DNA from: a virus
Strand: one strand, 5' to 3'
DNA length: 64,000 bases
IMG/VR virus record: IMGVR_UViG_3300038463_000730
Span: 124,001-188,000 of that record
Positions 1-64,000 of this stretch are shown piece by piece (within the stretch, counting starts at the first letter, position 1; each line of letters opens with the position of its first letter). A program made the translations under genes and the position numbers. The notes beneath the pieces are model-generated. The model had not been told where the DNA came from, made no database searches, and worked only from the letters and a program-made list of their open reading frames with translations.

Positions 1-1246
1 CTGGATTGGAAGGAAGTTCTTGAAACGAAAACTGTAGTTCGGTCTTGAACGCCGGGTGAACGGCCGAGAGCGCCGGATTGGCATTTGGATCAAGGAACTG
101 AACGCCTTTCAATGTCAGCGCATTTCCATTCTGATCAACAATTGGAGAATTTTTGAGGTTGAAAATGTTCTCGATCGATGGAACGACTTCTCGTACCGAT
201 GGAATCACTTTCGTTACCGTTACAGAGACCGGGTTGACGTTTCTCCCTAGATTCTTGTACTCATAGTTCGCTACGATGTACGCAATGTTCGTAATGCTAA
301 AGTTCGCATCTGTCAAAACGATATCGTTCAAACGAAACTGATTGCTGGCTAACGTTGCATACGGCGACGCATCCTGCGTATCGTATCTGGCATCAAGAAC
401 TTGGTATCCCAAACCAGCTAGGTTGTACTGGTAGAACGTGCTACCATTTGGCAGAAGCCCATTGTAGAAGAACGTCAAACTTGTCAGTACAATTACGTTC
501 GGGTTTTGAACGGTCAAAATCAAATCATTGGTATTGAATGTACCGACCTGATCGGTTGACCCGGCTTCAAGTCGTTCATCAACAATGCTGATCTGTCGTA
601 ACGAAACAAGTGACGTATCGAAATCGGAAATGGTTATCGCGTTGTTTGCCGTGTACCCGGTTGGGTTTGGCGCGACACGGAGAACTTCGTACGTTCCTTC
701 TTGACCAAGGCGATCGTACGGGCCTGTTCCACGAGTATGAACCTCATCCACGATGCTCTTCGTCAGGTAGTTCTCGTTCCCCATCTGGAGAATTGAGTAG
801 TAGGCCTGAGACAAAAAGAACGCGGCAGTCTGGAGGTAGTTGTAGATGACCGACCCAGGCTCTAGGTTGTAGATGTTGTTTCTTAGATAGTTCGTAAAAT
901 TGGTGAAGACCGGGTTGGCAGGATCATCCGGGCCCAGTACGAGAGTCGAGTTGTTACGCCCGTCCTCGATGAGGAACTGGGTCGCATTGATATCAGAGAA
1001 TCGAGTTGTGGATGTCGAGACGAACGTTACCGTGTACACACCAAGAGGCGTGAGCGGCTGGACCGTAAGCGTCAGTGTCGGACCACTGATACTTGCGAAA
1101 AGTACCGTAGGTACCGGCACAGTTGTTGACTGTGGCGCAATCTGAATGTTTGCAATACCGATCTCTGGATTGAGGTCAGCTGAAAACTTGCACACAATTT
1201 GTGTGCTCGATGGCGTCGTAAGCTGAATGAGCCTTAGATTTCCCAT
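1..1246 (-). CDS. Tail/baseplate structural protein, partial (C-terminus outside window)
   Basis: This frame opens at an ATG (1244-1246), 24 bases after the J-like gene, and stays open for 415 codons to the left edge, so its C-terminus is missing. An AGGA lies 9 bases before the ATG. The first 80 or so residues look like a beta-sandwich of the bacterial Ig-like (SbsA/invasin) kind, alternating in polarity and ending in PLTPLGVYTVTF. The rest resembles a virion protein rich in Asn, Thr and Tyr with no catalytic motif. Its place directly after the gp25-like and J-like wedge genes suggests a baseplate periphery or fibre-attachment role, as for gpI or gp7-type proteins of other myoviruses. That assignment rests on position only. 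Confidence 0.8.
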   Translation of the reverse strand, partial: MGNLRLIQLTTPSSTQIVCKFSADLNPEIGIANIQIAPQSTTVPVPTVLFASISGPTLTLTVQPLTPLGVYTVTFVSTSTTRFSDINATQFLIEDGRNNSTLVLGPDDPANPVFTNFTNYLRNNIYNLEPGSVIYNYLQTAAFFLSQAYYSILQMGNENYLTKSIVDEVHTRGTGPYDRLGQEGTYEVLRVAPNPTGYTANNAITISDFDTSLVSLRQISIVDERLEAGSTDQVGTFNTNDLILTVQNPNVIVLTSLTFFYNGLLPNGSTFYQYNLAGLGYQVLDARYDTQDASPYATLASNQFRLNDIVLTDANFSITNIAYIVANYEYKNLGRNVNPVSVTVTKVIPSVREVVPSIENIFNLKNSPIVDQNGNALTLKGVQFLDPNANPALSAVHPAFKTELQFSFQELPSNP

Positions 1247-1270
1247 ACAATGATATCCTAATAACCACGA

Positions 1271-4200
1271 TTAGGATGAACCTGAAGGCACGACCGACAC
1301 ACTATTTGCAACGAAATATTGATTTTCTTGCGCTGTCAATGTCAGAACTTGACCTACAACCCCATCCAAATTAAATGCTGTAACCTGAACGCTGCTAACT
1401 CCAGCAACTCCCTGGGCGACAGCTACCAATGACGATGAACTTAACGTACCTCCAAGTGTATTTGTATTTATAGCAGCAGTTACGGCATTGTTCACGTTTT
1501 GTAGCACGACAGCTGAACCATTAGCATATGTCGAATTAACAACTATTGCCAATGTGATATCAACAAGCAATTCGGTAGCAGCTTTAATCAAAACATCTGC
1601 ACTAATCGGGCGATTTGGTTCCAATGCAACAGTGGATGTTCCGATCAATCCATTGTAATTGAAGTTGATCGTTATTCTCTCGTTTGGTTGAGGTCCGAGG
1701 TAGTTATACGTGGCCAAATATCGTGAGCTGACAACCGGCTGATTCATAGTCGCAACAGTCAATTTCCCAGTGCTGGTCGTATTGAAACCGCTGCTTACAT
1801 AGATCTGATCGATCAGTGCCCAGCCTTTGTTTCCATAGACTGTTCCATTTCGAGTGAAATAGAGGTTCTCCTGGTCACCAATTGTCGCGATATAGAACGT
1901 CGCCTGCAATGTCTGACCAAGTACGATCGGTGTATTCTGGTTGTTTGTTGTTGCTGGCAACCTGATCTGAAGAGGCCCGAGCGCCGGATTCTCGATTGCT
2001 TCATCAGTATAGAACCGAGACGTCCCGATCTGTGACTGAAGCACGTCGTAGGTATTGATCGTCGATACTACGACTCCTTGAGTCATACTGACGCTTTCGA
2101 GATTAACGATACGACACACCTGGATATTCGACGGGATCTGTTCGGCTGAAGTCAAGCCAAGTGCGTTCCGCACAGCCTCGGAGACATCGATAGCCAACCC
2201 AGAGTTGATCGCAGTAAACGTTCCGCTAACCTGCGTAATGGTAGTTCCGACCGCTGTCAGAATACCTTGGTTGTTGATCTGATCCGTCAATGTAGCACTG
2301 AGCTTAGTAAACGACTGACGTAGATTGACCGTGTTCATGTACAAGACGATTACGTCTTCACCACCAACAAACACATGCTGGACAGATGGCGCGAACTCCA
2401 ACGTTCCGGCACTCTGGTTTACTATCGTTCCAATCGCAGATATTTCAAGACCATCCGAGATACGGAACATCACGATCTGGTCTGGAAGAATGTTCGCTGG
2501 AATGGTTAGCCCGGCCAACGAGAATTTACCTCCGGAGTCCAACCCAACGTGGGAGAACTCGTATGACAGAACGGTTGGCACAAACGTCATCGGTTGCGTT
2601 CTCGTGCTATCTAGTACAGAATACAGAATCATGACGTTGTCATTATTTGCCGGGCTGTTATGACCAGTCAAATTCAACGTGTAGAAATTGCTTGAAGAGA
2701 GGGTTACGGTACCGGCATACCCATCGTTCCAAAGTTCCAGACCATCTGACAATCTGATCACGCTGATGATATTGGATGCAAGCAGAGAGTATTCCGGGCT
2801 AGCGATTGACATGGTGATCGTCGCGGTTGACCCGGAACCAACGACACCCTGGTTCTCATTGCAAATCGACATGCCCGTGTTCGACAGTGAGCTGGATTCC
2901 AACGAATCCCGAACGAACCCGTTCCCTTTGCGAGCCAATGGCAAATCGGTAAGGTTGATGTTGAATAGGTTCTGAACGTTCGCTATGTAGTTGATACGGG
3001 CCGCGAACGATGTTGGAGCGGTCGGGTAGTTGCCGATTGGGATCGTGATCTGATTGTTCGTGAAGTTACCAGTTGTACCGGCAACCGTAAAAATGTCAGA
3101 CTCATTCATCAACACGGTAACAAGATTACCTTCGATGGCCTCCGTGTCACCAGGAAGAATGATCGTGCAAATATAGGTTACCTGGGCACCGACGATTACC
3201 TGGACACTTGAGAATGATCCATTGGCCTGGGCTGTATCGTAGATCTCTTCGTTCGTGTTCTGTAGAACGATGCTATTAATGGAAGTTGGCTGCGTTGTCA
3301 GCCCGGTCAATACGACTGAAAGTAGACCGACGAAGATTCCTGTGGCCGGGACAACCGTTGCGTTGACCGTGTTGAACAGGTTCGCTGTGATTACAGCTGA
3401 GATCGGTTCTGACGTCAGCGCGCTAACATACGAGCCACTCGCATTTTGAGTGAAGGTAACAAGTTCTTGACGAATCGCGTTTGAATAACCCCAGTCAACG
3501 CTATCTTGCACCGCACGAGGATTGTTCTGTAGATATAGACCATCAAAGTCAACGTATGGGTCATAGCTAAGAATCCATGTGTAGTCTACTTGCAGTATGT
3601 CGCTGGTAGAAGGTAGCGTGTTGCCATTGATCGTGACTCGGCCAGTCAGGTTGGTTGTGCCGGTTCCATCAGGGTTCTGAGCCACGACAGTATAGCGCTC
3701 GCCTGTTGTCAAATTAAGTACGCGAGTGACATTCGTTGCTGGAACATGATCAAGAAAGATCTGTGAGTGATCCGTCGTGCTGATCATGCTGTTCTCATTC
3801 GTAATCGAGATGTTCGATTGCGCTGATGAGATATTCTCTACGCTCGGGAAGTTTGTCGGGTCCTGGCTGTTGAACCGGGACTTGATCTTGTTCTCCTGGA
3901 AGTCACGAATCTGATCGTCGATCCAAGCAAACGTATCGAATGCCCAGGCTGAACCAGCGTAGACTCCGGTGTCTTTGATGAGCTTGTAGTTACCAGTGAC
4001 TCGGCCGTATCCATCGACTACCATCAGTTGATAGTTCGATCCGCTGACCGATCCGGTTACCTGCGTCAATTCCTGAACTGGTTGTGCCGGTAGTGTACTG
4101 GCTTTTAGATCATTGATTCGTTTGCTCGTGACAGTCAGTCCAGCATCCGCAGCAATTTGCCCAAGAACGAAATTATTCTGGATTGCAGTCGGATTATTTT

Positions 4201-5086
4201 TATTGGAAGCGTCGTGGTAGATGAACGAATCCACGTACTGAGCAATAGTTGTTCCAAGAACATAAACATCGACTTTACCACCGGTGCCCTCCGACAAAAT
4301 TGTGAACGAACCATCTGGGTTCTGTACGACCTGTGTACCGTCACGAACCATCAACGGATCGCCTGGTCCAACTACGACCGCCGCAATGACGTCAGGATTG
4401 GTTAGGACTTGGTTCTGGTAGCCGAGCGCCGTACCGACGTTCGAACCGCTGAAGACTGCCAGTACGCGGTTACGGAAGCTGTTGTCATCTTCTTGGTTTA
4501 CGCCACCGGTAAATCCGAAAATGTTAGTTGCGTTCGAAACGCCAGAAATAGAAGTGCTAACAATACCATATTGCGAAATGTTGCCAACGACGCCAGGCGT
4601 CGTGGCCTGAACTGCAATCTCGACCGCATATTGATCCGTGATTCCTAGAAATTGTAAGTTCGTACCATAGCGGGTCGCGACAGCACGATACGAGTTAAGA
4701 TTTGTCGGATCAACCGAGATACCGTTCAGAACAGTGAACGATGTTCCATTTGTAGATGATACGAGCGAGCCCTGTGAAATCGGAATAGATGTCGGAATCG
4801 ATGCGAACGTTAACAGCGCAACACCGCTTGCTGGAGCAGCCTGTTTACGGGTCACACCGTAGTTTTGAGCCAATGTGTCCAAATTCGAGCCAACCGACAT
4901 TTGTAATGATGACAAGTCGCTTGTCTGCGAAAGTTGATCATAAAGCAAACTAAGTTGATTGGCCTGAAGCTCGACAAACAAATCTCGTCCTACTGTTCCT
5001 GGCTTTGTATCAAGATTCGGCTGTTTGATTCTTAAGAAATCAAGCAAATTCTGAATAAGTTGGTCTGCATTTAGTATATTTACCAC
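1271..5086 (-). CDS. Baseplate wedge protein, J-like (gp6/gpJ family)
   Basis: A 1271-residue protein starting at GTG, with GGAG placed 5 bases upstream. The first 250 residues carry the baseplate J signature: an N-terminal helix with PGTVGRDLFVELQAN, a GSNLDTLAQNYGVTRKQA segment, then TPGVVGNI and the GGVNQEDDNSFRNRVL motif. Proteins of this family (P2 gpJ, T4 gp6) form the ring of wedge dimers that clamps the hub and triggers sheath contraction. The remaining 900 or more residues are beta-rich and far exceed the usual 300-600, so it has probably gained peripheral domains. It follows the gp25-like gene by 12 bases, the conserved order in contractile tails. It contains two Asp-Gly-Tyr motifs. 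Confidence 0.88.
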   Translation of the reverse strand: MVNILNADQLIQNLLDFLRIKQPNLDTKPGTVGRDLFVELQANQLSLLYDQLSQTSDLSSLQMSVGSNLDTLAQNYGVTRKQAAPASGVALLTFASIPTSIPISQGSLVSSTNGTSFTVLNGISVDPTNLNSYRAVATRYGTNLQFLGITDQYAVEIAVQATTPGVVGNISQYGIVSTSISGVSNATNIFGFTGGVNQEDDNSFRNRVLAVFSGSNVGTALGYQNQVLTNPDVIAAVVVGPGDPLMVRDGTQVVQNPDGSFTILSEGTGGKVDVYVLGTTIAQYVDSFIYHDASNKNNPTAIQNNFVLGQIAADAGLTVTSKRINDLKASTLPAQPVQELTQVTGSVSGSNYQLMVVDGYGRVTGNYKLIKDTGVYAGSAWAFDTFAWIDDQIRDFQENKIKSRFNSQDPTNFPSVENISSAQSNISITNENSMISTTDHSQIFLDHVPATNVTRVLNLTTGERYTVVAQNPDGTGTTNLTGRVTINGNTLPSTSDILQVDYTWILSYDPYVDFDGLYLQNNPRAVQDSVDWGYSNAIRQELVTFTQNASGSYVSALTSEPISAVITANLFNTVNATVVPATGIFVGLLSVVLTGLTTQPTSINSIVLQNTNEEIYDTAQANGSFSSVQVIVGAQVTYICTIILPGDTEAIEGNLVTVLMNESDIFTVAGTTGNFTNNQITIPIGNYPTAPTSFAARINYIANVQNLFNINLTDLPLARKGNGFVRDSLESSSLSNTGMSICNENQGVVGSGSTATITMSIASPEYSLLASNIISVIRLSDGLELWNDGYAGTVTLSSSNFYTLNLTGHNSPANNDNVMILYSVLDSTRTQPMTFVPTVLSYEFSHVGLDSGGKFSLAGLTIPANILPDQIVMFRISDGLEISAIGTIVNQSAGTLEFAPSVQHVFVGGEDVIVLYMNTVNLRQSFTKLSATLTDQINNQGILTAVGTTITQVSGTFTAINSGLAIDVSEAVRNALGLTSAEQIPSNIQVCRIVNLESVSMTQGVVVSTINTYDVLQSQIGTSRFYTDEAIENPALGPLQIRLPATTNNQNTPIVLGQTLQATFYIATIGDQENLYFTRNGTVYGNKGWALIDQIYVSSGFNTTSTGKLTVATMNQPVVSSRYLATYNYLGPQPNERITINFNYNGLIGTSTVALEPNRPISADVLIKAATELLVDITLAIVVNSTYANGSAVVLQNVNNAVTAAINTNTLGGTLSSSSLVAVAQGVAGVSSVQVTAFNLDGVVGQVLTLTAQENQYFVANSVSVVPSGSS

Positions 5087-5098
5087 TGTTTCTCCATA

Positions 5099-5530
5099 TT
5101 AGAACGGCGTCACACTAAATACCGCAGTAATCGGTGTATACGCTTTCGTAATAACGGATATCTCTACGTTGAATTGCCTCAGGTCATTTGGGTCACGATA
5201 CACGTTGATATTTTTGATGGCCGCGATCTGCTCAGCTGCCGTTAACGGGACCTTACCCTGAACTTGTCTAACCTGCATCGTTTGCAGAGCACTAATGGCT
5301 GTTTGAAGCTGCCCTTGGGCAGCGTTGACGATAATGTCATCTGACAATACCGAGCCGATCAATGTGTTCGATATCAACGAACCGTACCACGGTTGATATG
5401 GGTTCGTACCAACCTGTGTAATCGCAATTTTAAGGATATCTTGAAGTAATTTATTCGAGCTGGTGACCTGAGCCAAGTCACCATTCTGAATTACCAAATC
5501 CCCGCCAACCAGCTGTAGATCAAACGCCAT
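5099..5530 (-). CDS. Baseplate wedge protein, gp25-like lysozyme-fold family
   Basis: A 143-residue protein, the usual length for the T4 gp25/P2 gpW family. The diagnostic central block is present: GDLAQVTSSNKLLQDILKIA followed by the PYQPWYGSLISNTLIG segment. The family adopts a catalytically inactive lysozyme-like fold, sits in the inner baseplate next to gp6/J and nucleates the sheath. The ATG has a GAGG 4 bases upstream. A TATATAGG box lies at 5547-5554 (minus strand), in a 49-base gap that could carry a promoter for the last part of the baseplate operon. The order gp25-like then J-like supports the call. Confidence 0.92.
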   Translation of the reverse strand: MAFDLQLVGGDLVIQNGDLAQVTSSNKLLQDILKIAITQVGTNPYQPWYGSLISNTLIGSVLSDDIIVNAAQGQLQTAISALQTMQVRQVQGKVPLTAAEQIAAIKNINVYRDPNDLRQFNVEISVITKAYTPITAVFSVTPF

Positions 5531-5579
5531 GGTGCCTCACTTTATACCTATATACGGCAAAAGTGATAACTGGAGGCCG

Positions 5580-7211
5580 TTATCCGTTGTTTATCTTGGA
5601 CTTCAATAGAGCGTCGATTATGTTGTAAACTTCCTTCACCTTCGTCTCAAACGTGGTGAGGGTTGTTGTACCATTCGGCAATGTTGTTGAGCCAATTCGA
5701 GCCTGAACAGCTGGGCATTGAAGACTTGAATAGGTACTGATCCGCTGAATCGCGTCGTTATCGAACATATTCACGAACGTTGTCAAATCTACGGCCCACA
5801 AAGCCGCATAGATCGCGTACATATCGATCAACCCGAACCCACTCGTATCACCCATGATGATGGCGATATTCTGAAGTGCCGTGCTGGCCCGATTGCCAAG
5901 ACCGGCACGCTTCGAGTTGATTCCTAGAATTCGTTTGTCGTACAACTTCGGGATATTGCTAAGTGTCGCTCCGAATGCGATTGAATCGAGCGAAGACATT
6001 GCATATCCACCCACAGTTCCATTCGTAAGTGCCCCGAGATCATTTTTGATGATATCGATTTCACTATCATTGATCTGCTTCAATGAATAAAGCCTGTTCA
6101 ATTCATCATCAAGAGACCTTCCGAGTGGATCGTTGAAGATAAAATCGGCTGATGTCACTCCCTCTTCAACTCCAAGCGCGTTCGGAACAGGTTGCCAATG
6201 AATTTGCAACGATGTTTCGTCAATCGTCTGAATAGACTGGTACAGGATATCTGTCAAAATATCGAATACGTTTAGGAATGTGTCGAAAACATATGAGCTA
6301 GAGCGATAATACTGGGTGACTCCACCTGAAAAATTGATCAGCTGAGAGTCGGTGATTTGCCCATTCTTTTGAATGTCCGTTGCCAACTGAGCCAAGTCAG
6401 GGAAGTCCGCTTCATTGTTCGACGTGTTACATCGCACCCGAGCTACATTTTCCAGGCTTGGTCTGGTGTAAAGTAGTTGATCAGTAAGTTTTCGCTGTGA
6501 GTCAAGCAGGAATGGTACAGCGATACGATTACGTACCGGGAACACCGTAAAATCGATTCTCGGATCCGGCATAAACGGCTTCAACAAATGGTTTAGCGTT
6601 GTTGGCACGGTCGCCGTGTTACCATCTTCATCAGCTGAGTAATAGTTCAGGACTTCTGTGCGTTCGGTCACGGTGAACGTTTGTGGATCCGGATCCAACG
6701 GCCCGGACGTCGTGATAATTCCGGTAACGGGGCGCAGGTACTTCAATGAGAAGGCTAACGCGGAAGCATTGTCATCCTGGTTAGCTAGGATTTTCAGTTC
6801 CCTATTCGGAAACGACTCACGAAGATTCAGGATGTTCACCAGCGCAGTGTTGCTTGTGATCGTGTTGGCAATGCTGAACTGATTGTTCAACACAGTTGTC
6901 GTTTTCCCATCCGGGCGATATCCAGGATTGTAGAAACGCCCATCCGCACCAACTACCGGTAGTCCAAGCAATCTGTAGAATGCATTGCAACGGCTTTCTT
7001 GCGGGACGTTTTGCAACGAGGCACGACTGCCATTGATTACGTTCTGAAGGACCGTTGCACTAAGCTGCTTTAGATTGATCTGGTCCGGTGTCGCGAAGCA
7101 ACTGCGGACCGCGTCGATCTGCGAAACGAACGCTGAGTATAGAGACTGTAGGTCGTACGAGATATCTTGCTGAGTGTAGAATGTGCTTTCATCAACTGTG
7201 TTATCAACCAT
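5580..7211 (-). CDS. Unrecognised baseplate-region structural protein
   Basis: A 543-residue protein with no motif I can name. Its ATG directly abuts the stop codon of the preceding gene (GGAGAGTAAATG), so the two are translationally coupled. It is a mixed alpha/beta protein with scattered Cys residues, no signal peptide and no membrane segment. The N-terminal 80 residues look helical and the middle beta-rich. Lying between the hydrophobic 734-residue protein and the gp25-like wedge protein, it is most likely a baseplate component or assembly factor, inferred from position alone. Confidence 0.8.
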   Translation of the reverse strand: MVDNTVDESTFYTQQDISYDLQSLYSAFVSQIDAVRSCFATPDQINLKQLSATVLQNVINGSRASLQNVPQESRCNAFYRLLGLPVVGADGRFYNPGYRPDGKTTTVLNNQFSIANTITSNTALVNILNLRESFPNRELKILANQDDNASALAFSLKYLRPVTGIITTSGPLDPDPQTFTVTERTEVLNYYSADEDGNTATVPTTLNHLLKPFMPDPRIDFTVFPVRNRIAVPFLLDSQRKLTDQLLYTRPSLENVARVRCNTSNNEADFPDLAQLATDIQKNGQITDSQLINFSGGVTQYYRSSSYVFDTFLNVFDILTDILYQSIQTIDETSLQIHWQPVPNALGVEEGVTSADFIFNDPLGRSLDDELNRLYSLKQINDSEIDIIKNDLGALTNGTVGGYAMSSLDSIAFGATLSNIPKLYDKRILGINSKRAGLGNRASTALQNIAIIMGDTSGFGLIDMYAIYAALWAVDLTTFVNMFDNDAIQRISTYSSLQCPAVQARIGSTTLPNGTTTLTTFETKVKEVYNIIDALLKSKINNG

Positions 7212-9416
7212 TTACTCTCCCGTCACGTCTCGGGCGACATCACCCTCGTTACGGCGAGGCTCGCCAACGTTCGTAACCGTGCTGGTATTGACGAATTGGT
7301 AAGTCAATTCAGTGTTCGCAACCGATACAGCTGTTCCAACGATGCTTACCGTACTGATGAAATCATTGTTATAGGCAACCTGTAACGTTCCGCCACCGGA
7401 ATCCGTACTAGTAATGTTAGCGTTGAAGAACGCCGAGCCATCATAGGTGAATGGCCCGATGACTCCGAACGTGATCTCTGGAGCCAGTTTGGCCGCAATC
7501 AGTGTAGCGACGTCGGTTGGAATACCGTCGCAAAGGTTTGACCCGTTTGCATCGTTCAATGTAACAGTCACGACGATCGGCAATGTTGTGAACTGCACAA
7601 TCGTACTCTCAACAAATACGCTCGATGTTGCCGATACACCAGCGTCCACCGCAAGATTGATCACGTTACTGCAATCAGCAAGCACCCGATTCAAACATAC
7701 GTTCGTGCTGGCCTGGAATACTGCAATCGATGCTGGATTGATATTGGTACGCATCGTTGTCAATGCGTTGTTTAAACATGCGACCGCGCCAGGGTTCGGT
7801 ACACCGTTCGGTGGTGGACTGGTCGTATTACCTGCCGCTCCGGCGCCTGTTCCGGTAATGTTCGGTAGCGCGTTGGTCAGTTCTGTAATTTGAGCAGCCG
7901 TTACCTTCGGTCCATAGATCGAGTTGATCGTGTTCTTGGTCAACGCTACATCAGGCATACACCCGACCGTGATCAATGTTTCAGCAACCAAGATTGGATA
8001 GTTGACTGAGAACGTGTAGGTAACGTTGGAGAACACAACTGGATTGTCAGGAGCATTCGCATCAACGATTTCGATCGGGTTATGAATCAACGAATTTAGA
8101 GTTGCCTGATTGCCAGCGATAGTGATCTTCGTAATACCGTCATCCTCGAAAGCCTGTCCACCGGTCAAGTACAGCACACCGTTGGTTGGTCCGACCGGTT
8201 GTCCGTTCCAACCTGTAGCCTGGGTTGGAGGAGTCTTCGTAACGATGCAATTGTTAATTTGGATGAAACGTGCTCCGGTATACCCATCACTATCAGGCGG
8301 TACCAACGGTAACGGTGTATAAGTGAATTGAGTAGGGTTGTACAGCATACGAAGGTTAATCGTATAAGGGGCCTTACCTGGGTTCGTCCCGGCATCGTAT
8401 GTCTGACCGGCAGGAAAGAACGTAAATCCTGCTGGAGCATCGATAGCTGTCGTGATGTTGTAGAATGCGTTCGTGCCAGTCAGGGTAGCGTCATAGAACT
8501 GCCAGCTCTCTTGGCGAACGGCGCTTTGCTGAGCAAAGATACTTGCAAATCCTGGTGGGAACAATGCGATGGTCGATGCCGATACTTCCAGTCCGGCGTC
8601 ATTCAAATACTGGAGTGTTCCGGTCGTCGCACCGGCCGGTGGCCCGCCGTTCTTAATGAATGCCGGGCATACATCCGGAGTACAACACTGGCTATTCACT
8701 CCTGCCTGATCCGAACACGGAGGTATCGGGAACGATAGCTTCAAGATATCAACGATAACCTGGAGCAACAGTGCAATGACCTGGAGAACGGCAAACAAGT
8801 TGCTGAAGTAGCAAAGGAGCGAGCCGATCTTTCGAAGAGCCGTAAGTGCTGACCTGGTATCCTGGCGAGCAATAATCTTTTGCAATAGAAACACGTTCTT
8901 TAGCAATTGAAGAATGATTCGGAGGATTTCTTGAATAATATACTTGACCAAAGCAATGATTAGCTTTATCAATGATATTATCATCAAGATGATAGCGAAG
9001 ATCGGGAACAACGCCAAGAAGTCCGGGATACACTGTGTGAATAGCTTCGAGATTGCGGGGCCGATCTTGAATGGGCTTATCAATGCACACAATACCTCAA
9101 GGATACAGAGGATCATGTTCAGAATCGGGAGGATGAACTTGTACATCGAAAGAAACGGCGTCAACACATCCAATAGCTTTAGGATCGGAGCAATTAGTTT
9201 CTTATCGAGATCGGGATTCAGGTTCGGAGTATACTTCCCTCCTGGTAATAGCAGCGAGATCGCGTTAATCAGTGCTAGAATATCTTCCGGAAAGCCTGCC
9301 GGGATAGGTAATCCGGGGATATTGATGTTTGGGAATGTGAATGACGGAAATCCAGGCAAAGAAGGGCCCGGAGTAGAAGGCATATTTACGGTGTTATTAC
9401 TAGGATCACACGGCAT
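7212..9416 (-). CDS. Baseplate-region protein with very hydrophobic N-terminal third
   Basis: A 734-residue protein. Residues 1-60 are rich in Pro and Gly (PSTPGPSLPGFPSF). Residues of about 75-235 are dominated by Ile, Leu, Phe and Val in several long stretches (for example FAIILMIISLIKLIIALVKYI) that would score as multiple membrane helices. A Cys-rich linker follows (CSDQAGVNSQCCTPDVC), and then about 480 residues of beta-rich, Thr- and Asn-rich virion-type sequence. Such a membrane-like segment inside a baseplate gene cluster is odd. It may bury itself in the baseplate or insert into the host envelope at injection. The start codon lies within the last codons of the HNH gene, and the Shine-Dalgarno (GGAG, 6 bases before ATG) is inside that gene's coding end. 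Confidence 0.82.
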   Translation of the reverse strand: MPCDPSNNTVNMPSTPGPSLPGFPSFTFPNINIPGLPIPAGFPEDILALINAISLLLPGGKYTPNLNPDLDKKLIAPILKLLDVLTPFLSMYKFILPILNMILCILEVLCALISPFKIGPAISKLFTQCIPDFLALFPIFAIILMIISLIKLIIALVKYIIQEILRIILQLLKNVFLLQKIIARQDTRSALTALRKIGSLLCYFSNLFAVLQVIALLLQVIVDILKLSFPIPPCSDQAGVNSQCCTPDVCPAFIKNGGPPAGATTGTLQYLNDAGLEVSASTIALFPPGFASIFAQQSAVRQESWQFYDATLTGTNAFYNITTAIDAPAGFTFFPAGQTYDAGTNPGKAPYTINLRMLYNPTQFTYTPLPLVPPDSDGYTGARFIQINNCIVTKTPPTQATGWNGQPVGPTNGVLYLTGGQAFEDDGITKITIAGNQATLNSLIHNPIEIVDANAPDNPVVFSNVTYTFSVNYPILVAETLITVGCMPDVALTKNTINSIYGPKVTAAQITELTNALPNITGTGAGAAGNTTSPPPNGVPNPGAVACLNNALTTMRTNINPASIAVFQASTNVCLNRVLADCSNVINLAVDAGVSATSSVFVESTIVQFTTLPIVVTVTLNDANGSNLCDGIPTDVATLIAAKLAPEITFGVIGPFTYDGSAFFNANITSTDSGGGTLQVAYNNDFISTVSIVGTAVSVANTELTYQFVNTSTVTNVGEPRRNEGDVARDVTGE

Positions 9417-9984
9417 TAGTTACTCCGTGTCGAACACGAGTGACACCATCAATCATGTTTTGTTTGGCCGAATAAGGTCGTAAATTACTAAGTCTCCAGC
9501 ACATTATGATCTCTTCCGCTGTTTTACACAACGATCGAGGAGAGAGATGATCGATCTGCCACACCCAAGTAGAAGGATCCGTATCAATCCATGTTTTCTT
9601 TTCGTATTTACCGTAATTGTTCCAATTCATCCACGAATCAAACTGTGTTTCTAGATGTTGTTTAAGTTCATCAACACTATAGCTAAGCAATTTATTCCAA
9701 CGACCATTTTTAGAAGCGCCTATGTGTTGAAACATATGTCTTACCATTCTAGAAACATTCGCATTCAATTTGAATAACTCATCTGTTTTACGCAGTTCCC
9801 TTGCTCGTATCGTTCGACGCTGTTTAATCAACTCTTTGTTCGTTTCACGATATTTTCGACACCGATCGCGTTCAATTTCGATGTTCAGATGATACTGTTC
9901 CTTACCACGAACCAGGATTTCGTCCTTGTTCGCTTCATAATAGCGCTTTTGCGTTGCTTCTCTTCCACCTGAATATGCTGGCAT
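9406..9984 (-). CDS. Free-standing HNH homing endonuclease
   Basis: A 192-residue protein. Residues 1-70 are a highly charged helical DNA-binding region of repeated Tyr/Asn/Lys/Glu-Arg character. The C-terminal HNH core is WQIDHLSPRS (Asp145, His146), then WRLSNLRPYSAKQN (Asn167, Asn176), preceded by LKQHLETQFDSWMNWNNYGK, a block typical of phage-borne HNH enzymes. It should be a metal-dependent nuclease that promotes its own spread between phage genomes. It is inserted between the spike gene and the hydrophobic baseplate gene and overlaps the next start by 11 bases, so the insertion leaves the late operon intact. An AT-rich box (TATATAG) lies just upstream of its ATG. Confidence 0.88.
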   Translation of the reverse strand: MPAYSGGREATQKRYYEANKDEILVRGKEQYHLNIEIERDRCRKYRETNKELIKQRRTIRARELRKTDELFKLNANVSRMVRHMFQHIGASKNGRWNKLLSYSVDELKQHLETQFDSWMNWNNYGKYEKKTWIDTDPSTWVWQIDHLSPRSLCKTAEEIIMCWRLSNLRPYSAKQNMIDGVTRVRHGVTNAV

Positions 9985-10006
9985 TGTTCTTCTCTATATA
10001 TCCAGG

Positions 10007-12055
10007 TTACAAGATCGAGCTACCGCTACGCTGAACAACTCGCAATGCATTTGTATCATTTGAGTAGAATACAATTTCCTCTGCATCGATACATACTTGC
10101 CCACCAGCTTTTAACATCAAATCTTGACCAGCTACCATTGAAATATTAGTCGGTGTCAGGAATGTTAATCCGAACTGATCTACTCGAACAACTGCAAATT
10201 CACCTGTCTGCTGATAGATTCGGAAGTCTACCGTGCCGGGACGCATGGCCAAATTAGCTCCCTTACTCACAAACCTTGGATCCGAGATATTATTCGTCAT
10301 CGGACCTGACGGAGCCATTCCAGCATCCGGTCCTCCTATTGTTACGAGCAAATCTCCAGTCAACGACAATCCTACGCTGATCCCGTTCAAATCACGCCCG
10401 ATTTGACCAAGTAGCGATCCCTGCGTATCGAGCCAGATTGACTGTTTATCAATCGTATTGGCACCGACATTCATTTCGATCATTCCGTCGAATGTCAATT
10501 GACCTGAACGCCCACCGGCATTCGCACTTGTACCAGACACATTGATAGCTGTGCTAACAAACGTTGTAGGATACGTGATCGTACTGATCTGTGTGTTGAC
10601 AGGCTGATACTCATAGGTGACCGGGCTACGTTGCGCCGCGCATATTTGCGTGATGTCATGATAGATCGTTCCATGCTTGATCGGCTGGTTAGAAAGGCGA
10701 TCCATCGGTGTCGCGAACCCGGTTGTATTGTCCGGGTCATTGATCGAGATCGATCCACCATTGAACGCAATCGTGTCGAGATACAAGTCACGACGTTGGA
10801 ATCGGTTCTCTGAAGGCTGACCGTCGAACGTAAACTGATTCACATCATCGCTGTTCTGCACAGCTGAGATCGTGCTGGAGTTTGTGGCCCGTACGGTCAA
10901 CGGAATGTTACCTTTTTCGCTCGATGCCGGAACGTTGAATTTGAACTGTCCCTCTTTATCTACATCGAAAAAGAACTGACTACGATCCCTAGCGAACCCT
11001 TTGTTTGTCGTGATGTCGGGTAGCGGTGGAAGAGTCGGGTTCTTTGGCTGGTTGCCCTGTGAATCGGGCGGGTTGCCTTTACGTGCATTGATCTCGAAGT
11101 GATACGCGATGCTCTTGCGCTCAGCCTCACGGATGCGAACGTAGGCATCTTCTTTGTCCGTATTAGTGATAAACGATAGGTTCTTTTCTTTACCGGCTGG
11201 AAGAATGTTCCGATTTAGATCAAGGATGTTGCCATAGATATCGACTACCGTTCCCTTGACCGTCTCCATCAAGTAGTTCGGCTCGAACTGGGTCAAGCTG
11301 AGAAGATCAGTTCGTGCTTCACGACGATTGTAGAAATACTCGTCCTCTGGCAACTGACCGTTCTGTATGATTTGAATTTCTTGGGCGTCGGTAGAGAAGA
11401 AGGTTGAGTGAGCGAACTCGTACACCAACTCGCGCTTCTCAACGAACTGTGGGTTCCGCACAGCCGAACTGCTTGTCGTCAAGCTCGGAATCGAACTCGG
11501 ATCAAAACAGATCTCTTTCAAGTCATCGTCGAACTCGTGCCCATCACGACGAACAGAGAAGTCATTAAGGTTCGGGAACATGTCACGACGAACAATCCCA
11601 TCGACCTGAATCGAGGCATCGTTGAATGAGTAGTTCCCGCCAAAGTTGTTTGACAGGATACCGCGCTTCGCATCGACGCGCAGTGAGTTTACCTGGTCAC
11701 CGATCGTTGTGTATGTATCTGGGTCAAGCCTGACCGTGTTGTACTGATCACTCGATACAATCAGCTCATCACCATCAAACGAGATGGTTTGGTACGGACT
11801 TAGTAAGATGGCAATGATGTAGTACAACCCACCGTCACCCTGGAGCACCAAGACAGGCGTCCCCTCTTGCATCTGACCACCGATGAAATGGCCATTCGCA
11901 CCGTTGTACGCAGGGTAGTAACTTGCTTTAACTTTGACACCGGTCGTGTCGAGCGAAACCATCACCTGCGAACTTGAAACGATACTCTGCACCGTGCCCT
12001 TCGTGGCAATTCCCGGTACCTTGTTGATTATCTTTTGTTGTTGCGGTGCGTTCAT
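10007..12055 (-). CDS. Baseplate spike / hub protein with N-terminal OB-fold
   Basis: A 682-residue protein translationally coupled to the hub gene (TAATG overlap). Residues of about 15-100 form an OB-fold pattern like gp5/gpV spikes: a strand with GTVQSIVSSSQVMVSLD, a compatibility strand, then EGTPVLVLQGDGGLYYIIAIL. The extreme C-terminus (SMVAGQDLMLKAGGQVCIDA) has the short alternating repeats of beta-prism spike domains. No lysozyme domain is evident between them. The central part is long and polar, with a Pro-rich section. By analogy it sits on the tail axis below the hub and pierces the host surface. Placement directly after the hub gene fits. Confidence is high for a spike-class protein and moderate for exact architecture. 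Confidence 0.8.
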   Translation of the reverse strand: MNAPQQQKIINKVPGIATKGTVQSIVSSSQVMVSLDTTGVKVKASYYPAYNGANGHFIGGQMQEGTPVLVLQGDGGLYYIIAILLSPYQTISFDGDELIVSSDQYNTVRLDPDTYTTIGDQVNSLRVDAKRGILSNNFGGNYSFNDASIQVDGIVRRDMFPNLNDFSVRRDGHEFDDDLKEICFDPSSIPSLTTSSSAVRNPQFVEKRELVYEFAHSTFFSTDAQEIQIIQNGQLPEDEYFYNRREARTDLLSLTQFEPNYLMETVKGTVVDIYGNILDLNRNILPAGKEKNLSFITNTDKEDAYVRIREAERKSIAYHFEINARKGNPPDSQGNQPKNPTLPPLPDITTNKGFARDRSQFFFDVDKEGQFKFNVPASSEKGNIPLTVRATNSSTISAVQNSDDVNQFTFDGQPSENRFQRRDLYLDTIAFNGGSISINDPDNTTGFATPMDRLSNQPIKHGTIYHDITQICAAQRSPVTYEYQPVNTQISTITYPTTFVSTAINVSGTSANAGGRSGQLTFDGMIEMNVGANTIDKQSIWLDTQGSLLGQIGRDLNGISVGLSLTGDLLVTIGGPDAGMAPSGPMTNNISDPRFVSKGANLAMRPGTVDFRIYQQTGEFAVVRVDQFGLTFLTPTNISMVAGQDLMLKAGGQVCIDAEEIVFYSNDTNALRVVQRSGSSIL

Positions 12056-15000
12056 TATTGACCCGATGGCGCCTGGGTTGATCCCTGAGCTGTCGTTGCT
12101 GGGTTATTGTAGGTTATCCATAGATCTATAACGCCTTCTGTCAATTGTACTTGAATGGCTTTTGTCGAAGCGCCAGGTCCGGCAAGATTCAGAGCATAAG
12201 TCCAGGCTTTGTCCGATGGCCCTTTTGTCGTGGTTGGTGACACCATATCTAGAGATGAGATGACCGATACTTGATTTGCAGGCAGTGCGTTGATCTGTAC
12301 GTTGCTGTTGGATGGAGCCAAGACCGATCCTGACGAACCTTGTTTGGTCGTAAGAGCAGCCTTCAATTGGTTTGCGATGGTTTGCAACGTGCCGCTAGCT
12401 GGTTCGTTGGTGTCATAATAGTACGTTCTGATCTCAAGTTTCGAATTGCTTTGGCTACCTAGTAATCCATACGCTACTTGCGCGATGTTCGTAATCGCAT
12501 ACTGATTAGCGTTACCATATTTGTCATCATTCAAACAGTCTTGCAGACTCGTAGCTGGTTTTGTCGTCGGAATAACAATCGCGCCGATATTCTGCTCGCT
12601 CTGCGAATTGACGTTACGTAGAACGACATGGTTCATGTTCTGACGATTCTTGAACATCACTTTACCAATCGTATCGAACGCTGTCGGTATGTAATGTCCG
12701 GCGTGATGACCGTAGGAAAGCTTAAGTGTCGTAGTGAATTTGCCTCCAAACTCGAACGAATGACTTACTTTCTCAACGTAATACAGCATGTTCTCTGGTT
12801 CGATGAATACGACCTCTCCAACCTGCATAAACTCGTTACCAGCGATCGTAATCGTACCGTTTAGAATCTGTCCACGAGCACGGTTCAACAACGACACTGC
12901 ATACGGAGCAAGCTGGGTATCCGGATCAGATAGGAACGGAACGTTGACCGCGTTCGCTGCACGGAATCCGTACATTCTCCACAAGTCATAGTCAGCTGCA
13001 TAAGCCGTGGTCAACGTGTTACCACCGCCTGGAAGGTTCAACCCGTTCGGGCCAGTTAGTAGATCCAGCCCTTCGCCTTGAGCAAAGATGCCATTGACTT
13101 GAACGAAGTTGAACTGAGGTGGTGTTTCGGTAATGCTATAGCCAATGATCTGATTAGCCTTGATGATGTAACGCGAACCCGAGCCTGGCCCGTAGTCATC
13201 GTACGTCTCATCCTCAATCATGTGCTCCAGAACATCCGGAACATTCCCGTCGTACAACCCAGGGAATGCAATCGTGTTAGCATCCAAAGTATTCAACGGA
13301 TCATTCGGACTAATCTGGTTCTGCGCGGCTGCTGTTAGCGTATCGAGTAATGCCGAGGCAGACTTGATTTGAATCTGTCGCGAACTGATAGCTTTGGCAA
13401 TCTGATTCGTTATGCTCAGTACATCCGCCGCACTCGCAACGCCACCTGTACTGGTCGGGAACAATGACTGAAGGTTCGCCGGAGCGATACCGGTATCAGC
13501 AAAGATAGCGTTTGAAACAGTTGTGTACCGAGATGTCAGTGCCGGATCATTCGAATTGGCAATCGGTATATTTTTCGGATTACCAACACCGGCATTGAAC
13601 TTCTTGACAATCAAATTGGCTTGGGTCGCTGTAGTAAATGCAAACTGTACGTTCGAAGCTTGATCAGCTACGTTATCCGAAAAGCTTGCCAAATTCGATA
13701 CAGACTGATCATCAGGATTGGTGAATACTTTTAGCAAATCGATATTCGTTATTTTGCATGTCTGCGAATTAGACAAGAAGGCGAACTCTCCAATAGGAAG
13801 ATTAAGTTTGTAGATGATGTCGTTATCATTACTGATACCCAACGCCAACGCATACAAACGAATCTGGTTCTCCATCGTCTCGATCGTTTGAATGGCGGCT
13901 GTGACCTGATTGCTATAGAGGTTCTGTAGAAACTGCGGGAAGATCTGTATACCGGTTGTTTCCTTGTAACGTAGCATGTTCAAGAACACACTGTTTGGAA
14001 CTCGATTGTATTGCGGAACACGTGCCTGAATATGACCTTGTGTATCGGCATAGACTTCGAGATCAAGTTTCTCTGCAACAGCCTGAATCTGATGACCAAC
14101 GACATCATATTCATTAGCGAATAGGCTGAAGTCATTTCCAATAGCTTTGGCGAAAGCCTGGATATCCATGTCATTATCGTACGTATTGTCTACGATGAAA
14201 TAGTTCTGGTCTTGATTTGCCTTGACACGATAGAACAATCGACGAGCTAGGAAGTTTGTTTTTCTTCGAAGGTCTCGACGTACATTCGGATCAGTTAACG
14301 TACTAGCCGGATCCTGTGTACCGGCTGAAGAGTTGTTATCGAACGATACATCGTTTCCAATAACTAGAACGTTATTTGATTGGTATGAAGAGTTTAGATT
14401 TGTCTGAAGCTGTTGAATATTAGCATCAAGCCCATTCAGCTGTTGCTGGAGAAGGGCTGTCGAAGATGTTGCAGCCGTTGTCGATGCAACGTTATTAGGT
14501 TGCGTTCCGGCCGATGACAGCCCGGCTCCGGATGCCTTTGTAAGCTGATCAAAAATGTTTGCACGCTGTGAAAGCAATGACTGTAGGTTCGATGTCTGTT
14601 GTACGACATTCGAATAGCCCATCATTTGCTGAGCGTTTGCCTGGTCGCTCATGTTCATGGATTTGAACGGTTGGAAGTTACCCCATAGGCTGTTGTTCTT
14701 CTTGATGTTCGAAAGAAGCTGATTGTAGAAGTTCGGATCCTTGAAGAAATCCGCTCCAGGAGAGAGGGCTCCGGCCTGTTTGATCAATGTTTGATAAAAC
14801 GTAGCGAAGTTGTAAGCTTGTCCCGTAACTAACAGAGACAGCACATTCATGATGTCTTGCCCAGAGAATGCGTCAGTAGTAAGCTTCGGTACATTCTGTG
14901 ATGGGATCGACGTGTTGAAATCGTTACTGTACGAGTTCTTCGTAAACGTCAACGAAGCAATTCCTTCTTTCCACCGATACCGCATGCCATTAGGCATGTA

Positions 15001-16896
15001 ATAGACCTGAGACAAACTACCGCTCGCGACAGGTTGATTGTCTGAGTCTTGGTGAACGAAGTTAGCTTGTGTAACGATCTGGCCCTGGTATGGTCCCGAC
15101 GTATACCGTGGCATCATTTGCTGCACGAATGTCTGGTTCTCACCAAGCAATTGTGGAGGCTGATTCTGTTTTCCACTAACTGTATCAAGGTGCAGTTCAA
15201 ACGGTGTCAATGGATCATAGATCGGTCCATTGAAGTTGGTCAATGCCGGGTTCTCATTCACAACGCTTAGATCAAAATACTTCGTGTTATCGTAGCCGGT
15301 TACGTTGACAGTAAACTTGCCGCTACCCCAACCCTTTGTTACCTGTCCGACCAACCCAGCAAACACGTGTGTTCCGGCTTTGTCAGTTACGAACTGGTTA
15401 CGTACGAGTTGCCATAGGTAATCTGGGAAATCGTTACCTACAAAGGCAGCCTTCTCGATCTGAACCGAATTGTTATCAGGGTTGAACGCCGTGTTGATCT
15501 GTGTAGACAAGTCAGCAAGGCCTTGACTCATCTGTCCTTGCAGATTGAAAGCCGATGTCGGATCGAAACTTTCATCCAACCCATTCGCTACCCTTCTGTC
15601 TACAAGGTTCCGACTCATCATATAGATGTGGACCGAGTCCTGTGCCGAGATGAACGGTTTGTCACCGTAGTGCAACGTCATCTTGTTGCGAACATAATTC
15701 GATTTCGCATTGTCGCTACGTAGCTGTCCCTGAGTACTGCTGTCGAGTGAGAACAGACTGTCCATCAGATTCAAGATTGACTGAATGTAGTTTTGCTCTT
15801 GACCGTTGACACCTTGATTACCTAGTTCGGCTGATCCGAACAAAGCCGAAGCATCAAGAGTAATGTTCGAACCGCTCAGGATGGCGGAAGGAGCAAAGCT
15901 CAATGGCGCGTTGTACTGTATTTCAAATCCGAGACCATCGATCGTCAACGTTACACGGTTTCCTGGAAAGGAGGCCGGGTTGATAATGAAGTTGATGATG
16001 TTCGCACCACGCGAAGTTCGAAGCTGGTTTAGTAGATTCTGGTTACTCGTGACCTGAGTCTGTGCCAGCGACCGAGCCGTTTTCACAGCCGAGCTTTGAT
16101 TGAATATGTTGAATGCAGCCGAGATCGCTACCTCGATATCATTCGGTGTAACGATGCTAAGTCCGTACGGGTCTTCGAGTGTGAAGCTGAACCCTCCACC
16201 ACCCCATTTCAACGCCACGTCCGTATTGACACGAGACACGGTAGTCAACTCCATAACGCCTGTGCCGGTCCCGTACGTGTTCTGGTACAATGCGTTCGGA
16301 TCGGTTGTCCACGTCGTTGTTTGCTGTGGCTGACTGAAAGCAACGATATCTCGAATGAGTGTCATGGCATTCGTAAACGAAGCGCTGAATATCGAACCGC
16401 CACCGTTAAACAATCCACCGATACCGTTGGCCGTATCGTACAAACTGAGCAATGTCGGAAGGACTCCGTAGTCAACCTGGTTCGACTGTGAGGTGATTGT
16501 GTCGAGCTTGGATAGTCTTTCGTACGTAGCGAACTGATCACATTTGTTCTGAAACAGAATAGAACTAGCGGTCATGAAGAACGAGTCCTGCTCGTCTTTG
16601 AACTCTGGAATATTGTTCTGAGACAGAGAGGCGAATTCTTTTTTCTTGATGACAACCGTAACATCTGGTTGCGCCATCAGAATCTCGAACACCTTTGGCG
16701 AACGAGAGTAGGCAGTGAACCCTTCTTCGAGGTACCTGCGTTCCGCCGTTCTATCGAATTGCCCCGAGATCCCACCCATCCCGCCTGTAGCACCGAATAC
16801 ACCATCGGCTACTTTGTCTTCAGCATTTCGGGTTGTGTTACCATCACCGAACTGTGAAGCAATCTTCTGACCTAAACTATACAAAAAGTCTGACAT
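12055..16896 (-). CDS. Large baseplate hub protein
   Basis: A 1613-residue protein, much longer than typical hubs (about 350-400). The N-terminal part (first 100 residues) is soluble and polar. The middle carries VTKGWGSGKFTVNVTGYDNT and similar beta-barrel segments. The C-terminal third has the late-control/gp27-like ending: RGQILNGTITIAGNEF, VGEVVFIEPENMLYYVEKVS, then FTTTLKLSYGHHAG, the usual hub strand pattern in which a domain reports position and then binds the spike. A Gln/Ser-rich, probably coiled section lies around residues 770-850. It follows the tape-measure and tube-like genes and precedes the spike gene, the order of hub genes in contractile tails. Its length suggests fusion of hub and accessory domains. 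Confidence 0.75.
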   Translation of the reverse strand: MSDFLYSLGQKIASQFGDGNTTRNAEDKVADGVFGATGGMGGISGQFDRTAERRYLEEGFTAYSRSPKVFEILMAQPDVTVVIKKKEFASLSQNNIPEFKDEQDSFFMTASSILFQNKCDQFATYERLSKLDTITSQSNQVDYGVLPTLLSLYDTANGIGGLFNGGGSIFSASFTNAMTLIRDIVAFSQPQQTTTWTTDPNALYQNTYGTGTGVMELTTVSRVNTDVALKWGGGGFSFTLEDPYGLSIVTPNDIEVAISAAFNIFNQSSAVKTARSLAQTQVTSNQNLLNQLRTSRGANIINFIINPASFPGNRVTLTIDGLGFEIQYNAPLSFAPSAILSGSNITLDASALFGSAELGNQGVNGQEQNYIQSILNLMDSLFSLDSSTQGQLRSDNAKSNYVRNKMTLHYGDKPFISAQDSVHIYMMSRNLVDRRVANGLDESFDPTSAFNLQGQMSQGLADLSTQINTAFNPDNNSVQIEKAAFVGNDFPDYLWQLVRNQFVTDKAGTHVFAGLVGQVTKGWGSGKFTVNVTGYDNTKYFDLSVVNENPALTNFNGPIYDPLTPFELHLDTVSGKQNQPPQLLGENQTFVQQMMPRYTSGPYQGQIVTQANFVHQDSDNQPVASGSLSQVYYMPNGMRYRWKEGIASLTFTKNSYSNDFNTSIPSQNVPKLTTDAFSGQDIMNVLSLLVTGQAYNFATFYQTLIKQAGALSPGADFFKDPNFYNQLLSNIKKNNSLWGNFQPFKSMNMSDQANAQQMMGYSNVVQQTSNLQSLLSQRANIFDQLTKASGAGLSSAGTQPNNVASTTAATSSTALLQQQLNGLDANIQQLQTNLNSSYQSNNVLVIGNDVSFDNNSSAGTQDPASTLTDPNVRRDLRRKTNFLARRLFYRVKANQDQNYFIVDNTYDNDMDIQAFAKAIGNDFSLFANEYDVVGHQIQAVAEKLDLEVYADTQGHIQARVPQYNRVPNSVFLNMLRYKETTGIQIFPQFLQNLYSNQVTAAIQTIETMENQIRLYALALGISNDNDIIYKLNLPIGEFAFLSNSQTCKITNIDLLKVFTNPDDQSVSNLASFSDNVADQASNVQFAFTTATQANLIVKKFNAGVGNPKNIPIANSNDPALTSRYTTVSNAIFADTGIAPANLQSLFPTSTGGVASAADVLSITNQIAKAISSRQIQIKSASALLDTLTAAAQNQISPNDPLNTLDANTIAFPGLYDGNVPDVLEHMIEDETYDDYGPGSGSRYIIKANQIIGYSITETPPQFNFVQVNGIFAQGEGLDLLTGPNGLNLPGGGNTLTTAYAADYDLWRMYGFRAANAVNVPFLSDPDTQLAPYAVSLLNRARGQILNGTITIAGNEFMQVGEVVFIEPENMLYYVEKVSHSFEFGGKFTTTLKLSYGHHAGHYIPTAFDTIGKVMFKNRQNMNHVVLRNVNSQSEQNIGAIVIPTTKPATSLQDCLNDDKYGNANQYAITNIAQVAYGLLGSQSNSKLEIRTYYYDTNEPASGTLQTIANQLKAALTTKQGSSGSVLAPSNSNVQINALPANQVSVISSLDMVSPTTTKGPSDKAWTYALNLAGPGASTKAIQVQLTEGVIDLWITYNNPATTAQGSTQAPSGQ

Positions 16897-16934
16897 CTAA
16901 CCGGCCTTTACTGTAATATATCGAAACTAACCAG

Positions 16935-17855
16935 TTAGAATTGAACACTTACATCTACCGGCACTCCTCCGATGTTTAGCCCGTTCTGATCTGTATTCGA
17001 AGTATTGTTTACAGCTAGTAAACGACCTGGATTCATTAGATTGGTCGCCTGTGCTGTTTGCTGAAATGTCAACGGAATACCGCCATAACCGTTATTGCTC
17101 GGGCCCAACGTCGGAGTACGCTGCCATGGCATATTATTCGTACGATATCCACGACGCTGTGTTACGACGAAGTGAATAGTGTAATCAAATCCACCGACGA
17201 AATTGGTACTCTCGGTCCAGTTCATACTGGTAAAGTAACCGCGAAATACCCATCCATTAAAATACATCTCTACGCCAAGCGCCATGCTTACCAATGTCGT
17301 GGTGTTCTGTGGTAATGCGCCACCAAACGTTGCATCAGCATCCAAGATGCCGCCACCGATCGCACTACCGATTGATCCGAGTACAGATGTCGAGCTACCG
17401 CCTGTTCCGGCGCCCGAGAGAGCAGAACCGGCATCTCCTAGAATCGAACTGAGTCCCGAACTGGTTTGAGCCGTAGCCAAGTTCAGCCCGACTGCGTCAA
17501 AACTAAGTTGCTCGGCACGGTAGACCTCATGAAGAAGATTCAGCCCTTCGACACCGGATGAACCGGTCGTGCCACGCATATCAATCTCGGTCAGATCTTC
17601 TCCCCAGTATTGGATTAGGTATCCACCTTTTGTGAGTTGTTTCGAGATGATCTTTTTGTTGTTGTATTGAATCGACTCCGGGCTGACATACATCGCAACA
17701 ACGCCGAATTCCGGCACAAACCAATTTACAACAGAGCGTTTCTGATTGGCCGCTTTAATACCATACGGAATGCTCTGGTATGGTAAACCCTGAGCACCTG
17801 AATTGGCCCCGTTCGCAAATGACGAGCCTACGAGTGAACTATCGAGATAAGTCAT
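16935..17855 (-). CDS. Tail-baseplate junction protein, probable tube initiator
   Basis: A 306-residue protein between tape measure and hub. Residues of about 40-110 (VAMYVSPESIQYNNKKIISK, then LIQYWGEDLTEIDMRGTTG) and 190-240 (GVEMYFNGWVFRGYFTSMNW) give the split beta-barrel pattern of tube-like baseplate proteins. A Gly/Ser/Ala-rich insertion lies at about 125-180. Proteins at this position in other myoviruses cap the tail tube and join it to the hub. No clear Shine-Dalgarno precedes the ATG, 14 bases after the tape measure stop. Function is inferred from position and fold-like pattern. Confidence 0.72.
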   Translation of the reverse strand: MTYLDSSLVGSSFANGANSGAQGLPYQSIPYGIKAANQKRSVVNWFVPEFGVVAMYVSPESIQYNNKKIISKQLTKGGYLIQYWGEDLTEIDMRGTTGSSGVEGLNLLHEVYRAEQLSFDAVGLNLATAQTSSGLSSILGDAGSALSGAGTGGSSTSVLGSIGSAIGGGILDADATFGGALPQNTTTLVSMALGVEMYFNGWVFRGYFTSMNWTESTNFVGGFDYTIHFVVTQRRGYRTNNMPWQRTPTLGPSNNGYGGIPLTFQQTAQATNLMNPGRLLAVNNTSNTDQNGLNIGGVPVDVSVQF

Positions 17856-17869
17856 ACACAGATGCCAAA

Positions 17870-20110
17870 TTAGGCATTGCGATTGGCTCCGCCCGTGCGA
17901 TTCATGATTTGACGGTTCTCTGTCATCGCCGTAGCAGTAGCAGCAACATTATCAACCATCGTCTCTTGCTGACACTTGATGCAAACACCCTTGATCTCAC
18001 CCGTTACAGCGATCGTCGTTTGTGCCGGTTGTGCCGCTGGAGGGGCTGCTTGCTGAGCTTCGGCGGCAGTACGGACATTGCTCGCTGTCGGACCTACCGG
18101 GCTAGCGGCAGCCGTTGCGGCAGCAATCCGTTCATGAACGGCGCGGTTCTGTTCATCTGGAGATACTCCAATAGTTCGTTGCTCGTCTTTCGCCTTACCA
18201 ACAGAAGCTTCGATCGCTTTGGTTATGTCAGGTGCATTGGTAGCTGTTGGAACGGGAGTGGATGTCGGAGGTGGTGGAGGCGGACCGATGAACGGAGCCG
18301 GTGGCGCTGGAGTCGATGTCGGAACAGAGGTCGGTGTAGCTCCGGCCGCTGTCTGCATCTGGGCAAGCTTAGCCGCAGCCGCTTTATCATCTGCTTCTTT
18401 CGCAGCATCTTGATCAGAAAATGCTTTTACAGCACCAGTAGCAAGATTTTTGGCATACTCTCCTGCTTCAATTAGTTTGTTTTTAACTAGTTCATCTGGA
18501 GACAATCCGGAACCACGTTCTATTGCTGCCGCATTACCTTGAGCATCTTTCGAATGCTTTGCGATATCGGCCCCGGTTAGTTGCTTGTCTTTATTAAGTA
18601 TCGAAATACCAAGCTGGATATCCTGGGCCGCAGCAATTGCGTTGACCGCATTACGAATCTCGGTCACAGACGTATGCATTTTGTCTTGGACCGACGAGCC
18701 TTGTTCAGCAGTTTTAGCAACTGCTTTATCACCAGTTGGTGGCTCTAGTCCTTGACCTTCAAATCGTCCTTCTTTCATTGCCTGAAAGACCTTCGCCTCT
18801 TCACCTTTATCTAGTTTCTTTCCTGTGATCTTTTCCCACATCTCACGCTGTTTCTCGTATTGTGAAGCGGCCTGACCCGAGATATCGGCTGCGGCTTCAG
18901 CGCGTGTCACGATCTCTCCTCCAACGGAGTCTTTCATCGTCTTCATCAGGTCTTGTGCAGCGCCCTTCTTATCATTGGCAAGTTTCTCTTCGAACGCAAA
19001 TACACCTTGCAGGCCTCCGGCTCCACCGGATGTCGTACTGATGTACGACTCGGTTGCATCACTCAAGCCTGACATCGCTCCCATGATATCGCCGAACACT
19101 TTCGTAGCTTGGTGCCCGGACAATCCTACACCTTCCATTGCAGGGATAAACAATCCCATTGCCTTAACTGTATCATCAACATTGTCTGACATCATAGCGA
19201 ATTGACCAGCTACACTCTGGACAGCATCACGAACGTCTCCCATCGGCAACTGGAGAGACTGTTGCGCAGAAGCCAAGTTAGCTGAATATTGGATTTGTTT
19301 TTGAAGGTCTCCACTTAAATTTTCATAAGCGAAATGAGCATCTTTAATAACCTGTGATGTCTCCTGCATCGACCCAGCAGCAATTTTACTAATAGCCGTT
19401 AACGTGTCCATCGATTCACCAGCTACTTTCACATTACCACTTAGCGCAGTAGGAATAGTCGAAAGCTCAGTGAGTGACTTCGAGATCTCTTTCGGAGCCA
19501 TACCGGTTGCACTAGCAATCTGCTGCATCTTCTCATTGAAAGACGCCATTTTACTATCAATGTCCGTTAATCCACGATTATCATCGAACACGTTTTTAAA
19601 GTCGCCACCGGCAACATTCAACGCCATGAACCCTTTTTCTAATTGCTGAGTTCGTTCGGCTGCACCGATAGCGTTATCACCTATATTTTTGAAAGCGCTG
19701 ATCAACATGTCTGCGCCAGGGATCTTTCCACCAAGTTTTTCTGCTATTGTTATTACATTAGCGACATGTTCTTTTAATGCTTTCGCAGCTTCGCTAATAG
19801 AAGAAGCGCTTGTTAATGCTGAGCCACCAAGTTGATCGAAACCTTCAGCGGCACCAAGCAAATCCAATGTAACATGTTCTAGGTTAGAACCAAGATTGAT
19901 AGCGCCGGTCCCGAATGCATTTAGTTTCTCAGTTAATGATCCGGCAGTATCTTTGAATCGTTCGGCTGCTGGCATGAGCGATTTGAACTGTTCGAAAAAG
20001 TGTCCAAGATTGGTAGTTATTGAAGGCAACGTACCGGCAAGACGCTCAAGAGCGTCTACTGCCGGACCAACACCTTCTAGTAATTTACCTGCTTCGTCTG
20101 CTACTGCCAT
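17870..20110 (-). CDS. Tail tape measure protein
   Basis: A 746-residue, mostly helical protein rich in Ala, Lys, Glu and Gln with a coiled-coil N-terminus, directly after the frameshifted chaperone genes, the invariant place of tape measure genes. It sets tail length and is ejected during infection. A Pro/Thr-rich linker spans about residues 590-640 (including a run of six Pro), and a CIKCQ motif near residue 708 could bind a metal. At roughly 1.5 angstrom per residue the length would correspond to a tail of the order of 110 nm; this is a rule-of-thumb estimate. No transglycosylase or peptidase domain is visible. Confidence 0.82.
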   Translation of the reverse strand: MAVADEAGKLLEGVGPAVDALERLAGTLPSITTNLGHFFEQFKSLMPAAERFKDTAGSLTEKLNAFGTGAINLGSNLEHVTLDLLGAAEGFDQLGGSALTSASSISEAAKALKEHVANVITIAEKLGGKIPGADMLISAFKNIGDNAIGAAERTQQLEKGFMALNVAGGDFKNVFDDNRGLTDIDSKMASFNEKMQQIASATGMAPKEISKSLTELSTIPTALSGNVKVAGESMDTLTAISKIAAGSMQETSQVIKDAHFAYENLSGDLQKQIQYSANLASAQQSLQLPMGDVRDAVQSVAGQFAMMSDNVDDTVKAMGLFIPAMEGVGLSGHQATKVFGDIMGAMSGLSDATESYISTTSGGAGGLQGVFAFEEKLANDKKGAAQDLMKTMKDSVGGEIVTRAEAAADISGQAASQYEKQREMWEKITGKKLDKGEEAKVFQAMKEGRFEGQGLEPPTGDKAVAKTAEQGSSVQDKMHTSVTEIRNAVNAIAAAQDIQLGISILNKDKQLTGADIAKHSKDAQGNAAAIERGSGLSPDELVKNKLIEAGEYAKNLATGAVKAFSDQDAAKEADDKAAAAKLAQMQTAAGATPTSVPTSTPAPPAPFIGPPPPPPTSTPVPTATNAPDITKAIEASVGKAKDEQRTIGVSPDEQNRAVHERIAAATAAASPVGPTASNVRTAAEAQQAAPPAAQPAQTTIAVTGEIKGVCIKCQQETMVDNVAATATAMTENRQIMNRTGGANRNA

Positions 20111-20125
20111 TCAGATACCCCGTAA

Positions 20126-20440
20126 TTATCCAACTACCTTTTTCTTCTTACGACGACGACGTGGACCAGAGTTGCTCTGGCTGTCTTTGTCCAAGTTCGC
20201 CTGGTGAATTCGTTGCGAAAGGAGTTCGAACTCCGTATCATCAGATGCGTAAGTATTAGCCTCGGCATCAAGGATACGTTTGGCTGCTTCTGGGTTGGTG
20301 AATGATCCAATAAACAAAGCAAGATGCCGTTGGCTCTCAGCTTTTTCTCGACGATCCTGAACCCACTGCTCAAACAAATACAGTTTCTCAATTGGCTCAA
20401 GATCTTCGATCATTGGATCGTTAGGTTTACAACGCCACAT
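20126..20440 (-). CDS. Tail assembly chaperone, downstream (-1) frame of the fusion
   Basis: This is the second part of a G/GT-type tail assembly chaperone. From ATG 20440 the frame encodes 104 residues, but it is open upstream and joins the preceding gene in the -1 frame at the A7 slippery run (20485-20491), adding 15 codons (20441-20485) before this ATG. The product would be a fusion of about 369 residues. The segment is helical and acidic to basic, ending in RRRRKKKKVVG. No good Shine-Dalgarno precedes the ATG, so it is probably made only as the fusion. The lambda G/GT paradigm says the fusion binds the tape measure and recruits tube subunits. Confidence 0.85.
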   Translation of the reverse strand: MWRCKPNDPMIEDLEPIEKLYLFEQWVQDRREKAESQRHLALFIGSFTNPEAAKRILDAEANTYASDDTEFELLSQRIHQANLDKDSQSNSGPRRRRKKKKVVG

Positions 20441-20458
20441 TTTACAAAGTGACCATAT

Positions 20459-20491
20459 GAACCGGTGTTCCGGTTCAGCGGCTATTTTTTT
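20459..20491 (-). promoter_or_regulatory. Programmed -1 ribosomal frameshift signal
   Basis: The slippery heptamer A AAA AAA (20485-20491, read GCA AAA AAA TAG in frame 0) is followed by an 8-base spacer. Then comes a perfect 7-bp hairpin, GAACCGG / CCGGTTC with loop AACA (20459-20476). The frame-0 stop TAG (20482-20484) is immediately after the slippery run. Slipping one base back reads ATA GCC GCT GAA and joins the downstream chaperone frame without a stop. Confidence 0.92.
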
Positions 20492-21234
20492 GCGTCTTCA
20501 ATAACCTCTTTCAACTGTGCATCAGTCTTGATCGCAAAATTGTCACGAGCTTGATTATCCATCGCTCCAAGTTCAGCATGCAAATACTTCTGTAAAGAAA
20601 GGTCAAGGTCTTCAACCCATTCGAGTCGTGCTTCAAAATCTTCTGTACCCAATACCTGATCAATCGGTACTCCGTCGATACGATAGATGGCGTAGGCAAG
20701 TTCTTGGCGTCTCGCTTCGAATACGATCTCAAGTTTCGGCACATTCGTTACGGCTCGCACAGCTTCACGCATCTCACGTGCTTTTAACGTACGTAAGGAA
20801 AAAACAGTCGGGTGGTCTCCACCTTGAACCGTAACATCTTTTTTGATGCGGCCTAGTCCGGCGAGATACTCCATCCGTTCACGTCCAAAAGACGAAATCG
20901 GGATATTGCCGGAAGTCTTCTGACGACGAAGCGCAGACATCTCAGCTTCAATACGCGCAGTTTCCTCCGAACGATTCACCATCTCTTGCTGACGACGTTG
21001 ACGATCGTGCTCTTCACGATATGGATTAACCGGCTGACCTTGAGCCTGCTGATATTGGGGCTGCTGATAAAGCTCGGACCCCTGCATGTCACCATACTGA
21101 GGAGGAGCCCCGACAAATCCACGTTGCGGGGGCTGCTCAGACGTAACATCGGGAACTTCGAATGTACGATGTTCCCGACGAGGTCTAACCTGTTGCTGAG
21201 GATTATTGATCGAGCTGTTAATTCCTGGTGGCAT
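20482..21234 (-). CDS. Tail assembly chaperone, upstream (frame 0) product
   Basis: A 250-residue protein between the tube gene and the tape measure gene. The first 90 residues are Gln/Pro-rich and disordered (QQPQYQQAQGQPVNPYREE). The remainder is helical, with a KKDVTVQGGDHPTVFSLRTL strand segment and an MREAVRAVTNVP segment as in tail assembly chaperones of large myoviruses. It ends at the A7 frameshift site, so two products are expected: this protein and a longer fusion. An AT-rich box (TATATA) lies about 35 bases upstream of the ATG. It is not expected in the mature virion. Confidence 0.85.
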   Translation of the reverse strand: MPPGINSSINNPQQQVRPRREHRTFEVPDVTSEQPPQRGFVGAPPQYGDMQGSELYQQPQYQQAQGQPVNPYREEHDRQRRQQEMVNRSEETARIEAEMSALRRQKTSGNIPISSFGRERMEYLAGLGRIKKDVTVQGGDHPTVFSLRTLKAREMREAVRAVTNVPKLEIVFEARRQELAYAIYRIDGVPIDQVLGTEDFEARLEWVEDLDLSLQKYLHAELGAMDNQARDNFAIKTDAQLKEVIEDAKK

Positions 21235-21298
21235 ACTATTCCTTTATTCTTGAGACTTACTGAGCAGTATATATCGCCGGGTATAACTATGTTCTTAC

Positions 21299-21952
21299 TT
21301 AGAACGCTCCGCCTAAGAATGCATTGATCAAACCTGGGGCATCCATCGAGCCACGACGTCCACCGACGTCTGTAGACTGCTCAATTGGATCCTTGAAGAA
21401 TGTCAAGTTACGTGTTCCACCATCTGCAATTGCCGTGTTACCACCGACGAAGAAGCTCTTGATAACTTCAGCTTCGAAGCTCATATCCTCGATGATGATA
21501 AAGTCAGTTGCGCTGTATGTTACACCAGTGCTGGTAATCCATACGTTTGAAACCTTCGTTACAATCGTTGCTGGATCATTCAGTGGGTCGGTGCTATCTG
21601 ATGGCGCGTTCTGTGTGTCGATGATTTCGATATCGAACGGGTATCGCTGCGAAGCCACGTGGACATAGCCACGGCTGAACGCCTCGGCAACACGCAAGCG
21701 GTCCAAACGGACACGTTTGCAAGTTCCCTTGATATCGACCGATTTCATTGGAGCTGAGTCGATGTGACCATCTGTTCCAACTTCATCAATCATCTTGACC
21801 GAACGAGTTTCGTTGATCGTAATGCTTTGCAATGCTCCTACAGCCTCAACCCCAACCTTGATGATGATGTTAGTCGAGAGTGATACCTGAGTACGATTCG
21901 TACCTCCTGGTCCACCAATTGGAGTGCCTGTTTGCGGGTATTGTCCAGCCAT
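21299..21952 (-). CDS. Tail tube protein
   Basis: A 217-residue protein immediately after the sheath gene. It has the tube-family pattern of alternating strands: STNIIIKVGVEAVGALQSIT, a SVKMIDEVGTDGHI loop, and a long segment ending FIIIEDMSFEAEVIKSFFVGG. The sheath-tube order with a 26-base spacing is conserved in contractile tails. The subunit should form hexameric rings of the inner tube through which DNA passes. GAGGA lies 8 bases before the ATG. No unusual features are seen. Confidence 0.88.
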   Translation of the reverse strand: MAGQYPQTGTPIGGPGGTNRTQVSLSTNIIIKVGVEAVGALQSITINETRSVKMIDEVGTDGHIDSAPMKSVDIKGTCKRVRLDRLRVAEAFSRGYVHVASQRYPFDIEIIDTQNAPSDSTDPLNDPATIVTKVSNVWITSTGVTYSATDFIIIEDMSFEAEVIKSFFVGGNTAIADGGTRNLTFFKDPIEQSTDVGGRRGSMDAPGLINAFLGGAF

Positions 21953-21978
21953 TTGTTAATCCTCTAAGTTATACCTGT

Positions 21979-24795
21979 TTATCCAGAAATTGTTCCGACG
22001 CTTGTCTGAATGTAGATCCAATTTACTGGGTAAGTTGGCTGGACCTGCACTGAAATATCCCACTGACGTGGTTCAACCGGATCACGCTTGACAATCAAAC
22101 TTGCAAATTTTGTAATCAAACCCTGTCCGATGAACGATGTTAGGAGACCTTCTGCTCGCGATGTGAGCGATGCGAGCAACGATGGATCTTCTGGCAATCC
22201 AATGTATCCCTGGAAGCCTGTACGTAGAGACTTCGCAATCGCATCACGAATGAATACGATCGACATCTCCTGCTCTTCTGGGAAACCACTGTTCGTAGTT
22301 GTCAATCCCTGGACAATCAATCCACCGCCCGATACTGGCTGAGCCAAACAGATTCCCGCAGTAACCAACTCGCGTTGAATGACTGGAGAGTACATGTCCG
22401 TGCTCGCAATCGTGAATCCGGACAAAACCTTGTTTGTCAACGGCATCGCGACATTTGGTGTACCGGAGTAGAAACCACCGGCCGCAGCTGCCATATAGAA
22501 TCCGTGAACCTGATTGAGCGATGTTCCGGCCTGGACCGTGATCGTATCAGGATAGAAATATTGGCAACGGAATGTGTCTCCAAATGCTGCATCGACTGAG
22601 TAGTTAGCTAGGTCGGAGATATCACCGTTCAGAATCTCTGTTACAGTGTTACCATGGATACCTTCCAAAACTCCCAAGCTCTCAACTGCCGCAAGCGTAT
22701 TTCCAAGAACATTGTCTACTGTCAAACCGGAGATAGCTCCGATCAACGCGACACGCTCATGCTTGTTCAGAATGTTGCTCTGTGTAATACAGTGAACAAC
22801 CGTGTTCTGGAAAATTGCAGAAATGGTCTGGTTTGGTAGTGGCACGACGATATCAACATCGACCGTTTCCAAAGAAGCCAAAGCGTTAATCCAACCAGCA
22901 TCGTAGAACGAAGCATCGCGTGCATCGACAATCGTAACTCGTAGTCCGTAACCGTTCGGTACGACCGACTGGTTGATCAAGATCTCAGAAGACGTGCTGC
23001 TCGTATCGACCACCTCGAACGTAACCTGTGTCTCGTCGAGGAAGAACTTGCTAATCTTTACAACCGATGTAGACGTGAACGCCGTAATCAGGAATGTACC
23101 GTTGTTACCTGGGTTAGTTGCATCCTGAATCACGACGTACTTACCAACCATTCCGCTGGTAAATGGCGCAGATGGCGCAGTCAACGTTGCCGTTGTGTAT
23201 GTCCCGTTGACAAACGGTGGAGCATCCTGATCCTGAGCACCGCGTGTAATCGTTACCGTACCGGCTCCGAATGGAACCGTCGTACCACCTAGGGTAGCAA
23301 GTGTTGCGCCGTTGATGAGTGGGTTTGTTTCGTTAACAAAGTCACCCGCTGTGATATACAGTTCACCGTTCAGTACTCCACCGACGAAGTATGTTCCAAT
23401 GTTCGAAGCATTGGTTGTGTCGAAAATATTAACTTCGTTCAATCCGCCGTTGTAATCGAGCTGCGTGAACAAGAATGTTCCGCTGCTGAGAGTCGCGACA
23501 CCAGGAATGTTGATCGAAGCTTCGAGGACACCGTCCTGTGCGTACTTCGTTACTTCTGGCTCTTCGATAACGGTATAGTCGTATCCGAAATCCGTTGTAT
23601 CGAAAACAAACTGACTAACAGTTGGGTCAGATCCGACCGTGTAGTACTCTACCTTGTTCGGGATGATCTGCTTCTCAACACCCGTTGTCGGATTCGTTAC
23701 GAAGAAGTGAATGTCTGAATTGAAATCCGGCACAACTCCTGTTGGAAGTGGGAAAAGATAATCTTCAACATTTGTGCTCGTCGCAACAACCTTATCCGAA
23801 AGGATGTACGATGTACGACGTGGGAGTGCTGGCGCGGTCTGCAATGCCATAACGCCTGGTGTGCCGTTTGCGAATGCAAGCTGAGCACCCATCGATAGAG
23901 CATTGTTCACGACAATTGAATCGGAGATATTTGCAGCCGGAGTGACACTTGGCGTACCGCAGTTCGCCGTGACATCCTTCATGCTTGTATAGAAAACTGG
24001 ATTATTGATGTCCGAGACCGCGATATAGCTAGCAGTCAACGAATCATTCTTGATTAGTGAACCACTCTGTACCTGGACCGTAAACATATCACCCTGAATA
24101 AAATCAGGGGCGCTGAGTGTCATGTCCTGAGCAATAGCGAATGACAAGATTCCGTTCGTTACAACGACACCGTCTGACAACCAAACAATCGGGTTGCCGT
24201 AACCGTCTAGTGGTGATCCGCTGATCGTACCGAAAGCTAGGAACCGTGCAGTCTGTGGGACCGGGTTACCGTAACCGTCACGCTGAACCGAGATGCACTT
24301 GATCGACCAAGTTTCGGTCGGTGCGTTCGTGTCCACAACAGCTAAGTTCTGAAGCGTGCCTTCACCTACGTTGATTGCTCCGGCTTTGTAGAACAAGCCA
24401 CCCTGGTCAACCAGGTAAGCTTGCTGCAACTCAATCTCGCCCGTGGTCGGGTCGAGACGATAGTCGAATGCATCACTAAATGTCCCGGAGTCAATCTTCT
24501 CTTCGATACCCTTGAGAAGGACTCCATTACGAAACAACTGTGTGCGATTAGCAATCTCTGGAAAGAGACTCAATAAGAAGTGTCGTCCATCCGCTCCCGA
24601 TACTGATGTATAGGTTGCGTTTAGTCCATCGTTCCCACCGCCGATAGCTGATGAAACGATAACTTCACTTCTCTGACCTTCGCCCATTATTGCGACGATT
24701 CGTGCGCCACCAGGAACAGAAACGCCTGTTGTCAGTGTTTCTACCTCTACATAAACGCCTGGTGTTGCATTACTTGCGCCTGGTATGTTAGCCAT
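21979..24795 (-). CDS. Tail sheath protein
   Basis: A 938-residue protein. The N-terminus, NATPGVYVEVE (residues 9-19), and the C-terminal domain are typical of contractile sheaths. The latter runs from SLRTGFQGYIGLPEDPSLL through ITKFASLIVKRDPVEPRQWD to VQVQPTYPVNWIYIQTSVG and includes the conserved strands that interlock neighbouring subunits. It is longer than T4 gp18 (659 residues); the middle 500 residues are presumably surface-exposed domains. Two RDGYGNP/LDGYGNP motifs are present. AGAGGA precedes the ATG at a suitable distance. The 143-base region upstream (24796-24938) is the longest gap in this half of the module and may hold a promoter, but no clear one is visible. Confidence 0.93.
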   Translation of the reverse strand: MANIPGASNATPGVYVEVETLTTGVSVPGGARIVAIMGEGQRSEVIVSSAIGGGNDGLNATYTSVSGADGRHFLLSLFPEIANRTQLFRNGVLLKGIEEKIDSGTFSDAFDYRLDPTTGEIELQQAYLVDQGGLFYKAGAINVGEGTLQNLAVVDTNAPTETWSIKCISVQRDGYGNPVPQTARFLAFGTISGSPLDGYGNPIVWLSDGVVVTNGILSFAIAQDMTLSAPDFIQGDMFTVQVQSGSLIKNDSLTASYIAVSDINNPVFYTSMKDVTANCGTPSVTPAANISDSIVVNNALSMGAQLAFANGTPGVMALQTAPALPRRTSYILSDKVVATSTNVEDYLFPLPTGVVPDFNSDIHFFVTNPTTGVEKQIIPNKVEYYTVGSDPTVSQFVFDTTDFGYDYTVIEEPEVTKYAQDGVLEASINIPGVATLSSGTFLFTQLDYNGGLNEVNIFDTTNASNIGTYFVGGVLNGELYITAGDFVNETNPLINGATLATLGGTTVPFGAGTVTITRGAQDQDAPPFVNGTYTTATLTAPSAPFTSGMVGKYVVIQDATNPGNNGTFLITAFTSTSVVKISKFFLDETQVTFEVVDTSSTSSEILINQSVVPNGYGLRVTIVDARDASFYDAGWINALASLETVDVDIVVPLPNQTISAIFQNTVVHCITQSNILNKHERVALIGAISGLTVDNVLGNTLAAVESLGVLEGIHGNTVTEILNGDISDLANYSVDAAFGDTFRCQYFYPDTITVQAGTSLNQVHGFYMAAAAGGFYSGTPNVAMPLTNKVLSGFTIASTDMYSPVIQRELVTAGICLAQPVSGGGLIVQGLTTTNSGFPEEQEMSIVFIRDAIAKSLRTGFQGYIGLPEDPSLLASLTSRAEGLLTSFIGQGLITKFASLIVKRDPVEPRQWDISVQVQPTYPVNWIYIQTSVGTISG

Positions 24796-24938
24796 ATTCT
24801 AATTCCTCTGAAAGTTAATTCAACTAAAATGTCTTGTTATTGCCTGATCCCGATATTTTGAGGCGTCGAAACGAAGTCGAATTCCAGGCGTAATGAAAGA
24901 GAAGTCTATCCTAGATACTAGAAATTTGATATTTCGAC

Positions 24939-25760
24939 TCAAAGATTAGATAGTATTTCTACCAAAGTCTGTTGGTAATTGATTTCTAGTCCAGGAGCGA
25001 CCTGTGAATTGGGGTTCGATAGGTCCCTGAAGTCGATGACAAAATTAAGAACTTCCAATACGTTCCGGATCGGGATATTACGTCTCCATTCCGAACGATA
25101 CGTAATAGACACAGTCTGCTTGAATAGCTTGTCGTTACGATCTTCGGTTTCCGTGCCAGCCCCCGCCGATACACCCTTAACGAAGAAACCTGCATTTTGT
25201 AGGTTTCCACGTTCAACGTCCTCGAACAAAATCGTAACCAGTTCGATCAGATCATCCCGAGATCGGAGACTTCGAGTCATGATATCGATCGTAATCGTGC
25301 CTTCGTAGCCTCCAGCATAGATAAACGACTGTGGAACCTTAAATGTCTTAATGTTCCCGAAGTTGTCTTTGTATACGTCCCAGTCCCATTGAATACTTGA
25401 CCGCTCGTTATTGAAAGATAGCGGTACGAACCTGGCTCCACCGTGACGAACGATGATCGCCGGGTAGAACACAACGTCGTAGCGATAGCTCTCGCCTATG
25501 AAGAGACGTGTCGAACGATCGTCGTGGTAGCCAGCATCCTGAGGAAGATCGGTTTGATCAGGAGTCTTAGGGAAGCCGTACTCGTCGTAGACGAAATGGT
25601 AGAATGAATCCTTATTAAAGAACTCTCGTAATGTCGCGACGACGATTTCCTTCGGGAACACAATCATGCTGTTCTGCATGATGTAGTTCAACCCAGGAAG
25701 ATCCGAACGATAGAAGTTATTTGTGGGGCACATCCTTATTTGATGCAAGAAAAGTAGCAT
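24939..25760 (-). CDS. Probable tail completion / terminator protein
   Basis: A 273-residue soluble protein immediately upstream of the sheath gene. The core, with TITIDIMTRSLRSRDDLIEL, a VERGNLQNAGFFVKGVSAG segment, NDKLFKQTVSITYRSEWRR and IPIRNVLEVLNFVIDF, looks like an alpha/beta protein of the tail terminator type (gp3/gp15-like), a role fitting its position. The start is uncertain: ATG 25760 lies in a 9-bp stem (25751-25759 with 25783-25791) and has no clear Shine-Dalgarno, while ATG 25733 has an AAGG directly adjoining it. The upstream neighbour is a plus-strand lipoprotein gene, so this gene begins a new transcription unit. Confidence 0.7.
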   Translation of the reverse strand: MLLFLHQIRMCPTNNFYRSDLPGLNYIMQNSMIVFPKEIVVATLREFFNKDSFYHFVYDEYGFPKTPDQTDLPQDAGYHDDRSTRLFIGESYRYDVVFYPAIIVRHGGARFVPLSFNNERSSIQWDWDVYKDNFGNIKTFKVPQSFIYAGGYEGTITIDIMTRSLRSRDDLIELVTILFEDVERGNLQNAGFFVKGVSAGAGTETEDRNDKLFKQTVSITYRSEWRRNIPIRNVLEVLNFVIDFRDLSNPNSQVAPGLEINYQQTLVEILSNL

Positions 25761-25791
25761 CCGTCAGGATTGGCTTATTCAGTGCTACTTT
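25751..25791. other. Stem-loop over the possible start of the tail completion gene
   Basis: A 9-bp perfect inverted repeat (25751-25759 and 25783-25791) encloses 23 bases. On the minus-strand mRNA it covers the ATG at 25760, so it could hide that start or act as a weak boundary structure beside the lipoprotein moron. No T-run follows on either strand strong enough to call a terminator. Confidence 0.45.
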
Positions 25792-25839
25792 AATTCCAAC
25801 TATCTTTTACGAGGCTCGTTCATAATCGGATGCTTTTAG

Positions 25840-25869
25840 TTGACATGTCGGAAAGTCGATCTACTCTAT
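25840..25869 (+). promoter_or_regulatory. Putative sigma70-type promoter of the lipoprotein moron
   Basis: A perfect -35 consensus TTGACA (25840-25845) is followed after 16-18 bases by a weak -10 (TACTCT or CTCTAT, 25862-25869). It lies about 55 bases upstream of the plus-strand lipoprotein ATG. An independent host-type promoter is what a moron expressed from a prophage or early in infection would need. The -10 match is poor, so this is a candidate only. Confidence 0.5.
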
Positions 25870-25922
25870 GACGACGACCTCGAAACTGACCAAGCTATTC
25901 AACCAAGGACAGGGAGCTAGTC

Positions 25923-26597
25923 ATGCGACATGTAGCGAAATTCACTGTGATCTCGTGCCTTCTGAGCGGAATCGGGTGCGGCGGCACTCCTCAGACCACG
26001 GAAGTCGTCGTAAACAACCCCGGTTCCAGTGGCGGAACGGATGGCGGCTCTGGCTCCGGCTCTGGCTCCAGCTCAGGCGGCTCCGGCTCTTCTAGTGGCT
26101 CGGGGTCGGGGTCAGGCTCGGGCTCGTCGAGCGGCTCTTCCAGCGGTGGAGGGTCTGGTTCCAGCTCGGGCGGAAGCGAAGATGCAGGCGTTGACGCAGC
26201 CTGCCAAGGTCAGTTCGAATGTGGAGCGGCCGATACCAAATGTGGCACGTTCACTGACAACTGCGGCAACCCGGTCGTGTGCTCGTGTCAGGACACAACC
26301 TTCACGTGCGGAGCACCTGGGATCGTTGTGAACGATGCCGGAGAAACAACGGGTATTGCAACGAGCCCGACCCAGTGCGGGCTTGATTGCACCCAACATT
26401 TCGGGGCCGGTGGAGTCTGCCCAGGTCTAAGCTTACCGAACGCCGGAACGTCGTACTACTGCAACGACGGGCCGTACTACCTGACGTTGACGTTTACCCA
26501 GCGCTATCCGAATTGTAGCTACTACTCTTCGACGAGCCAATTCGTCGAGCACGACGCAGGAGTCCCGAGCGGACAAGCCGTGTTGTGCTGCGAATGA
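25923..26597 (+). CDS. Secreted Cys-rich lipoprotein, host-type moron
   Basis: A 224-residue plus-strand gene in a minus-strand late region, with AGGGAG 6 bases before its ATG. A short signal peptide (MRHVAKFTVISCLLSGIGCGG) leads to a Cys at residue 19 or, with a more canonical VISC box, residue 12. Residues of about 35-85 are a pure Gly/Ser linker. The rest carries about 14 Cys, including an ECGAADTKCGTFTDNCGNP block spaced like surface lipoproteins of Myxococcota (Polyangia). The coding sequence is visibly richer in G+C than its neighbours and contains GGCTCN tandem repeats. It ends one base before the fibre gene's stop on the other strand. The likely role is lysogenic or infected-cell surface modification such as superinfection exclusion; this is inference. 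Transfer from a host is likely. Confidence 0.82.
   Translation: MRHVAKFTVISCLLSGIGCGGTPQTTEVVVNNPGSSGGTDGGSGSGSGSSSGGSGSSSGSGSGSGSGSSSGSSSGGGSGSSSGGSEDAGVDAACQGQFECGAADTKCGTFTDNCGNPVVCSCQDTTFTCGAPGIVVNDAGETTGIATSPTQCGLDCTQHFGAGGVCPGLSLPNAGTSYYCNDGPYYLTLTFTQRYPNCSYYSSTSQFVEHDAGVPSGQAVLCCE
26043..26165 (+). repeat. Gly/Ser-coding GGCTCN tandem repeat
   Basis: Short tandem hexamer-like units (GGCTCT, GGCTCC, GGCTCA and variants) encode the Gly/Ser linker of the lipoprotein. Slippage would change linker length in multiples of two residues. Confidence 0.75.
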
Positions 26598-29500
26598 TTA
26601 CATCCGTGTTGGATCTAGATTGTAGATCGACACGTTGATAATCGGCGCTGCCCAAGAAGCGTAAGCCAATCCGGACGGATCAGGAGACTGAATCTGAAGG
26701 ATATAGCTAAAACTCGAATCGTCCAGCACAAGGCCGCCTGGTATGGTGCATACATATGTACCAACGCTCGGTGTTGTCCCGCTCCAAGAGAACGTGGCTC
26801 CTTGTGCTGTATTGGTCGCTCCAGGGCCATTTATGGATAGAGTAATCGGCGTAGATGCTCCCTGGTTATTCGGGTACGCATAGAGCGAAATAGACGGACC
26901 AGCGGTCCATGGTTTTCCAGGATGTCCTAGTGCGTAGGTAATGTTAAAGCTATTCATCGTAGATCCATTCGGGAATCTCGAAATAGCAAGCTGCATTTGC
27001 CCTGCGCTACCTGCCGTACCGTCAAGCGTTGAGAACAAAGTCGTTCCCGGTCCTCCAGCGCCAAGGTTTCCGCTGTAACCGTAGGTGACGGAAGCACCAC
27101 CGACATAACCGCCCCAGATAGCTGGCTGGCATATGTTCCGCACAACCGGAACAATCAACGGTGGAATGTTTTCAGAGTAACTGTGCAGGTTGGCAAGATT
27201 TGAACGAATCAACGATGCACTGTTGCTGTAGACAACCAATGTATAGTTGGAAGCGCCATCTACCGTTTCTGAATCGAAGAAGTTGCCAGTAACACTTACA
27301 AGTCCTGACGAAGACGTAACATTAATGTAAGACGCGATTACATTCGTGTAACGATAGAATTGGTTACCCGTAATCGTGCATTGACGTCCGTTGACTCCGT
27401 AATATGTGATGAACGTTCCGGTGCCGGATTGGTTGAGGCAACCGTCGAACGTGTTATCCGTGATCGACCCACCCGGAGCCATGAATACACAGTTGTCGTA
27501 ATAGTAAATCGTTTGTGGCGTTAGAGTGTTGTCCGTGTGAGAACCGACGAAGAACATGTTTCCACTGATTTTCACGTTTCCAACGTCTCCGCCCGAACCT
27601 GAGTTCGCATCGCAACGAATAGCCGAATTCGATGGAGTTCCACGATCCTCTAGAGCGTCTACGTTTCCTATGTAGTTCCCAAGGAACGTCGTCGAGTAAG
27701 CCAGGAATCGATTATTCAATATCTGGAGTGTCGTGGCGTGCGTCGAGAGCGTTGTCGTATCATTATTGCCGATTTGCGCCTGAACCCAGTTAACCGTGTT
27801 CTCGCGAATGATAGTCGAGCCGATCCAGTACGTTCCGTCGCCACCAGTCTGGTAGCGGTGAAGACCGTCCTCGCAGGCCGTAGCAATCAAGTGACACGAG
27901 TTACCTGCGATGATCAGCGTCTCGTCCTTGTCACGAGTTAGCTGGCTCAAGTTCGGTGTGTTGCGTGGATAATCGAGCTGGTGCCAGTACAGAATCGCAC
28001 CGCACACGTTATTTTCGATGTGAACGTTGATCATTGCGGTAGATGATCCGGGAGACGAACCGTTTCGCTGTGCGCCCAAGAAAATCATCTGATTCTTGTC
28101 ACAATAGTTTTTATTGATGTGACAGTTGATAAGTTTCGGAGCTTCGTTGCCGCTCGTATACCCGGCCGGGTGACCAGTTAGAAGCGCAAACGCCGGAGCC
28201 AAATCATCTACCGATGTCGTAGATATGAACTGATTATTCTCGATGTAGAAGTTCGACAGAAATGTGTCAGCCGCAGCATTAGCTTGAACGGCGTAGAACG
28301 AGATTACTGGGTAACGATTGACCGTTGTCGTTGTAAACTTACAGTTACGAATATAGATGTTCTGAATGGTTTGGTCTGAGAACAAACCAGCGATTGCTCC
28401 ATACGTAGCCGAGCTAACAGTGGGAGGAGGTGTCTGAGGCGATGATGGACCGGTGCAGTTGACTAGGTAAGACGACGACCACGTTGCATCATTTGTTGCA
28501 TCGTAATTGTACGTGATGTTACATCCGTCGAACGTTGTGTTGCTTTTAACATTGAAACCAGTCTGACCGTTCACAGTTATTGTGCAACCCTTGAAGCTTG
28601 CAAAAGACCCGGCAGCAAAAGATAAGAACGCTCCAGGGGCAAGGCTCATCGTGCAGCCATTGAACGCCATCGTCATGCCAGAAGATATCGTGATTGTGTT
28701 TACAGCTGCAAAGATAATGTTGCAATTATTGAACGTTACGTTGCCACCGTTGGTAAGCATCGCCAACGTGGTACCGAAATTAAACGTACAGTTATTGAAC
28801 GTTACTTGCCCACCTTCAAAGAAGTTGATGCCGTACCCGTCATTGAAAGTACAGTTATTGAATGTTGATACGCTTCCTGCCTGGAAAGCTAGACCGGTGA
28901 ATCCGCCACCAAGGAATGTAAACGTTATGTTTTCAAAATTGGCAACTGAAAACATATCAAATAGTGAGTTTGCCTGAAAAACAAAGGCCCCAGCTCCATC
29001 ACCAATAAAATCAACTGGTTGAGGATAACTCAGTGTCAAAGCGCCAAGAATTGAATTGCTGCCTTTTACTTTGATGCGAGATTCGTAAGACGAATTGTAT
29101 TTGAGATACGCATTAACCACTGCAAACTGTGAGAAGTTCCCAGTGCTCGGGTCCGCGCTCAACACTGGGGAGATGTTCTGATCCGAGTTCCGAATGAATT
29201 TACGAACGTCGGTCACAAACGCCGATGCGCCCTGCTGATTGAATAGATAGAGTGGTGTCAAATCTTTGCGTGTATTGAGCAAAGATGAGAATGTTGTTGA
29301 ATCAACCGGGTACGATACAAGTGTCGTTGGATTGTAAAGAGTAAGCAATCGACCAGGATTGTTTATCGCATTGACCGTAGTGTCGTAGTCCGTAATAGGA
29401 ATGGTCTGAATCTCTGCTTTTTGGTTAACACAGATAACCCAGTTCACACCGTTGATTGGCGTTCCGCCGTTGTTGTCTTGAACAGCCGGGATATTAACAG

Positions 29501-32474
29501 TGAAGTTGTTGATTTCCTTAACAACTCCATTGACCAATACTGCTCCGCCCTGGAATGTTGCCGCGAGCGCCGTATGGCTATTTAGAGCAAGTCCACGAAG
29601 GACACCATTCTGACTTACGTTAGCTGGCGCAGCCGCAATGTACTGTAGAGCCGAGGTCGATAGTTCATTCTCGGTCACACCACCAAACTGGCGTCCATCT
29701 TGGATAAACGTAATTTGCTGATTTGAGCCGTTTAGTTGTCCGGCGCCGAGGTAGAAGACCTGACTGTCGAGACGCAACGATGGGAACAAATCGATGTTCA
29801 ACTGAACTGGCACAGACGGTGGATTGAACGAGATCGGAACTGTCAATGCATCGTAATCTGCCAGATTTACGATCATATCGATGTAATCAATACCCGTTTC
29901 ATCGTAGAAACGAACAACTTCGCCCTGTTTCCCGGTGATCGTTGCACCAAGATTGGAAGAAATCGTGTTGCACAGATTGCCCGAGAAGATACCGGTTGTT
30001 GCATTCCATGCTGTTAGATTAAATAGGATTGATGTTGATGAATTGGTTAGATTATCAATGTTGTTGGAATAGCCACGCAATTTCGGCCCAACGCCAATAA
30101 TGTTGAATCGAACTAGGTTGGCATCACCGGTTGTCAAATTGACACGCGCACGCTCTGAACTGAACGTATGTCCGGTCGAATCAACGAAGAACTCGAAGTA
30201 TCGTTTGAACGAGCTGCCATCATTTGTCGCATTGACAAGGTTCAACGCATCAAACCCAATAGAGTTCTCAGAGTAGTATATGGCTACATTGATTCCAGTA
30301 GATGAAACCGATACCGGAGTCCCAACAGCGTAGATGCAGCTGTAAACTTCGATTGTTGTTGACATGATAACCGAATCACATGTTGTGAACGATATACTGT
30401 CAATAATAAAACGTCCGTAATCAGTGTCGTTATACGCCGGAGAACTAAACGGTAGAAGCGGCTGTATCAAAATAGTTTTGCCAGGTGTCAAACCATATTT
30501 AGATAGGTCCTGGTTAACATTGTATGTTGCTCGGACCGTGATACCTGGCGTGATCGTCTTTGAAATGATCGAGCCCATCCAGTAACCGTCGCCGTTTACG
30601 TCAAAATAACCATCCGCTGGTTCAATCGTATTGAGGCTAGATTTGGCCTGACCATTTACGTAGTAATTCTTGTTTACTAGCGGTAAGAATATCTGCGTAG
30701 GAAACTGCGCTTGCTGAATAGATGCAAAACTGCTCTGATACGGTGGGCTTGCTACGTTAGCATTGCTTTTCCCTAATCCTAATGGATCAGGTCCGCCTAG
30801 AGCGTCACCGATTACGTTATTTGAGAACGAACCGGCACCAAGAACACCTCCGGTAGAAACCGTTCCGTTAATAACTGAGAAACCAGCTCCATTCGTTGCG
30901 TCGGTCATCGCAATACCGAAGTTTCCGTCGTGCTGGTATGCTATGAAACGATAGTTGTAGCCAGGAGCAGCGAATGCATCGTTTGTTGCGGCAATGATCG
31001 TATCGATCGTATAGGCACCGGGAGTCGTGCCCTGGTTTCCGGTCACGTCGATTGGTGGCATGGTCTGCACACGGTCAGTCGGGTTACCAGTTGGATAGAC
31101 AGCTAGATACAAATTGTAGTTTGTTGGTCCGAACTCAGAGGCGGTAAAATCAATTCCTAATGCACTGGCCGCGCGTGGATCCGATACCGTTACGCTTGGC
31201 AATGCGTCGAACGTGTTGTTCGTCTGAGCCAATGCCATAACGCCTGACGTTGCCTGCACTGCAATTGGCGCATCGATACGAGCAACGGCTGTAGACGAAT
31301 CAATGATGTTTCGACCGTTGATACGCACGTAGTAGGAACGGTTAGGTGGAGAGTAACCGTCGTAAGATGCTCGTGCTGACTCAATGATGTATTGAGCCTG
31401 AACTGTTCCATAGTTGACCGTTATGATCTGTCCTGGTTTGACAGAAGAAAACATCGAGTCAAAATTGAATGTCGGATCCTGTGGCGGAATGAACTGAATA
31501 ACGTCGTCACCGTAGGTATTGTTGTCTACCGGGCTACCAGCGTTACCACCTGAACCATTATCGTGCAAGAACGTCTTGCATAATGTGAATGGAACGATCT
31601 CCTGGCTTGAACCGGTGTATCCGTCATCAGTCGAATTGAGCAACGTTCCACGACATGTGCGCGGAATGTTGTTTCCGTGTTCATCCTGTTGGTGGATCGT
31701 CAATCCGATGAAACTTGTTGTATCAACGAAGTTAGCGAACTCTTGAACGTTCTCAACTGTTTTCGGAATGACTACGAAGTTTGTCGAGTTTAGCGAGATA
31801 CCGGCACCGACGTGTCCGTATTGGTTTGGAATGTTGCCAGTGTGAACATTGCCATCGGCAAGTTCGTGGCTAACCAAGTCCTGATTGATGTTGAAAAGGA
31901 ACAAGGCGAGATTCGATCCGCGCAATAGACCATTGCGATCGGTCGGAGCGTGGCCACCTGGCCATGTGAAGCTCGGGTCTCGTGGATCGGTAGGTGCAGC
32001 ATTGATATCGATGTGAGAAACAACGTGGCGACCCGATTCGCCACCTGAGAGCGGCCCGACACCGGTAATGTGCTTGATGAAATCTAGTTGGGTTGTGCTG
32101 GCAAGCGTCTGAACAGCATTGATCTGTGTTCCGAGTACCTGGATATCGTTGTAGAGCGACTGTGTTGAGTAAGCCAGCGCGATCTTCGATTCCTGAATTC
32201 CGGCACCGGGAGCAATCTGTGCATCAGTAAACTGCGTTACACTGATTGCGTGCAATATAGCAGATGGCCTTAGATAACCGTACGGATCGATCGATACTTC
32301 TAGGCGAGCTGCGATTGATCCAACCGCTCCCGAACCTCCGATTCCGATTTCGTTTTCGATGGCAAAAATAGCCGATCGACATTGATCAATAGCCAACCCT
32401 CCGAGTTGTGTGACGTCATCGTCTACTCGAATAATTGTCGAATCATCATCTAGAGAAAATGGGTAATTGCTCAT
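26598..32474 (-). CDS. Giant tail fibre/tailspike with parallel beta-helix
   Basis: A 1958-residue protein, the largest in the window. The N-terminus has a fibre-anchor segment (AILHAISVTQFTDAQIAPG) found in other tail fibres. The middle is a Thr/Asn/Gly-rich shaft. At about residues 1180-1320, repeated Phe-Asn-Asn-Cys-Thr-Phe coils (NNCTFND, FNNCTFN, FNNCNI, FNGCTM, FKGCTI) give a right-handed beta-helix of pectate-lyase type. A second set of ITGNQFY/SVTGNFFD turns lies at 1600-1750. The last 150 residues look like a jelly-roll receptor-binding domain. It is convergent with the lipoprotein gene, their stops adjacent. It may bind and degrade a surface polysaccharide, but no catalytic residues can be named from sequence. 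Confidence 0.85.
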   Translation of the reverse strand: MSNYPFSLDDDSTIIRVDDDVTQLGGLAIDQCRSAIFAIENEIGIGGSGAVGSIAARLEVSIDPYGYLRPSAILHAISVTQFTDAQIAPGAGIQESKIALAYSTQSLYNDIQVLGTQINAVQTLASTTQLDFIKHITGVGPLSGGESGRHVVSHIDINAAPTDPRDPSFTWPGGHAPTDRNGLLRGSNLALFLFNINQDLVSHELADGNVHTGNIPNQYGHVGAGISLNSTNFVVIPKTVENVQEFANFVDTTSFIGLTIHQQDEHGNNIPRTCRGTLLNSTDDGYTGSSQEIVPFTLCKTFLHDNGSGGNAGSPVDNNTYGDDVIQFIPPQDPTFNFDSMFSSVKPGQIITVNYGTVQAQYIIESARASYDGYSPPNRSYYVRINGRNIIDSSTAVARIDAPIAVQATSGVMALAQTNNTFDALPSVTVSDPRAASALGIDFTASEFGPTNYNLYLAVYPTGNPTDRVQTMPPIDVTGNQGTTPGAYTIDTIIAATNDAFAAPGYNYRFIAYQHDGNFGIAMTDATNGAGFSVINGTVSTGGVLGAGSFSNNVIGDALGGPDPLGLGKSNANVASPPYQSSFASIQQAQFPTQIFLPLVNKNYYVNGQAKSSLNTIEPADGYFDVNGDGYWMGSIISKTITPGITVRATYNVNQDLSKYGLTPGKTILIQPLLPFSSPAYNDTDYGRFIIDSISFTTCDSVIMSTTIEVYSCIYAVGTPVSVSSTGINVAIYYSENSIGFDALNLVNATNDGSSFKRYFEFFVDSTGHTFSSERARVNLTTGDANLVRFNIIGVGPKLRGYSNNIDNLTNSSTSILFNLTAWNATTGIFSGNLCNTISSNLGATITGKQGEVVRFYDETGIDYIDMIVNLADYDALTVPISFNPPSVPVQLNIDLFPSLRLDSQVFYLGAGQLNGSNQQITFIQDGRQFGGVTENELSTSALQYIAAAPANVSQNGVLRGLALNSHTALAATFQGGAVLVNGVVKEINNFTVNIPAVQDNNGGTPINGVNWVICVNQKAEIQTIPITDYDTTVNAINNPGRLLTLYNPTTLVSYPVDSTTFSSLLNTRKDLTPLYLFNQQGASAFVTDVRKFIRNSDQNISPVLSADPSTGNFSQFAVVNAYLKYNSSYESRIKVKGSNSILGALTLSYPQPVDFIGDGAGAFVFQANSLFDMFSVANFENITFTFLGGGFTGLAFQAGSVSTFNNCTFNDGYGINFFEGGQVTFNNCTFNFGTTLAMLTNGGNVTFNNCNIIFAAVNTITISSGMTMAFNGCTMSLAPGAFLSFAAGSFASFKGCTITVNGQTGFNVKSNTTFDGCNITYNYDATNDATWSSSYLVNCTGPSSPQTPPPTVSSATYGAIAGLFSDQTIQNIYIRNCKFTTTTVNRYPVISFYAVQANAAADTFLSNFYIENNQFISTTSVDDLAPAFALLTGHPAGYTSGNEAPKLINCHINKNYCDKNQMIFLGAQRNGSSPGSSTAMINVHIENNVCGAILYWHQLDYPRNTPNLSQLTRDKDETLIIAGNSCHLIATACEDGLHRYQTGGDGTYWIGSTIIRENTVNWVQAQIGNNDTTTLSTHATTLQILNNRFLAYSTTFLGNYIGNVDALEDRGTPSNSAIRCDANSGSGGDVGNVKISGNMFFVGSHTDNTLTPQTIYYYDNCVFMAPGGSITDNTFDGCLNQSGTGTFITYYGVNGRQCTITGNQFYRYTNVIASYINVTSSSGLVSVTGNFFDSETVDGASNYTLVVYSNSASLIRSNLANLHSYSENIPPLIVPVVRNICQPAIWGGYVGGASVTYGYSGNLGAGGPGTTLFSTLDGTAGSAGQMQLAISRFPNGSTMNSFNITYALGHPGKPWTAGPSISLYAYPNNQGASTPITLSINGPGATNTAQGATFSWSGTTPSVGTYVCTIPGGLVLDDSSFSYILQIQSPDPSGLAYASWAAPIINVSIYNLDPTRM
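28570..28880 (-). repeat. Beta-helix coil repeats within the giant fibre gene
   Basis: Degenerate repeats of roughly 20-25 codons share a core encoding Phe-Asn-Asn-Cys-Thr/Asn. At base level the + strand shows recurrent acagttattgaacgtta-like words. They encode successive rungs of the beta-helix with stacked Asn and Cys ladders. Confidence 0.7.
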
Positions 32475-32593
32475 GTTCTGGCACCTGTTATCCTATCACA
32501 CTTCGTGTTTGAATGCGGAGCATGACTACTTCTCAAATGGCAAAATATTCATGCCAGATGGAAAATAAGAGCCTAGATTGTAATGTGTCGAGC

Positions 32594-32857
32594 TTACAGA
32601 ACTTTTTTGACTTCAGTAATGATCTCGCTCGGGTTGAAACCGGGTCTCTGCACATTGTTGTTCGCGTCGTTCATGTTCTCTTTGTGCTGAGTCCAGCAAT
32701 AGATCGAACCGATCACCGAACACGCTGCTGCGAACCCGTTACCATCCATCTTTCCTAGAATGGTAGCTGCCGTAGCACACGCCAGGATCAATACACACAT
32801 GATCCCTTTTTCATCACCCATTAAGTTTACTGTACCTTGAACTATTTTCCACATCAT
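32594..32857 (-). CDS. Small two-helix membrane protein, holin-like
   Basis: An 87-residue protein with two predicted membrane helices (about residues 19-35, CVLILACATAATILG, and 41-56, FAAACSVIGSIYCW) separated by a short KMDGN turn. A charged C-terminal tail follows. This hairpin size and topology match class II holins. Neighbours are fibre genes rather than a lysis cassette; the nearest muralytic-type candidate is the permuted NlpC/P60-like gene 12 kb away. GAGGGT precedes the ATG. It could instead be a small virion membrane protein. Confidence 0.6.
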   Translation of the reverse strand: MMWKIVQGTVNLMGDEKGIMCVLILACATAATILGKMDGNGFAAACSVIGSIYCWTQHKENMNDANNNVQRPGFNPSEIITEVKKVL

Positions 32858-32861
32858 ACCC

Positions 32862-33311
32862 TCACTTTAATCTTGCTACCAACAATCGAACATTCAAATA
32901 GTTTGGTGGACCGAGCGCTTCTAGACTTGGAACATAATAGTTGTGAAAATCAGTAGCAATTGTAATAAATGTTGTTGAAGGAGAGCCATATACCGTTCTA
33001 TTCCATGGAAAAGCCATGATCTCATTCAAGTACATATAGTAAAGATGAATACTATATGAACTTTTCAACATGTCTAGTTTGTATCGCACGGTGCCAGAAA
33101 TGTCTGTAGGGAATCTGCGGTTAAAAATGTTCGAGTAGTAACCGTCCCGTATATTAGCTAATCCGATGTAGAACTCAGGAGTGATATAGTCATCAAACCC
33201 TTTGCAGTATCCATCTATAAAACCGCTCTGTAAGCAGATCTCTTTCCATGTTACGTGACCATAACCATCATCCGCTGTTGCAACTTCGACAAAACTTCTA
33301 AATTCTAACAT
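32862..33311 (-). CDS. Unrecognised small virion-associated protein
   Basis: A 149-residue, Tyr-rich soluble protein (IHLYYMYLNEIMAFPWNR) with three Asp-Gly-Tyr motifs (DDGYGHV, IDGYCKG, RDGYYSN), the highest density in the window. AAGGAA precedes the ATG. It lies between a glycine-rich fibre gene and the holin-like gene, with a 4-base gap to the latter. It is probably a fibre-associated or structural component, judged from location and composition only. Confidence 0.7.
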   Translation of the reverse strand: MLEFRSFVEVATADDGYGHVTWKEICLQSGFIDGYCKGFDDYITPEFYIGLANIRDGYYSNIFNRRFPTDISGTVRYKLDMLKSSYSIHLYYMYLNEIMAFPWNRTVYGSPSTTFITIATDFHNYYVPSLEALGPPNYLNVRLLVARLK

Positions 33312-33319
33312 ACGTTCCT

Positions 33320-34588
33320 TTAACTAGCAGTGATTATTACTATACCAGGTAACCCGAGGTCTCCGTGGTAACCTGAGCCACCGGGTTGATTATTGCTTCC
33401 GGCAAAGCTTGCACAGCCTCCGCCTCCACCAGGGCCACCAATGCCACCGGCGCCGTAACCTGTTTGAGTCGCCGTGCCATCAACCCACATTCCAATCGCT
33501 TGGAATGAAAGTGGAGCGTAATTTGGCGTTAGCCCTGGGTTCGTTCCACCATCCGAGCCGCCAAGCCCTAGAAACTGACCGCTATGAGAATTGATGTATG
33601 GCATTTTTATTGGGCTGCCAGTTGAGTAAACGTTGAAATCTAAGCCAACCATATACAACGGAATCGGATTGAGTAATGACATGACGCCACCACCGCCACC
33701 GCCATTGTAACTAAAATGATTTCCTGTAGATGTGTATGCACCGGTCACAGAAGAACTGGTGTATGACAAACTCGCATCAATAACCGTGTTACCAGTGATC
33801 CATGTGGGCGCGCTGCCAAAAGGACCGTAATATTGATCAACAGTCGGATAAGGAATGATTGATGCCGATACGTCAGTATAGATCTTGTAAATATAGTACA
33901 GTCCTCCGATGAATCCACCGGCCGTTGAGAATGTTGGTGATGCAATCTGAATAGGAGTCGCGTGATTATTCTCGCCACCAGTACCACCACCAGAACCCAT
34001 TCCTCCTAATCCGGCTTGTGAACCATCACTTCCGGTCGGATCAGCTGGGTAAGGAGCTGGGTAGCTAAAATCGAATCGTTGACTAAATCCCATTGTGTTG
34101 GCGCTCGCTCCACCAGATCCGACAGCGTCGAATCCTGAGCCACCGCCAGGACCACCGACACCATTCGATCCTCCTGTAGCAAATAACTCTAGCCCGTTAG
34201 GGAACGTAAATGAAGAGCCTATCCCGGATGTTCCGTTACCTCCAATACCTCCACCACCTAGCCCAGTAACGTTACCAAATGCTCCAGCAGCTCCGCCCGT
34301 GCCACCGCCACCGACGTTAATTTGGTACGAAACACCCGGTGTGACAGGTATCTTCTTGGCATTAACCAAGTTTCCACTTACCCCACAACCACCAGACGCA
34401 CCGCCGCCGCCACCATTCGAATAAAAATAGTTTCCGGCTCCGCCTCCACCACCGCCGCCTCCACCACCGCCGCCACCGATCAACATGATATCAACGTAAT
34501 TGATATCAATAGGACAAGTCCATTGATACGTTGTGTACGATCCTGACGTATAGTTGAAAATATATTTCTGAGATGGATTGTAAGACAT
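33320..34588 (-). CDS. Glycine-rich fibre/adhesin protein A
   Basis: A 422-residue protein that opens with an aromatic strand segment (YIFNYTSGSYTTYQWTCPID) followed by DIMLIGG and a run of 13 Gly. Further Gly-rich segments alternate with Ser/Asn turns, and the C-terminus is GYHGDLGLPGIVIITAS. It is a tandem paralogue of the next gene, sharing the aromatic opening, Gly run, PYPADPTGSDGSQAGL block and C-terminus. The Gly-rich organisation recalls the distal adhesins (gp38 type) of T-even-like phages, in which polyglycine II helices display variable loops. Receptor binding is inferred. Confidence 0.8.
   Translation of the reverse strand: MSYNPSQKYIFNYTSGSYTTYQWTCPIDINYVDIMLIGGGGGGGGGGGGGAGNYFYSNGGGGGASGGCGVSGNLVNAKKIPVTPGVSYQINVGGGGTGGAAGAFGNVTGLGGGGIGGNGTSGIGSSFTFPNGLELFATGGSNGVGGPGGGSGFDAVGSGGASANTMGFSQRFDFSYPAPYPADPTGSDGSQAGLGGMGSGGGTGGENNHATPIQIASPTFSTAGGFIGGLYYIYKIYTDVSASIIPYPTVDQYYGPFGSAPTWITGNTVIDASLSYTSSSVTGAYTSTGNHFSYNGGGGGGVMSLLNPIPLYMVGLDFNVYSTGSPIKMPYINSHSGQFLGLGGSDGGTNPGLTPNYAPLSFQAIGMWVDGTATQTGYGAGGIGGPGGGGGCASFAGSNNQPGGSGYHGDLGLPGIVIITAS
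34441..34478 (-). repeat. Polyglycine microsatellite in fibre protein A
   Basis: Tandem GGN codons (minus strand GGCGGTGGTGGAGG and similar) encode the Gly run near residue 40. Replication slippage here would change length in whole codons and so adjust the adhesin without a frameshift. Confidence 0.75.
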
Positions 34589-34597
34589 TGTGCTCTA

Positions 34598-35818
34598 TTA
34601 CCTATGTGAAATCATTACCAAGCCTGGTAATCCGTTGTCCCCGTGGTAACCATTTCCACCAGCATAAGCTGTTGGATAGTCTCCGGCCGCTGCGCCTCCA
34701 CCTCCAGGACCACCAATACCACCGCCACCGCAGAAGCCCGTTACGGCAGTTGCCGTTCCATCTCTCCACATCCCAATGTTAGAACCGCTTGGTGTATGAC
34801 CGACACGACTACTCGATGCCGAACCGCCATTACCAAGACCAGTACTGTTGAAAGAATTGATGAGTGGTAATTTTAGCGTATTTGAACTTGAAAATTGATT
34901 AAAGTCAACACCGATCATGTATAGCGGAATAGGATTAACTAGTGCCATCACTCCTCCGGCGCCACCACCCGAAATAGCAAATCCAGAAACGTTAGCACCT
35001 CCGGCCGCTCCGGCTCCAGGCTGGGTGAAATCAATTGGGAAATTGGTATCGATCAACGTGTTGCCTAGAACGTTAACAGGTGGATATCCAAATGGACCCC
35101 AGTACTGATTTACCGGTGGATATGTAAGTACCGACCCGTCAACATCCGTGTAGATCTGATAAATTGCGAAATTGAAATTCTGAGGAGTGTTTACAGAGTT
35201 AATACCAACTTCTCCACCCTCCAATCCAGCTTGAGATCCGTCACTTCCAGTCGGATCAGCTGGATATGGAGGGATCGGATTGTAAACGTAATCGTTGTAT
35301 CCGAGTAAATTGGATGACGTTCCGCCCACACCTTGAATACCTAAGTTACCACTGAATTGCCAAACACCAGCTTGACCACCGTTACCACTGGTTCCACCAG
35401 GGCCACCCGTTGCTACAAAGCTAACTCCATTTGGGAGCGTAAATTGTGATACCGTTCCAGCAGTACCGGCTCCACCGTTAAACCCATCAGTATAGGGATT
35501 ACCAGCTCCACCATTTCCGCCCAAACCATTTACTCCTACAACAATGTTGTAAGTGACACCAGGAGTTACTTGAACACTCTTGACATTCACAAGGCTGCCG
35601 CTCAATCCACAACCGCCCGAAGCCCCTCCTCCACCGGCAGCACCAACATTGTTACCCGTTCCTTCGAATAGAGCGCCCGTTCCTCCGCCACCGCCACCGC
35701 CACCGCCACCACCGCCGCCAACAACTACGATATCAACATGGAACACGTTGACAGGGCACATCCATGAGAAAGTGCCTGGAGTATTGAAAATGTATCTTGA
35801 TGCTGGAGCAAATGACAT
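34598..35818 (-). CDS. Glycine-rich fibre/adhesin protein B
   Basis: A 406-residue paralogue of protein A. The opening is YIFNTPGTFSWMCPVNVFHV, then DIVVVGG and a Gly run of similar length. The shared PYPADPTGSDGSQAGLEGG block and C-terminal GYHGDNGLPGLVMISHR align closely with A. The two genes are head-to-tail with a 9-base gap. They most likely arose by tandem duplication and diverged in the loops between Gly segments, which would give two receptor specificities or a two-component tip. AAGGTTAAG precedes the ATG. Confidence 0.8.
   Translation of the reverse strand: MSFAPASRYIFNTPGTFSWMCPVNVFHVDIVVVGGGGGGGGGGGGGTGALFEGTGNNVGAAGGGGASGGCGLSGSLVNVKSVQVTPGVTYNIVVGVNGLGGNGGAGNPYTDGFNGGAGTAGTVSQFTLPNGVSFVATGGPGGTSGNGGQAGVWQFSGNLGIQGVGGTSSNLLGYNDYVYNPIPPYPADPTGSDGSQAGLEGGEVGINSVNTPQNFNFAIYQIYTDVDGSVLTYPPVNQYWGPFGYPPVNVLGNTLIDTNFPIDFTQPGAGAAGGANVSGFAISGGGAGGVMALVNPIPLYMIGVDFNQFSSSNTLKLPLINSFNSTGLGNGGSASSSRVGHTPSGSNIGMWRDGTATAVTGFCGGGGIGGPGGGGAAAGDYPTAYAGGNGYHGDNGLPGLVMISHR
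35681..35720 (-). repeat. Polyglycine microsatellite in fibre protein B
   Basis: A near-perfect run of GGT/GGC codons (+ strand ccgccaccgccaccgccacc pattern) encodes the Gly stretch near residue 40 of protein B. It is the counterpart of the run in protein A. Confidence 0.75.
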
Positions 35819-35825
35819 CTTAACC

Positions 35826-38090
35826 TTAGATTAGGAACCAGTTGCCACCAATACTTGCAATCAATGTAATTGCTGTAAATGGTGTTACGACAGTAAGTGT
35901 GTCACCATAAAAATTGGGCGAGCCAGAGCCAACAGGTGTTCTGCTGAGTCCTGCCTCAAACTGTTCTCCTGGTTGTGTATAGATGGTAATTGAATGCGTA
36001 AGGCTAGCCTTACCAATATCCTTAATAATCAATATTCGTCCTGAATTGCTTGCGGCCATTGGTAACACAAACACACAAGCTCCAAGTATCGTTGGAGCGA
36101 TCATACAGTAGTCTTTGAGTGACCCTGAATCAACAACATAGGTTGTCGTGCTAATTGACGTGTTTAGATTCTGTCGAATCTGACCGGTAGAAAACAGAGT
36201 AGAATTGCTAAATATCTGGTTGTTGAAAGTGGCCGTTCCAGCAAATGATGAAGAGTTATTAGCGATAAACACTCCGTTTGCCGTTGTGGTTCCAGTTATC
36301 GTTGCTCCGCCGCCACCAATATTTGCCGTAGTAATGTTACTTGTGGTAACGTTTTCAGTTGTGATGTCTGCCACGCCAAGAGTTGTAAGGCCCGTTACAA
36401 CAGCCACTCCGGTCACATCAACAGAAGCTAGCGATACACCTCCCGTAGTAACGGACAACGCCGGAGCCGGGGTAGCGCCGGTTGTATTCACCGTGACGGT
36501 GAACATGTTCAACCCGCTCTTGTTTCCGTATTCCATCCAAGACAAGTAATTCAAAATCGACCCAGTCAATGTTGAATTGATCTCAATTGGGTAGAATGAT
36601 AGAGATGTATTGGTTGATTTACTGACAATGATGTCATTGCCTGACACGATCATTTTTCCACGAGCTTGCAACGCAGGAATAGGTCCACTCACAACGTTCA
36701 TGACAAACACACCACGAGCAATGTTAGTGCTGTTACCATACATCGTGTTATCATGAACGTTAGTCATGCCATCATTCACAACTATGAAGCAGTTGTTCTG
36801 ATCCGATCCTGATCCAGCATAATTTCCAAATGCACGGATCTTAGAGTTCGATACATCAAGATAGTCGTTGCTACCAGCGTTGCCTTGCCAAATGATCGGC
36901 ACAGCAAAACCATCTATTGTACAATCTGTAACTTTAAGTGTTGATGAAGACGGAAACGCAGTATTCAAAAATACGGCCGTTCCAGTCAAGTTTGAATTAG
37001 CTCTTCCAATAATGAGGACATTGTCAAGAATAAGACTTGAACTTGTTTCCTGTTGAATCAACGCTGCTGGATACAGAACGGTAGATGACGTATAGTTTTG
37101 AGCAAGAGTGTAGTTCGTGTCCGGCACATGTGGTGGCTCGATGAAATGGTCACCAATCACCATGTTCGTGATTTTGCTTTCACGCACGAAACTGAATCGA
37201 TTTGTGTTTCCAGCCACAATTGCGTCGTCATTAAGAGTTCCGAGGTCGGTAGGCATAATTAAAAACACTGGTTTGATAGGAAGAACGAATCCTCCCGATT
37301 CAGAACCGGTAGCTGCTACCGCAACAGATCCGGCCAAGCCTGGCCCGGCGAATCCATATGTCAGGTTGAATGTAGTATTACCGCCTAAGTTAACAACATT
37401 ACCAGCAATGAATTGGTATTGAGGCTGAGTATTGGCAGCACTATTTCCAGATACACCGTATACATTGACGATATCTCCGGTTGCCAAATTAGGAATAGCT
37501 CCCGTTGTGATCTGAACATGGCCACCCGCATTCGGGAATGCAGTTATTGCGTACCCGGCACCACCGTTAATTTGAGTTGGTGGCTCGGTCTGATTCAAGT
37601 TAGTGGCATTGATGATTTTCGTGCCAAAACCCTCGCCCATCAACGTAATTCCAGGTGGAACGTTGATCGTTTGTTTCACAATGTACGTTCCTGCCTTGAT
37701 AATAACAAGTCCACCGTTCTGAATACGCGAAAAATCTGGTGGAAGAGGCGTACCATTGTAGATTGCTGTGAAAATAGGATTCAATATCGTATCGAGCGAT
37801 GGAATGGTCGGATCGTATGGAGCGAATGCCGTGCTGTTTGGACCAGCCCATGTATTGTACCCGTCACCAACCGTGATGAACCCTTGCCCGATCGACTCCA
37901 ATTGATTAATCGTATCGTTGAAACTATTCAACGTGCTCTGAATAGTCGTCGCTCCAGAAACGATCGCTGGATTCATATCCACTTCGTCAGCCGTGTGACG
38001 GAAATTCGCACCATCAACGTGAGCTTGGAAATCGTAACGATTAACTACAAGCTGAGCTGTTCCTGGTTTATTTGGATCAAAGTTTGCCAT
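35826..38090 (-). CDS. Tail fibre/tailspike with beta-helix, pectate-lyase-like
   Basis: A 754-residue protein. At about residues 115-170 it has the pectate-lyase-superfamily entry: GGLVIIKAGTYIVKQTINVP, then GITLMGEGFGTKII. It continues with SNSKIRAFGNY and NVHDNTMYGNST rungs. A Thr-rich middle (VTTSNITTANIGGGGATITG) resembles a fibre shaft, and the last 100 residues form a compact beta domain. Its position between the HxH protein and the glycine-rich fibres suggests a receptor-binding or depolymerising spike. GGTGGAG precedes the ATG. One GDGYNTW motif is present. Catalytic activity is not provable from sequence. Confidence 0.8.
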   Translation of the reverse strand: MANFDPNKPGTAQLVVNRYDFQAHVDGANFRHTADEVDMNPAIVSGATTIQSTLNSFNDTINQLESIGQGFITVGDGYNTWAGPNSTAFAPYDPTIPSLDTILNPIFTAIYNGTPLPPDFSRIQNGGLVIIKAGTYIVKQTINVPPGITLMGEGFGTKIINATNLNQTEPPTQINGGAGYAITAFPNAGGHVQITTGAIPNLATGDIVNVYGVSGNSAANTQPQYQFIAGNVVNLGGNTTFNLTYGFAGPGLAGSVAVAATGSESGGFVLPIKPVFLIMPTDLGTLNDDAIVAGNTNRFSFVRESKITNMVIGDHFIEPPHVPDTNYTLAQNYTSSTVLYPAALIQQETSSSLILDNVLIIGRANSNLTGTAVFLNTAFPSSSTLKVTDCTIDGFAVPIIWQGNAGSNDYLDVSNSKIRAFGNYAGSGSDQNNCFIVVNDGMTNVHDNTMYGNSTNIARGVFVMNVVSGPIPALQARGKMIVSGNDIIVSKSTNTSLSFYPIEINSTLTGSILNYLSWMEYGNKSGLNMFTVTVNTTGATPAPALSVTTGGVSLASVDVTGVAVVTGLTTLGVADITTENVTTSNITTANIGGGGATITGTTTANGVFIANNSSSFAGTATFNNQIFSNSTLFSTGQIRQNLNTSISTTTYVVDSGSLKDYCMIAPTILGACVFVLPMAASNSGRILIIKDIGKASLTHSITIYTQPGEQFEAGLSRTPVGSGSPNFYGDTLTVVTPFTAITLIASIGGNWFLI

Positions 38091-38125
38091 TTATTCTCCA
38101 CCTAATTCAAGTAGATACTGTATTA

Positions 38126-39718
38126 TTATCGTTCCTTGGTGAAAATGATTTCGTGTTTATGTCCCAATACTTCCTGCACCTCGCCATCAACAATCATGTG
38201 TTCATGGCCTGCCGAACTTCCGGTCACCTGGTTTATCTCTCCAGGATGCGTGCATTTCTTGCTAACGACAACAGTATGACTGTGTGGCAACAAACCAGGT
38301 ACCTGAGCCACCGACGTACGCAAATTGGTTGGCATTGGTGAAGCGTTACTGAAGACCCTTACATGATAAATCGGATCCGTCTTACGAACACGTTGGATCT
38401 TGAACTTCTGTCCGCCCATCATGCTCTGAAGTAAACGATTACGAGTGACAGACAGTACTTCGTACCGATACTCTTCAATACCGTTCTGATCGTATCGAAC
38501 AATCATGTCGCGATCTTTGATCGTCGGAACAGTCAAGCTCCAGCAATCAAAATTGCTTTGCGACTCCAATCCGGCATCACCCATTTTCAAGTCATCCTCG
38601 ACCGGTCCGAAACGTACCATGATTCGACGGTCTGCTCGACGTGGATTGAAGTACTGTTTCCAACCGATAACAAAGCCTGTTCCAAAACACTTTAGGCACC
38701 GGTCATCCGGATACTCACTCGATGGCAAGTAACAACTACAGATCACGCCTGTACGTTGACGATTGAGCAACACGATCGGTTCGCCCGTTACACTTAGCAA
38801 TATCTCTTGACGTTGTTCATTCTGTTCTTGCAAGGACAATCCCCTAACAACCATGCCTACTCCTGTAGACGGGTCTGCGTAATACTCTTCTCCACCGATA
38901 TAGCTACCTACGTTTCCACCTGTTAGCAATGTCAACGGATCCGTACGGTGCCATCCGGCAAAGTCGTACGACTGGAAACCAACATTCGATTCATCACTCG
39001 TTGCCAAATCAACGGTCAGAATGTCTTTGCGACGCTCCTTGTAACCATCGCGTGGATTGTAAGCGTAGTGGTCAATGTCGAACCGACACTGGGCCTCATA
39101 CGTATGACCGTTAAACTCTTCTGTTCCGACATACAACACTACGAATGGGTCCTGGTATCCATCACTACAATACCCATCGATGTTGTGAAAACTCTGAGGT
39201 GAATTGAGATAGCCACGGTAAGTAACGTTCGGTAGCGTAACGGAGTTGGCCGTTCGAGCATTGAATCGAATGATTTCGCCAAATAGATATCCTCCGACTC
39301 GTAGCATGCCGCTGGTTGGAAAGATGACCGAATCGATCAGCGGAATAGTCAGATCGTTGGCGCCGATATTGCGTAGTAGCAACGATATTGGCATCATGTA
39401 CAAATCTTTTGATGCCGATGGTAGTGAGCTTAGGTCCGTGATCGTAGGATCATACTCAACCGCATGCACGCCGAAGTGATAGATCTGACCTGGACGCAAG
39501 AACGGGATATCGATCTTCGTAATCAAAGACGTCGTGATGTACTTAGGGCCTTCGGCCCAGACGTGATCTTTGTTCTCAGCGTAATAGATGAGGTAAGCAA
39601 CTGAGTTGGAGGCCGTGTTAGGAAATGCCCGTGACCAATACACAGTAATGCTATAGCCATCGTTATTTGCGATAGCCTGATAGCAGCCATTGTAGATCGG
39701 GTTCATGTAATAGGGCAT
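38126..39718 (-). CDS. Baseplate/fibre-attachment protein with Cys4 knuckle and HxH motifs
   Basis: A 530-residue protein. The N-terminal 100 residues look like a fibronectin-type III fold (SITVYWSRAF, VAYLIYYAENKDH, GQIYHFGVHAVEY). Four Cys at 327, 329, 341 and 344 (CSC, then CLKC followed by FGTGF) form a zinc-knuckle pattern. The C-terminus carries three HxH motifs: HSH 479-481, HEH 505-507 and HKH 520-522. HxH motifs coordinate iron in the tips of T4-type fibres and P2-type spikes, so this end may be a metal-stabilised trimeric tip. Four Asp-Gly-Tyr motifs are present. It is 2 bases downstream of the HExxH gene. Exact role unknown. Confidence 0.72.
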   Translation of the reverse strand: MPYYMNPIYNGCYQAIANNDGYSITVYWSRAFPNTASNSVAYLIYYAENKDHVWAEGPKYITTSLITKIDIPFLRPGQIYHFGVHAVEYDPTITDLSSLPSASKDLYMMPISLLLRNIGANDLTIPLIDSVIFPTSGMLRVGGYLFGEIIRFNARTANSVTLPNVTYRGYLNSPQSFHNIDGYCSDGYQDPFVVLYVGTEEFNGHTYEAQCRFDIDHYAYNPRDGYKERRKDILTVDLATSDESNVGFQSYDFAGWHRTDPLTLLTGGNVGSYIGGEEYYADPSTGVGMVVRGLSLQEQNEQRQEILLSVTGEPIVLLNRQRTGVICSCYLPSSEYPDDRCLKCFGTGFVIGWKQYFNPRRADRRIMVRFGPVEDDLKMGDAGLESQSNFDCWSLTVPTIKDRDMIVRYDQNGIEEYRYEVLSVTRNRLLQSMMGGQKFKIQRVRKTDPIYHVRVFSNASPMPTNLRTSVAQVPGLLPHSHTVVVSKKCTHPGEINQVTGSSAGHEHMIVDGEVQEVLGHKHEIIFTKER

Positions 39719-39720
39719 CG

Positions 39721-40269
39721 TTACTCCGTTGATTCAACTTTTTCGGTAAGTTCCTCTTTCTTTTCCTTCTTCTCGTTTCCTTTTAGGTCATGATAACTCA
39801 GCATATCATCCACATATTCATCTGACTCTTTGTCACCAAACGTTTCAGCAATCCACTCGATTTGGTTCTGGAAGCCTTCTACTTCATACTCATTATCTAG
39901 GTACGAACCGTCATCCGCGCCCTTGGTAGGCTGAGTTCCGGTTGTTTGCTGGAGGTAGTGTGTAATCTCGTGAACGCCGTAGCCAAAGTCACGATAGAAG
40001 TCACCATCACAAAGTAGCCGGTAGTTGAAAAAGATGATTCCGTGCTCGGTTCGGGCCGAAACATCGATATCATCGAACGCCATCGGGATTGTCGCGATCT
40101 CATCGATCGGTACATCGTAGTCTTCAAAGACCTGAAGCATGACTTTATCAGTCTTCAGATACTCACGAAGCCTTCCGATAATCTTGTTCAACAGAACTGG
40201 AGAAAACTTCTTGACCTCTTCGAGACCGTATTTTTGCTTGTGTTCGGTCGGAGGATTTGTTTCCGGCAT
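39721..40269 (-). CDS. HExxH putative zinc metallopeptidase
   Basis: A 182-residue protein whose ATG overlaps the preceding stop (TAATG). HEITH at residues 100-104 is preceded by FGYGV and followed about 25 residues later by EYEVEGFQNQIEWI, where Glu129 or Glu131 could be the third zinc ligand, as in gluzincins. The C-terminal 25 residues are Lys/Glu-rich. No signal peptide is seen. In a virion gene cluster it might mature a structural protein or act on the host envelope; alternatively the motif is structural and the protein is a neck or adaptor component. Catalysis is inferred from the motif alone. Confidence 0.65.
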   Translation of the reverse strand: MPETNPPTEHKQKYGLEEVKKFSPVLLNKIIGRLREYLKTDKVMLQVFEDYDVPIDEIATIPMAFDDIDVSARTEHGIIFFNYRLLCDGDFYRDFGYGVHEITHYLQQTTGTQPTKGADDGSYLDNEYEVEGFQNQIEWIAETFGDKESDEYVDDMLSYHDLKGNEKKEKKEELTEKVESTE

Positions 40270-41171
40270 TAGAAATACCTTCTTGCTCTTAGGTGCCGTA
40301 GGCGCATAATGTTAGGATTGGTTGTGCTGATCGTGAGTGTACCGAGTCCCTTCGGGGCTGGACGAAACTGCTGCTTGATATATTTCAGTTGTTCAAAATA
40401 CTGAGCAAACTGTGTATTGTACTGTGAGCTAAGCATCTCCGCGACCGTTGGTGGCGTGAATGACAATCCGTTGTCCGTGATCTGGAATTCACGACCCTTC
40501 TCAAGCAATGCCTGAGCAGCCAACGCATACAAGCGGGCTCCCTTGACCAAGATGGTCAAGAACTGGTCAACGAACGGTGAATCCTCGAATGTGAACATGG
40601 TGAAAAACGGCGTCTCGTTGAAATCGCTTAGTGAAAGAGCACAGTACGTAACAAGCTGGTCCACCGTGAAAATATCACCGTCAACCCAACGCTCTTCGCC
40701 GTACTTATCGCGCATCTTGATTTTACCCTGACTCTTCAAGCTCGCGCGTAGGCCTTTGATAATTTTGTCAATGTTGAAGATTGCGGTCTGGGTATAGTTG
40801 AATCCAACGTCATCTCCAAGGTGAGCCCGCTCATCCGTCGTGATTGACTGAAGCTGAGTGTTTGCCACGACGAAGTTAAAAGCGCCTTGAATCGGGAAAC
40901 CGTTGACGAGCCCGGTCCACTGATCTGTGTAAACACCAATCGGGCCGTTGATATCGACGGTGTAGTCAAACCCGTAGACACCTGGTTCGACATGGTAAAC
41001 GCCGTGGCTACTCTTGCCTTTCGTAACTAAACCAGAAGGTTGAGTAATACTTACCATTGGGAATGAATCAAGACGGATCGGTTCCTTCGAACCATCCTTG
41101 AACTCTGCTCGTAATTGAACGGTATCAGTAACTTGTACCGTTTCTGAACGGCGACGCATTTGTGTCATCAT
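40269..41171 (-). CDS. Structural/adaptor protein with N-terminal Ig-like domain
   Basis: The start chosen is the ATG at 41171 (or 41168), because a strong AGGAGG lies 1-4 bases before them and no Shine-Dalgarno precedes the farther ATG at 41228, which would also overlap the previous gene. About 300 residues. Residues of about 15-110 form a beta-sandwich ending PGVYGFDYTVDINGPIGVYT, related to the whole of the upstream 113-residue protein. The C-terminal half is helical with a Phe-rich segment (ETPFFTMFTFEDSPFVDQF) and ends in RHLRARRYF. It is likely a neck or fibre-attachment protein; inference from context. Confidence 0.68.
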   Translation of the reverse strand: MMTQMRRRSETVQVTDTVQLRAEFKDGSKEPIRLDSFPMVSITQPSGLVTKGKSSHGVYHVEPGVYGFDYTVDINGPIGVYTDQWTGLVNGFPIQGAFNFVVANTQLQSITTDERAHLGDDVGFNYTQTAIFNIDKIIKGLRASLKSQGKIKMRDKYGEERWVDGDIFTVDQLVTYCALSLSDFNETPFFTMFTFEDSPFVDQFLTILVKGARLYALAAQALLEKGREFQITDNGLSFTPPTVAEMLSSQYNTQFAQYFEQLKYIKQQFRPAPKGLGTLTISTTNPNIMRLRHLRARRYF

Positions 41172-41190
41172 GCCTCCTATTAGGCTCGGC

Positions 41191-41529
41191 TTACGCAGGG
41201 GATATGCTAAAGTTACCGAACGAAACATTCACTACGATTTCAATCAATTCGTTCGTCATAAGATCGGTATCGGGCAACGGCCATTGTGCTATCACGGCAT
41301 AGCTACCAATCGAGCCAGGACCGGTAGGCAATTGGAACATGTACTGATATACGCCAGTTGTAACTAGCTTCATTGTTTGTGGGAAATGAGCTGCCGTGGC
41401 ACCATTTGGTAAGTACACAGCTAGAATCTGTGGAGCCGAGCTTGGCGCGACAAGCAAGCCGTAACCATCCGTCACACCAACCGTGACGGTAGCTGTTTGA
41501 CCTGGACTATATTGTAGGATAGTGTGCAT
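41191..41529 (-). CDS. Small Ig-like structural protein
   Basis: About 113 residues from the ATG at 41527-41529; a TTG six bases further upstream is an alternative start. It is entirely beta-sandwich in pattern: TATVTVGVTDGYGLLV, then TTGVYQYMFQLPTGPGSIGS and a closing strand ELIEIVVNVSFG. The VYQYMFQLPTGPGSIGSYAV segment matches the N-terminal domain of the next gene, so the two may be duplicated Ig-like modules. No Shine-Dalgarno is obvious. It is the first minus-strand gene left of the divergent intergenic region. Confidence 0.68.
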   Translation of the reverse strand: MHTILQYSPGQTATVTVGVTDGYGLLVAPSSAPQILAVYLPNGATAAHFPQTMKLVTTGVYQYMFQLPTGPGSIGSYAVIAQWPLPDTDLMTNELIEIVVNVSFGNFSISPA

Positions 41530-41557
41530 CAACAAAATACGCTAATAAGCATAGTTC

Positions 41558-41581
41558 CCTGGAATATCCAGGTATATACCT
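41558..41581. promoter_or_regulatory. Divergent intergenic region with two overlapping palindromes
   Basis: In the gap between divergent genes lie CCTGG-AATAT-CCAGG (41558-41572) and the perfect 12-base palindrome AGGTATATACCT (41570-41581). The latter directly abuts the plus-strand ATG at 41582. The TATATA core could serve promoters in both directions, and the palindromes could be an operator for a dimeric repressor. AGG in the palindrome is too close to the ATG to be an ordinary Shine-Dalgarno. Confidence 0.55.
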
Positions 41582-42055
41582 ATGAAGAAGGTTCCCGAAT
41601 TTAACACGAGTGCTAGAGCGGTTTCGATCCCGGCTTCTGGCCCGGAGGCATTACCGGTAACGGAGGCCGCGTCGAATGAAGAGACGTTTTGGATAACGAA
41701 TATTTCGAACCGAAATGTTAGTTTGGGTGACCTTAACCTCACAGTAAAAGCTTACATGACGGTCAATTTACTTGATTCTCGGCACTATCATTTGACGTCT
41801 GCGCAGCTTCACAAGTCTGCCAAGAGCGGCTCGATATATGCTAAACGAAACATGATTTTCGTACGGCTTATACCGCCAGAGAAGAACAAGATCCAATCAA
41901 TTTTGACCCAAGAGAACTGGATACCGAGCCGCGCTCGTTCGGCTATCCCGACAATTCAGCCGAACTATGATGAACTGAATTTGTCAGATGAGGCTTTCGC
42001 TGAAGAAGCATCCGAATTAGTTGAGAAAGACCGTAAACCACTTATCTCAAAGTAA
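41582..42055 (+). CDS. Unrecognised plus-strand protein, first of a three-gene divergent cluster
   Basis: A 157-residue protein. After a 30-residue Ala/Pro/Ser-rich lead, a compact domain runs TFWITNISNRNVSLGDLNLT, a MTVNLLDSRHYHLTSAQL segment, then IYAKRNMIFVR. The last 40 residues are acidic and probably helical. I do not recognise the family; the sequence of short strands and a basic end looks like a small structural or adaptor module. Base composition matches the phage, unlike the lipoprotein gene. It is followed by two further plus-strand genes at short spacing. The ATG touches a 12-base palindrome. Confidence 0.72.
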   Translation: MKKVPEFNTSARAVSIPASGPEALPVTEAASNEETFWITNISNRNVSLGDLNLTVKAYMTVNLLDSRHYHLTSAQLHKSAKSGSIYAKRNMIFVRLIPPEKNKIQSILTQENWIPSRARSAIPTIQPNYDELNLSDEAFAEEASELVEKDRKPLISK

Positions 42056-42080
42056 CCCGAAGCTGCGCTCAGGAGAATCG

Positions 42081-42257
42081 ATGTCGAAACCAAAATACTC
42101 AAATGATAAAATTCCAATGTTCATTGACTTTGATGAAATGGGAGAAGAAAAGGTTCAACATATACGTAAAATCTTGAAAAACTATAGTGAACTTAACAAG
42201 CTAATGGATCTCTGTCTAAAGAAAATAGAAGTAAGGGCTGAGGTCAAGAAGAAGTAA
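42081..42257 (+). CDS. Small charged hypothetical protein
   Basis: A 58-residue protein. The start is set by AGGAGA (42071-42076) ahead of ATG 42081; the longer frame from 42021 overlaps the previous gene and lacks a Shine-Dalgarno. It is helical, with an acidic middle (DFDEMGEEKVQHIRKILKN) and a basic tail ending VRAEVKKK. Too short to classify. It lies between two plus-strand genes and is probably co-transcribed with them. Confidence 0.65.
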   Translation: MSKPKYSNDKIPMFIDFDEMGEEKVQHIRKILKNYSELNKLMDLCLKKIEVRAEVKKK

Positions 42258-42283
42258 CGTAAGAAGCAACGAAGAAAGTAACC

Positions 42284-42733
42284 ATGCCAGACTATCCAAG
42301 AAAGCCGCCAGTGCCGGGTCCAGGAGCAATCGTTCCTCAGCCTCGACAGTCACAATCGAATGAGTTCCCAACGCCTGCGGGCCAGGAGTTCGGGCTGCTT
42401 ACTGTCCAGGATGTGAATAACATCTTAGAGGTCAACCAAAAGGCATTGACAATCTACCTAGAAGTAGAGAAGCAGAACGAAGATATCATCGATCACCTTG
42501 AGCGTGAAAGTGAGAAGCTGGATAAACTTGATCTCGTGCTATCTGAGCTACGTGATATCAAGGTTAAACAGAACGAGATTATCAAAACACTATCTGATCA
42601 GGCCGATGCGATCGAAGAGATCCATTCAAAAACAGGCGATTTGGACAAGAATTTTTTCCGTCTAATCATCATCCTTGGTTCGGCCGGGATCGGTACGGTA
42701 ATCACCGTTATTCAAGCGATTCTGCACCACTGA
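42284..42733 (+). CDS. Coiled-coil protein with C-terminal membrane anchor
   Basis: A 149-residue protein. Residues 1-35 are Pro-rich, 45-115 form a continuous heptad-like coiled coil (NNILEVNQKALTIYLEVEKQ and LDLVLSELRDIKVKQNEI), and 125-146 form one hydrophobic helix (FFRLIIILGSAGIGTVITVI). This is a C-tail-anchored topology with a cytoplasmic coil. Candidates are a lysis accessory, a membrane-recruiting scaffold or a superinfection-exclusion factor; nothing decides between them. Its last 72 bases overlap the 3' end of the convergent minus-strand gene. Confidence 0.75.
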   Translation: MPDYPRKPPVPGPGAIVPQPRQSQSNEFPTPAGQEFGLLTVQDVNNILEVNQKALTIYLEVEKQNEDIIDHLERESEKLDKLDLVLSELRDIKVKQNEIIKTLSDQADAIEEIHSKTGDLDKNFFRLIIILGSAGIGTVITVIQAILHH

Positions 42734-42967
42734 GCCTTGCGACTCTTCGAGTCGCTTGGCTATAACTGATCGAGTACTGGGCGGCCACGCATCTGGTTCA
42801 GGTTCGATCCAGTCTAGTTTACGCACGATCAATTCGACCAATGCGTGTTTGCACTGGTCACATAGGCAAAGCTCGGGCTTCTTGGATTCTATTCCAATGA
42901 ACCGTGCTAAACGCACGAGCCCTGTTGCTTCAGCACGGCTAAGTGTCTGGCGTGTAAGCCGGAGCAA
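42662..42967 (-). CDS. Small hypothetical protein with CxCxxC motif
   Basis: 101 residues from a TTG at 42967, the best start I see; a GTG at 42916 is an alternative. It contains CLCDQC (Cys34, 36, 39) in a helical, basic context, so a metal site is possible. The 3' end overlaps the convergent plus-strand coiled-coil gene by 72 bases, unusual here and a reason for caution. Codon use and the position 18 bases after the cold-shock gene suggest a real gene, but no Shine-Dalgarno is clear. Confidence 0.5.
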   Translation of the reverse strand: MLRLTRQTLSRAEATGLVRLARFIGIESKKPELCLCDQCKHALVELIVRKLDWIEPEPDAWPPSTRSVIAKRLEESQGSVVQNRLNNGDYRTDPGRTKDDD

Positions 42968-42985
42968 CTTACTTGCGCTTTGCGG

Positions 42986-43219
42986 TCACTGAAGTGCCTG
43001 AACGTCAGTAGCTTTTGGCTGCCCTTTTTTATTCAACCCGAGGCCAAACGAGACGCGCTGATCTTTCTTGAGCGTCTTGAACCCCTGCGACGTGATATCG
43101 CTGAAATGTACGAATAAATCAGGTTGACCGTTGTCGCGCTGAATGAATCCGTAGCCCTTGCGGGAATCGAACCACACCACTATTCCGTTATATCTTGTAG
43201 GCGTATTTACTGTATTCAT
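42986..43219 (-). CDS. Cold-shock-domain protein
   Basis: A 77-residue protein with a single cold-shock domain: [15 protein letters not shown] (RNP1 at Lys21-Ile26) and LFVHFSDI (RNP2 at Leu35-Phe39), followed by [21 protein letters not shown]. Such proteins bind single-stranded nucleic acid and act as RNA chaperones or antiterminators. The ATG overlaps the HNH stop (ATGA), so its translation is coupled to that endonuclease. Length is slightly above the 65-70 of bacterial Csp. Phage copies are known but uncommon within structural gene blocks. Confidence 0.92.
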
Positions 43220-43809
43220 GCCGCATTCCTCTTGCTCATAAGTTTCAAAAAATCCTCTGGCATCTTGTTATTTTTAGTCAAATTACAAGACCTGCAAGAA
43301 GGACGAACATTATCAAGCGTATGTTCACCGCCTTTTGATAACGGAACATAGTGATCTATGTGCTCGAACGCTCCGCCACAATATACACATTCATTACCGT
43401 ATTTCTCAACAATATCGCTGTGCGTAAAATCATTTACAACAGCTGTTTTTTTTAGCGCCAATCTTTTATTAGAGTACATCCTATATTGATCAGGGTGGTC
43501 CAATTTATATTTTCGGACTCTCTCTTGTATAACAGGTTTGTGCCTTAGATAGTGGTTTCTTTTGATATTGTATAGAAGTTCTTTATTGTTGATCGCATAT
43601 ACCTTGTGTTTCTCGGCAAGAATTTCATAATTGATTTCGTGATAACATTTATCTGACTCAGCTTTATACTCTTTGTATCCTGGCTTCTGCCGATAGCTAT
43701 CCATGTATTGCTTAGTGCAATCACGACATTCAGTTGCCAGACCATCAGGCTTCGACTTATTCTTGTTGAAGTTATCTGATGGATTTTTGCACTTACTACA
43801 TGTCTTCAT
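43216..43809 (-). CDS. HNH endonuclease with N-terminal zinc ribbon
   Basis: A 197-residue protein. Residues 4-31 have CSKC and CRDC pairs (Cys4, 7, 28, 31), a zinc ribbon. A Tyr/Lys-rich helical middle follows, then the HNH core: CVYCGG (Cys141, 144), [12 protein letters not shown] (His153), [18 protein letters not shown] (Asn167, Cys172, Cys175, Asn176). This is the classic McrA-like HNH arrangement. It overlaps the preceding gene (TAATG) and the cold-shock gene (ATGA), so all three are coupled. Likely a free-standing homing nuclease or a defence nuclease. Confidence 0.9.
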
Positions 43810-44105
43810 TAATCATCAACTTTCTTACCGTCAATCTCCAACACGTCGGTTCTCTTCGAGCTACCGGCAAAAAGCCGGTCCAACATCAAGATACCGAACT
43901 TCTGAATTTCGGCTCGTTCCTGTTCGTTGTCGCATCGAGCGAGTAACCGATCGGTTTGCTCAAGGATTCGACGAACATCCATTTCACAACCACAGTTGCG
44001 TGCAGTTTGAAGCAAAATTGCCCGTGTATCGCCTTCAGCCATAACAGGATGGGAATTTCCATCAAGCCCCTTAACATATTTGACTATTTTGGAGTTTCTT
44101 GCCAT
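43809..44105 (-). CDS. Small hypothetical protein
   Basis: 98 residues, helical, acidic C-terminus (DVLEIDGKKVDD). The segment VRRILEQTDRLLARCDNEQE suggests a coiled or helix-turn element. A TATATAA box lies a few bases before the ATG. It is sandwiched between two HNH genes in the accessory island and coupled to the downstream one. No family recognised. Confidence 0.65.
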   Translation of the reverse strand: MARNSKIVKYVKGLDGNSHPVMAEGDTRAILLQTARNCGCEMDVRRILEQTDRLLARCDNEQERAEIQKFGILMLDRLFAGSSKRTDVLEIDGKKVDD

Positions 44106-44145
44106 TACACTTTATATATCGATGTATTCGTAGTTATTGCAGCAG

Positions 44146-44457
44146 CTAGATGGCGAAAGATTTGTTCTTGAAACTAACCATCGGAACGTCGATTCCTTCG
44201 ACGTTTCGCTTTCCATCAAGTTCGTAGACCAGGATCCGATTATTTGGTGGAATAGTGGCGGGATAGACACCGATGATTCGTAATCTTCCGGCATGAACGA
44301 GTTCATGGTGGTTCGCACAGATAATAGCGAGATTGTAATTATGATTCGTTGTATTCTGTTCGGTACGCTCGATAATATGGTGCAGATGCAAAGCGTTCGG
44401 GTCGGTCATGCCGCAACCATCTATTTCGCAGCGGTTTTTGATCAATCGGGTCTTCAT
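44146..44457 (-). CDS. Small HNH endonuclease
   Basis: A 103-residue protein. RCEIDGCG (Cys10, 15) is followed by LHLHHIIERTE (His26, His27), YNLAIICANHHELVHAG (Asn42, Cys48, His51, His55) and a short C-terminal beta segment. The core is complete: paired Cys, HH, Asn and the final His. The small size and lack of a separate DNA-recognition domain suggest low specificity or a partner-dependent enzyme. It is the right border of the accessory island, next to a fibre-associated gene. Confidence 0.85.
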   Translation of the reverse strand: MKTRLIKNRCEIDGCGMTDPNALHLHHIIERTEQNTTNHNYNLAIICANHHELVHAGRLRIIGVYPATIPPNNRILVYELDGKRNVEGIDVPMVSFKNKSFAI

Positions 44458-44500
44458 AACCGTCCATATAACGTCTGCCGAACGAAGTTACGTTAGCGCC

Positions 44501-44839
44501 TTACTGTTGAGCCCAGGCCTGCCAAGAAACGACGATCGACCCTGCCGATTGCAATCGAAGCCACACGAGCGGCGCAATCCGATTGTTGAACATCATATTC
44601 ACCGTCGTATCAGCCGAGTTTGTCTGACCATGTACCGTCACACCATCGAACGAGTATTCGACAATGCCAGAACCAAGATTGACGACCTGGAAGCCAGCCG
44701 TAGAAAATGGAATAACCAAGTCAGGCCCGTAACCATCCGGGGCTCCGCCACCGAACGTCGTCCAGGTAACAGTTGTCTTAGAGAAATAGTCTCTCTTAGG
44801 TCCATGTGTTTTTTGTGCAGGATAAATTACGAATCCCAT
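44501..44839 (-). CDS. Small fibre-associated beta protein
   Basis: A 112-residue protein rich in Trp, Gly, Val and Thr (TVTWTTFGGGAPDGYGPDLV; IVVSWQAWAQQ at the C-terminus). It has the pattern of a compact beta-sandwich, like fibre tip or collar domains, with one Asp-Gly-Tyr motif. TTGGAG precedes the ATG. It follows the permuted NlpC/P60-like gene by 27 bases. Role unknown; likely virion-associated. Confidence 0.7.
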   Translation of the reverse strand: MGFVIYPAQKTHGPKRDYFSKTTVTWTTFGGGAPDGYGPDLVIPFSTAGFQVVNLGSGIVEYSFDGVTVHGQTNSADTTVNMMFNNRIAPLVWLRLQSAGSIVVSWQAWAQQ

Positions 44840-44866
44840 GTTGTCTCCAAGTAATATGCTGCGAAA

Positions 44867-45361
44867 TTAGCTTAAGCGTCTAAAGTCTTTGCCTTCGCTA
44901 CATATAGTAAATAAATCGGGCGGCATGACATCAGCCGGATCGAGCCCATCGAATTCCGGTATTTTGTTTTGTGAATCTAACTCGATAATAAACTCAGAAC
45001 AAACCTCGGCAGACTTCGAATAGAATGGGTTATTGATTCCCATTTTCAATTTTCTACCAAGCAGAACTGGAATGTACCCGAATAGAGTAAGGACATCATA
45101 TCCTTGTCCTACGCGCTTTTCAGCCAACGCGACCTCATCACCAAGATCCGGAATGATCTCGAACTCCGCAACCATCGTGTGTGGAGCAACAAGCAACGCC
45201 TCTCTCGGGACGATCGCTACTCCTCCCCAAGCTGCATGTAGAAAGGATGGTGCGCCGTTGTACGTAATACCAATAGCAGAGTGTGCGATCGGGCTACCCT
45301 CGACCCACTGTATCATCCTGGAGAACATGTTTGTTGACGTGAATAAAGCTATTGTAACCAT
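44867..45361 (-). CDS. Permuted NlpC/P60-like (YiiX/YaeF-type) hydrolase
   Basis: 164 residues from ATG 45361, where GAGG is placed 5 bases upstream; the TTG just before it is less likely. The circularly permuted papain-like arrangement is visible. A His comes first (AHSAIGI, His27), FLHAAWGG follows, and the nucleophile motif VCSEFI (Cys121) is near the C-terminus, then LDPADVMPPDL. Permuted family members act as amidases, peptidases or acyltransferases. In a phage it may cut peptidoglycan cross-links at entry or lysis. No signal peptide is present. It sits among fibre genes, so a virion-borne hydrolase is attractive. Confidence 0.8.
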   Translation of the reverse strand: MVTIALFTSTNMFSRMIQWVEGSPIAHSAIGITYNGAPSFLHAAWGGVAIVPREALLVAPHTMVAEFEIIPDLGDEVALAEKRVGQGYDVLTLFGYIPVLLGRKLKMGINNPFYSKSAEVCSEFIIELDSQNKIPEFDGLDPADVMPPDLFTICSEGKDFRRLS

Positions 45362-45371
45362 CAAGACCTCT

Positions 45372-46346
45372 TTACATTCCTACCGTTATTTGTCTCGATA
45401 GAGTTAGTGCCCACACCAATTGCAAACCATTATGGCCTGAATTGTTCACTTGAACCTGGTGTACCCACTGTGGAAGTACTTTTTTTGGTAAGATAGCTGG
45501 AACGGACAAATCCATGTAGTTCGAGCCTAACAATGGATATTGAATAATGAAGTCTGCTAATGTTATCCGCATTGCGTATAGATTGTATGCGCCAGTTCCG
45601 GTAAGATTAGGCGTAATCGTTCCGACGCTAAGATTGTTGGCAGCCGGTGTCCAATTCCAATACCCTGTATTAGTAGGGCTCGGAACCGGCACAGCCGTTG
45701 CCATATTTACTTCGTAATTGGTATTTGCGCCTGGCACGATCACAACACCGCTAACCAGGTTAACATTGCCATATCCATCAGAGCCCGTGACAGCTGTTGC
45801 CGGAGCATACACCGAGTAACTTACCGTATCACCGAGAACAGCCCCATTGTATGTCATGTGGCCACCTGACAAATAGATCCAGTCATTGAACCCGAATGTC
45901 ACAGTATGTAATGTAGGACCGTATCCATCGTCATCACTGTGGTGTTGGAATAGCATTCCTCCACCAATTCCGTATTCCGGATCATCAGCTGCGCCAGCAA
46001 AACACAATTGCATCGTGTCTGGGAATAGGTTTGGAAGATTGCTTTGTCTGCCATCTGAAGTTTTTGGTTGAATTGCGGCATTACCATTTGCCTGGTATAC
46101 CGCTTCAAAATCAGCCGTATCGGCATCATTCTGTTCCTGCGTGTATCCGCCATCAATGATATCTTGTGGAACGGGTATCTGCCATAGTTGGCAAATATTC
46201 ACTTCTGGTCCATCATAGAACCATATTTGAGTAATTTGACCTTGTGAGTTGTCCCATTGCGGAATTCCGCCCTTCAGGATAAGGGCCGCTTTCCATGCTT
46301 GATATGCGTAATAACGCTGAGCCATAGTTTGAGGGAAAATAACCAT
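45372..46346 (-). CDS. Structural protein of the fibre region
   Basis: 324 residues from the ATG at 46346, which overlaps the giant fibre's stop (TAATG); the GTG start 21 bases upstream lies inside that gene. The N-terminal 110 residues are helical with an aromatic, Gln-rich stretch (AQRYYAYQAWKAALILKGG). The C-terminal part is beta-rich with two Asp-Gly-Tyr motifs (DDDGYGPT, GSDGYGNV). A fibre partner, chaperone or minor tail protein is likely; no known domain is recognised. Confidence 0.7.
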   Translation of the reverse strand: MVIFPQTMAQRYYAYQAWKAALILKGGIPQWDNSQGQITQIWFYDGPEVNICQLWQIPVPQDIIDGGYTQEQNDADTADFEAVYQANGNAAIQPKTSDGRQSNLPNLFPDTMQLCFAGAADDPEYGIGGGMLFQHHSDDDGYGPTLHTVTFGFNDWIYLSGGHMTYNGAVLGDTVSYSVYAPATAVTGSDGYGNVNLVSGVVIVPGANTNYEVNMATAVPVPSPTNTGYWNWTPAANNLSVGTITPNLTGTGAYNLYAMRITLADFIIQYPLLGSNYMDLSVPAILPKKVLPQWVHQVQVNNSGHNGLQLVWALTLSRQITVGM

Positions 46347-49300
46347 TATGTCGCATCCTCTGTCCACTCGATGAATCCGCTTACCGATCCGCCCGTGACT
46401 GTTATTGAGTTCAAATTAATAGCGAGATTTTGCGCGACACCACGAAGCACAATTGGTTTATTATTCCTGATACCAAACTCCCAAATAATAACACTGTCTA
46501 ATACGCCAGTTAATGGGAATACCATTTTAGTAGATCTTATTGTTCCAACCGCTGCGCCAAGTCCTGTTGGATTAGCTGTGTATGCCGAAACAACAGCCGT
46601 TGCAGCTGCATCGTTAGCATCATGTGGGATAGCTGTTGCTGTGGTAGATGTTCCGCCAGTATCGGCGGCCGAACGTTTGATAAGAAGAATAGGAGTTGTT
46701 ACAGCAGTGGTCGCCAGACCAGTTAACTCAATTTTAGTTACACGAACTACTGTACTGGCACTTCCAATAATAGTTGCAATATCAGTAGCCGTTGCAGCCG
46801 TGGCAACTGTAAATGAAGCTGAGTATGTTTTACGAAGATGCTCTGCATTCTGTACTTGAAGCGATTGAACGGCATTGACCGGATTCGTGATCAACGTGCG
46901 AGCATCCGTTCCATCAGATGCACCCATCAAAACCGGGTTACCTGTTACGGCGGACCCTGAAGCGGCTGCACCGGTTGCAGTAAAACCATTGTTTGGACTG
47001 ATCGCTACTACAATAGCAGTATCGCCCGCAACTGCCGCCGTGCTACCAGCTTTAACAGTAGCGGTATTGTTACCATCTGTAATCTTCTGAAAACCAGGAC
47101 GCAAGATGGCGTCCATGGTTGGCATCAGGTTGGATCCGTCAGTGATTCTCTGAAAACCAGGACGCGAAATGCTGTCCATGGTTGGCATCAAGTTAGAGCC
47201 ATCCGTAATCTTCTGGAAACCGGGACGCAGAAGACCATCCATCATCGGCATCAGGTTCGAGCCATCGGTTATATGCATGTAACCGGCTCTTGTCGCGATA
47301 TCCATGGTTGGCATCGTGTTCGAACCGTCTGTTACTTTGACGGGCCAGGCATTAGATAATGTGTTTGGCGTGCCTTGTGAAAAACCATTGTTTGGACTGA
47401 TCGCTACTACCAGCGCAGTATCTCCCGCCACTGCCGCAGTGTTTGCTCCCTTGATAGTTGTAACGTTGCTACCGTCTGTAATCTTCTGAAAACCAGGACG
47501 AATAATGTTGTCCATGGTTGGCATGGTATTCGAACCATCCGTGATCTTCTGGAAACCGGGACGGATAACGTTATCCATCATTGGCATCAAGTTAGAGCCA
47601 TCGGTTATATGCATGTAACCGGCTCTAGTAGCGATGTCCATAGTAGGCATCGTGTTACTGCCATCCGTAATCTTGACTGGCCAACCGTTAGCTAACGTAT
47701 TAGGAGTGCCTTGGTTCGTCGCGCTTACTGTTACGGACAGAGCTACCGGTAACGGCGAGCCACCAATGGCACCGGCATTCCACTGAATGTTGGCAGTACC
47801 AGATGTATATGCAGAGGCACGAACACGCACTTGTGTAAATCCACCACAAGAAATGCCCATCGTTTGGTTAGTCGTAATATTTGAGACTAACGCTTGAGAG
47901 TTAAAGTTCCATGCCTGTAGCGCTACCCACGTACCATCACCGTTAGTTCCTTCGAACACGAGGGTTTCAGACCACGTTCCCAACACGTCAAATGTAACGG
48001 TTGAGCAACCTCCGGTTGTTGCGACAACCGTTCCGTTAAGAGCTGCGATACTGCCCGTTCCAGATTTATCAACTGAATTGAACGGGAGCGGTTCACCGTT
48101 AAAATCTTGATCAATTTGCACACGATCGATATTCTGGAAGAAAATATAATCGATATCAAAAGTCGTGCTAGATGCTGGAGCAGTTGCACCGTTAACGCTA
48201 CCTGCCGTAATATACAGAACTGTATACGGAGAAGGAATGTGGACAGAGTTTATCGCAACAACAATTCCATCAATTGATAGAGTAGCTTGATTCTGCGAAA
48301 TATCAATTTTGTATAGGTGATAAGTCGCGGTCGTGCTGCCGTTTGGAATTGTTACAAGAGTAGTTTGAGTGTCAGATGCCGTGTTAGCATAACACGTTAC
48401 AAAGTTTACTTGAGTGTTGGTTGTTCCTGAAAACTGTACCGTTACTTGCTGATTAGGAGTTAGTCCAACGACATCTTGAAAACCCATATAGAATGTCTGA
48501 TTTGCAATTCTCTGGCTAACCGCAACGTAAAACTGAACGCTATACGGTAGGAAATCCCCAAGACTTCTAATAGAAGTAGCCGAGTTAGCGGTCGTTCCGG
48601 CAGTCCAAGAAAAAATAGAAGATGCGACCGATAGAGTTGTACCGGTTCCGGTTACAGTCTGCCAGTTACTAACTACGCTGGCCGCTCCACCCGATGTTCC
48701 AGTGTAATTACTGTCTAACGTAAGTGCTGTATCGGACTCGATCGAACTTACTTGAACATAAAGTGTTTCCGAATCCGCCGTTTTCTTGATATACTGACCT
48801 ACATTCACTTGGGTTGTGAACGCAGTACCGGAACCAGTAACGGCAGTAGACCCGTTCGTAAACGTAACCGTTCCGGTAAGAGCAGTAGTTAGCGCGCTCC
48901 CAGTAAAGTCATCACGCAACGAACCTTCGTCTGTTAGAACGGTGCCGCGAGTTTGAAGATTTCCAAATGCGTCAATCGTTGGCGAACTAGTTCCAACAAT
49001 TACTGATGATGGATCTGGGTAGGAAGAATTGGTAAGCTGATCTGATTCTGTAACCGTTGCATTTGAATTTGGTGAAACGGTAACAACAAGCGCTGGATCA
49101 GTAGCAACGGCAGCTGTCGATGCTGGCTTGATGCGCACAGTTTGAATATTTGTGCCATCTGAACCACCAAACTGAGTAGCATAAAGTGGTGTTGCGGTAC
49201 CGATCGCAGCCGATGTTAGCGTTGATGGATCACTTATGTGCGAGCCACGTATTGTGCCGTTAGCCGTTCCACTTGTATATGCGGAAACCCTAACTCTTGT

Positions 49301-50086
49301 TTCGCCAGCTCCACCTACACCGATAATAGTCGCAGCAGTCGCCGTATTAGCCGATGCAAATACAATTGTTGTGGCGATGGCACCGTTTGTAGGATTGAAA
49401 TAGGTAGGGTTCCAAGTTGTGCCACCATCAAATGATGTTTCAGCAACTAACGTTCCAATCAAAGTACCGGCAGCAAGTTGCAAACCGATAGTCGTCTGAC
49501 CAGGATGAGTTAATGTTATCGCAGCATTCAACGCTCCCAATGCTCCGGTTGCCGTAACATCGGCAGCAGAAGTACTCAGAGAGTTGTTTGGCGAAATGGA
49601 AACTACAAGTGCAGGGTCGGTAGCAACGGCAGCGGTAGAAGCGGGCTTGACAGCGGCCGAGTTTCCACCTTGGTTGATTGTTGCGAGCCACGGGGTAGTG
49701 TTCGCCGTATTACCTGGCTGCACCGTCCACGTACCAGATTGGGTTGCTGCCACAGTGCCGGTCACGGTTGCATTCAAGTTTGCTGCTGTCGCCTGAACAA
49801 CAGTAAATGATCCTGTTCCGGCGTTAGCTGTGACAGTTCCGCTGACGGGCAAAGCAATACCGGCAGTTGCACCTTGAACAGTCAAAACACCACCAGAGCC
49901 GGTACCTGCTGTACCAGCTCCGACGATAACTTGCTGTCCAGAGGTATTTGTGCTGATGAAACGGGCATCCGTTCCATCATATCCTGCTACCGTAATAGCA
50001 GAAGTAGGAGCGACAGCGCCGTTGGTTGTTGCCAAGGCGTTGCCGCTCGCGTCGTACAATACTACATCTGGTGAAGAACCACTCAT
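46346..50086 (-). CDS. Repeat-rich long tail fibre protein
   Basis: A 1246-residue protein. Its first 100 residues (PDVVLYDASGNALATTNGA, then GYDGTDARFI, VIVGAGTAGTGSGG) are closely related to the next gene's, which marks the attachment domain. The middle carries long Ala/Thr/Val segments and, at about residues 800-1010, two blocks of 21-residue repeats (ITDGSNTMPTMDIATRAGY, ITDGSNLMPMMDNVIRPGF and variants), as in triple-stranded fibre shafts. The C-terminal 150 residues are a compact domain. Gene duplication and internal recombination are evident. Confidence 0.82.
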   Translation of the reverse strand: MSGSSPDVVLYDASGNALATTNGAVAPTSAITVAGYDGTDARFISTNTSGQQVIVGAGTAGTGSGGVLTVQGATAGIALPVSGTVTANAGTGSFTVVQATAANLNATVTGTVAATQSGTWTVQPGNTANTTPWLATINQGGNSAAVKPASTAAVATDPALVVSISPNNSLSTSAADVTATGALGALNAAITLTHPGQTTIGLQLAAGTLIGTLVAETSFDGGTTWNPTYFNPTNGAIATTIVFASANTATAATIIGVGGAGETRVRVSAYTSGTANGTIRGSHISDPSTLTSAAIGTATPLYATQFGGSDGTNIQTVRIKPASTAAVATDPALVVTVSPNSNATVTESDQLTNSSYPDPSSVIVGTSSPTIDAFGNLQTRGTVLTDEGSLRDDFTGSALTTALTGTVTFTNGSTAVTGSGTAFTTQVNVGQYIKKTADSETLYVQVSSIESDTALTLDSNYTGTSGGAASVVSNWQTVTGTGTTLSVASSIFSWTAGTTANSATSIRSLGDFLPYSVQFYVAVSQRIANQTFYMGFQDVVGLTPNQQVTVQFSGTTNTQVNFVTCYANTASDTQTTLVTIPNGSTTATYHLYKIDISQNQATLSIDGIVVAINSVHIPSPYTVLYITAGSVNGATAPASSTTFDIDYIFFQNIDRVQIDQDFNGEPLPFNSVDKSGTGSIAALNGTVVATTGGCSTVTFDVLGTWSETLVFEGTNGDGTWVALQAWNFNSQALVSNITTNQTMGISCGGFTQVRVRASAYTSGTANIQWNAGAIGGSPLPVALSVTVSATNQGTPNTLANGWPVKITDGSNTMPTMDIATRAGYMHITDGSNLMPMMDNVIRPGFQKITDGSNTMPTMDNIIRPGFQKITDGSNVTTIKGANTAAVAGDTALVVAISPNNGFSQGTPNTLSNAWPVKVTDGSNTMPTMDIATRAGYMHITDGSNLMPMMDGLLRPGFQKITDGSNLMPTMDSISRPGFQRITDGSNLMPTMDAILRPGFQKITDGNNTATVKAGSTAAVAGDTAIVVAISPNNGFTATGAAASGSAVTGNPVLMGASDGTDARTLITNPVNAVQSLQVQNAEHLRKTYSASFTVATAATATDIATIIGSASTVVRVTKIELTGLATTAVTTPILLIKRSAADTGGTSTTATAIPHDANDAAATAVVSAYTANPTGLGAAVGTIRSTKMVFPLTGVLDSVIIWEFGIRNNKPIVLRGVAQNLAINLNSITVTGGSVSGFIEWTEDAT
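47055..47690 (-). repeat. 63-base tandem repeats in the long fibre gene
   Basis: Two arrays of 63-base units encode ITDGSN-(T/L)MP-(T/M)MD-x3-RPGFQK-type repeats. Each array is followed by a KGANTAAVAGDTALVVAISP-like spacer. The two super-blocks (about 330-390 bases) are near copies of each other, so unequal recombination could change fibre length. Confidence 0.8.
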
Positions 50087-50103
50087 CTTACCTACTTACT
50101 AAA

Positions 50104-51636
50104 TTATGGCGTGAGTTCTGTTACCAAAGCGTTTCCAGTTACACCGTTTGCCCAAGCAGCCTGAACAGCACCAGTGTAATCAACTGGAAGCTCCCAATAC
50201 ACATCCTGCATTAGCAAAGTTGTAAAGTTAGATGACGATGCAGTTCCGGTTCCGAGCAACACGTACATGTTCTTGTTTGTGTTGTTGTAGATTGCTGCGA
50301 ACTGACGGTTGGCGTTCGATGCCAAGATCGACGTAGTCGATGTTGCACCGGCTACCGTCGTGACAGCTGATGTGTTTGCCTTGTTCTGTGTGACCGATAC
50401 TGGGGTCATGCCAGAGATACCCTGGATCGTGACGACACCCGAGTTAGCTGTTCCAGCTGTACCGGCACCGATGACTGTTGCGTTCAAGTTTGCTGCGGTT
50501 GACTGAACTGCCAATACACGCAAGTTACCTGATGTATCCAATGACAACGCGCTCATCTGACCCGTTGTGTAGGTCGGAGCCGCAGTCGTTACCGAACCTG
50601 CACTCAAATTCGCATCCGCACCCGGTGCTGCACCGGTTGGATAGACACCGTCTACACGAAGCAATCCGCCTGTTGTCAATGACAATGAATAGATGTCGTT
50701 GTTAGTCAGACCTGATTCAGCAGCAGTCGTTACCAAACCACCTACATACGTAATCGAAGCTGGTGCCGCAGCTGCCGTTGCGCTTACTGAGGCGTTATTG
50801 AAGTTACCAGTTCCGGCGTTTGCCGTTACGGTTCCGCTGACTGGCTGAGTTACGTTTGAACCATCGACACGGAGCAATCCTGCCGTTGTCAATGACAACG
50901 CATACAGATCACCGCTAGTCAATCCTGATTCAACCGCAGTTGTAACAAGACCTCCAACATAGGTCGCCGAACCAGGAGCCGTTGTCGCTGTCGTGCTTAC
51001 CGAAGCGTTCGTTGCCGTAACAGTTCCGCTGACTGGAACCGGGGTTCCGGAAGCGTTACCTTGAATTGTTACCAGTCCCGAGCTAGCGCCGGAACCAGCT
51101 GCCGTTGTTCCAACAACTGTTGCGTTCAAGTTTGCAGCAGTAGCTTGTGCAACAGTGAATGAACCAGTTCCGGCATTCGCAGTAACAATTCCGCTGACCG
51201 GCTGTGTAACGTTTGATCCGTCAATACGGAGCAATCCAGTTGTAGTTAGTGATAGTGCATACAAATCACCGCTGGTCAAACCTGACTCGGTAGCTGTCGT
51301 AACTAAACCACCAACGTATGTTGCTGATCCAGGAGCAGCTGTTGCGGTCGTACTAACAGAGGCATTGTTTGCCGTTACAGTTCCGCTGACCGGGACCGGA
51401 GTACCGGAAGCGTTACCCTGAATGGTAAGCACGCCTCCAACACCAGTTCCGGCTGTACCGGCACCGACCAGCACTACACGACCTGAGGTATCAACGGTAA
51501 TGAAACGTGAATCTGTTCCATCCGAGCCTTCAACAAGAAGGCCGCGGTTACCAGTTGGTATTGAGTTGCCATTGATCGCGGCAAGCTCATAACCATCTGA
51601 GCTATATAAAACTGAGGCTGGTGATAGACCTGACAT
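50104..51636 (-). CDS. Repeat-rich tail fibre protein, paralogue of the long fibre
   Basis: A 510-residue protein. Its N-terminus (SPASVLYSSDGYELAAINGN, then GSDGTDSRFITVDTSG and VLVGAGTAGTGVGG) matches the start of the 1246-residue fibre. It contains three copies of a TYVGGLVTTATESGLTSGDL / ALSLTTTGLLRIDGSN repeat of about 60-65 residues, plus VTIQGNASGTPVPVSGT linkers. The C-terminal 90 residues end in a small domain. AAGGA precedes the ATG. The shared N-terminus suggests both fibres dock on the same site, or one caps the other. Confidence 0.8.
   Translation of the reverse strand: MSGLSPASVLYSSDGYELAAINGNSIPTGNRGLLVEGSDGTDSRFITVDTSGRVVLVGAGTAGTGVGGVLTIQGNASGTPVPVSGTVTANNASVSTTATAAPGSATYVGGLVTTATESGLTSGDLYALSLTTTGLLRIDGSNVTQPVSGIVTANAGTGSFTVAQATAANLNATVVGTTAAGSGASSGLVTIQGNASGTPVPVSGTVTATNASVSTTATTAPGSATYVGGLVTTAVESGLTSGDLYALSLTTAGLLRVDGSNVTQPVSGTVTANAGTGNFNNASVSATAAAAPASITYVGGLVTTAAESGLTNNDIYSLSLTTGGLLRVDGVYPTGAAPGADANLSAGSVTTAAPTYTTGQMSALSLDTSGNLRVLAVQSTAANLNATVIGAGTAGTANSGVVTIQGISGMTPVSVTQNKANTSAVTTVAGATSTTSILASNANRQFAAIYNNTNKNMYVLLGTGTASSSNFTTLLMQDVYWELPVDYTGAVQAAWANGVTGNALVTELTP
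50735..51410 (-). repeat. Fibre repeats in the 510-residue fibre gene
   Basis: Three degenerate copies of a segment encoding ATYVGGLVTT...SGLTSGDLYALSLTT...GLLR(I/V)DGSN, separated by variable linkers, about 195-370 bases apart. High similarity at base level suggests recent duplication. Confidence 0.75.
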
Positions 51637-51651
51637 TGTAGTATCCTTGGT

Positions 51652-52398
51652 TTACGAAATGCTTCTTGTTCGAGTAGTTTCGAAGATAAAGTTTTCGTAA
51701 GTAATGTTATCGCTTACAGTATGGGCTATCGTGACACCATCTGTATTGTATACCTTCCAAGTGATAGTTGTTGGAACAATATTTGACCACACAATGTCCT
51801 GTTCTACTATCTTTTTAGCCATTGTATCATCAACATACCAAATTACGGACGTTGGAAACATGATACCTGGCGGCGAAATGACTTTGTACGCTCCGGACAC
51901 AAACCCGTCAGCCGGACCTTCATCGATAAAGTGAATAAGTTGACGGAGCGTTTCGTGTTCAGCCGGATTGATTAGATTCTTATCAAGATCACTAATCGCA
52001 CCTTGAACATTCGTGCTAGTAATATTGATTGACTTAGTCGGATCGAAACCGACCTGACCTGCTCCGGCTGGCCAGATAAAATTGACAAAACCACCGGTAG
52101 ATGAGTTGATCGGCTCAACCGTTGTGAATGTTGTGCCGTTCAGAACCGCATCAATAGTGAAATAGCCATCTGCTGACCCCGTTCCATAGAATTGGACTCG
52201 GTCGCCGGATTCAACCGGATGGTCACCAGATGGCCAAGTCAGATCTTGGTCATCGACAAGTGTAATGACGACAATGTTACTAACAGATGTCGTAGATATG
52301 AGCGGAACGGCTGCTAAGTATACACTATAGCCATCAGAGGCTAGTCTAGGTACCTCGGCAATTTCTGCTTCTAATACATCTGATTTCGCAATTGCCAT
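51652..52398 (-). CDS. Unrecognised fibre-adaptor protein
   Basis: A 248-residue beta-rich protein, starting 3 bases after the preceding stop. The central VESGDRVQFYGTGSADGYFT segment is an OB- or collar-like strand pair, and the last 70 residues (VIWYVDDTMAKKIVEQDIVW, ITWKVYNTDGVTIAHTVSDN) look like an Ig-like domain. Two Asp-Gly-Tyr motifs are present. It precedes the two paralogous fibre genes, so it may connect fibres to the neck or baseplate. Inferred from position. Confidence 0.7.
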   Translation of the reverse strand: MAIAKSDVLEAEIAEVPRLASDGYSVYLAAVPLISTTSVSNIVVITLVDDQDLTWPSGDHPVESGDRVQFYGTGSADGYFTIDAVLNGTTFTTVEPINSSTGGFVNFIWPAGAGQVGFDPTKSINITSTNVQGAISDLDKNLINPAEHETLRQLIHFIDEGPADGFVSGAYKVISPPGIMFPTSVIWYVDDTMAKKIVEQDIVWSNIVPTTITWKVYNTDGVTIAHTVSDNITYENFIFETTRTRSIS

Positions 52399-52401
52399 TC
52401 A

Positions 52402-52806
52402 TTACTTCTTTTTCTTTCCCTTACTGCCAGATTTCGCCTCTGGAGCAGGCTCGGAACCAGCAGTTTCCGGATGAGAAGCGATGTATGCTTCTTTCTCCTT
52501 GTTTTCCTCGGCAATCCGAAGTGCTTCGGATCTCTCTACTTCAGCAGCATGAATGAACCCACTCAGCACGTTGTACACGATACTGTTGGTTGATGCGAAA
52601 GCCGAAGCTTGCCCATCAAGCGTAGCGGCTTGCTTCCGCAAATTCTCAGCCTGAGAAGCACAATTCTGACGATTCTTCTCAGCATCATTCATGATCTGAA
52701 TAAGAATTGCTTCTACAGCAGCCTTATCATCATCACCTACTACACCGACCGATACCGCATCCACCATCCGTCTACGTAACTTATGTAACTCTTCAGCGTA
52801 CGACAT
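52402..52806 (-). CDS. Small coiled-coil protein
   Basis: A 134-residue, mostly helical protein with heptad-rich segments (NDAEKNRQNCASQAENLRKQ; AAEVERSEALRIAEENKEKE) and a Lys/Gly-rich C-terminus (SGSKGKKKK). Its start overlaps the preceding gene by 14 bases. A chaperone, scaffold or fibre-attachment coil is plausible. Confidence 0.7.
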   Translation of the reverse strand: MSYAEELHKLRRRMVDAVSVGVVGDDDKAAVEAILIQIMNDAEKNRQNCASQAENLRKQAATLDGQASAFASTNSIVYNVLSGFIHAAEVERSEALRIAEENKEKEAYIASHPETAGSEPAPEAKSGSKGKKKK

Positions 52807-53044
52807 TCTTTCTGGCCTTTCTCTTCAATTGTTTCTGCTGATCCGCCATCCATTTTGCAATGATTACACATGGCTCACAATAACATCCTTGGATGTCACC
52901 AGATGCCTCATAGAATTTAGTTGGCTCTTCCAAACCGTCAGCAGACAATACTCTCTTGAACGTTTCAGGAGCGCGGTGCCCAGATGAGCACCACCTACTG
53001 GCTGGCGCATCAACTATACGGAATGTTATTTCAGCATCCATCAC
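52793..53044 (-). CDS. Small Cys-rich protein with zinc-knuckle-like motif
   Basis: An 83-residue protein. WCSSGHRAPETF (Cys19, His23) and GCYCEPC (Cys54, 56, 59) could form one zinc site of four or five ligands. The C-terminus is strongly basic (KQLKRKARKNVVR). A GATATAAGG box lies just before the ATG. It may bind nucleic acid or assist folding; function unknown. Confidence 0.65.
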   Translation of the reverse strand: MMDAEITFRIVDAPASRWCSSGHRAPETFKRVLSADGLEEPTKFYEASGDIQGCYCEPCVIIAKWMADQQKQLKRKARKNVVR

Positions 53045-53066
53045 ATACCTTATATCTGCTTAATTG

Positions 53067-54569
53067 TTACTTGACGAAATAGTCGATGTAATCGCCTTTC
53101 TTATTCGCTTTGTAGAATGTAATGCTCGTTGTGTTGGTTTCAGTATAGTCAGCAAATGCTGATGCTGCTCCTGGGTGCTGGATAACTCCACGAACGTATA
53201 CCCATAGATATTGACCGTTTCCGGTACCATCCAATGTGTAACTGATCGAACCAGGCAACGTGTGTGCAGTTCCGGCTGGAAGATTTGCTGACAATACTTC
53301 AATCGTGCGTGTAACAGTCGAGTTACTAATCGAGTTTGCCAAAACCTGAAGAGACGCCGTAATGGTCTGACCTGATGTCAAAAGCCCACCGGTATACGTA
53401 CGGTTACCAATCTGTGTGTTCAACGTGTTCAACGCATCGACGACAGTTGGTGTTGCGTTTGGAAGGTTGTAGAACGGAAAATATGATCCAGTGTTGGTCA
53501 ACAATCCATTTAGGTTCTGATCCGAGCTGATCGTCCCGATCGTATCAAGAATGTTGTTGATATCGTTGACCAGTGCCGCATCGGTCAAGATACCAAGTGC
53601 CGGGACCTCACGGAACGCATTCTCATCCATCGCATCAAGACGCTCGTTGTAACCATAGAGTAAGTTGATAACGTCAGGTTGACCAGCTTCCCATGTATAC
53701 GGCGTATAGTTAAGCGCGTAGTTCAGATTCCACGGCGATGAGTAGAAATGGACCTCGACCGAGTTTGGTGATGTGCTCGAACCATTAAAAGTGAAACCGA
53801 AAATACGCTCCCCAGCGTGTGGTCCGGTTAGAACGGACAATTCACCACCAGAGCTATATCCGTCCGTGATGTGGACGTAACAAGCATTCGGATCACCTGC
53901 GAACGGGCCAGTGTCGAATACTGGGATACCCAGTCGGTTAACGCTGTCAGCGTGCTTCAAGTTACCAGCCGAGCTAACCGTTACGAGAGTATTACCCGTC
54001 GCCACAGCCTCTCCGAAATAGGCCGCGTTGATAATGTACGCAACGGCATCGGTTGTCTTCGTCGCAATATGCGAAAGGTCAGCCGGAAGGAATGTTCCGA
54101 TTGCATTTGGCTGCTGGTACGTCGGGATCGCCGCATCGTATCCGACACCCTTGATTCTTGCACGATCGGTACGTGCGTAGTTCAAGTCCGCAAGCAATGT
54201 ATAGTCATAACGCTCGATCCAGCTGATCGCTCCGTTGTTCGCATCACCCGCAACTGCTGCCGGGTTAACAACCGTCACAGATGTTGGGCTAATGTACGAA
54301 TCGATCAAGAACGTACCGTTGTTACTACCCGAGGCTGCCCCGGAAATAGTCAACCAGTTAGTTACGTCCGCAACCGTCATACCAGTTAGTCCAGTAATGG
54401 TTACATCCGATCCGCTCACAGTCGTGATCGACGCTGTAGACCCGGCCTGGCCAGTAAGCGGCACACCGAGCATATTGCCTTCATCGGCAAGGTTAAGGTT
54501 CGACACTTGGACGAGCGAACCTGCGATATTTAGTGCTTGATCAAGCATACTAAGACGAATGGATGGCAT
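53067..54569 (-). CDS. Large head-tail region structural protein
   Basis: A 500-residue, beta-rich protein with Thr-, Ser- and Gly-rich segments (SITTVSGSDVTITGLTGMTV; VVNPAAVAGDANNGAISWIE), no Cys cluster and one Asp-Gly-Tyr motif. Its ATG is preceded by an A8 tract but no clear Shine-Dalgarno. Lying between small neck-like genes and the fibre genes, it may be a collar/whisker or fibre-attachment protein. Confidence 0.72.
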   Translation of the reverse strand: MPSIRLSMLDQALNIAGSLVQVSNLNLADEGNMLGVPLTGQAGSTASITTVSGSDVTITGLTGMTVADVTNWLTISGAASGSNNGTFLIDSYISPTSVTVVNPAAVAGDANNGAISWIERYDYTLLADLNYARTDRARIKGVGYDAAIPTYQQPNAIGTFLPADLSHIATKTTDAVAYIINAAYFGEAVATGNTLVTVSSAGNLKHADSVNRLGIPVFDTGPFAGDPNACYVHITDGYSSGGELSVLTGPHAGERIFGFTFNGSSTSPNSVEVHFYSSPWNLNYALNYTPYTWEAGQPDVINLLYGYNERLDAMDENAFREVPALGILTDAALVNDINNILDTIGTISSDQNLNGLLTNTGSYFPFYNLPNATPTVVDALNTLNTQIGNRTYTGGLLTSGQTITASLQVLANSISNSTVTRTIEVLSANLPAGTAHTLPGSISYTLDGTGNGQYLWVYVRGVIQHPGAASAFADYTETNTTSITFYKANKKGDYIDYFVK

Positions 54570-54625
54570 ATTTTTTTTCTGCTAAAACTGTGAAATTAAG
54601 TTTCTTACTGAATGGCCCATTATTA

Positions 54626-55249
54626 TTAGATCGTTGCAATTACATAAGAAGCTTCAAGGATTGATCTGCCGGGCAGTGGCGTTTGATACAAGTTCACCGT
54701 GTCGTAACCTGATCCAACGCCTCCCGATTCAGAGATTGTGAAGTTTCCATTCGTCGGATTCGTACCAAGCACCTGTAGTTGTCCGTTCAGTGTAACGTAG
54801 ATGTGAAATATGTTACTATCGTACGTGCCTTCTAGAAATTTATCAGGAGATGGGACCTTGAATGTTCTATTCACACCATCGATCGCGCCAATCAATGGCT
54901 GACGCTGACGAAGTAGATAATTTGCATTTCCACTTGGAATAGTAAGACCATTTACGATGCCAGCGCCTTGCAAGAATGCCAACTGTGCCTCGTTGAACTG
55001 AAGCAAATCGACGTCTGAGCATATGACAACAATATCTTCGTACAGAATTTTGTGTTGCAACTCACCTTTTAGAAGACTAGAACGAATATCACCCTCTGCT
55101 ACCCCAGGTATCGCCAACAAATCACGAGTGTGGCCGTACCGAATAGGATAGTTGAAGATGCGAATCGTTTTACCGATTTGCTTACAAATATTCATCACTA
55201 TAAAACACCCGTTTATTTTAAGAAACGGAGCAAAACTATCCATCCCCAT
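54626..55249 (-). CDS. Unrecognised structural protein
   Basis: A 207-residue protein. The N-terminal half is helical (IRYGHTRDLLAIPGVAEGDI; IVVICSDVDLLQFNEAQLAF). The C-terminal half is beta-rich (FHIYVTLNGQLQVLG; GSGYDTVNLYQTPLPGRSIL). AAGG is placed 7 bases before the ATG at 55249, with two in-frame ATGs close together. It follows the 242-residue gene by 7 bases and may belong to the head-to-tail connector. Confidence 0.7.
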   Translation of the reverse strand: MGMDSFAPFLKINGCFIVMNICKQIGKTIRIFNYPIRYGHTRDLLAIPGVAEGDIRSSLLKGELQHKILYEDIVVICSDVDLLQFNEAQLAFLQGAGIVNGLTIPSGNANYLLRQRQPLIGAIDGVNRTFKVPSPDKFLEGTYDSNIFHIYVTLNGQLQVLGTNPTNGNFTISESGGVGSGYDTVNLYQTPLPGRSILEASYVIATI

Positions 55250-55256
55250 ACGGACC

Positions 55257-55985
55257 TTAACTTTCCTTGGTCAGATTCGGTTCCACCAACTTGTCATTGA
55301 TCGTGATCGTAACAGACCGTTGAACTTCTTTGTTGTCTTTTGTAGCTTTCACATCTCCAAACAACTTATCAATCAGATTATCAGGTCCCTTCACCATACC
55401 GGGTGATGCGGCTGTTGTCTTGGTCTGTCCACCCAAATTGCATGCGCGGTAGATTGATTTGTGAAGTAGTTTTTCATCACGATCTAGCAGAATTTGCCTT
55501 ATTTCAGGCTCTCCAAGACGATTGATATCTTCCGGACGCAGCCGATAACGCAAATACATTAGCTCCTCAAGATAATCCATCTGAGGCTTGAAAAAATCCA
55601 TATCTTTCTGTTCTATACGTAACGTACGATCCAAAGATGCACTCAGTATTCGTGCGTAACTATCGAACCAGTCCGGATCGCCCAAGTAGTCATCTTTTAT
55701 CGTATCGACCGCCGTTTTCAGTTTGATAAATGTCTTAAGCTTCTCCGAAGCATCCTTATCAATGTACTGTGCCGAACGATGGTACGTTTGCAGGTTACGT
55801 CGAGCGATGTAGTCAGTTTCTTGATTGATATACCGAGTATCGAACGCCTGCTTTACCATTTCGTTGCTATTTTGAGCTAATTTCTGCCAATATTTTCTGC
55901 GTAACGCCATCGCATCAGCGTGTCTTTCGTGAGATGCATCAACTTTACAAACAATCTCATAAACCTGTAAAAAGTGCTTATTCAT
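55257..55985 (-). CDS. Helical protein following the major capsid unit
   Basis: A 242-residue, charged helical protein (EIVCKVDASHERHADAMALR; MDFFKPQMDYLEELMYLRYR) ending in VTITINDKLVEPNLTKES. It begins just after the terminator that closes the major capsid gene. A GATATAGGAA box (55990-55999) lies 6 bases before the ATG, so it may start its own transcript. It could be a head completion or scaffold factor; no family recognised. Confidence 0.68.
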   Translation of the reverse strand: MNKHFLQVYEIVCKVDASHERHADAMALRRKYWQKLAQNSNEMVKQAFDTRYINQETDYIARRNLQTYHRSAQYIDKDASEKLKTFIKLKTAVDTIKDDYLGDPDWFDSYARILSASLDRTLRIEQKDMDFFKPQMDYLEELMYLRYRLRPEDINRLGEPEIRQILLDRDEKLLHKSIYRACNLGGQTKTTAASPGMVKGPDNLIDKLFGDVKATKDNKEVQRSVTITINDKLVEPNLTKES

Positions 55986-55991
55986 CGGTTT

Positions 55992-55999
55992 CCTATATC
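55992..55999 (-). promoter_or_regulatory. GATATAGG box before the 242-residue gene
   Basis: Located within the 55986-56040 space between the capsid terminator and the ATG at 55985. It shares ATATAGGAA with the boxes upstream of the capsid gene and of the 550-residue gene. It could be a late promoter element or an extended Shine-Dalgarno. Confidence 0.45.
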
Positions 56000-56040
56000 A
56001 GTTATGCAAGATTATGAACGGGCAGCGTAGCAAAACAGAA

Positions 56041-56066
56041 AGGGCATCGAATTACTTCGACGCCCT
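56041..56066 (-). terminator. Rho-independent terminator after the major capsid gene
   Basis: An 11-bp stem with one G-U pair, AGGGCGTCGAA / TTCGATGCCCT (minus strand), with a 4-base loop. It is flanked by a further GGGCAG/CTGCCC pair and followed by TTCTGTTTTGC. It lies about 70 bases past the capsid stop. Confidence 0.8.
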
Positions 56067-56136
56067 CTCACTGCCCTTATTCATGACGCCCTAAGGAGCT
56101 GGGCTCGACCGATTAAGGTCAGTATCCTAGTCTAGA

Positions 56137-57153
56137 TTAGACTCCTGGTAGAACAGACTTGCGTCCTGCCGAGACTCCGCGTGGGTTCACGATACCGAGA
56201 CCGATGATCTCGCTCACAACCCATCCTAGCTTCAACTGCTTTGGCTCGTCCGCTGGGAGAACCTCGATGTCCTGACGAACTGGCATAACGCCTACGAACT
56301 CTGGATCCGCTGCCGCGTAAACCGTTCCTGGTGGAACGATCTTGCTGACCATGATGTCAGCTCCCCACAAGTGAGCGTAGAGACCCGTCTGGAGAATCTC
56401 GCGCTGTGTGACTGGATCAACCTCGCCACCGCCTACGCCCTGTCCACCGCCGCTACCCCACTTGAGGATATCTGTGAACTCGTTAATGTTCATGAAGTAC
56501 TTCGTTGTGACCAAGTCCCAACGATCGATCTGCGCCTTCAACTCAAGCAAGTCGCGCTTCAACATACCGGCATCGGTAATGTCCTGTAGCGTGTTCTCAC
56601 CCTGGCTCGCGTTATCGAGTGCCGCGAAGATGTTGGCGTCTTCCTGAGCCATAATCTCCTGACGTGCCTTCTGAACAGCACGGTCGATAACATTGAAACG
56701 ACGACGCTTCACTTCAGCAATACGAACCGTTGGGTTCGCGAAAAGCTCGAACTCTGGAACAACGACGCGGTCTCCGAAGATACGCGACTCTGGTCCTGAA
56801 CCGTTTGAGCTGATTACAACGGCCGCGACATCAATATCGCGATCGTATGTTGGCATTGCTCCCTGTGGAAGTGGGTCAACCACTAGCGCACGACGGGCAA
56901 TTCCATGGTAGTCCAAGTTACGACGAATTGGGTTCGCCATGGCCTGCGCCAAAGCTACTTTTCCGTCCTGGGTTAGGATTGCGCGTGAGATCAAGTCGTC
57001 ACGGCGGTCTTCTGACATCCCAACCTGGCCTGCAAGGCCGATATTTGATGGCTGGTTCTCTTCGAGAATCGCAGCGTACTTCGAGATAACCATCATCGCG
57101 TCTTTCAAAGACGATGCGTTAATCTCTCCCTGTGGTGAAAATAAACTATTCAT
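56137..57153 (-). CDS. Major capsid protein (HK97 fold)
   Basis: A 338-residue protein. Features fitting an HK97-type shell subunit are a long N-terminal arm and the conserved RRALVVDPLPQGAMPTYDRD segment. An E-loop-like stretch follows, then the spine helix (KRRRFNVIDRAVQKARQEIM), the AQEDANIFAALDNAS segment and a closing LGIVNPRGVSAGRKSVLPG. The coding sequence is GC-adjusted with preferred codons, as in a highly expressed gene. Terminators lie on both sides (57211-57244 before, 56041-56066 after) and AGGAAC before the ATG, so it is probably a single-gene high-level transcript. The lack of a recognised protease or scaffold neighbour leaves maturation open. Confidence 0.85.
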   Translation of the reverse strand: MNSLFSPQGEINASSLKDAMMVISKYAAILEENQPSNIGLAGQVGMSEDRRDDLISRAILTQDGKVALAQAMANPIRRNLDYHGIARRALVVDPLPQGAMPTYDRDIDVAAVVISSNGSGPESRIFGDRVVVPEFELFANPTVRIAEVKRRRFNVIDRAVQKARQEIMAQEDANIFAALDNASQGENTLQDITDAGMLKRDLLELKAQIDRWDLVTTKYFMNINEFTDILKWGSGGGQGVGGGEVDPVTQREILQTGLYAHLWGADIMVSKIVPPGTVYAAADPEFVGVMPVRQDIEVLPADEPKQLKLGWVVSEIIGLGIVNPRGVSAGRKSVLPGV

Positions 57154-57162
57154 TTGTTTGTT

Positions 57163-57170
57163 CCTATATG
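57163..57170 (-). promoter_or_regulatory. CATATAGG box before the major capsid gene
   Basis: It lies in the 57-base stretch between the upstream terminator and the capsid ATG, which must hold a promoter if the terminator works. The ATATAGGAA core recurs before two other genes. AGGAAC here also serves as the Shine-Dalgarno. Confidence 0.5.
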
Positions 57171-57210
57171 AGAAATACTTGCCAGTTGCCTAGCTTTGGC
57201 GAATAAAACA

Positions 57211-57244
57211 AACAGTTGGGAAAGTCGCCGCTTTCCCAACTGTT
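57211..57244 (-). terminator. Rho-independent terminator between decoration and capsid genes
   Basis: A perfect 14-bp inverted repeat, AACAGTTGGGAAAG / CTTTCCCAACTGTT, with a 6-base loop. TGTTTTATTC follows on the minus strand, 13 bases after the stop of the 238-residue gene. Confidence 0.92.
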
Positions 57245-57257
57245 ATTAGAACGAAAC

Positions 57258-57974
57258 TTAGAAGCTACCCTTCCAGGTAAACACGGCCATATACATCTGG
57301 GCCTGTGCTGCTCCACCGAGTGGTCCCGATGGTGACGCGAATCCAGACACCAACGTGTTAGGAGTCGTGACTAGTGAGCCAGTTGTCTCGAACGTTAGGA
57401 AGCGACCGATGATCGCTGCGCCGTTCGCTGTACCAGCCGATACGTTTGGTGTGAGCAAGCCCGCTGGGGTTGCATACAACGGTGCGCCCGTTGTGATTGT
57501 GCTGTTCGTTGGGACGAGGCCAGTTGTGCTGGTCGTATCAACGTTGTCGAGCGTGACACCGTAGACACCTGGGTTGCCCCATAGTGTTACTTTGCCAGAA
57601 CCGAGCGCCGTGCTTGGTCCGAGGATAGCGCCTGTATAGCTACCTGGAACGTTGAACTGCTGACCGACTGTTCCACCAACGACTGCTCCGAAGAGTGTTC
57701 CGTAGTGAAGGATACCGTCGTCCGTTAGGAAGAAGGGACCGCTGTTGGCCGCTGTTGGCAACGTGATCGTAATAGCTGGACGAACCTTTGTGGTCGTACC
57801 GGCATATCCGTCTTCCTGTACGTCTGCCGCACTGAGGTCTGTTCCGCCGTAAGCAACTGGGGTAACGCCCGTAAAGGTCGCAACCTCTCCACCCTTGATA
57901 GACGACAGCTGTGAATCAAGCATGTCGAACTGTCCGAATGGACTACCATTGTTATTTTGAAGTACTAAAGCCAT
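57258..57974 (-). CDS. Probable head decoration protein
   Basis: A 238-residue, Gly/Thr/Ala-rich, small-residue beta protein immediately upstream of the major capsid gene. Segments such as TFTGVTPVAYGGTDLSAADV, FGAVVGGTVGQQFNVPG and KVTLWGNPGVYGVTLDNVDT have the look of capsid-cementing proteins seen ahead of capsid genes in large phages. AGGA is placed 7 bases before the ATG. One EDGYAGT motif is present. Its codon use resembles that of the capsid gene, suggesting high expression. Role by position and composition; a fibre-type head protein is the alternative. Confidence 0.62.
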   Translation of the reverse strand: MALVLQNNNGSPFGQFDMLDSQLSSIKGGEVATFTGVTPVAYGGTDLSAADVQEDGYAGTTTKVRPAITITLPTAANSGPFFLTDDGILHYGTLFGAVVGGTVGQQFNVPGSYTGAILGPSTALGSGKVTLWGNPGVYGVTLDNVDTTSTTGLVPTNSTITTGAPLYATPAGLLTPNVSAGTANGAAIIGRFLTFETTGSLVTTPNTLVSGFASPSGPLGGAAQAQMYMAVFTWKGSF

Positions 57975-58062
57975 TGTGAAATCCTGTTATGTGCTGAACT
58001 TGTCAGCGGTCTTACGTCGGGTCTTACTTTGAAATCTGTAACGAAATATGATGATATTCCCA

Positions 58063-58084
58063 GATCACTGAGAAAAAAGTGATC
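58063..58084. other. Stem-loop upstream of the decoration gene
   Basis: A 7-bp stem, GATCACT / AGTGATC, with an A-rich loop (58063-58069 and 58078-58084) just after the 400-residue gene's stop. No T-run follows on the minus strand, so it is an uncertain terminator or an mRNA processing site. Confidence 0.45.
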
Positions 58085-58089
58085 CGATG

Positions 58090-59292
58090 TTAATTTTTGT
58101 TTGGGTGAGGTTTATATCCTTCACCCTTCATCCAATATGCAAGAGCAAATGGGTTATCAAGTTCCTTGTGTTTCTTCATCTTCTCAACCGTCTTGCCCCA
58201 GCCTTTCGGACTGACATCATTTTGGTCAGAAGCAGACGATACATTTGCAGTACGCCCAGCACTAACTTGTTGCAAAATCTTCTCGTATTTATTGACTATT
58301 ACTTTCAATCCATTAAGAATGGTTCTTTCTTTTGAACCGACTTCATATAGAGCTTGTAGTGCGTCGAACTGATCTAATATGTCACTTACATCCTGAGCCT
58401 GAGGAGCATAAACCATATCAGATGCTTTTGTTACAGCCCACCATAGTTCATGCTCTTTGGTACCAGAACTAGTTGATTGAGCAAAAGTTGATTCTTTTAA
58501 TTTTTTAAGCGTTTCGTAAACATTGTTTTCGCGACACCAAGCTGTCCATGCATCCACAGCTGCTAACATCTCATCATCACTTAATGGATTCGAATCACCA
58601 ACGGCCGATACGAACGAACTCTCTTCCGGCGCCGGAACGGTCATTCCCTCAAGAGGGTCTCCAGCTGGATCCCAATCATCATCTTCTGGAGTAAGCTCTG
58701 ATATAAGCTCACGACCCTCATAAGATGGTTCTTTTGATAGTTCGGTCAGCTCTTCGTCTTCGAAATTGGCCAATCTCTGCATACACGAATCCGCAAGAGC
58801 CCGAAGCTCCTCTTCATTCGTATTGTCAAGATGATTACCGACACGAACAAGCTCCATCATCAATGCACGCTGAGCAAGCTTACGATAGTTAGCGTTACCG
58901 GTCGGGTTACGACTTAGTATGTTGATAATGATCTTCTGACGCTCGATGTTGTTCTCTACCAAGCCGTTGATGCGGTCATACGCCGGAGCAATGACGACTG
59001 ACTCAGGGTGAGCCTGTTCCATCATGTTTTTCAGGCCATTTTCGATGTCTTTGTTCGGCTTAACACCATAGAATGCTTCCGGAGCACTGATGTCACCAGT
59101 GTCCCAACGCATCCATGAATCGGCACCGTTGTTCGGGTTGTCGATCACTCCTGGAGTCTTGCTGGTTGCCCCGCCCATGTTTCTCTGAGCAGTCTTAGTC
59201 TGCAACCTGACCTGAGACTCCGGAGCAACGAGGCCCATCTTCTCAGCTACCTTCGCATACTCTTCAAATACTTCGCTTCTACGTTCGCGCAT
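58090..59292 (-). CDS. Helical head-region protein, 400 residues
   Basis: An acidic, Ser- and Glu-rich helical protein. Its N-terminus (SEVFEEYAKVAEKMGLV) resembles that of the 550-residue protein below (SEVMQQFTKLAKEKNLI). A KTAQRN motif is at residue 33. It contains several Asp/Glu-rich stretches (ELTPEDDDWDPAGDPLEG). AAGGA precedes the ATG, one base after the previous stop. Candidates are an internal head protein, scaffold or protease substrate. Confidence 0.7.
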   Translation of the reverse strand: MRERRSEVFEEYAKVAEKMGLVAPESQVRLQTKTAQRNMGGATSKTPGVIDNPNNGADSWMRWDTGDISAPEAFYGVKPNKDIENGLKNMMEQAHPESVVIAPAYDRINGLVENNIERQKIIINILSRNPTGNANYRKLAQRALMMELVRVGNHLDNTNEEELRALADSCMQRLANFEDEELTELSKEPSYEGRELISELTPEDDDWDPAGDPLEGMTVPAPEESSFVSAVGDSNPLSDDEMLAAVDAWTAWCRENNVYETLKKLKESTFAQSTSSGTKEHELWWAVTKASDMVYAPQAQDVSDILDQFDALQALYEVGSKERTILNGLKVIVNKYEKILQQVSAGRTANVSSASDQNDVSPKGWGKTVEKMKKHKELDNPFALAYWMKGEGYKPHPNKN

Positions 59293-59293
59293 G

Positions 59294-60415
59294 TTATTCC
59301 TTCTTTAATGCTGGTTGTTGCGTAGACTGCTGTTCTGGCTCCGGCATCTTACTAGCAACATCTCCAACAAATAAATCAACCAACTCTTTTCTGCTGTTAG
59401 CAGAGTATTGGCCGAATTGATGTGGCATCCATGTGATGGATGGATAGTGATTCTCTGAGTTCTCGCTCTTGATTACGTTAACAATGGTTTTCAACATCGG
59501 TGACGAAGCTAACTGACCACGCTGCGGTCCAAGCTGCGGATAGATCTGAAGCGCCCAATTAACCAACGTGTCACCAATCGTGTTGAGTGGAACATCTTCC
59601 TCCCATATTGCACGCGGGTCCTGGTTTTCCGTGCCGAACCCGGATGGCTTGAGCCAAGCCGGTACTGCTGGTGGTGTCGGAATGGCTGATTGCTGAGCCG
59701 GTTCCCCCGCAGCAGGTTTGGTATCTCCGCTAAACGTCTTCTGGACCAGCTTGCGCTTCACGAACATCGAACATGCGCCCAAAATAGTCTGAAACAACCA
59801 TTTAAAGAAGCGACCAATCCAACCTTTGGCAAGATTCTTACCCATGAGTTTTTCGATAATGCTTTTACCCGGTCCTTCAGCAAGCCATTTGATACCACTT
59901 TGAATTGGCGCTGTTAATGCCGCTTGTTTGATTATCGTTGCCGCGACACCGACACGTTCCCAGGCTTCACGGATCTGATGATCATCTGCGTTTGAACCAC
60001 CAAGATGTTGATCAACAGCTGTCTTGACAGTATTGCTATCAATCGTCCCGCCAGCTCGCAATTTCTCAACAAGTGAGTCCTTGATACTTTTGAAAATTGC
60101 AAACGGCTTTACATTGAAGCCTATTTCGGCGATCAAATCAACCAATGTGATAAACCAACCTCCATAGACACCGATCACGCCTTCAAACGCCAACTCAGCA
60201 AATGCCGCAACCCAATCATCTTTGGCTTTCGCTATTTCATCTGTTACGAACTGCGAGATCGCTCCAGCAACGGTTCCAAGAAATGACGATACCATCTCTG
60301 ACAGATCAGCAGTCTTATGCAGAGGTAAACGGATACGTCCTGCCAACGAATCAGGCATCAAGTACCGATCCATCATCATCGTATCTTCTAGGTATTGTTT
60401 ATCTATGATTGCCAT
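59294..60415 (-). CDS. Unrecognised head-region protein, 373 residues
   Basis: A mostly helical protein with a hydrophobic middle (SFLGTVAGAISQFVTDEIAK; ELAFEGVIGVYGGWFITLVD) that is amphipathic rather than a clear membrane segment. A Pro/Gln-rich part lies near residue 235. HKTADLSE (residues 33-40) places a KTA at the same distance from the start as in the 400-residue protein. It may be an internal head or connector protein; no known family. Confidence 0.68.
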   Translation of the reverse strand: MAIIDKQYLEDTMMMDRYLMPDSLAGRIRLPLHKTADLSEMVSSFLGTVAGAISQFVTDEIAKAKDDWVAAFAELAFEGVIGVYGGWFITLVDLIAEIGFNVKPFAIFKSIKDSLVEKLRAGGTIDSNTVKTAVDQHLGGSNADDHQIREAWERVGVAATIIKQAALTAPIQSGIKWLAEGPGKSIIEKLMGKNLAKGWIGRFFKWLFQTILGACSMFVKRKLVQKTFSGDTKPAAGEPAQQSAIPTPPAVPAWLKPSGFGTENQDPRAIWEEDVPLNTIGDTLVNWALQIYPQLGPQRGQLASSPMLKTIVNVIKSENSENHYPSITWMPHQFGQYSANSRKELVDLFVGDVASKMPEPEQQSTQQPALKKE

Positions 60416-60427
60416 TGATTACCAGCG

Positions 60428-61858
60428 TTAGTATAGTAACTGTGCTATCTTGTTAAATCGCCCAGTCCAAGTGTTTGCAATTTGCTGCTGTTGCGAAATC
60501 ATCGTATTGGTAAGTCCCAATGCTTGCAATATTTGGATTACCAAACTTAATACTTCGTTAATCATGATTGCGCAGTTACGCCCATCAACATCTTGCATGC
60601 CTGACTTCATAACTCGCTCTTTGAAAACGGTTGCAGGGTTGGAACCACCCATGCCACCGGCATCATCTGCATTGATCGTAGTCTTCTTGACCCATGTGTT
60701 ACGAATCTGGTCTAGTTTGTCGCGAGCTTCACCGACCGTCTGGCTTAGTTCGTTAAGTCTGCGTTGAATTACCGGATTGGACTCACCCGGCTTCGTTGCG
60801 GCTTTCGTATTGTAAATAGCAGCTAGATTCTGCACCATTTGATCGTTGTATTTGACCAACCATCCGCCTTCTCCTCCAACGAGGTTGAAGAACTGTTCGA
60901 TTCGGTCCAAATACAACGGATCCCCAAGCGGGGCTCCGCCGATAGCCGAGATAACAGCTTCGGTCATCTTAGTAGATGCGTCGCCTTGACCCTGGTTCTG
61001 GCCCTGGTTACCGCCCTGCTGAGCCGGTTCACCTGATCCGGGCTGTGCCGGTTGGGCTGGTTGTCCTTGCCCCTGACCCGTTCCACCCGCAGCCGTTCCA
61101 GCAGCTTGGTTCGCATTCGGATCCGCATTGAAACGGTTGATCATATCCATGATCTCGCGAATATACTTTTCCATCACTGGAGCAAGTTTCGGAAGGTCCG
61201 CCTTTTTCCAATCCTTTGGAATCTGAACGGCGAAACTGTTTAGTTCTTGATAATTGAACTTACCAGTGTCGATCTTGTATTGGTCAGCCAATCTAAGTAT
61301 CGCCGAGCCAATCTGCGAAGCATAACCTAGTGAGCGATTGGTTTTATCTTCCCACATACCATCGGCTTTCGTCTCATCACCGCGACCTGCGTTTCTGCCG
61401 AGATGGCGCATCTGTTCGATGTATTTCTTACCTTCATCCGACATCAACACGCCAAGAGCATGTGTCTTCTGAACAGCTTGGTTTTCAAGCAGATCTACCA
61501 GTTCGATAATAGCATTTTGCATGCTTACTACCGATGGATTCTTCATTACATTAGTCGCTTCTTGTGGCGAACGATGTTCTGCTCCGGGCGAATTTGGAGC
61601 ATACTCCGGGTCACCGGTTGCAGCATACATATCCGCTCGTTCTTTATCTGCTGGTGTTTGTTGAGCCGGTTGAGCCGGTTGCCCAGTTGGTTTTTGTTCA
61701 AGACCAATCAGATCACTATTGTCCATATTGATCAAATCGCTGTTATCTGTATCAGGCTGTTTGACAACGTCCTGATTTGGCATAAGCTTCTTAGCTGGCG
61801 CAGCCTTCTGTGCTATTGTAACCAGCTCTCGAACTAGTTTATCGCTAAAAACAGACAT
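60428..61858 (-). CDS. Gln/Gly/Pro-rich head-region protein, 476 residues
   Basis: TAATG overlap with the preceding gene. Residues 1-95 are acidic and Gln/Pro-rich; about residues 255-300 are a low-complexity linker (GQGQGQPAQPAQPGSGEPAQ, NQGQNQGQGDAST). Helical parts lie on either side, with a C-terminal NKIAQLLY. Low-complexity linkers of this kind are typical of proteins packed inside or bridging head parts. No enzyme motif. Confidence 0.7.
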   Translation of the reverse strand: MSVFSDKLVRELVTIAQKAAPAKKLMPNQDVVKQPDTDNSDLINMDNSDLIGLEQKPTGQPAQPAQQTPADKERADMYAATGDPEYAPNSPGAEHRSPQEATNVMKNPSVVSMQNAIIELVDLLENQAVQKTHALGVLMSDEGKKYIEQMRHLGRNAGRGDETKADGMWEDKTNRSLGYASQIGSAILRLADQYKIDTGKFNYQELNSFAVQIPKDWKKADLPKLAPVMEKYIREIMDMINRFNADPNANQAAGTAAGGTGQGQGQPAQPAQPGSGEPAQQGGNQGQNQGQGDASTKMTEAVISAIGGAPLGDPLYLDRIEQFFNLVGGEGGWLVKYNDQMVQNLAAIYNTKAATKPGESNPVIQRRLNELSQTVGEARDKLDQIRNTWVKKTTINADDAGGMGGSNPATVFKERVMKSGMQDVDGRNCAIMINEVLSLVIQILQALGLTNTMISQQQQIANTWTGRFNKIAQLLY

Positions 61859-63510
61859 TACTTAATCCCGCGCTTTGCTAAAAGCGCCAATATCTTTGTT
61901 TTATTGTCCTCCGGATCACCATTCATCGTGGTAACCTGCCCGGCTTTGATTTTTGCCACAAATGCCTTGGTTTGCTCAAACCACGCAGTAAGTGCTGAGT
62001 CATTCTTTGCTGCAATAGCTGGCGCTTTTGGAAGTATTTCCTTCGTAAACCAATCAGCGAAACCAACTAGTGGACTAGTAGTATTCGATTGTGCTCCAGC
62101 TTCACCGGTCGGACCCGGCCCGACTTTTTCTTTAATTTCACCTAGATACTTAAGAGCCGTATCCTGGTTCTTGCTAAGAACGTTCATTAGATTCTGGGTA
62201 GCTTTCTCTACATCGCCCCAAGCGCCCCATCCACGAAAAACGTTCCCATACTGTTGCGAAATATGTTCCCCAACAATCATATAAATCGAGTTAGCTAGTT
62301 TCCAACCTTCACGACACTTATCAGCTGCATCAACTAGCTGCTGAGCAGTAGAATTGGGTGAAAGATTACATGCCGCCGCGATCCCTGGCAGTTGAGCCTT
62401 CAATTGCTCAACATAAAACCACTGACTACGATCTTCTTTGTTTGGATTGTTGCCTAACTCAGGAGCCTGACCTCTTGTGTCCTTCTGGAATTCCTCTTTT
62501 AGATCTTCCGCTTCAGCTACAACGGCATTACCGGCCGCTTGGATCTTCTCTTGCGAATACCACATGTTCATTAGTAATTGGGTTGACCCTCCACCGAGAA
62601 TGCCACCGATCGCGGCCCCCAATGCCCATGTCCCAAGACCAATGGCAGCAATCGTTGATCCAATTCCTCCCCCTCCGGCCGCAGCTCCACCTCCGGCAGC
62701 GGCAGCACCGGCCCCAGCACCGGCAGCAGCCGGAGTAGTAGCGGCAGCCACACCACTATTCGCAATGAACCAGTCCGCTACTTGCGGAGCACCCCTTTGC
62801 GCGAGCATTTTTAGTACTTGCTCTTCGGCTTCTTTCTGAGCAATGCCTTTGGCCGTGCGACTAGCAATCATTCTCTCGATTTCTTGCATGATCGCACCAG
62901 GATTCTTATCCGGCACGGTCTTCGTGAGTTGGTAAATGGCCTTTACCAGCTGACCCATGATTTTGTCAGCTGCGGGGCCGAAAAAAGGGATAGCAGTTTT
63001 CTGCATTTCCTCCTTCTCTGCCAAGATCGTCTTCAATGCAGCCAATACCATTGTCTTCGACGCTAGTTTGCCGGTCGGTTCTTTCTCTACGACGTCTTTG
63101 ATCATTTTGTGTTGATCAAGTTTGTCTTCAACGACGCCAAGCTTGTCATGAGCCTCAGCCATTTCGACCGAACCAGCAGGGTGAGCGAATTCAAGCAGAG
63201 CTTCTCCGGTCTCCCCGTCCGTACCGTACATACGTACATAGTTCTGAGCCCTGACGTTCATGCGGAACTTCTCTTCCACACGCTCTGCCTCGGCAACGAG
63301 CCCCTTTACACGTAAGCCGAAACACAAACGAAGGATATCCTGGTTTAGGTTATCCGATGGAGCCAAACTAACATGACGTGGTGCCCTGGATAGGTTCCGC
63401 GCGGCTCGTTCTAGTCCGGATTCCTCTTTGATTAAATTCTTTTCTTTGGCGAGTTTGGTAAATTGCTGCATTACCTCACTCTGGCTTTCTGAAATGTGCT
63501 TATAAGTCAT
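61858..63510 (-). CDS. Head-region protein with Ala/Gly-rich hydrophobic segment, 550 residues
   Basis: The start ATG 63510 is chosen because GGAG lies 8 bases upstream; an in-frame TTG 24 bases earlier (63534) has none. The N-terminus SEVMQQFTKLAKEKNLI parallels the 400-residue protein. Residues of about 255-290 are Ala/Gly/Pro low-complexity, followed by a glycine-zipper-like stretch (GSTIAAIGLGTWALGAAIGG) that could insert in a membrane or pack tightly. A TATATAGGAA box lies at 63561-63568, 50 bases upstream. Possible ejected internal protein. Confidence 0.72.
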   Translation of the reverse strand: MTYKHISESQSEVMQQFTKLAKEKNLIKEESGLERAARNLSRAPRHVSLAPSDNLNQDILRLCFGLRVKGLVAEAERVEEKFRMNVRAQNYVRMYGTDGETGEALLEFAHPAGSVEMAEAHDKLGVVEDKLDQHKMIKDVVEKEPTGKLASKTMVLAALKTILAEKEEMQKTAIPFFGPAADKIMGQLVKAIYQLTKTVPDKNPGAIMQEIERMIASRTAKGIAQKEAEEQVLKMLAQRGAPQVADWFIANSGVAAATTPAAAGAGAGAAAAGGGAAAGGGGIGSTIAAIGLGTWALGAAIGGILGGGSTQLLMNMWYSQEKIQAAGNAVVAEAEDLKEEFQKDTRGQAPELGNNPNKEDRSQWFYVEQLKAQLPGIAAACNLSPNSTAQQLVDAADKCREGWKLANSIYMIVGEHISQQYGNVFRGWGAWGDVEKATQNLMNVLSKNQDTALKYLGEIKEKVGPGPTGEAGAQSNTTSPLVGFADWFTKEILPKAPAIAAKNDSALTAWFEQTKAFVAKIKAGQVTTMNGDPEDNKTKILALLAKRGIK

Positions 63511-63560
63511 AAGACGGGCTCCGTTCGGGGACAAAATCGATATTGATAGATCCGGGTCTT

Positions 63561-63568
63561 CCTATATA
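63561..63568 (-). promoter_or_regulatory. TATATAGG box upstream of the head gene cluster
   Basis: Minus-strand CGTATATAGGAAG; the ten bases CGTATATAGG are identical to those before the gp25-like gene at 5547-5556. Here the box is 50 bases before the ATG, far enough to be a promoter rather than a Shine-Dalgarno. Confidence 0.5.
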
Positions 63569-63593
63569 CGTCAAATATAGCAGTTATGATAAG

Positions 63594-64000
63594 TTACTTG
63601 GCATTTTCACGCCGTATGCGAAGAATCACCTTCTCAGTTACTCCAAAATCTTTACCTACCTTACCGGCACCTCTTGGATCTGTCATGATTTGTTTAATCT
63701 GTTCATCGGTGAATACATGTTTGTTCGACGGTGCCTGTCCGATCGTGCGATGTGGAGGTAATGTTTCGAGCGTTCCGTTGCGCTTTAGACGCTGTCCATG
63801 CTTCATGCAATATAGTTCACCTTGGTATCTTAGATAATCCCGACCTCCACCAACCACATCACAATCAGGCGCATGGCACTTTCGCTTGCCTTCTGCAATT
63901 TCTTTCTCATGACGTTGTTTGGTTGTCTCTGCGATTGACTGAATACGTTTTCCCACAGTTTCTTCTGATTGAATACGACCGGTAAATACTTCTGAGAACT
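63594..64000 (-). CDS. NUMOD3/zinc-finger homing-endonuclease-like protein, partial
   Basis: The frame is open to the right edge; the GTG at 63956 is not preceded by a Shine-Dalgarno, and the residues before it (GRIQSEETVGKRIQSI) read as a NUMOD3-like motif, so the true start is outside the window. Visible parts are the NUMOD3-like Ser-Glu-Glu-Thr element, a CHAPDC...YCMKHGQRLKRNGTL zinc finger and a C-terminal helix-turn-helix (TDEQIKQIMTDPRGAGKVGK, then FGVTEKVILRIRREN). These are DNA-binding modules of GIY-YIG and HNH homing enzymes; the catalytic domain, if any, lies upstream outside the window. Confidence 0.72.
   Translation of the reverse strand, partial: FSEVFTGRIQSEETVGKRIQSIAETTKQRHEKEIAEGKRKCHAPDCDVVGGGRDYLRYQGELYCMKHGQRLKRNGTLETLPPHRTIGQAPSNKHVFTDEQIKQIMTDPRGAGKVGKDFGVTEKVILRIRRENAK

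Follow-up and report, generated by a model that had tools for sequence, protein, structure and literature searches.

A probable ribosomal -1 frameshift linking the two parts of a tail assembly chaperone in an uncultured group of jumbo phages

Two overlapping reading frames on the minus strand of a viral DNA stretch of 64,000 nucleotides (hereafter, the window) raise the question of whether they are separate genes or the two parts of one protein joined by a programmed frameshift. The window belongs to a virus record of 434,688 bp, and its source is therefore a jumbo phage. The first-pass annotation had proposed a -1 frameshift in a tail assembly chaperone and had warned that the two parts would otherwise look like separate genes; gene callers would list two genes and overlook the fusion. 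The sequence of the locus is as had been described. The 0-frame ORF (21234-20482, minus strand) ends GAC GCA AAA AAA TAG, and its heptamer A AAA AAA fits the X XXY YYZ pattern in the correct frame. The -1 frame starts ATA GCC GCT GAA at 20485 and stops at 20126, and its 119 codons comprise 15 codons followed by the 104-aa ATG ORF, in agreement with the fusion of about 369 residues that had been claimed. The predicted fusion has 369 aa and the junction EDAKK-IAAEPEHRF (EDAKKIAAEPEHR). The window contains fewer runs of seven A than expected (6 vs 14.6). The features of the locus are listed in Table 1.

Table 1. Features of the chaperone locus in the window
Feature	Position	Strand	Remarks
0-frame product, short tail assembly chaperone (G-like)	20482..21234	-	250 aa; homology and 2OB9-like fold
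Slippery heptamer A AAA AAA	20485..20491	-	invariant, 98/98 loci
0-frame stop TAG, adjoining the heptamer	20482..20484	-	
Shine-Dalgarno-like GAGG (inside AAAGAGGT)	20505..20508	-	13 nt 5' of the heptamer
Hairpin 3' of the heptamer, 8 bp (UGAACCGG / CCGGUUCA), loop AACA	20458..20477	-	spacer 7 nt
-1 frame, T-like C-terminal domain of the predicted fusion, 119 aa	20126..20485	-	protein conserved from codon 1
Apparent separate ATG ORF, 104 aa	20126..20440	-	start not conserved; most likely an ORF-calling artefact
Putative tape measure protein, 746 aa	17870..20110	-	position only
Putative tail tube protein, 217 aa	21299..21952	-	position only
Tail sheath, 938 aa	21979..24795	-	phrog_2839, E=6.6e-15

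The locus was compared with relatives from IMG/VR. Related loci were found by amino-acid patterns and not by the heptamer, and the slip site was read mechanically in each fetched locus after the -1 domain had been located. This yielded 98 distinct loci, from which 87 representatives with less than 85% identity were taken. The heptamer, whose conservation the first-pass annotation had named as a check, is A AAA AAA in 98/98 loci, and in every one of them the 0-frame stop lies 0 or 1 codon after it. Both Lys codons are AAA in all 87 representatives, while AAA makes up 69% of the Lys codons nearby. The base 5' of the two Lys codons is A throughout, whatever codon it belongs to (CTA, TTA, ATA, GTA or GCA), and the base after the heptamer is T in 86/87. 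Six relatives that were reached via the sheath gene alone, two of which are near-identical (L011 and L012), all carry the slip site, with no bias towards the chaperone in how they were found. Given its conservation in 98 distinct related sequences, the slip site is almost certainly real. All known members of the group come from metagenomes: the 50,697 phage records of INPHARED, queried with the DNA, with the 0-frame protein and with the -1 domain from a relative, gave no match, so no close isolate is present in that collection, and a search of genome contigs for relatives found none. An Rfam search of the region also gave no match.

Upstream of the heptamer the relatives share an element that was absent from the earlier annotation, a Shine-Dalgarno (SD)-like sequence with the family consensus AAGGAGGT, placed 13 nt 5' of the slip site. 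The Glu codon at position -8 is GAG in 73/78 representatives against a background of 30%. Predicted pairing with the anti-SD averages -10.4 kcal/mol, compared with -4.5 kcal/mol when synonymous codons are shuffled (z=-17), and this signal is confined to a single spot, no other nearby position showing anything similar. A published rule (Sharma et al. 2014, PMC4066793) asks for an SD-like sequence 6-17 nt upstream, and according to it 81/87 representatives have an SD stimulator, including the window with its GAGG; a distance of 9-14 nt is the working range for -1 shifts (review, PMC5009743). The window's own element is rather weak, at -7.0 kcal/mol the 10th weakest of the 87. Judged by this comparison of sequences, the SD-like element is the best-supported stimulator at this slip site, and it is more strongly conserved than the downstream hairpin.

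For the hairpin, a perfect 7-bp stem had been reported, GAACCGG (20476-20470) with CCGGTTC (20465-20459), after a spacer of 8 nt. The stem stands, but its length and spacer need correction to 8 bp and 7 nt because U20477 and A20458 pair as well. The local fold reaches -15.8 kcal/mol, compared with -7.1 +/- 2.3 kcal/mol in shuffled sequences (z=-3.9; 1/200 equally stable). Its spacer lies within the 4-10 nt asked of the downstream structure in a -1 signal. In the relatives this structure is imperfect yet selected. Of the stem pairs in the relatives, 81% are standard, and in pairing the stem ranks first among 1431 hairpins of the same size in the region. Codon choice favours local folding exactly at the stem, with z=-10 in the synonymous-codon test, the strongest of the windows tested, although other windows reach |6.6|. 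Compensatory changes, which had been put forward as a second check, are present but modest: 24 paired cells are doubly changed, compared with 10.3 +/- 2.3 in shuffles and with far lower values in all slid versions, and the excess of pairing (p=0.0005, columns simulated independently along a FastTree tree) is carried by two pairs. The middle pair is open in 61/86 rows and the stem is fully paired in about 9/87, and the openness of the middle pair in most rows explains why RNAalifold found no consensus stem over the 87 rows. The hairpin of the window, second strongest among the 87, is thus not typical. Of the signal that had been called textbook and unusually clear, the slip site and the stop hold up, while perfect stems prove to be the exception, since most relatives have an imperfect one. 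On this pattern of pairing, we regard the hairpin as a real but secondary stimulator with modest covariation. Across the 87 representatives, a stronger SD does not trade off against a weaker hairpin or the reverse (Spearman 0.13, p=0.24). A longer-range stem of GGAACATCG with CGATGATCC, suggested by single folds, was not supported by screens for pairing and covariation over its span.

Protein-level conservation of the -1 frame sets in at codon 1, with the pattern IxxEPEHRFxW. In 38 diverse rows, residues I1, F9, W41 and F62 are invariant and E4, P5, H7, R8 and W11 nearly so; all but two of the conserved residues precede the window's ATG, which lies at codon 16. From the slip site to codon 15, conservation at the three codon positions is 1.44, 1.64 and 0.76 bits. 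In the relatives, the first ATG of the -1 frame is found anywhere from codon 1 to codon 37, mostly at 28-29, with no ATG common to them, and it lacks an SD (mean -0.8 kcal/mol). For these reasons the separate 104-aa ATG gene most likely exists only as a product of mechanical ORF calling. The proposed -1 frameshift is thus upheld by the relatives, at the level of sequence, through both the 98/98 heptamers and the conserved -1 protein.

The evidence that the 0-frame protein is a tail assembly chaperone comes mainly from its sequence profile. Scans of Pfam and PHROG with both parts found no family. However, the profile of the 0-frame family matches the annotated, frameshifted chaperones of Myrna, Pupper, Eggerthella phage LE2-3 and phage G in hhalign (97.5%, E=7.6e-12), and the identity that had been assigned to the gene is thereby borne out. 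The AlphaFold2 model has a confident core at residues 111-250. Realigned with VIA, this core finds its best PDB match in 2OB9, the tail assembly chaperone of HK97 (Z 9.1, 101/107 residues), followed by YqbN, 3KLU (Z 8.0), where unrelated rows score about 5 and the tool itself warns that Z 7-8 can be due to chance; the sequence profile therefore weighs more than the fold match. A library of viral structures returned Gp181/Gp182 of phage G, Gp181 with a probability of 1.00, while Foldseek against the PDB gave no significant match for either model. For the -1 domain, the model is all helical, with no solved counterpart in the Foldseek search of the PDB, and the match to the C-terminal domains of annotated chaperones is weak (41% probability, E=2.8e-4, 54 columns). 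Among the neighbours, the sheath is confirmed by its family match, while the tube and tape measure genes are named by position only, and a profile comparison of these two with their isolate-phage counterparts found no match. The sheath is unusually long, known sheaths matching only its C-terminal 175 residues. Elsewhere in the window, the 1271-aa product of 1271-5086 (minus strand) contains a Baseplate_J domain (PF04865, E=1.1e-20). A 231-aa ATG ORF (17780-18475, plus strand) lies antisense to the putative tape measure gene; its translation is of low complexity and rich in Arg, Ser and Cys, and it is probably a chance ORF.

The same fusion protein could also be made from an edited mRNA, if RNA polymerase added one A at the run of seven. 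The run is all A, the junction peptide would be the same, and runs of more than 7 A have been cited for transcriptional realignment (PMC3711429). In the relatives, however, the run is exactly 7 and never longer, and it is bounded by T on each side in 86/87 (the window itself has C before the run). Moreover, a selected SD at a fixed distance and a hairpin are needed by the ribosomal mechanism only. The poly-A heptamer together with these two elements therefore favours ribosomal -1 slippage, and we consider transcriptional slippage unlikely. Readthrough of the TAG is less probable still. The same genome has a tRNA with a CUA anticodon, and TAG is seldom used as a stop on the coding strand, where it ends 3 of the 42 longest ORFs (among them the chaperone frame beside the slip site) against 35 for TAA. 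Yet the codon after the heptamer in the representatives is TAA (54), TAG (24) or a sense codon (9), and readthrough would add just 23 residues unrelated to the conserved domain, making a third product at most.

A reading as two separate genes, in which the 104-aa ORF begins at its own ATG by coupled re-initiation, can point to the ATG that the window has as codon 16 of its -1 frame. It has to contend with 15 codons 5' of that ATG that are conserved as protein and with the scattered, SD-less first ATGs of the relatives, and it leaves the invariant heptamer unexplained; we hold it to be highly improbable. Homopolymers are prone to error, and an indel in assembly might have split a single gene, but this explanation retains practically no likelihood, being already refuted by the relatives: 98 distinct sequences, drawn from many metagenomes, and the isolate Eggerthella phage LE2-3 all show this arrangement.

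Several tRNA genes of this phage group are unusual. The phage carries an odd tRNA cluster (L193 367-1572, minus strand; about 373600-374804 of its own genome, G000:C1) with the CUA-anticodon (amber) tRNA, a Lys-like tRNA that lacks one base in its anticodon loop (6 nt, UUUUAA), and two tRNAs with apparent 8-nt loops by canonical spacing, to which ARAGORN assigns 2-base anticodons. It also encodes a normal tRNA-Lys(UUU). Tuning of the shift by the phage's own tRNAs, with the short-loop Lys tRNA favouring two-base decoding and -1 slips on A-runs like A AAA AAA in the course of infection, strikes us as very doubtful; the odd genes could be decoding variants or decaying genes. CUA-anticodon tRNAs also occur, sometimes as two adjacent genes, in relatives (L233 of G014, L238 of G015, L245 of G016 and L249 of G019), and several large relatives have 34 to 56 tRNA matches each.

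We therefore read the locus, with a probability of roughly 93%, as a chaperone pair of the lambda G/GT type in a large contractile-tailed phage, expressed by a ribosomal -1 shift that is aided by an SD and a hairpin. Most ribosomes would terminate at the TAG after the heptamer and release the short chaperone of 250 aa. A minority would be slowed and pulled back by SD:anti-SD pairing 13 nt upstream and by the hairpin 7-8 nt downstream, whereupon the two lysyl-tRNAs would re-pair by -1 on A AAA AAA, giving the 369-aa fusion with its C-terminal domain of 119 aa. By analogy with lambda, the tape measure protein may be coated by the short form, while the long form may bring in tube subunits. Reporters in E. 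coli gave 10% frameshifting at a 7-A site from another gene and 6-7% at phage chaperone sites (PMC3711429), and on these rates a yield of a few percent may fairly be expected at this locus. The comparison identifies the tail assembly chaperones of a group of large phages that is widespread and uncultured, with records of up to 480 kb; for the tail genes of this group, family libraries offer almost no match. Since the slip site is fixed in 87 divergent representatives and both stimulators vary, the relative weight of SD and hairpin becomes testable.

The arrangement resembles lambda gpG/gpGT and the wider frameshifted class, in which the pair precedes the tape measure gene, as it precedes the putative one here, and a -1 shift shortly before the first frame ends yields a short and a long product (PMC5009743); unlike them, the window has A AAA AAA with an internal SD and a pair matching no PHROG or Pfam family. 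Homologous 0-frame proteins are found in Myrna of the cluster C mycobacteriophages (gp126/127), Gordonia phage Pupper (gp117/118) and Bacillus phage G (gp181/182). In these three the gene order after the sheath is also alike, with sheath, structural gene, chaperone as a joined CDS and tape measure (the last only putative in the window), while the slippery sites differ (A AAA AAC in phage G, a GGGAAAA region in the actinophages Myrna and Pupper) and the C-terminal domains barely resemble that of the window. The isolate LE2-3 has a related but much diverged chaperone, LE23_86/87, with the identical site CTAAAAAAATAA and GAGG 13 nt upstream. It was deposited as two separate genes; the chaperone (L182 8075-8811) has A AAA AAA TAA, and the two annotations should probably be joined. 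The E. coli dnaX heptamer is A AAA AAG, with an SD spacing of about 10 nt. This unrelated gene shares with the window a poly-A heptamer, an SD-like element upstream and a hairpin downstream (review, PMC5009743). In conclusion, the frameshifted tail chaperone is a well-known device, and the uncultured jumbo phages compared here would use it with a strongly conserved slip site and a signal that combines SD and hairpin.

Follow-up and report, generated by a model that had tools for sequence, protein, structure and literature searches.

The locus raises the question of why a predicted lipoprotein gene should run against the late genes of a jumbo phage, in direct contact with the end of a giant tail-fibre gene, and of what its product does there. 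The DNA analysed here, called the window, is a 64-kb stretch of a virus record with a length of 434,688 bp, in which it takes up positions 124001-188000. The lipoprotein gene occupies 25923-26597 of the plus strand, from ATG 25923 to TGA 26597, and encodes 224 aa. The product begins with a predicted type II signal peptide, MRHVAKFTVISCLLSGIG (25923-25979), in which Cys19 is the lipobox cysteine, and continues into a Gly/Ser-rich linker at aa 34-86 (26022-26180), which has counterparts of the same kind in related phages. A DAGVDA stretch (26181-26198), found by qualitative comparison also in the Polyangiaceae lipoprotein L047, links this linker to a Myxococcota-type CG...D.CG cysteine unit at aa 100-133 (26220-26321). 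The rest, aa 134-224 (26322-26594), is a variable C-terminal disulfide-rich domain, which ends in LCCE and whose cysteines are conserved in an alignment of 11 phages. There are 16 cysteines in the protein. When all start-to-stop candidates of at least 60 aa in the window were screened with a PROSITE-type lipobox and a hydrophobicity test, 2 of 1,294 passed, namely this protein and an internal TTG start within the fibre gene. The ORF and the lipobox test thus bear out the 224-aa lipoprotein with Cys19 lipobox, Gly/Ser linker and Cys-rich end that the first-pass annotation had described, and the predicted signal peptide suggests that the protein is lipidated and displayed on the surface. The AlphaFold models were poor, with a pLDDT of 40.5 for the single protein and 56.4 with 11 sequences. 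Two more plus-strand ORFs with phage-typical codon usage were observed at 41582-42055 and 42284-42733, the latter coiled-coil in appearance, so the lipoprotein gene is not the sole plus-strand gene of the window.

The neighbours of the gene are encoded on the minus strand. The stop of the lipoprotein gene (26597, plus strand) lies directly beside that of the convergent fibre gene (26598-32474, 1,958 aa), and the stop-to-stop contact noted earlier is therefore exact to the base. The fibre protein has a right-handed beta-helix match, and its shaft is homologous in the relatives; strong alignment to them stops near aa 1100-1260. The diverged C-terminal part, approximately aa 1260-1958 (26601-28697, boundary approximate and taken from the alignment), is the presumed receptor-binding tip. 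On the other side of the site lies a neck/tail gene at 24939-25760, just upstream of the tail sheath gene (21979-24795; PHROG 2839 tail sheath, E=6.6e-15), which served as the query for relatives. These two genes have distant matches to gp177 and gp178 of Bacillus phage G, respectively, and the gp177-like gene was present in 74 of the 80 relatives listed. The flanks were first read as a giant fibre gene and a tail completion gene; the former holds, and the latter is plausible by position, as a gp177-like gene beside the sheath. Phage G likewise has a gp177-like gene followed by the sheath, but no lipoprotein gene is annotated in its tail-sheath region, and the two sheaths share no more than about 27% identity, over 16% of the length.

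Searches for homologues of the lipoprotein gave no match in Pfam, PHROGs, PDB, the annotated phages of INPHARED or plasmids, and NCBIfam and PADLOC added none. With single-sequence searches, the sole other copy was in IMGVR_UViG_3300034065_000057, whose identity over 16.7 kb marks it as a second assembly of the same phage. Relatives were collected by two tail-sheath-based scans of viral contigs, each of which gave at least 80 loci on contigs of up to 481 kb, and all of them are metagenomic contigs. One phage (L097) came to light when viral contigs were scanned for a pattern and then screened with a profile; it has 36% G+C, its sheath and gp177-like gene are 45% and 43% identical to those of the window, and its lipoprotein has the same architecture, site and orientation. 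Altogether, a lipoprotein gene occupies the site in at least 15 distinct jumbo-phage populations, always opposite to the sheath and late genes (window/L184, L097, L238, L241, L246, L252, L253, L263, L277 (=L278), L279/L281/L320, L288, L306, L307, L309, whose protein is identical to that of L146, and L315). The proteins have about 220-290 aa, with 8-21 cysteines in most members; that of L307 has an N-terminus which fails the positive-charge rule of the test, and its plan is unchanged. Pfam gave nothing for the relatives' lipoproteins except one sub-threshold match. A full-length HMM from eight phage relatives failed to recover the window protein, and family membership therefore rests on synteny, orientation, architecture, the cysteine unit and the cysteine alignment; an alignment of the short cysteine units was also tried as search query and was dropped as too variable. 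With regard to the proposed host derivation, for which the closest homologues had been named as decisive, the result is divided, since the relatives are phage genes, yet their predicted products are exported lipoproteins rather than structural components of the virion.

The site is without a lipoprotein gene in at least 46 of the relatives compared, and in many of them the fibre and gp177-like genes are only a few bases apart, which leaves no room for it. As most relatives do without it, the gene is dispensable. On the sheath tree, its presence and absence need 8 changes (mean after shuffling, 14.3), at least 6 of which are forced by well-supported branches. By this sequence-based reconstruction, it is an accessory gene that was gained or lost repeatedly and has long been resident in the clade. 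Some other arrangements were seen. The same tail-to-tail pair stands at a contig end in L131, where the rest of the site is absent. In L097, an inserted IS605 OrfB/TnpB-like gene (10150-11361, minus strand; Pfam OrfB_IS605 and Cas12f1-like_TNB) separates the promoter of the lipoprotein gene from the gp177-like gene. In L307, HAD-hydrolase-like and Hsp20-like ORFs, named by eye, lie at 7421-7915 and 8632-9000 (minus strand, opposite to the sheath), and the site there looks like an insertion hotspot. L315 has a second, different lipoprotein of 329 aa with a lipobox and a charged coiled-coil-like part (8029-9018, minus strand), upstream of the Cys-rich one and with its own promoter-like element. 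Finally, a Cys-rich lipoprotein of the same plan occurs in a different gene context in L087 (1847-2845; contig 3300024054_000269, 182 kb, 37% G+C), where the adjacent genes have the same orientation and a gene for an SNF2-type helicase is close by.

In the window, a candidate sigma70-type promoter lies at 25840-25867 (plus strand), with the -35 element TTGACA at 25840-25845, a 16-nt spacer and the -10 element TACTCT at 25862-25867, and a Shine-Dalgarno GGGAG (25912-25916) stands 6 nt 5' of the ATG. Alone this pair is unremarkable, as 21% of shuffles score equally, the window contains about 50 copies of TTGACA, and a promoter scanner run on the window did not place the pair among its predictions. 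The comparison with relatives gave a different picture. The pattern TTGACN-N15-18-TANNNT, within 140 nt upstream, is strictly present in 14 of 15 orthologous genes, against a background of about 1%. It was fixed after inspection of the first eight genes, where it was found in 8/8 (0/8 on the reverse strand; background 0.3-1.3% per window), so that the second set of seven is the fair test; there, with the start codon taken as the Met closest to the signal peptide, it was found in 6/7 (background 0.3-2.3%), and the seventh gene has a variant -10, TTGACA-17-TATAAG. A chance promoter was ruled out by this recurrence. The earlier proposal that the gene has its own TTGACA-type promoter, which was weak on the window sequence, is thereby upheld, and so is its description as a moron-like unit, a lipoprotein gene with its own promoter element that faces the late operon at a site without it in at least 46 relatives. 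A stem-loop with a T-run directly follows the lipoprotein gene in L246, L252, L253, L279 and L309; a sequence scan of the window found no evident terminator for it.

The gene was further supposed to be richer in G+C than its surroundings and to have been transferred recently from the host. The first point was confirmed, with a G+C of 0.607 against 0.476 for the window. The Gly/Ser linker explains part of this excess, but the Cys domain alone has a GC3s of 0.664, a value that none of 126 pieces of equal size from the phage's own genes reaches (mean 0.460, maximum 0.638), while its codon log-likelihood is near the phage's normal value. In the relatives, the GC3 of lipoprotein and sheath are close (for example 0.32/0.33, 0.39/0.37, 0.36/0.35 and 0.28/0.31), which indicates that the higher G+C comes mainly from Gly, Ser, Thr and Cys codons; GC3 is clearly raised only in the window (0.65 against 0.50 for the sheath). 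The GC3s of the Cys domain, together with the Myxococcota-style cysteine unit, speaks for a host gene recently acquired from a Myxococcota host, and with the GC3 excess of the window phage the cassette may have been exchanged recently there. Against such an acquisition stand the orthologous site and architecture in at least 14 other phage populations, the GC3 of the relatives near that of their sheaths, and the 379 and 318 bacterial genomes searched, in which no close homologue was found. Recent transfer is thus not borne out for what is a syntenic, hypervariable family of the clade; synteny has already largely refuted it, and we give it very little credence.

The cysteine unit nevertheless carries a signal of its own. 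A profile of the CG...D[GN]CG...CG.C unit, made from 27 examples in other proteins and run on 1,132 frames of the window, picked out the lipoprotein ORF with E = 2.5e-5 (next-best window ORF, 0.44), and a profile of the longer unit gave E = 9.6e-5. The DNA pattern of CG...D[GN]CG was found in 49 of 141 Myxococcota genomes, often in many copies per genome, compared with 8 of 150 genomes of Pseudomonadota (the phylum of Pseudoroseomonas) and 6 of 148 of Bacteroidota (the phylum of a Muribaculaceae bacterium), each with one copy; the unit is not exclusive to Myxococcota, as it also occurs in one member of the Falkowbacteria, one of the Diapherotrites and another bacterial MAG. The Cys-rich module had been called Myxococcota-like in style at first sight, and these frequencies and the profile match agree with it. 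Many of the Myxococcota proteins that contain the unit are lipoproteins with a disordered linker (the lipobox test was passed by 14 of 25 examined), and they share with the window protein the lipobox, the low-complexity linker, the CG...D.CG unit and occasionally DAGVDA. The host proteins, however, often have many units or a catalytic or beta-propeller-like part, whereas no phage protein has more than one unit, beside a variable domain ending in CC. The Myxococcota-restricted protein search that had been proposed was not productive, as it gave no convincing full-length homologue in 379 genomes, and the C-terminal 102 aa found nothing in 318 genomes of the class, in a search that is weak since it had no positive control. 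Likewise, 20 kb of the window gave no CRISPR-spacer-like or prophage-like match in the 379 Myxococcota genomes; the DNA matches were low-complexity only, in the linker and at 34434-34478. Since 26 of 150 Pseudomonadota genomes likewise have matches to the linker DNA (E <= 1e-5), linker similarity was not used as host evidence. The segment 34434-34478, within the gene 33320-34588 (minus strand), has 40-bp matches of 89-95% identity in many Myxococcota genomes, which are probably a simple-repeat coincidence. Overall, the distribution of this one module makes Myxococcota a plausible host. Five IMG/VR contigs of high G+C (63-73%; L096, L133, L135, L165 and L167) with CG...D.CG lipoprotein-like ORFs, three of which (L133, L135, L167) have a ...CC stretch at or near the module end, could be prophages of Myxococcota or wrongly assigned bacterial DNA and were left out of the phage counts.

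The lipoprotein is hypervariable. Among the Cys domains of 11 phages, invariant or nearly invariant cysteines stand at no fewer than 12 positions, ending in CC, and little else is common; between L246 and L253, the sheath is 82% identical and the lipoprotein Cys domain 29%. The fibre varies in a similar place. In closer relatives its shaft has about 47-77% identity per 100 residues, and identity falls to 20-40% over the last 300-600 residues, at the end beside the lipoprotein gene, from which we infer that this end is the receptor-binding part. The two variations were caught together in L279 and L320, which are 98-100% identical over about 17 kb, save one block and a short indel in the fibre gene. 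The diverged block of about 0.8-0.9 kb (L279 7603-8493, L320 7680-8493) extends from about 200 codons before the fibre stop to about 80 codons into the lipoprotein gene. Within it, the fibre tips are about 22-28% identical; the lipoproteins are identical at aa 1-155, and the remainder keeps the cysteine pattern and little else. A third contig, L281, has the L279 allele. In this event the lipoprotein end and the fibre tip changed together, which lends substance to the link with receptor-binding genes that had been drawn from position. Since stop-to-stop convergence puts both C-terminal coding ends side by side, one exchange can replace both. By analogy, aa 134-224 of the window protein would be the counterpart of the exchanged domain. 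In seven further close pairs, none of which has the lipoprotein, the region compared contains no diverged block, so the coupled exchange is a single event, and the L279 and L320 contigs may come from one study series. The indel (L279 around 5880-5945, L320 5940-6000) splits the L279 fibre gene into two overlapping ORFs and may be a frameshift, phase variation or an assembly error.

On this evidence, we favour with moderate confidence a superinfection-exclusion lipoprotein of the receptor-blocking kind, matched to the phage's own fibre tip. The reading is supported by the lipobox, the fixed site in at least 15 populations, the promoter in 14 of 15, the hypervariability, the coupled exchange and the precedent of T5/BF23 and Ltp; it stands without a fold or family match in Pfam, PHROG, NCBIfam, PDB and INPHARED, and with structure models of low confidence. 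Against it speak the single exchange caught and the dispensability of the gene; moreover, physical linkage could by itself account for a lipoprotein end that moves when the fibre tip is swapped. The first of its two main rivals takes up this last point, namely that a surface lipoprotein with some other benefit, such as protection of the infected cell or conversion of the host surface, has its end swapped only through linkage to a hypervariable tip. That just one coupled exchange was found suits such hitch-hiking, as do the other inserts (HAD-like and Hsp20-like in L307, the transposase gene in L097), which mark a general insertion spot; but the lipoprotein is the recurrent occupant, in constant orientation beside the fibre end, and its C-terminal domain is hypervariable between phages with 82% identical sheaths, and we regard this explanation as rather improbable. 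According to the other main rival, the C-terminal domain is a putative decoy or receptor mimic, which binds the fibre tip of incoming phages instead of the receptor and was captured as a copy of a host Cys-rich surface lipoprotein serving as, or resembling, the phage receptor. The L279/L320 exchange fits it equally well, and the cysteine unit resembles host surface lipoproteins, which are numerous in Myxococcota. A decoy might, however, also capture the phage's own progeny, and neither the 318-genome class search nor the full-length search of 379 Myxococcota genomes found a close host homologue of the domain; it too seems unlikely to us. A part in lysis, as an outer-membrane spanin-like lipoprotein, would account for a phage-encoded lipoprotein with a lipobox. 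Yet no inner-membrane partner or other lysis gene was identified beside the gene, and a protein of 220-290 aa with a disulfide-rich hypervariable domain and its own promoter, absent from most relatives, hardly suits this role, which we consider most improbable.

The favoured reading, exclusion matched to the fibre tip, has precedents in other phages. In T5, llp adjoins the receptor-binding gene oad (PMC4728585), and in BF23 the same job is done by a cognate Hrs/Llp pair that has no sequence relationship to that of T5 (PMC4728585, PMC9586334). The Llp lipoproteins block the matching receptor, and receptor-binding protein and Llp form a functional module (PMC4728585, PMC9586334). As in Oad (pb5)-Llp and Hrs-Llp, the lipoprotein gene here stands beside the presumed receptor-binding gene, and the principle we propose is the same, a cognate module of recognition and exclusion that differs between related phages (PMC4728585, PMC9586334). 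There are differences as well. Llp is small and periplasmic, whereas the present proteins have about 220-290 aa, a long linker and, in most members, 8-21 cysteines; the genes converge stop to stop and their C-terminal ends are exchanged as one block, unlike in T5 and BF23, and the phages are of the jumbo contractile-tailed type. Two features of T5-type Llp/Cor proteins recur in the window and its relatives, a lipobox signal peptide and a gene beside a fibre of probable receptor-binding role; as no sequence relation to the Llp/Cor families was found in Pfam, PHROG, NCBIfam, PDB or INPHARED, the lipoprotein was not filed among them. Ltp of the Streptococcus thermophilus phage TP-J34 has a lipid anchor, a serine-rich spacer and an exclusion domain (PMC3952083), a plan of anchor, spacer and effector domain shared with the window protein, and is described as moron-like, exposed on the surface and acting in exclusion (PMC3952083). 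Ltp, however, belongs to temperate phages that infect Gram-positive hosts, and its effector is a repeat domain that acts when DNA is injected; this domain was not found in the window protein, in which Pfam recognised 0 families. By analogy, the present lipoproteins fit the working principle of T5, BF23 and Ltp, outside those families. A literature search of partial coverage found no cysteine-rich or exclusion lipoproteins of jumbo or huge phages.

In the mechanism that we propose, a host-type sigma70 promoter would drive the lipoprotein gene independently of the late genes, and the product would be exported and lipidated at Cys19. The long flexible linker would hold it away from the membrane, where the variable C-terminal disulfide-rich domain would engage the receptor used by the fibre tip, so that phages which arrive later with the same specificity, or progeny that run into debris, would fail to adsorb productively. 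Of all this, the sequences themselves show the anatomy, its conservation, the promoter element, the hypervariability and one coupled exchange, while exclusion, its molecular target and timing, exposure at the surface and a Myxococcota host are inferred. A single recombination would replace the fibre tip together with the specificity domain of the lipoprotein, and the shaft, promoter, signal peptide and linker would stay. More tentatively, and with limited confidence, we suggest that the fibre tip and the predicted exported lipoprotein are a two-gene specificity cassette, whose tail-to-tail C-terminal domains form one recombination unit, such that the specificity of attack and of self-exclusion may switch in a single event; the lipoprotein would then be a host Cys-rich surface lipoprotein adopted by the phage, possibly as a receptor mimic.

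If the exclusion reading is true, the marker set of lipobox, GGS linker, CG...D.CG and final CC would help to find more such genes where homology search fails, and the allele pairs of L279 and L320 would allow a direct test of the cognacy of tip and lipoprotein. Convergence would then explain in simple genetic terms why a gene is directed against the late operon, and the pairing of receptor binding and exclusion known from T5-like coliphages would extend, with apparently unrelated proteins, to a large clade of uncultivated jumbo phages.
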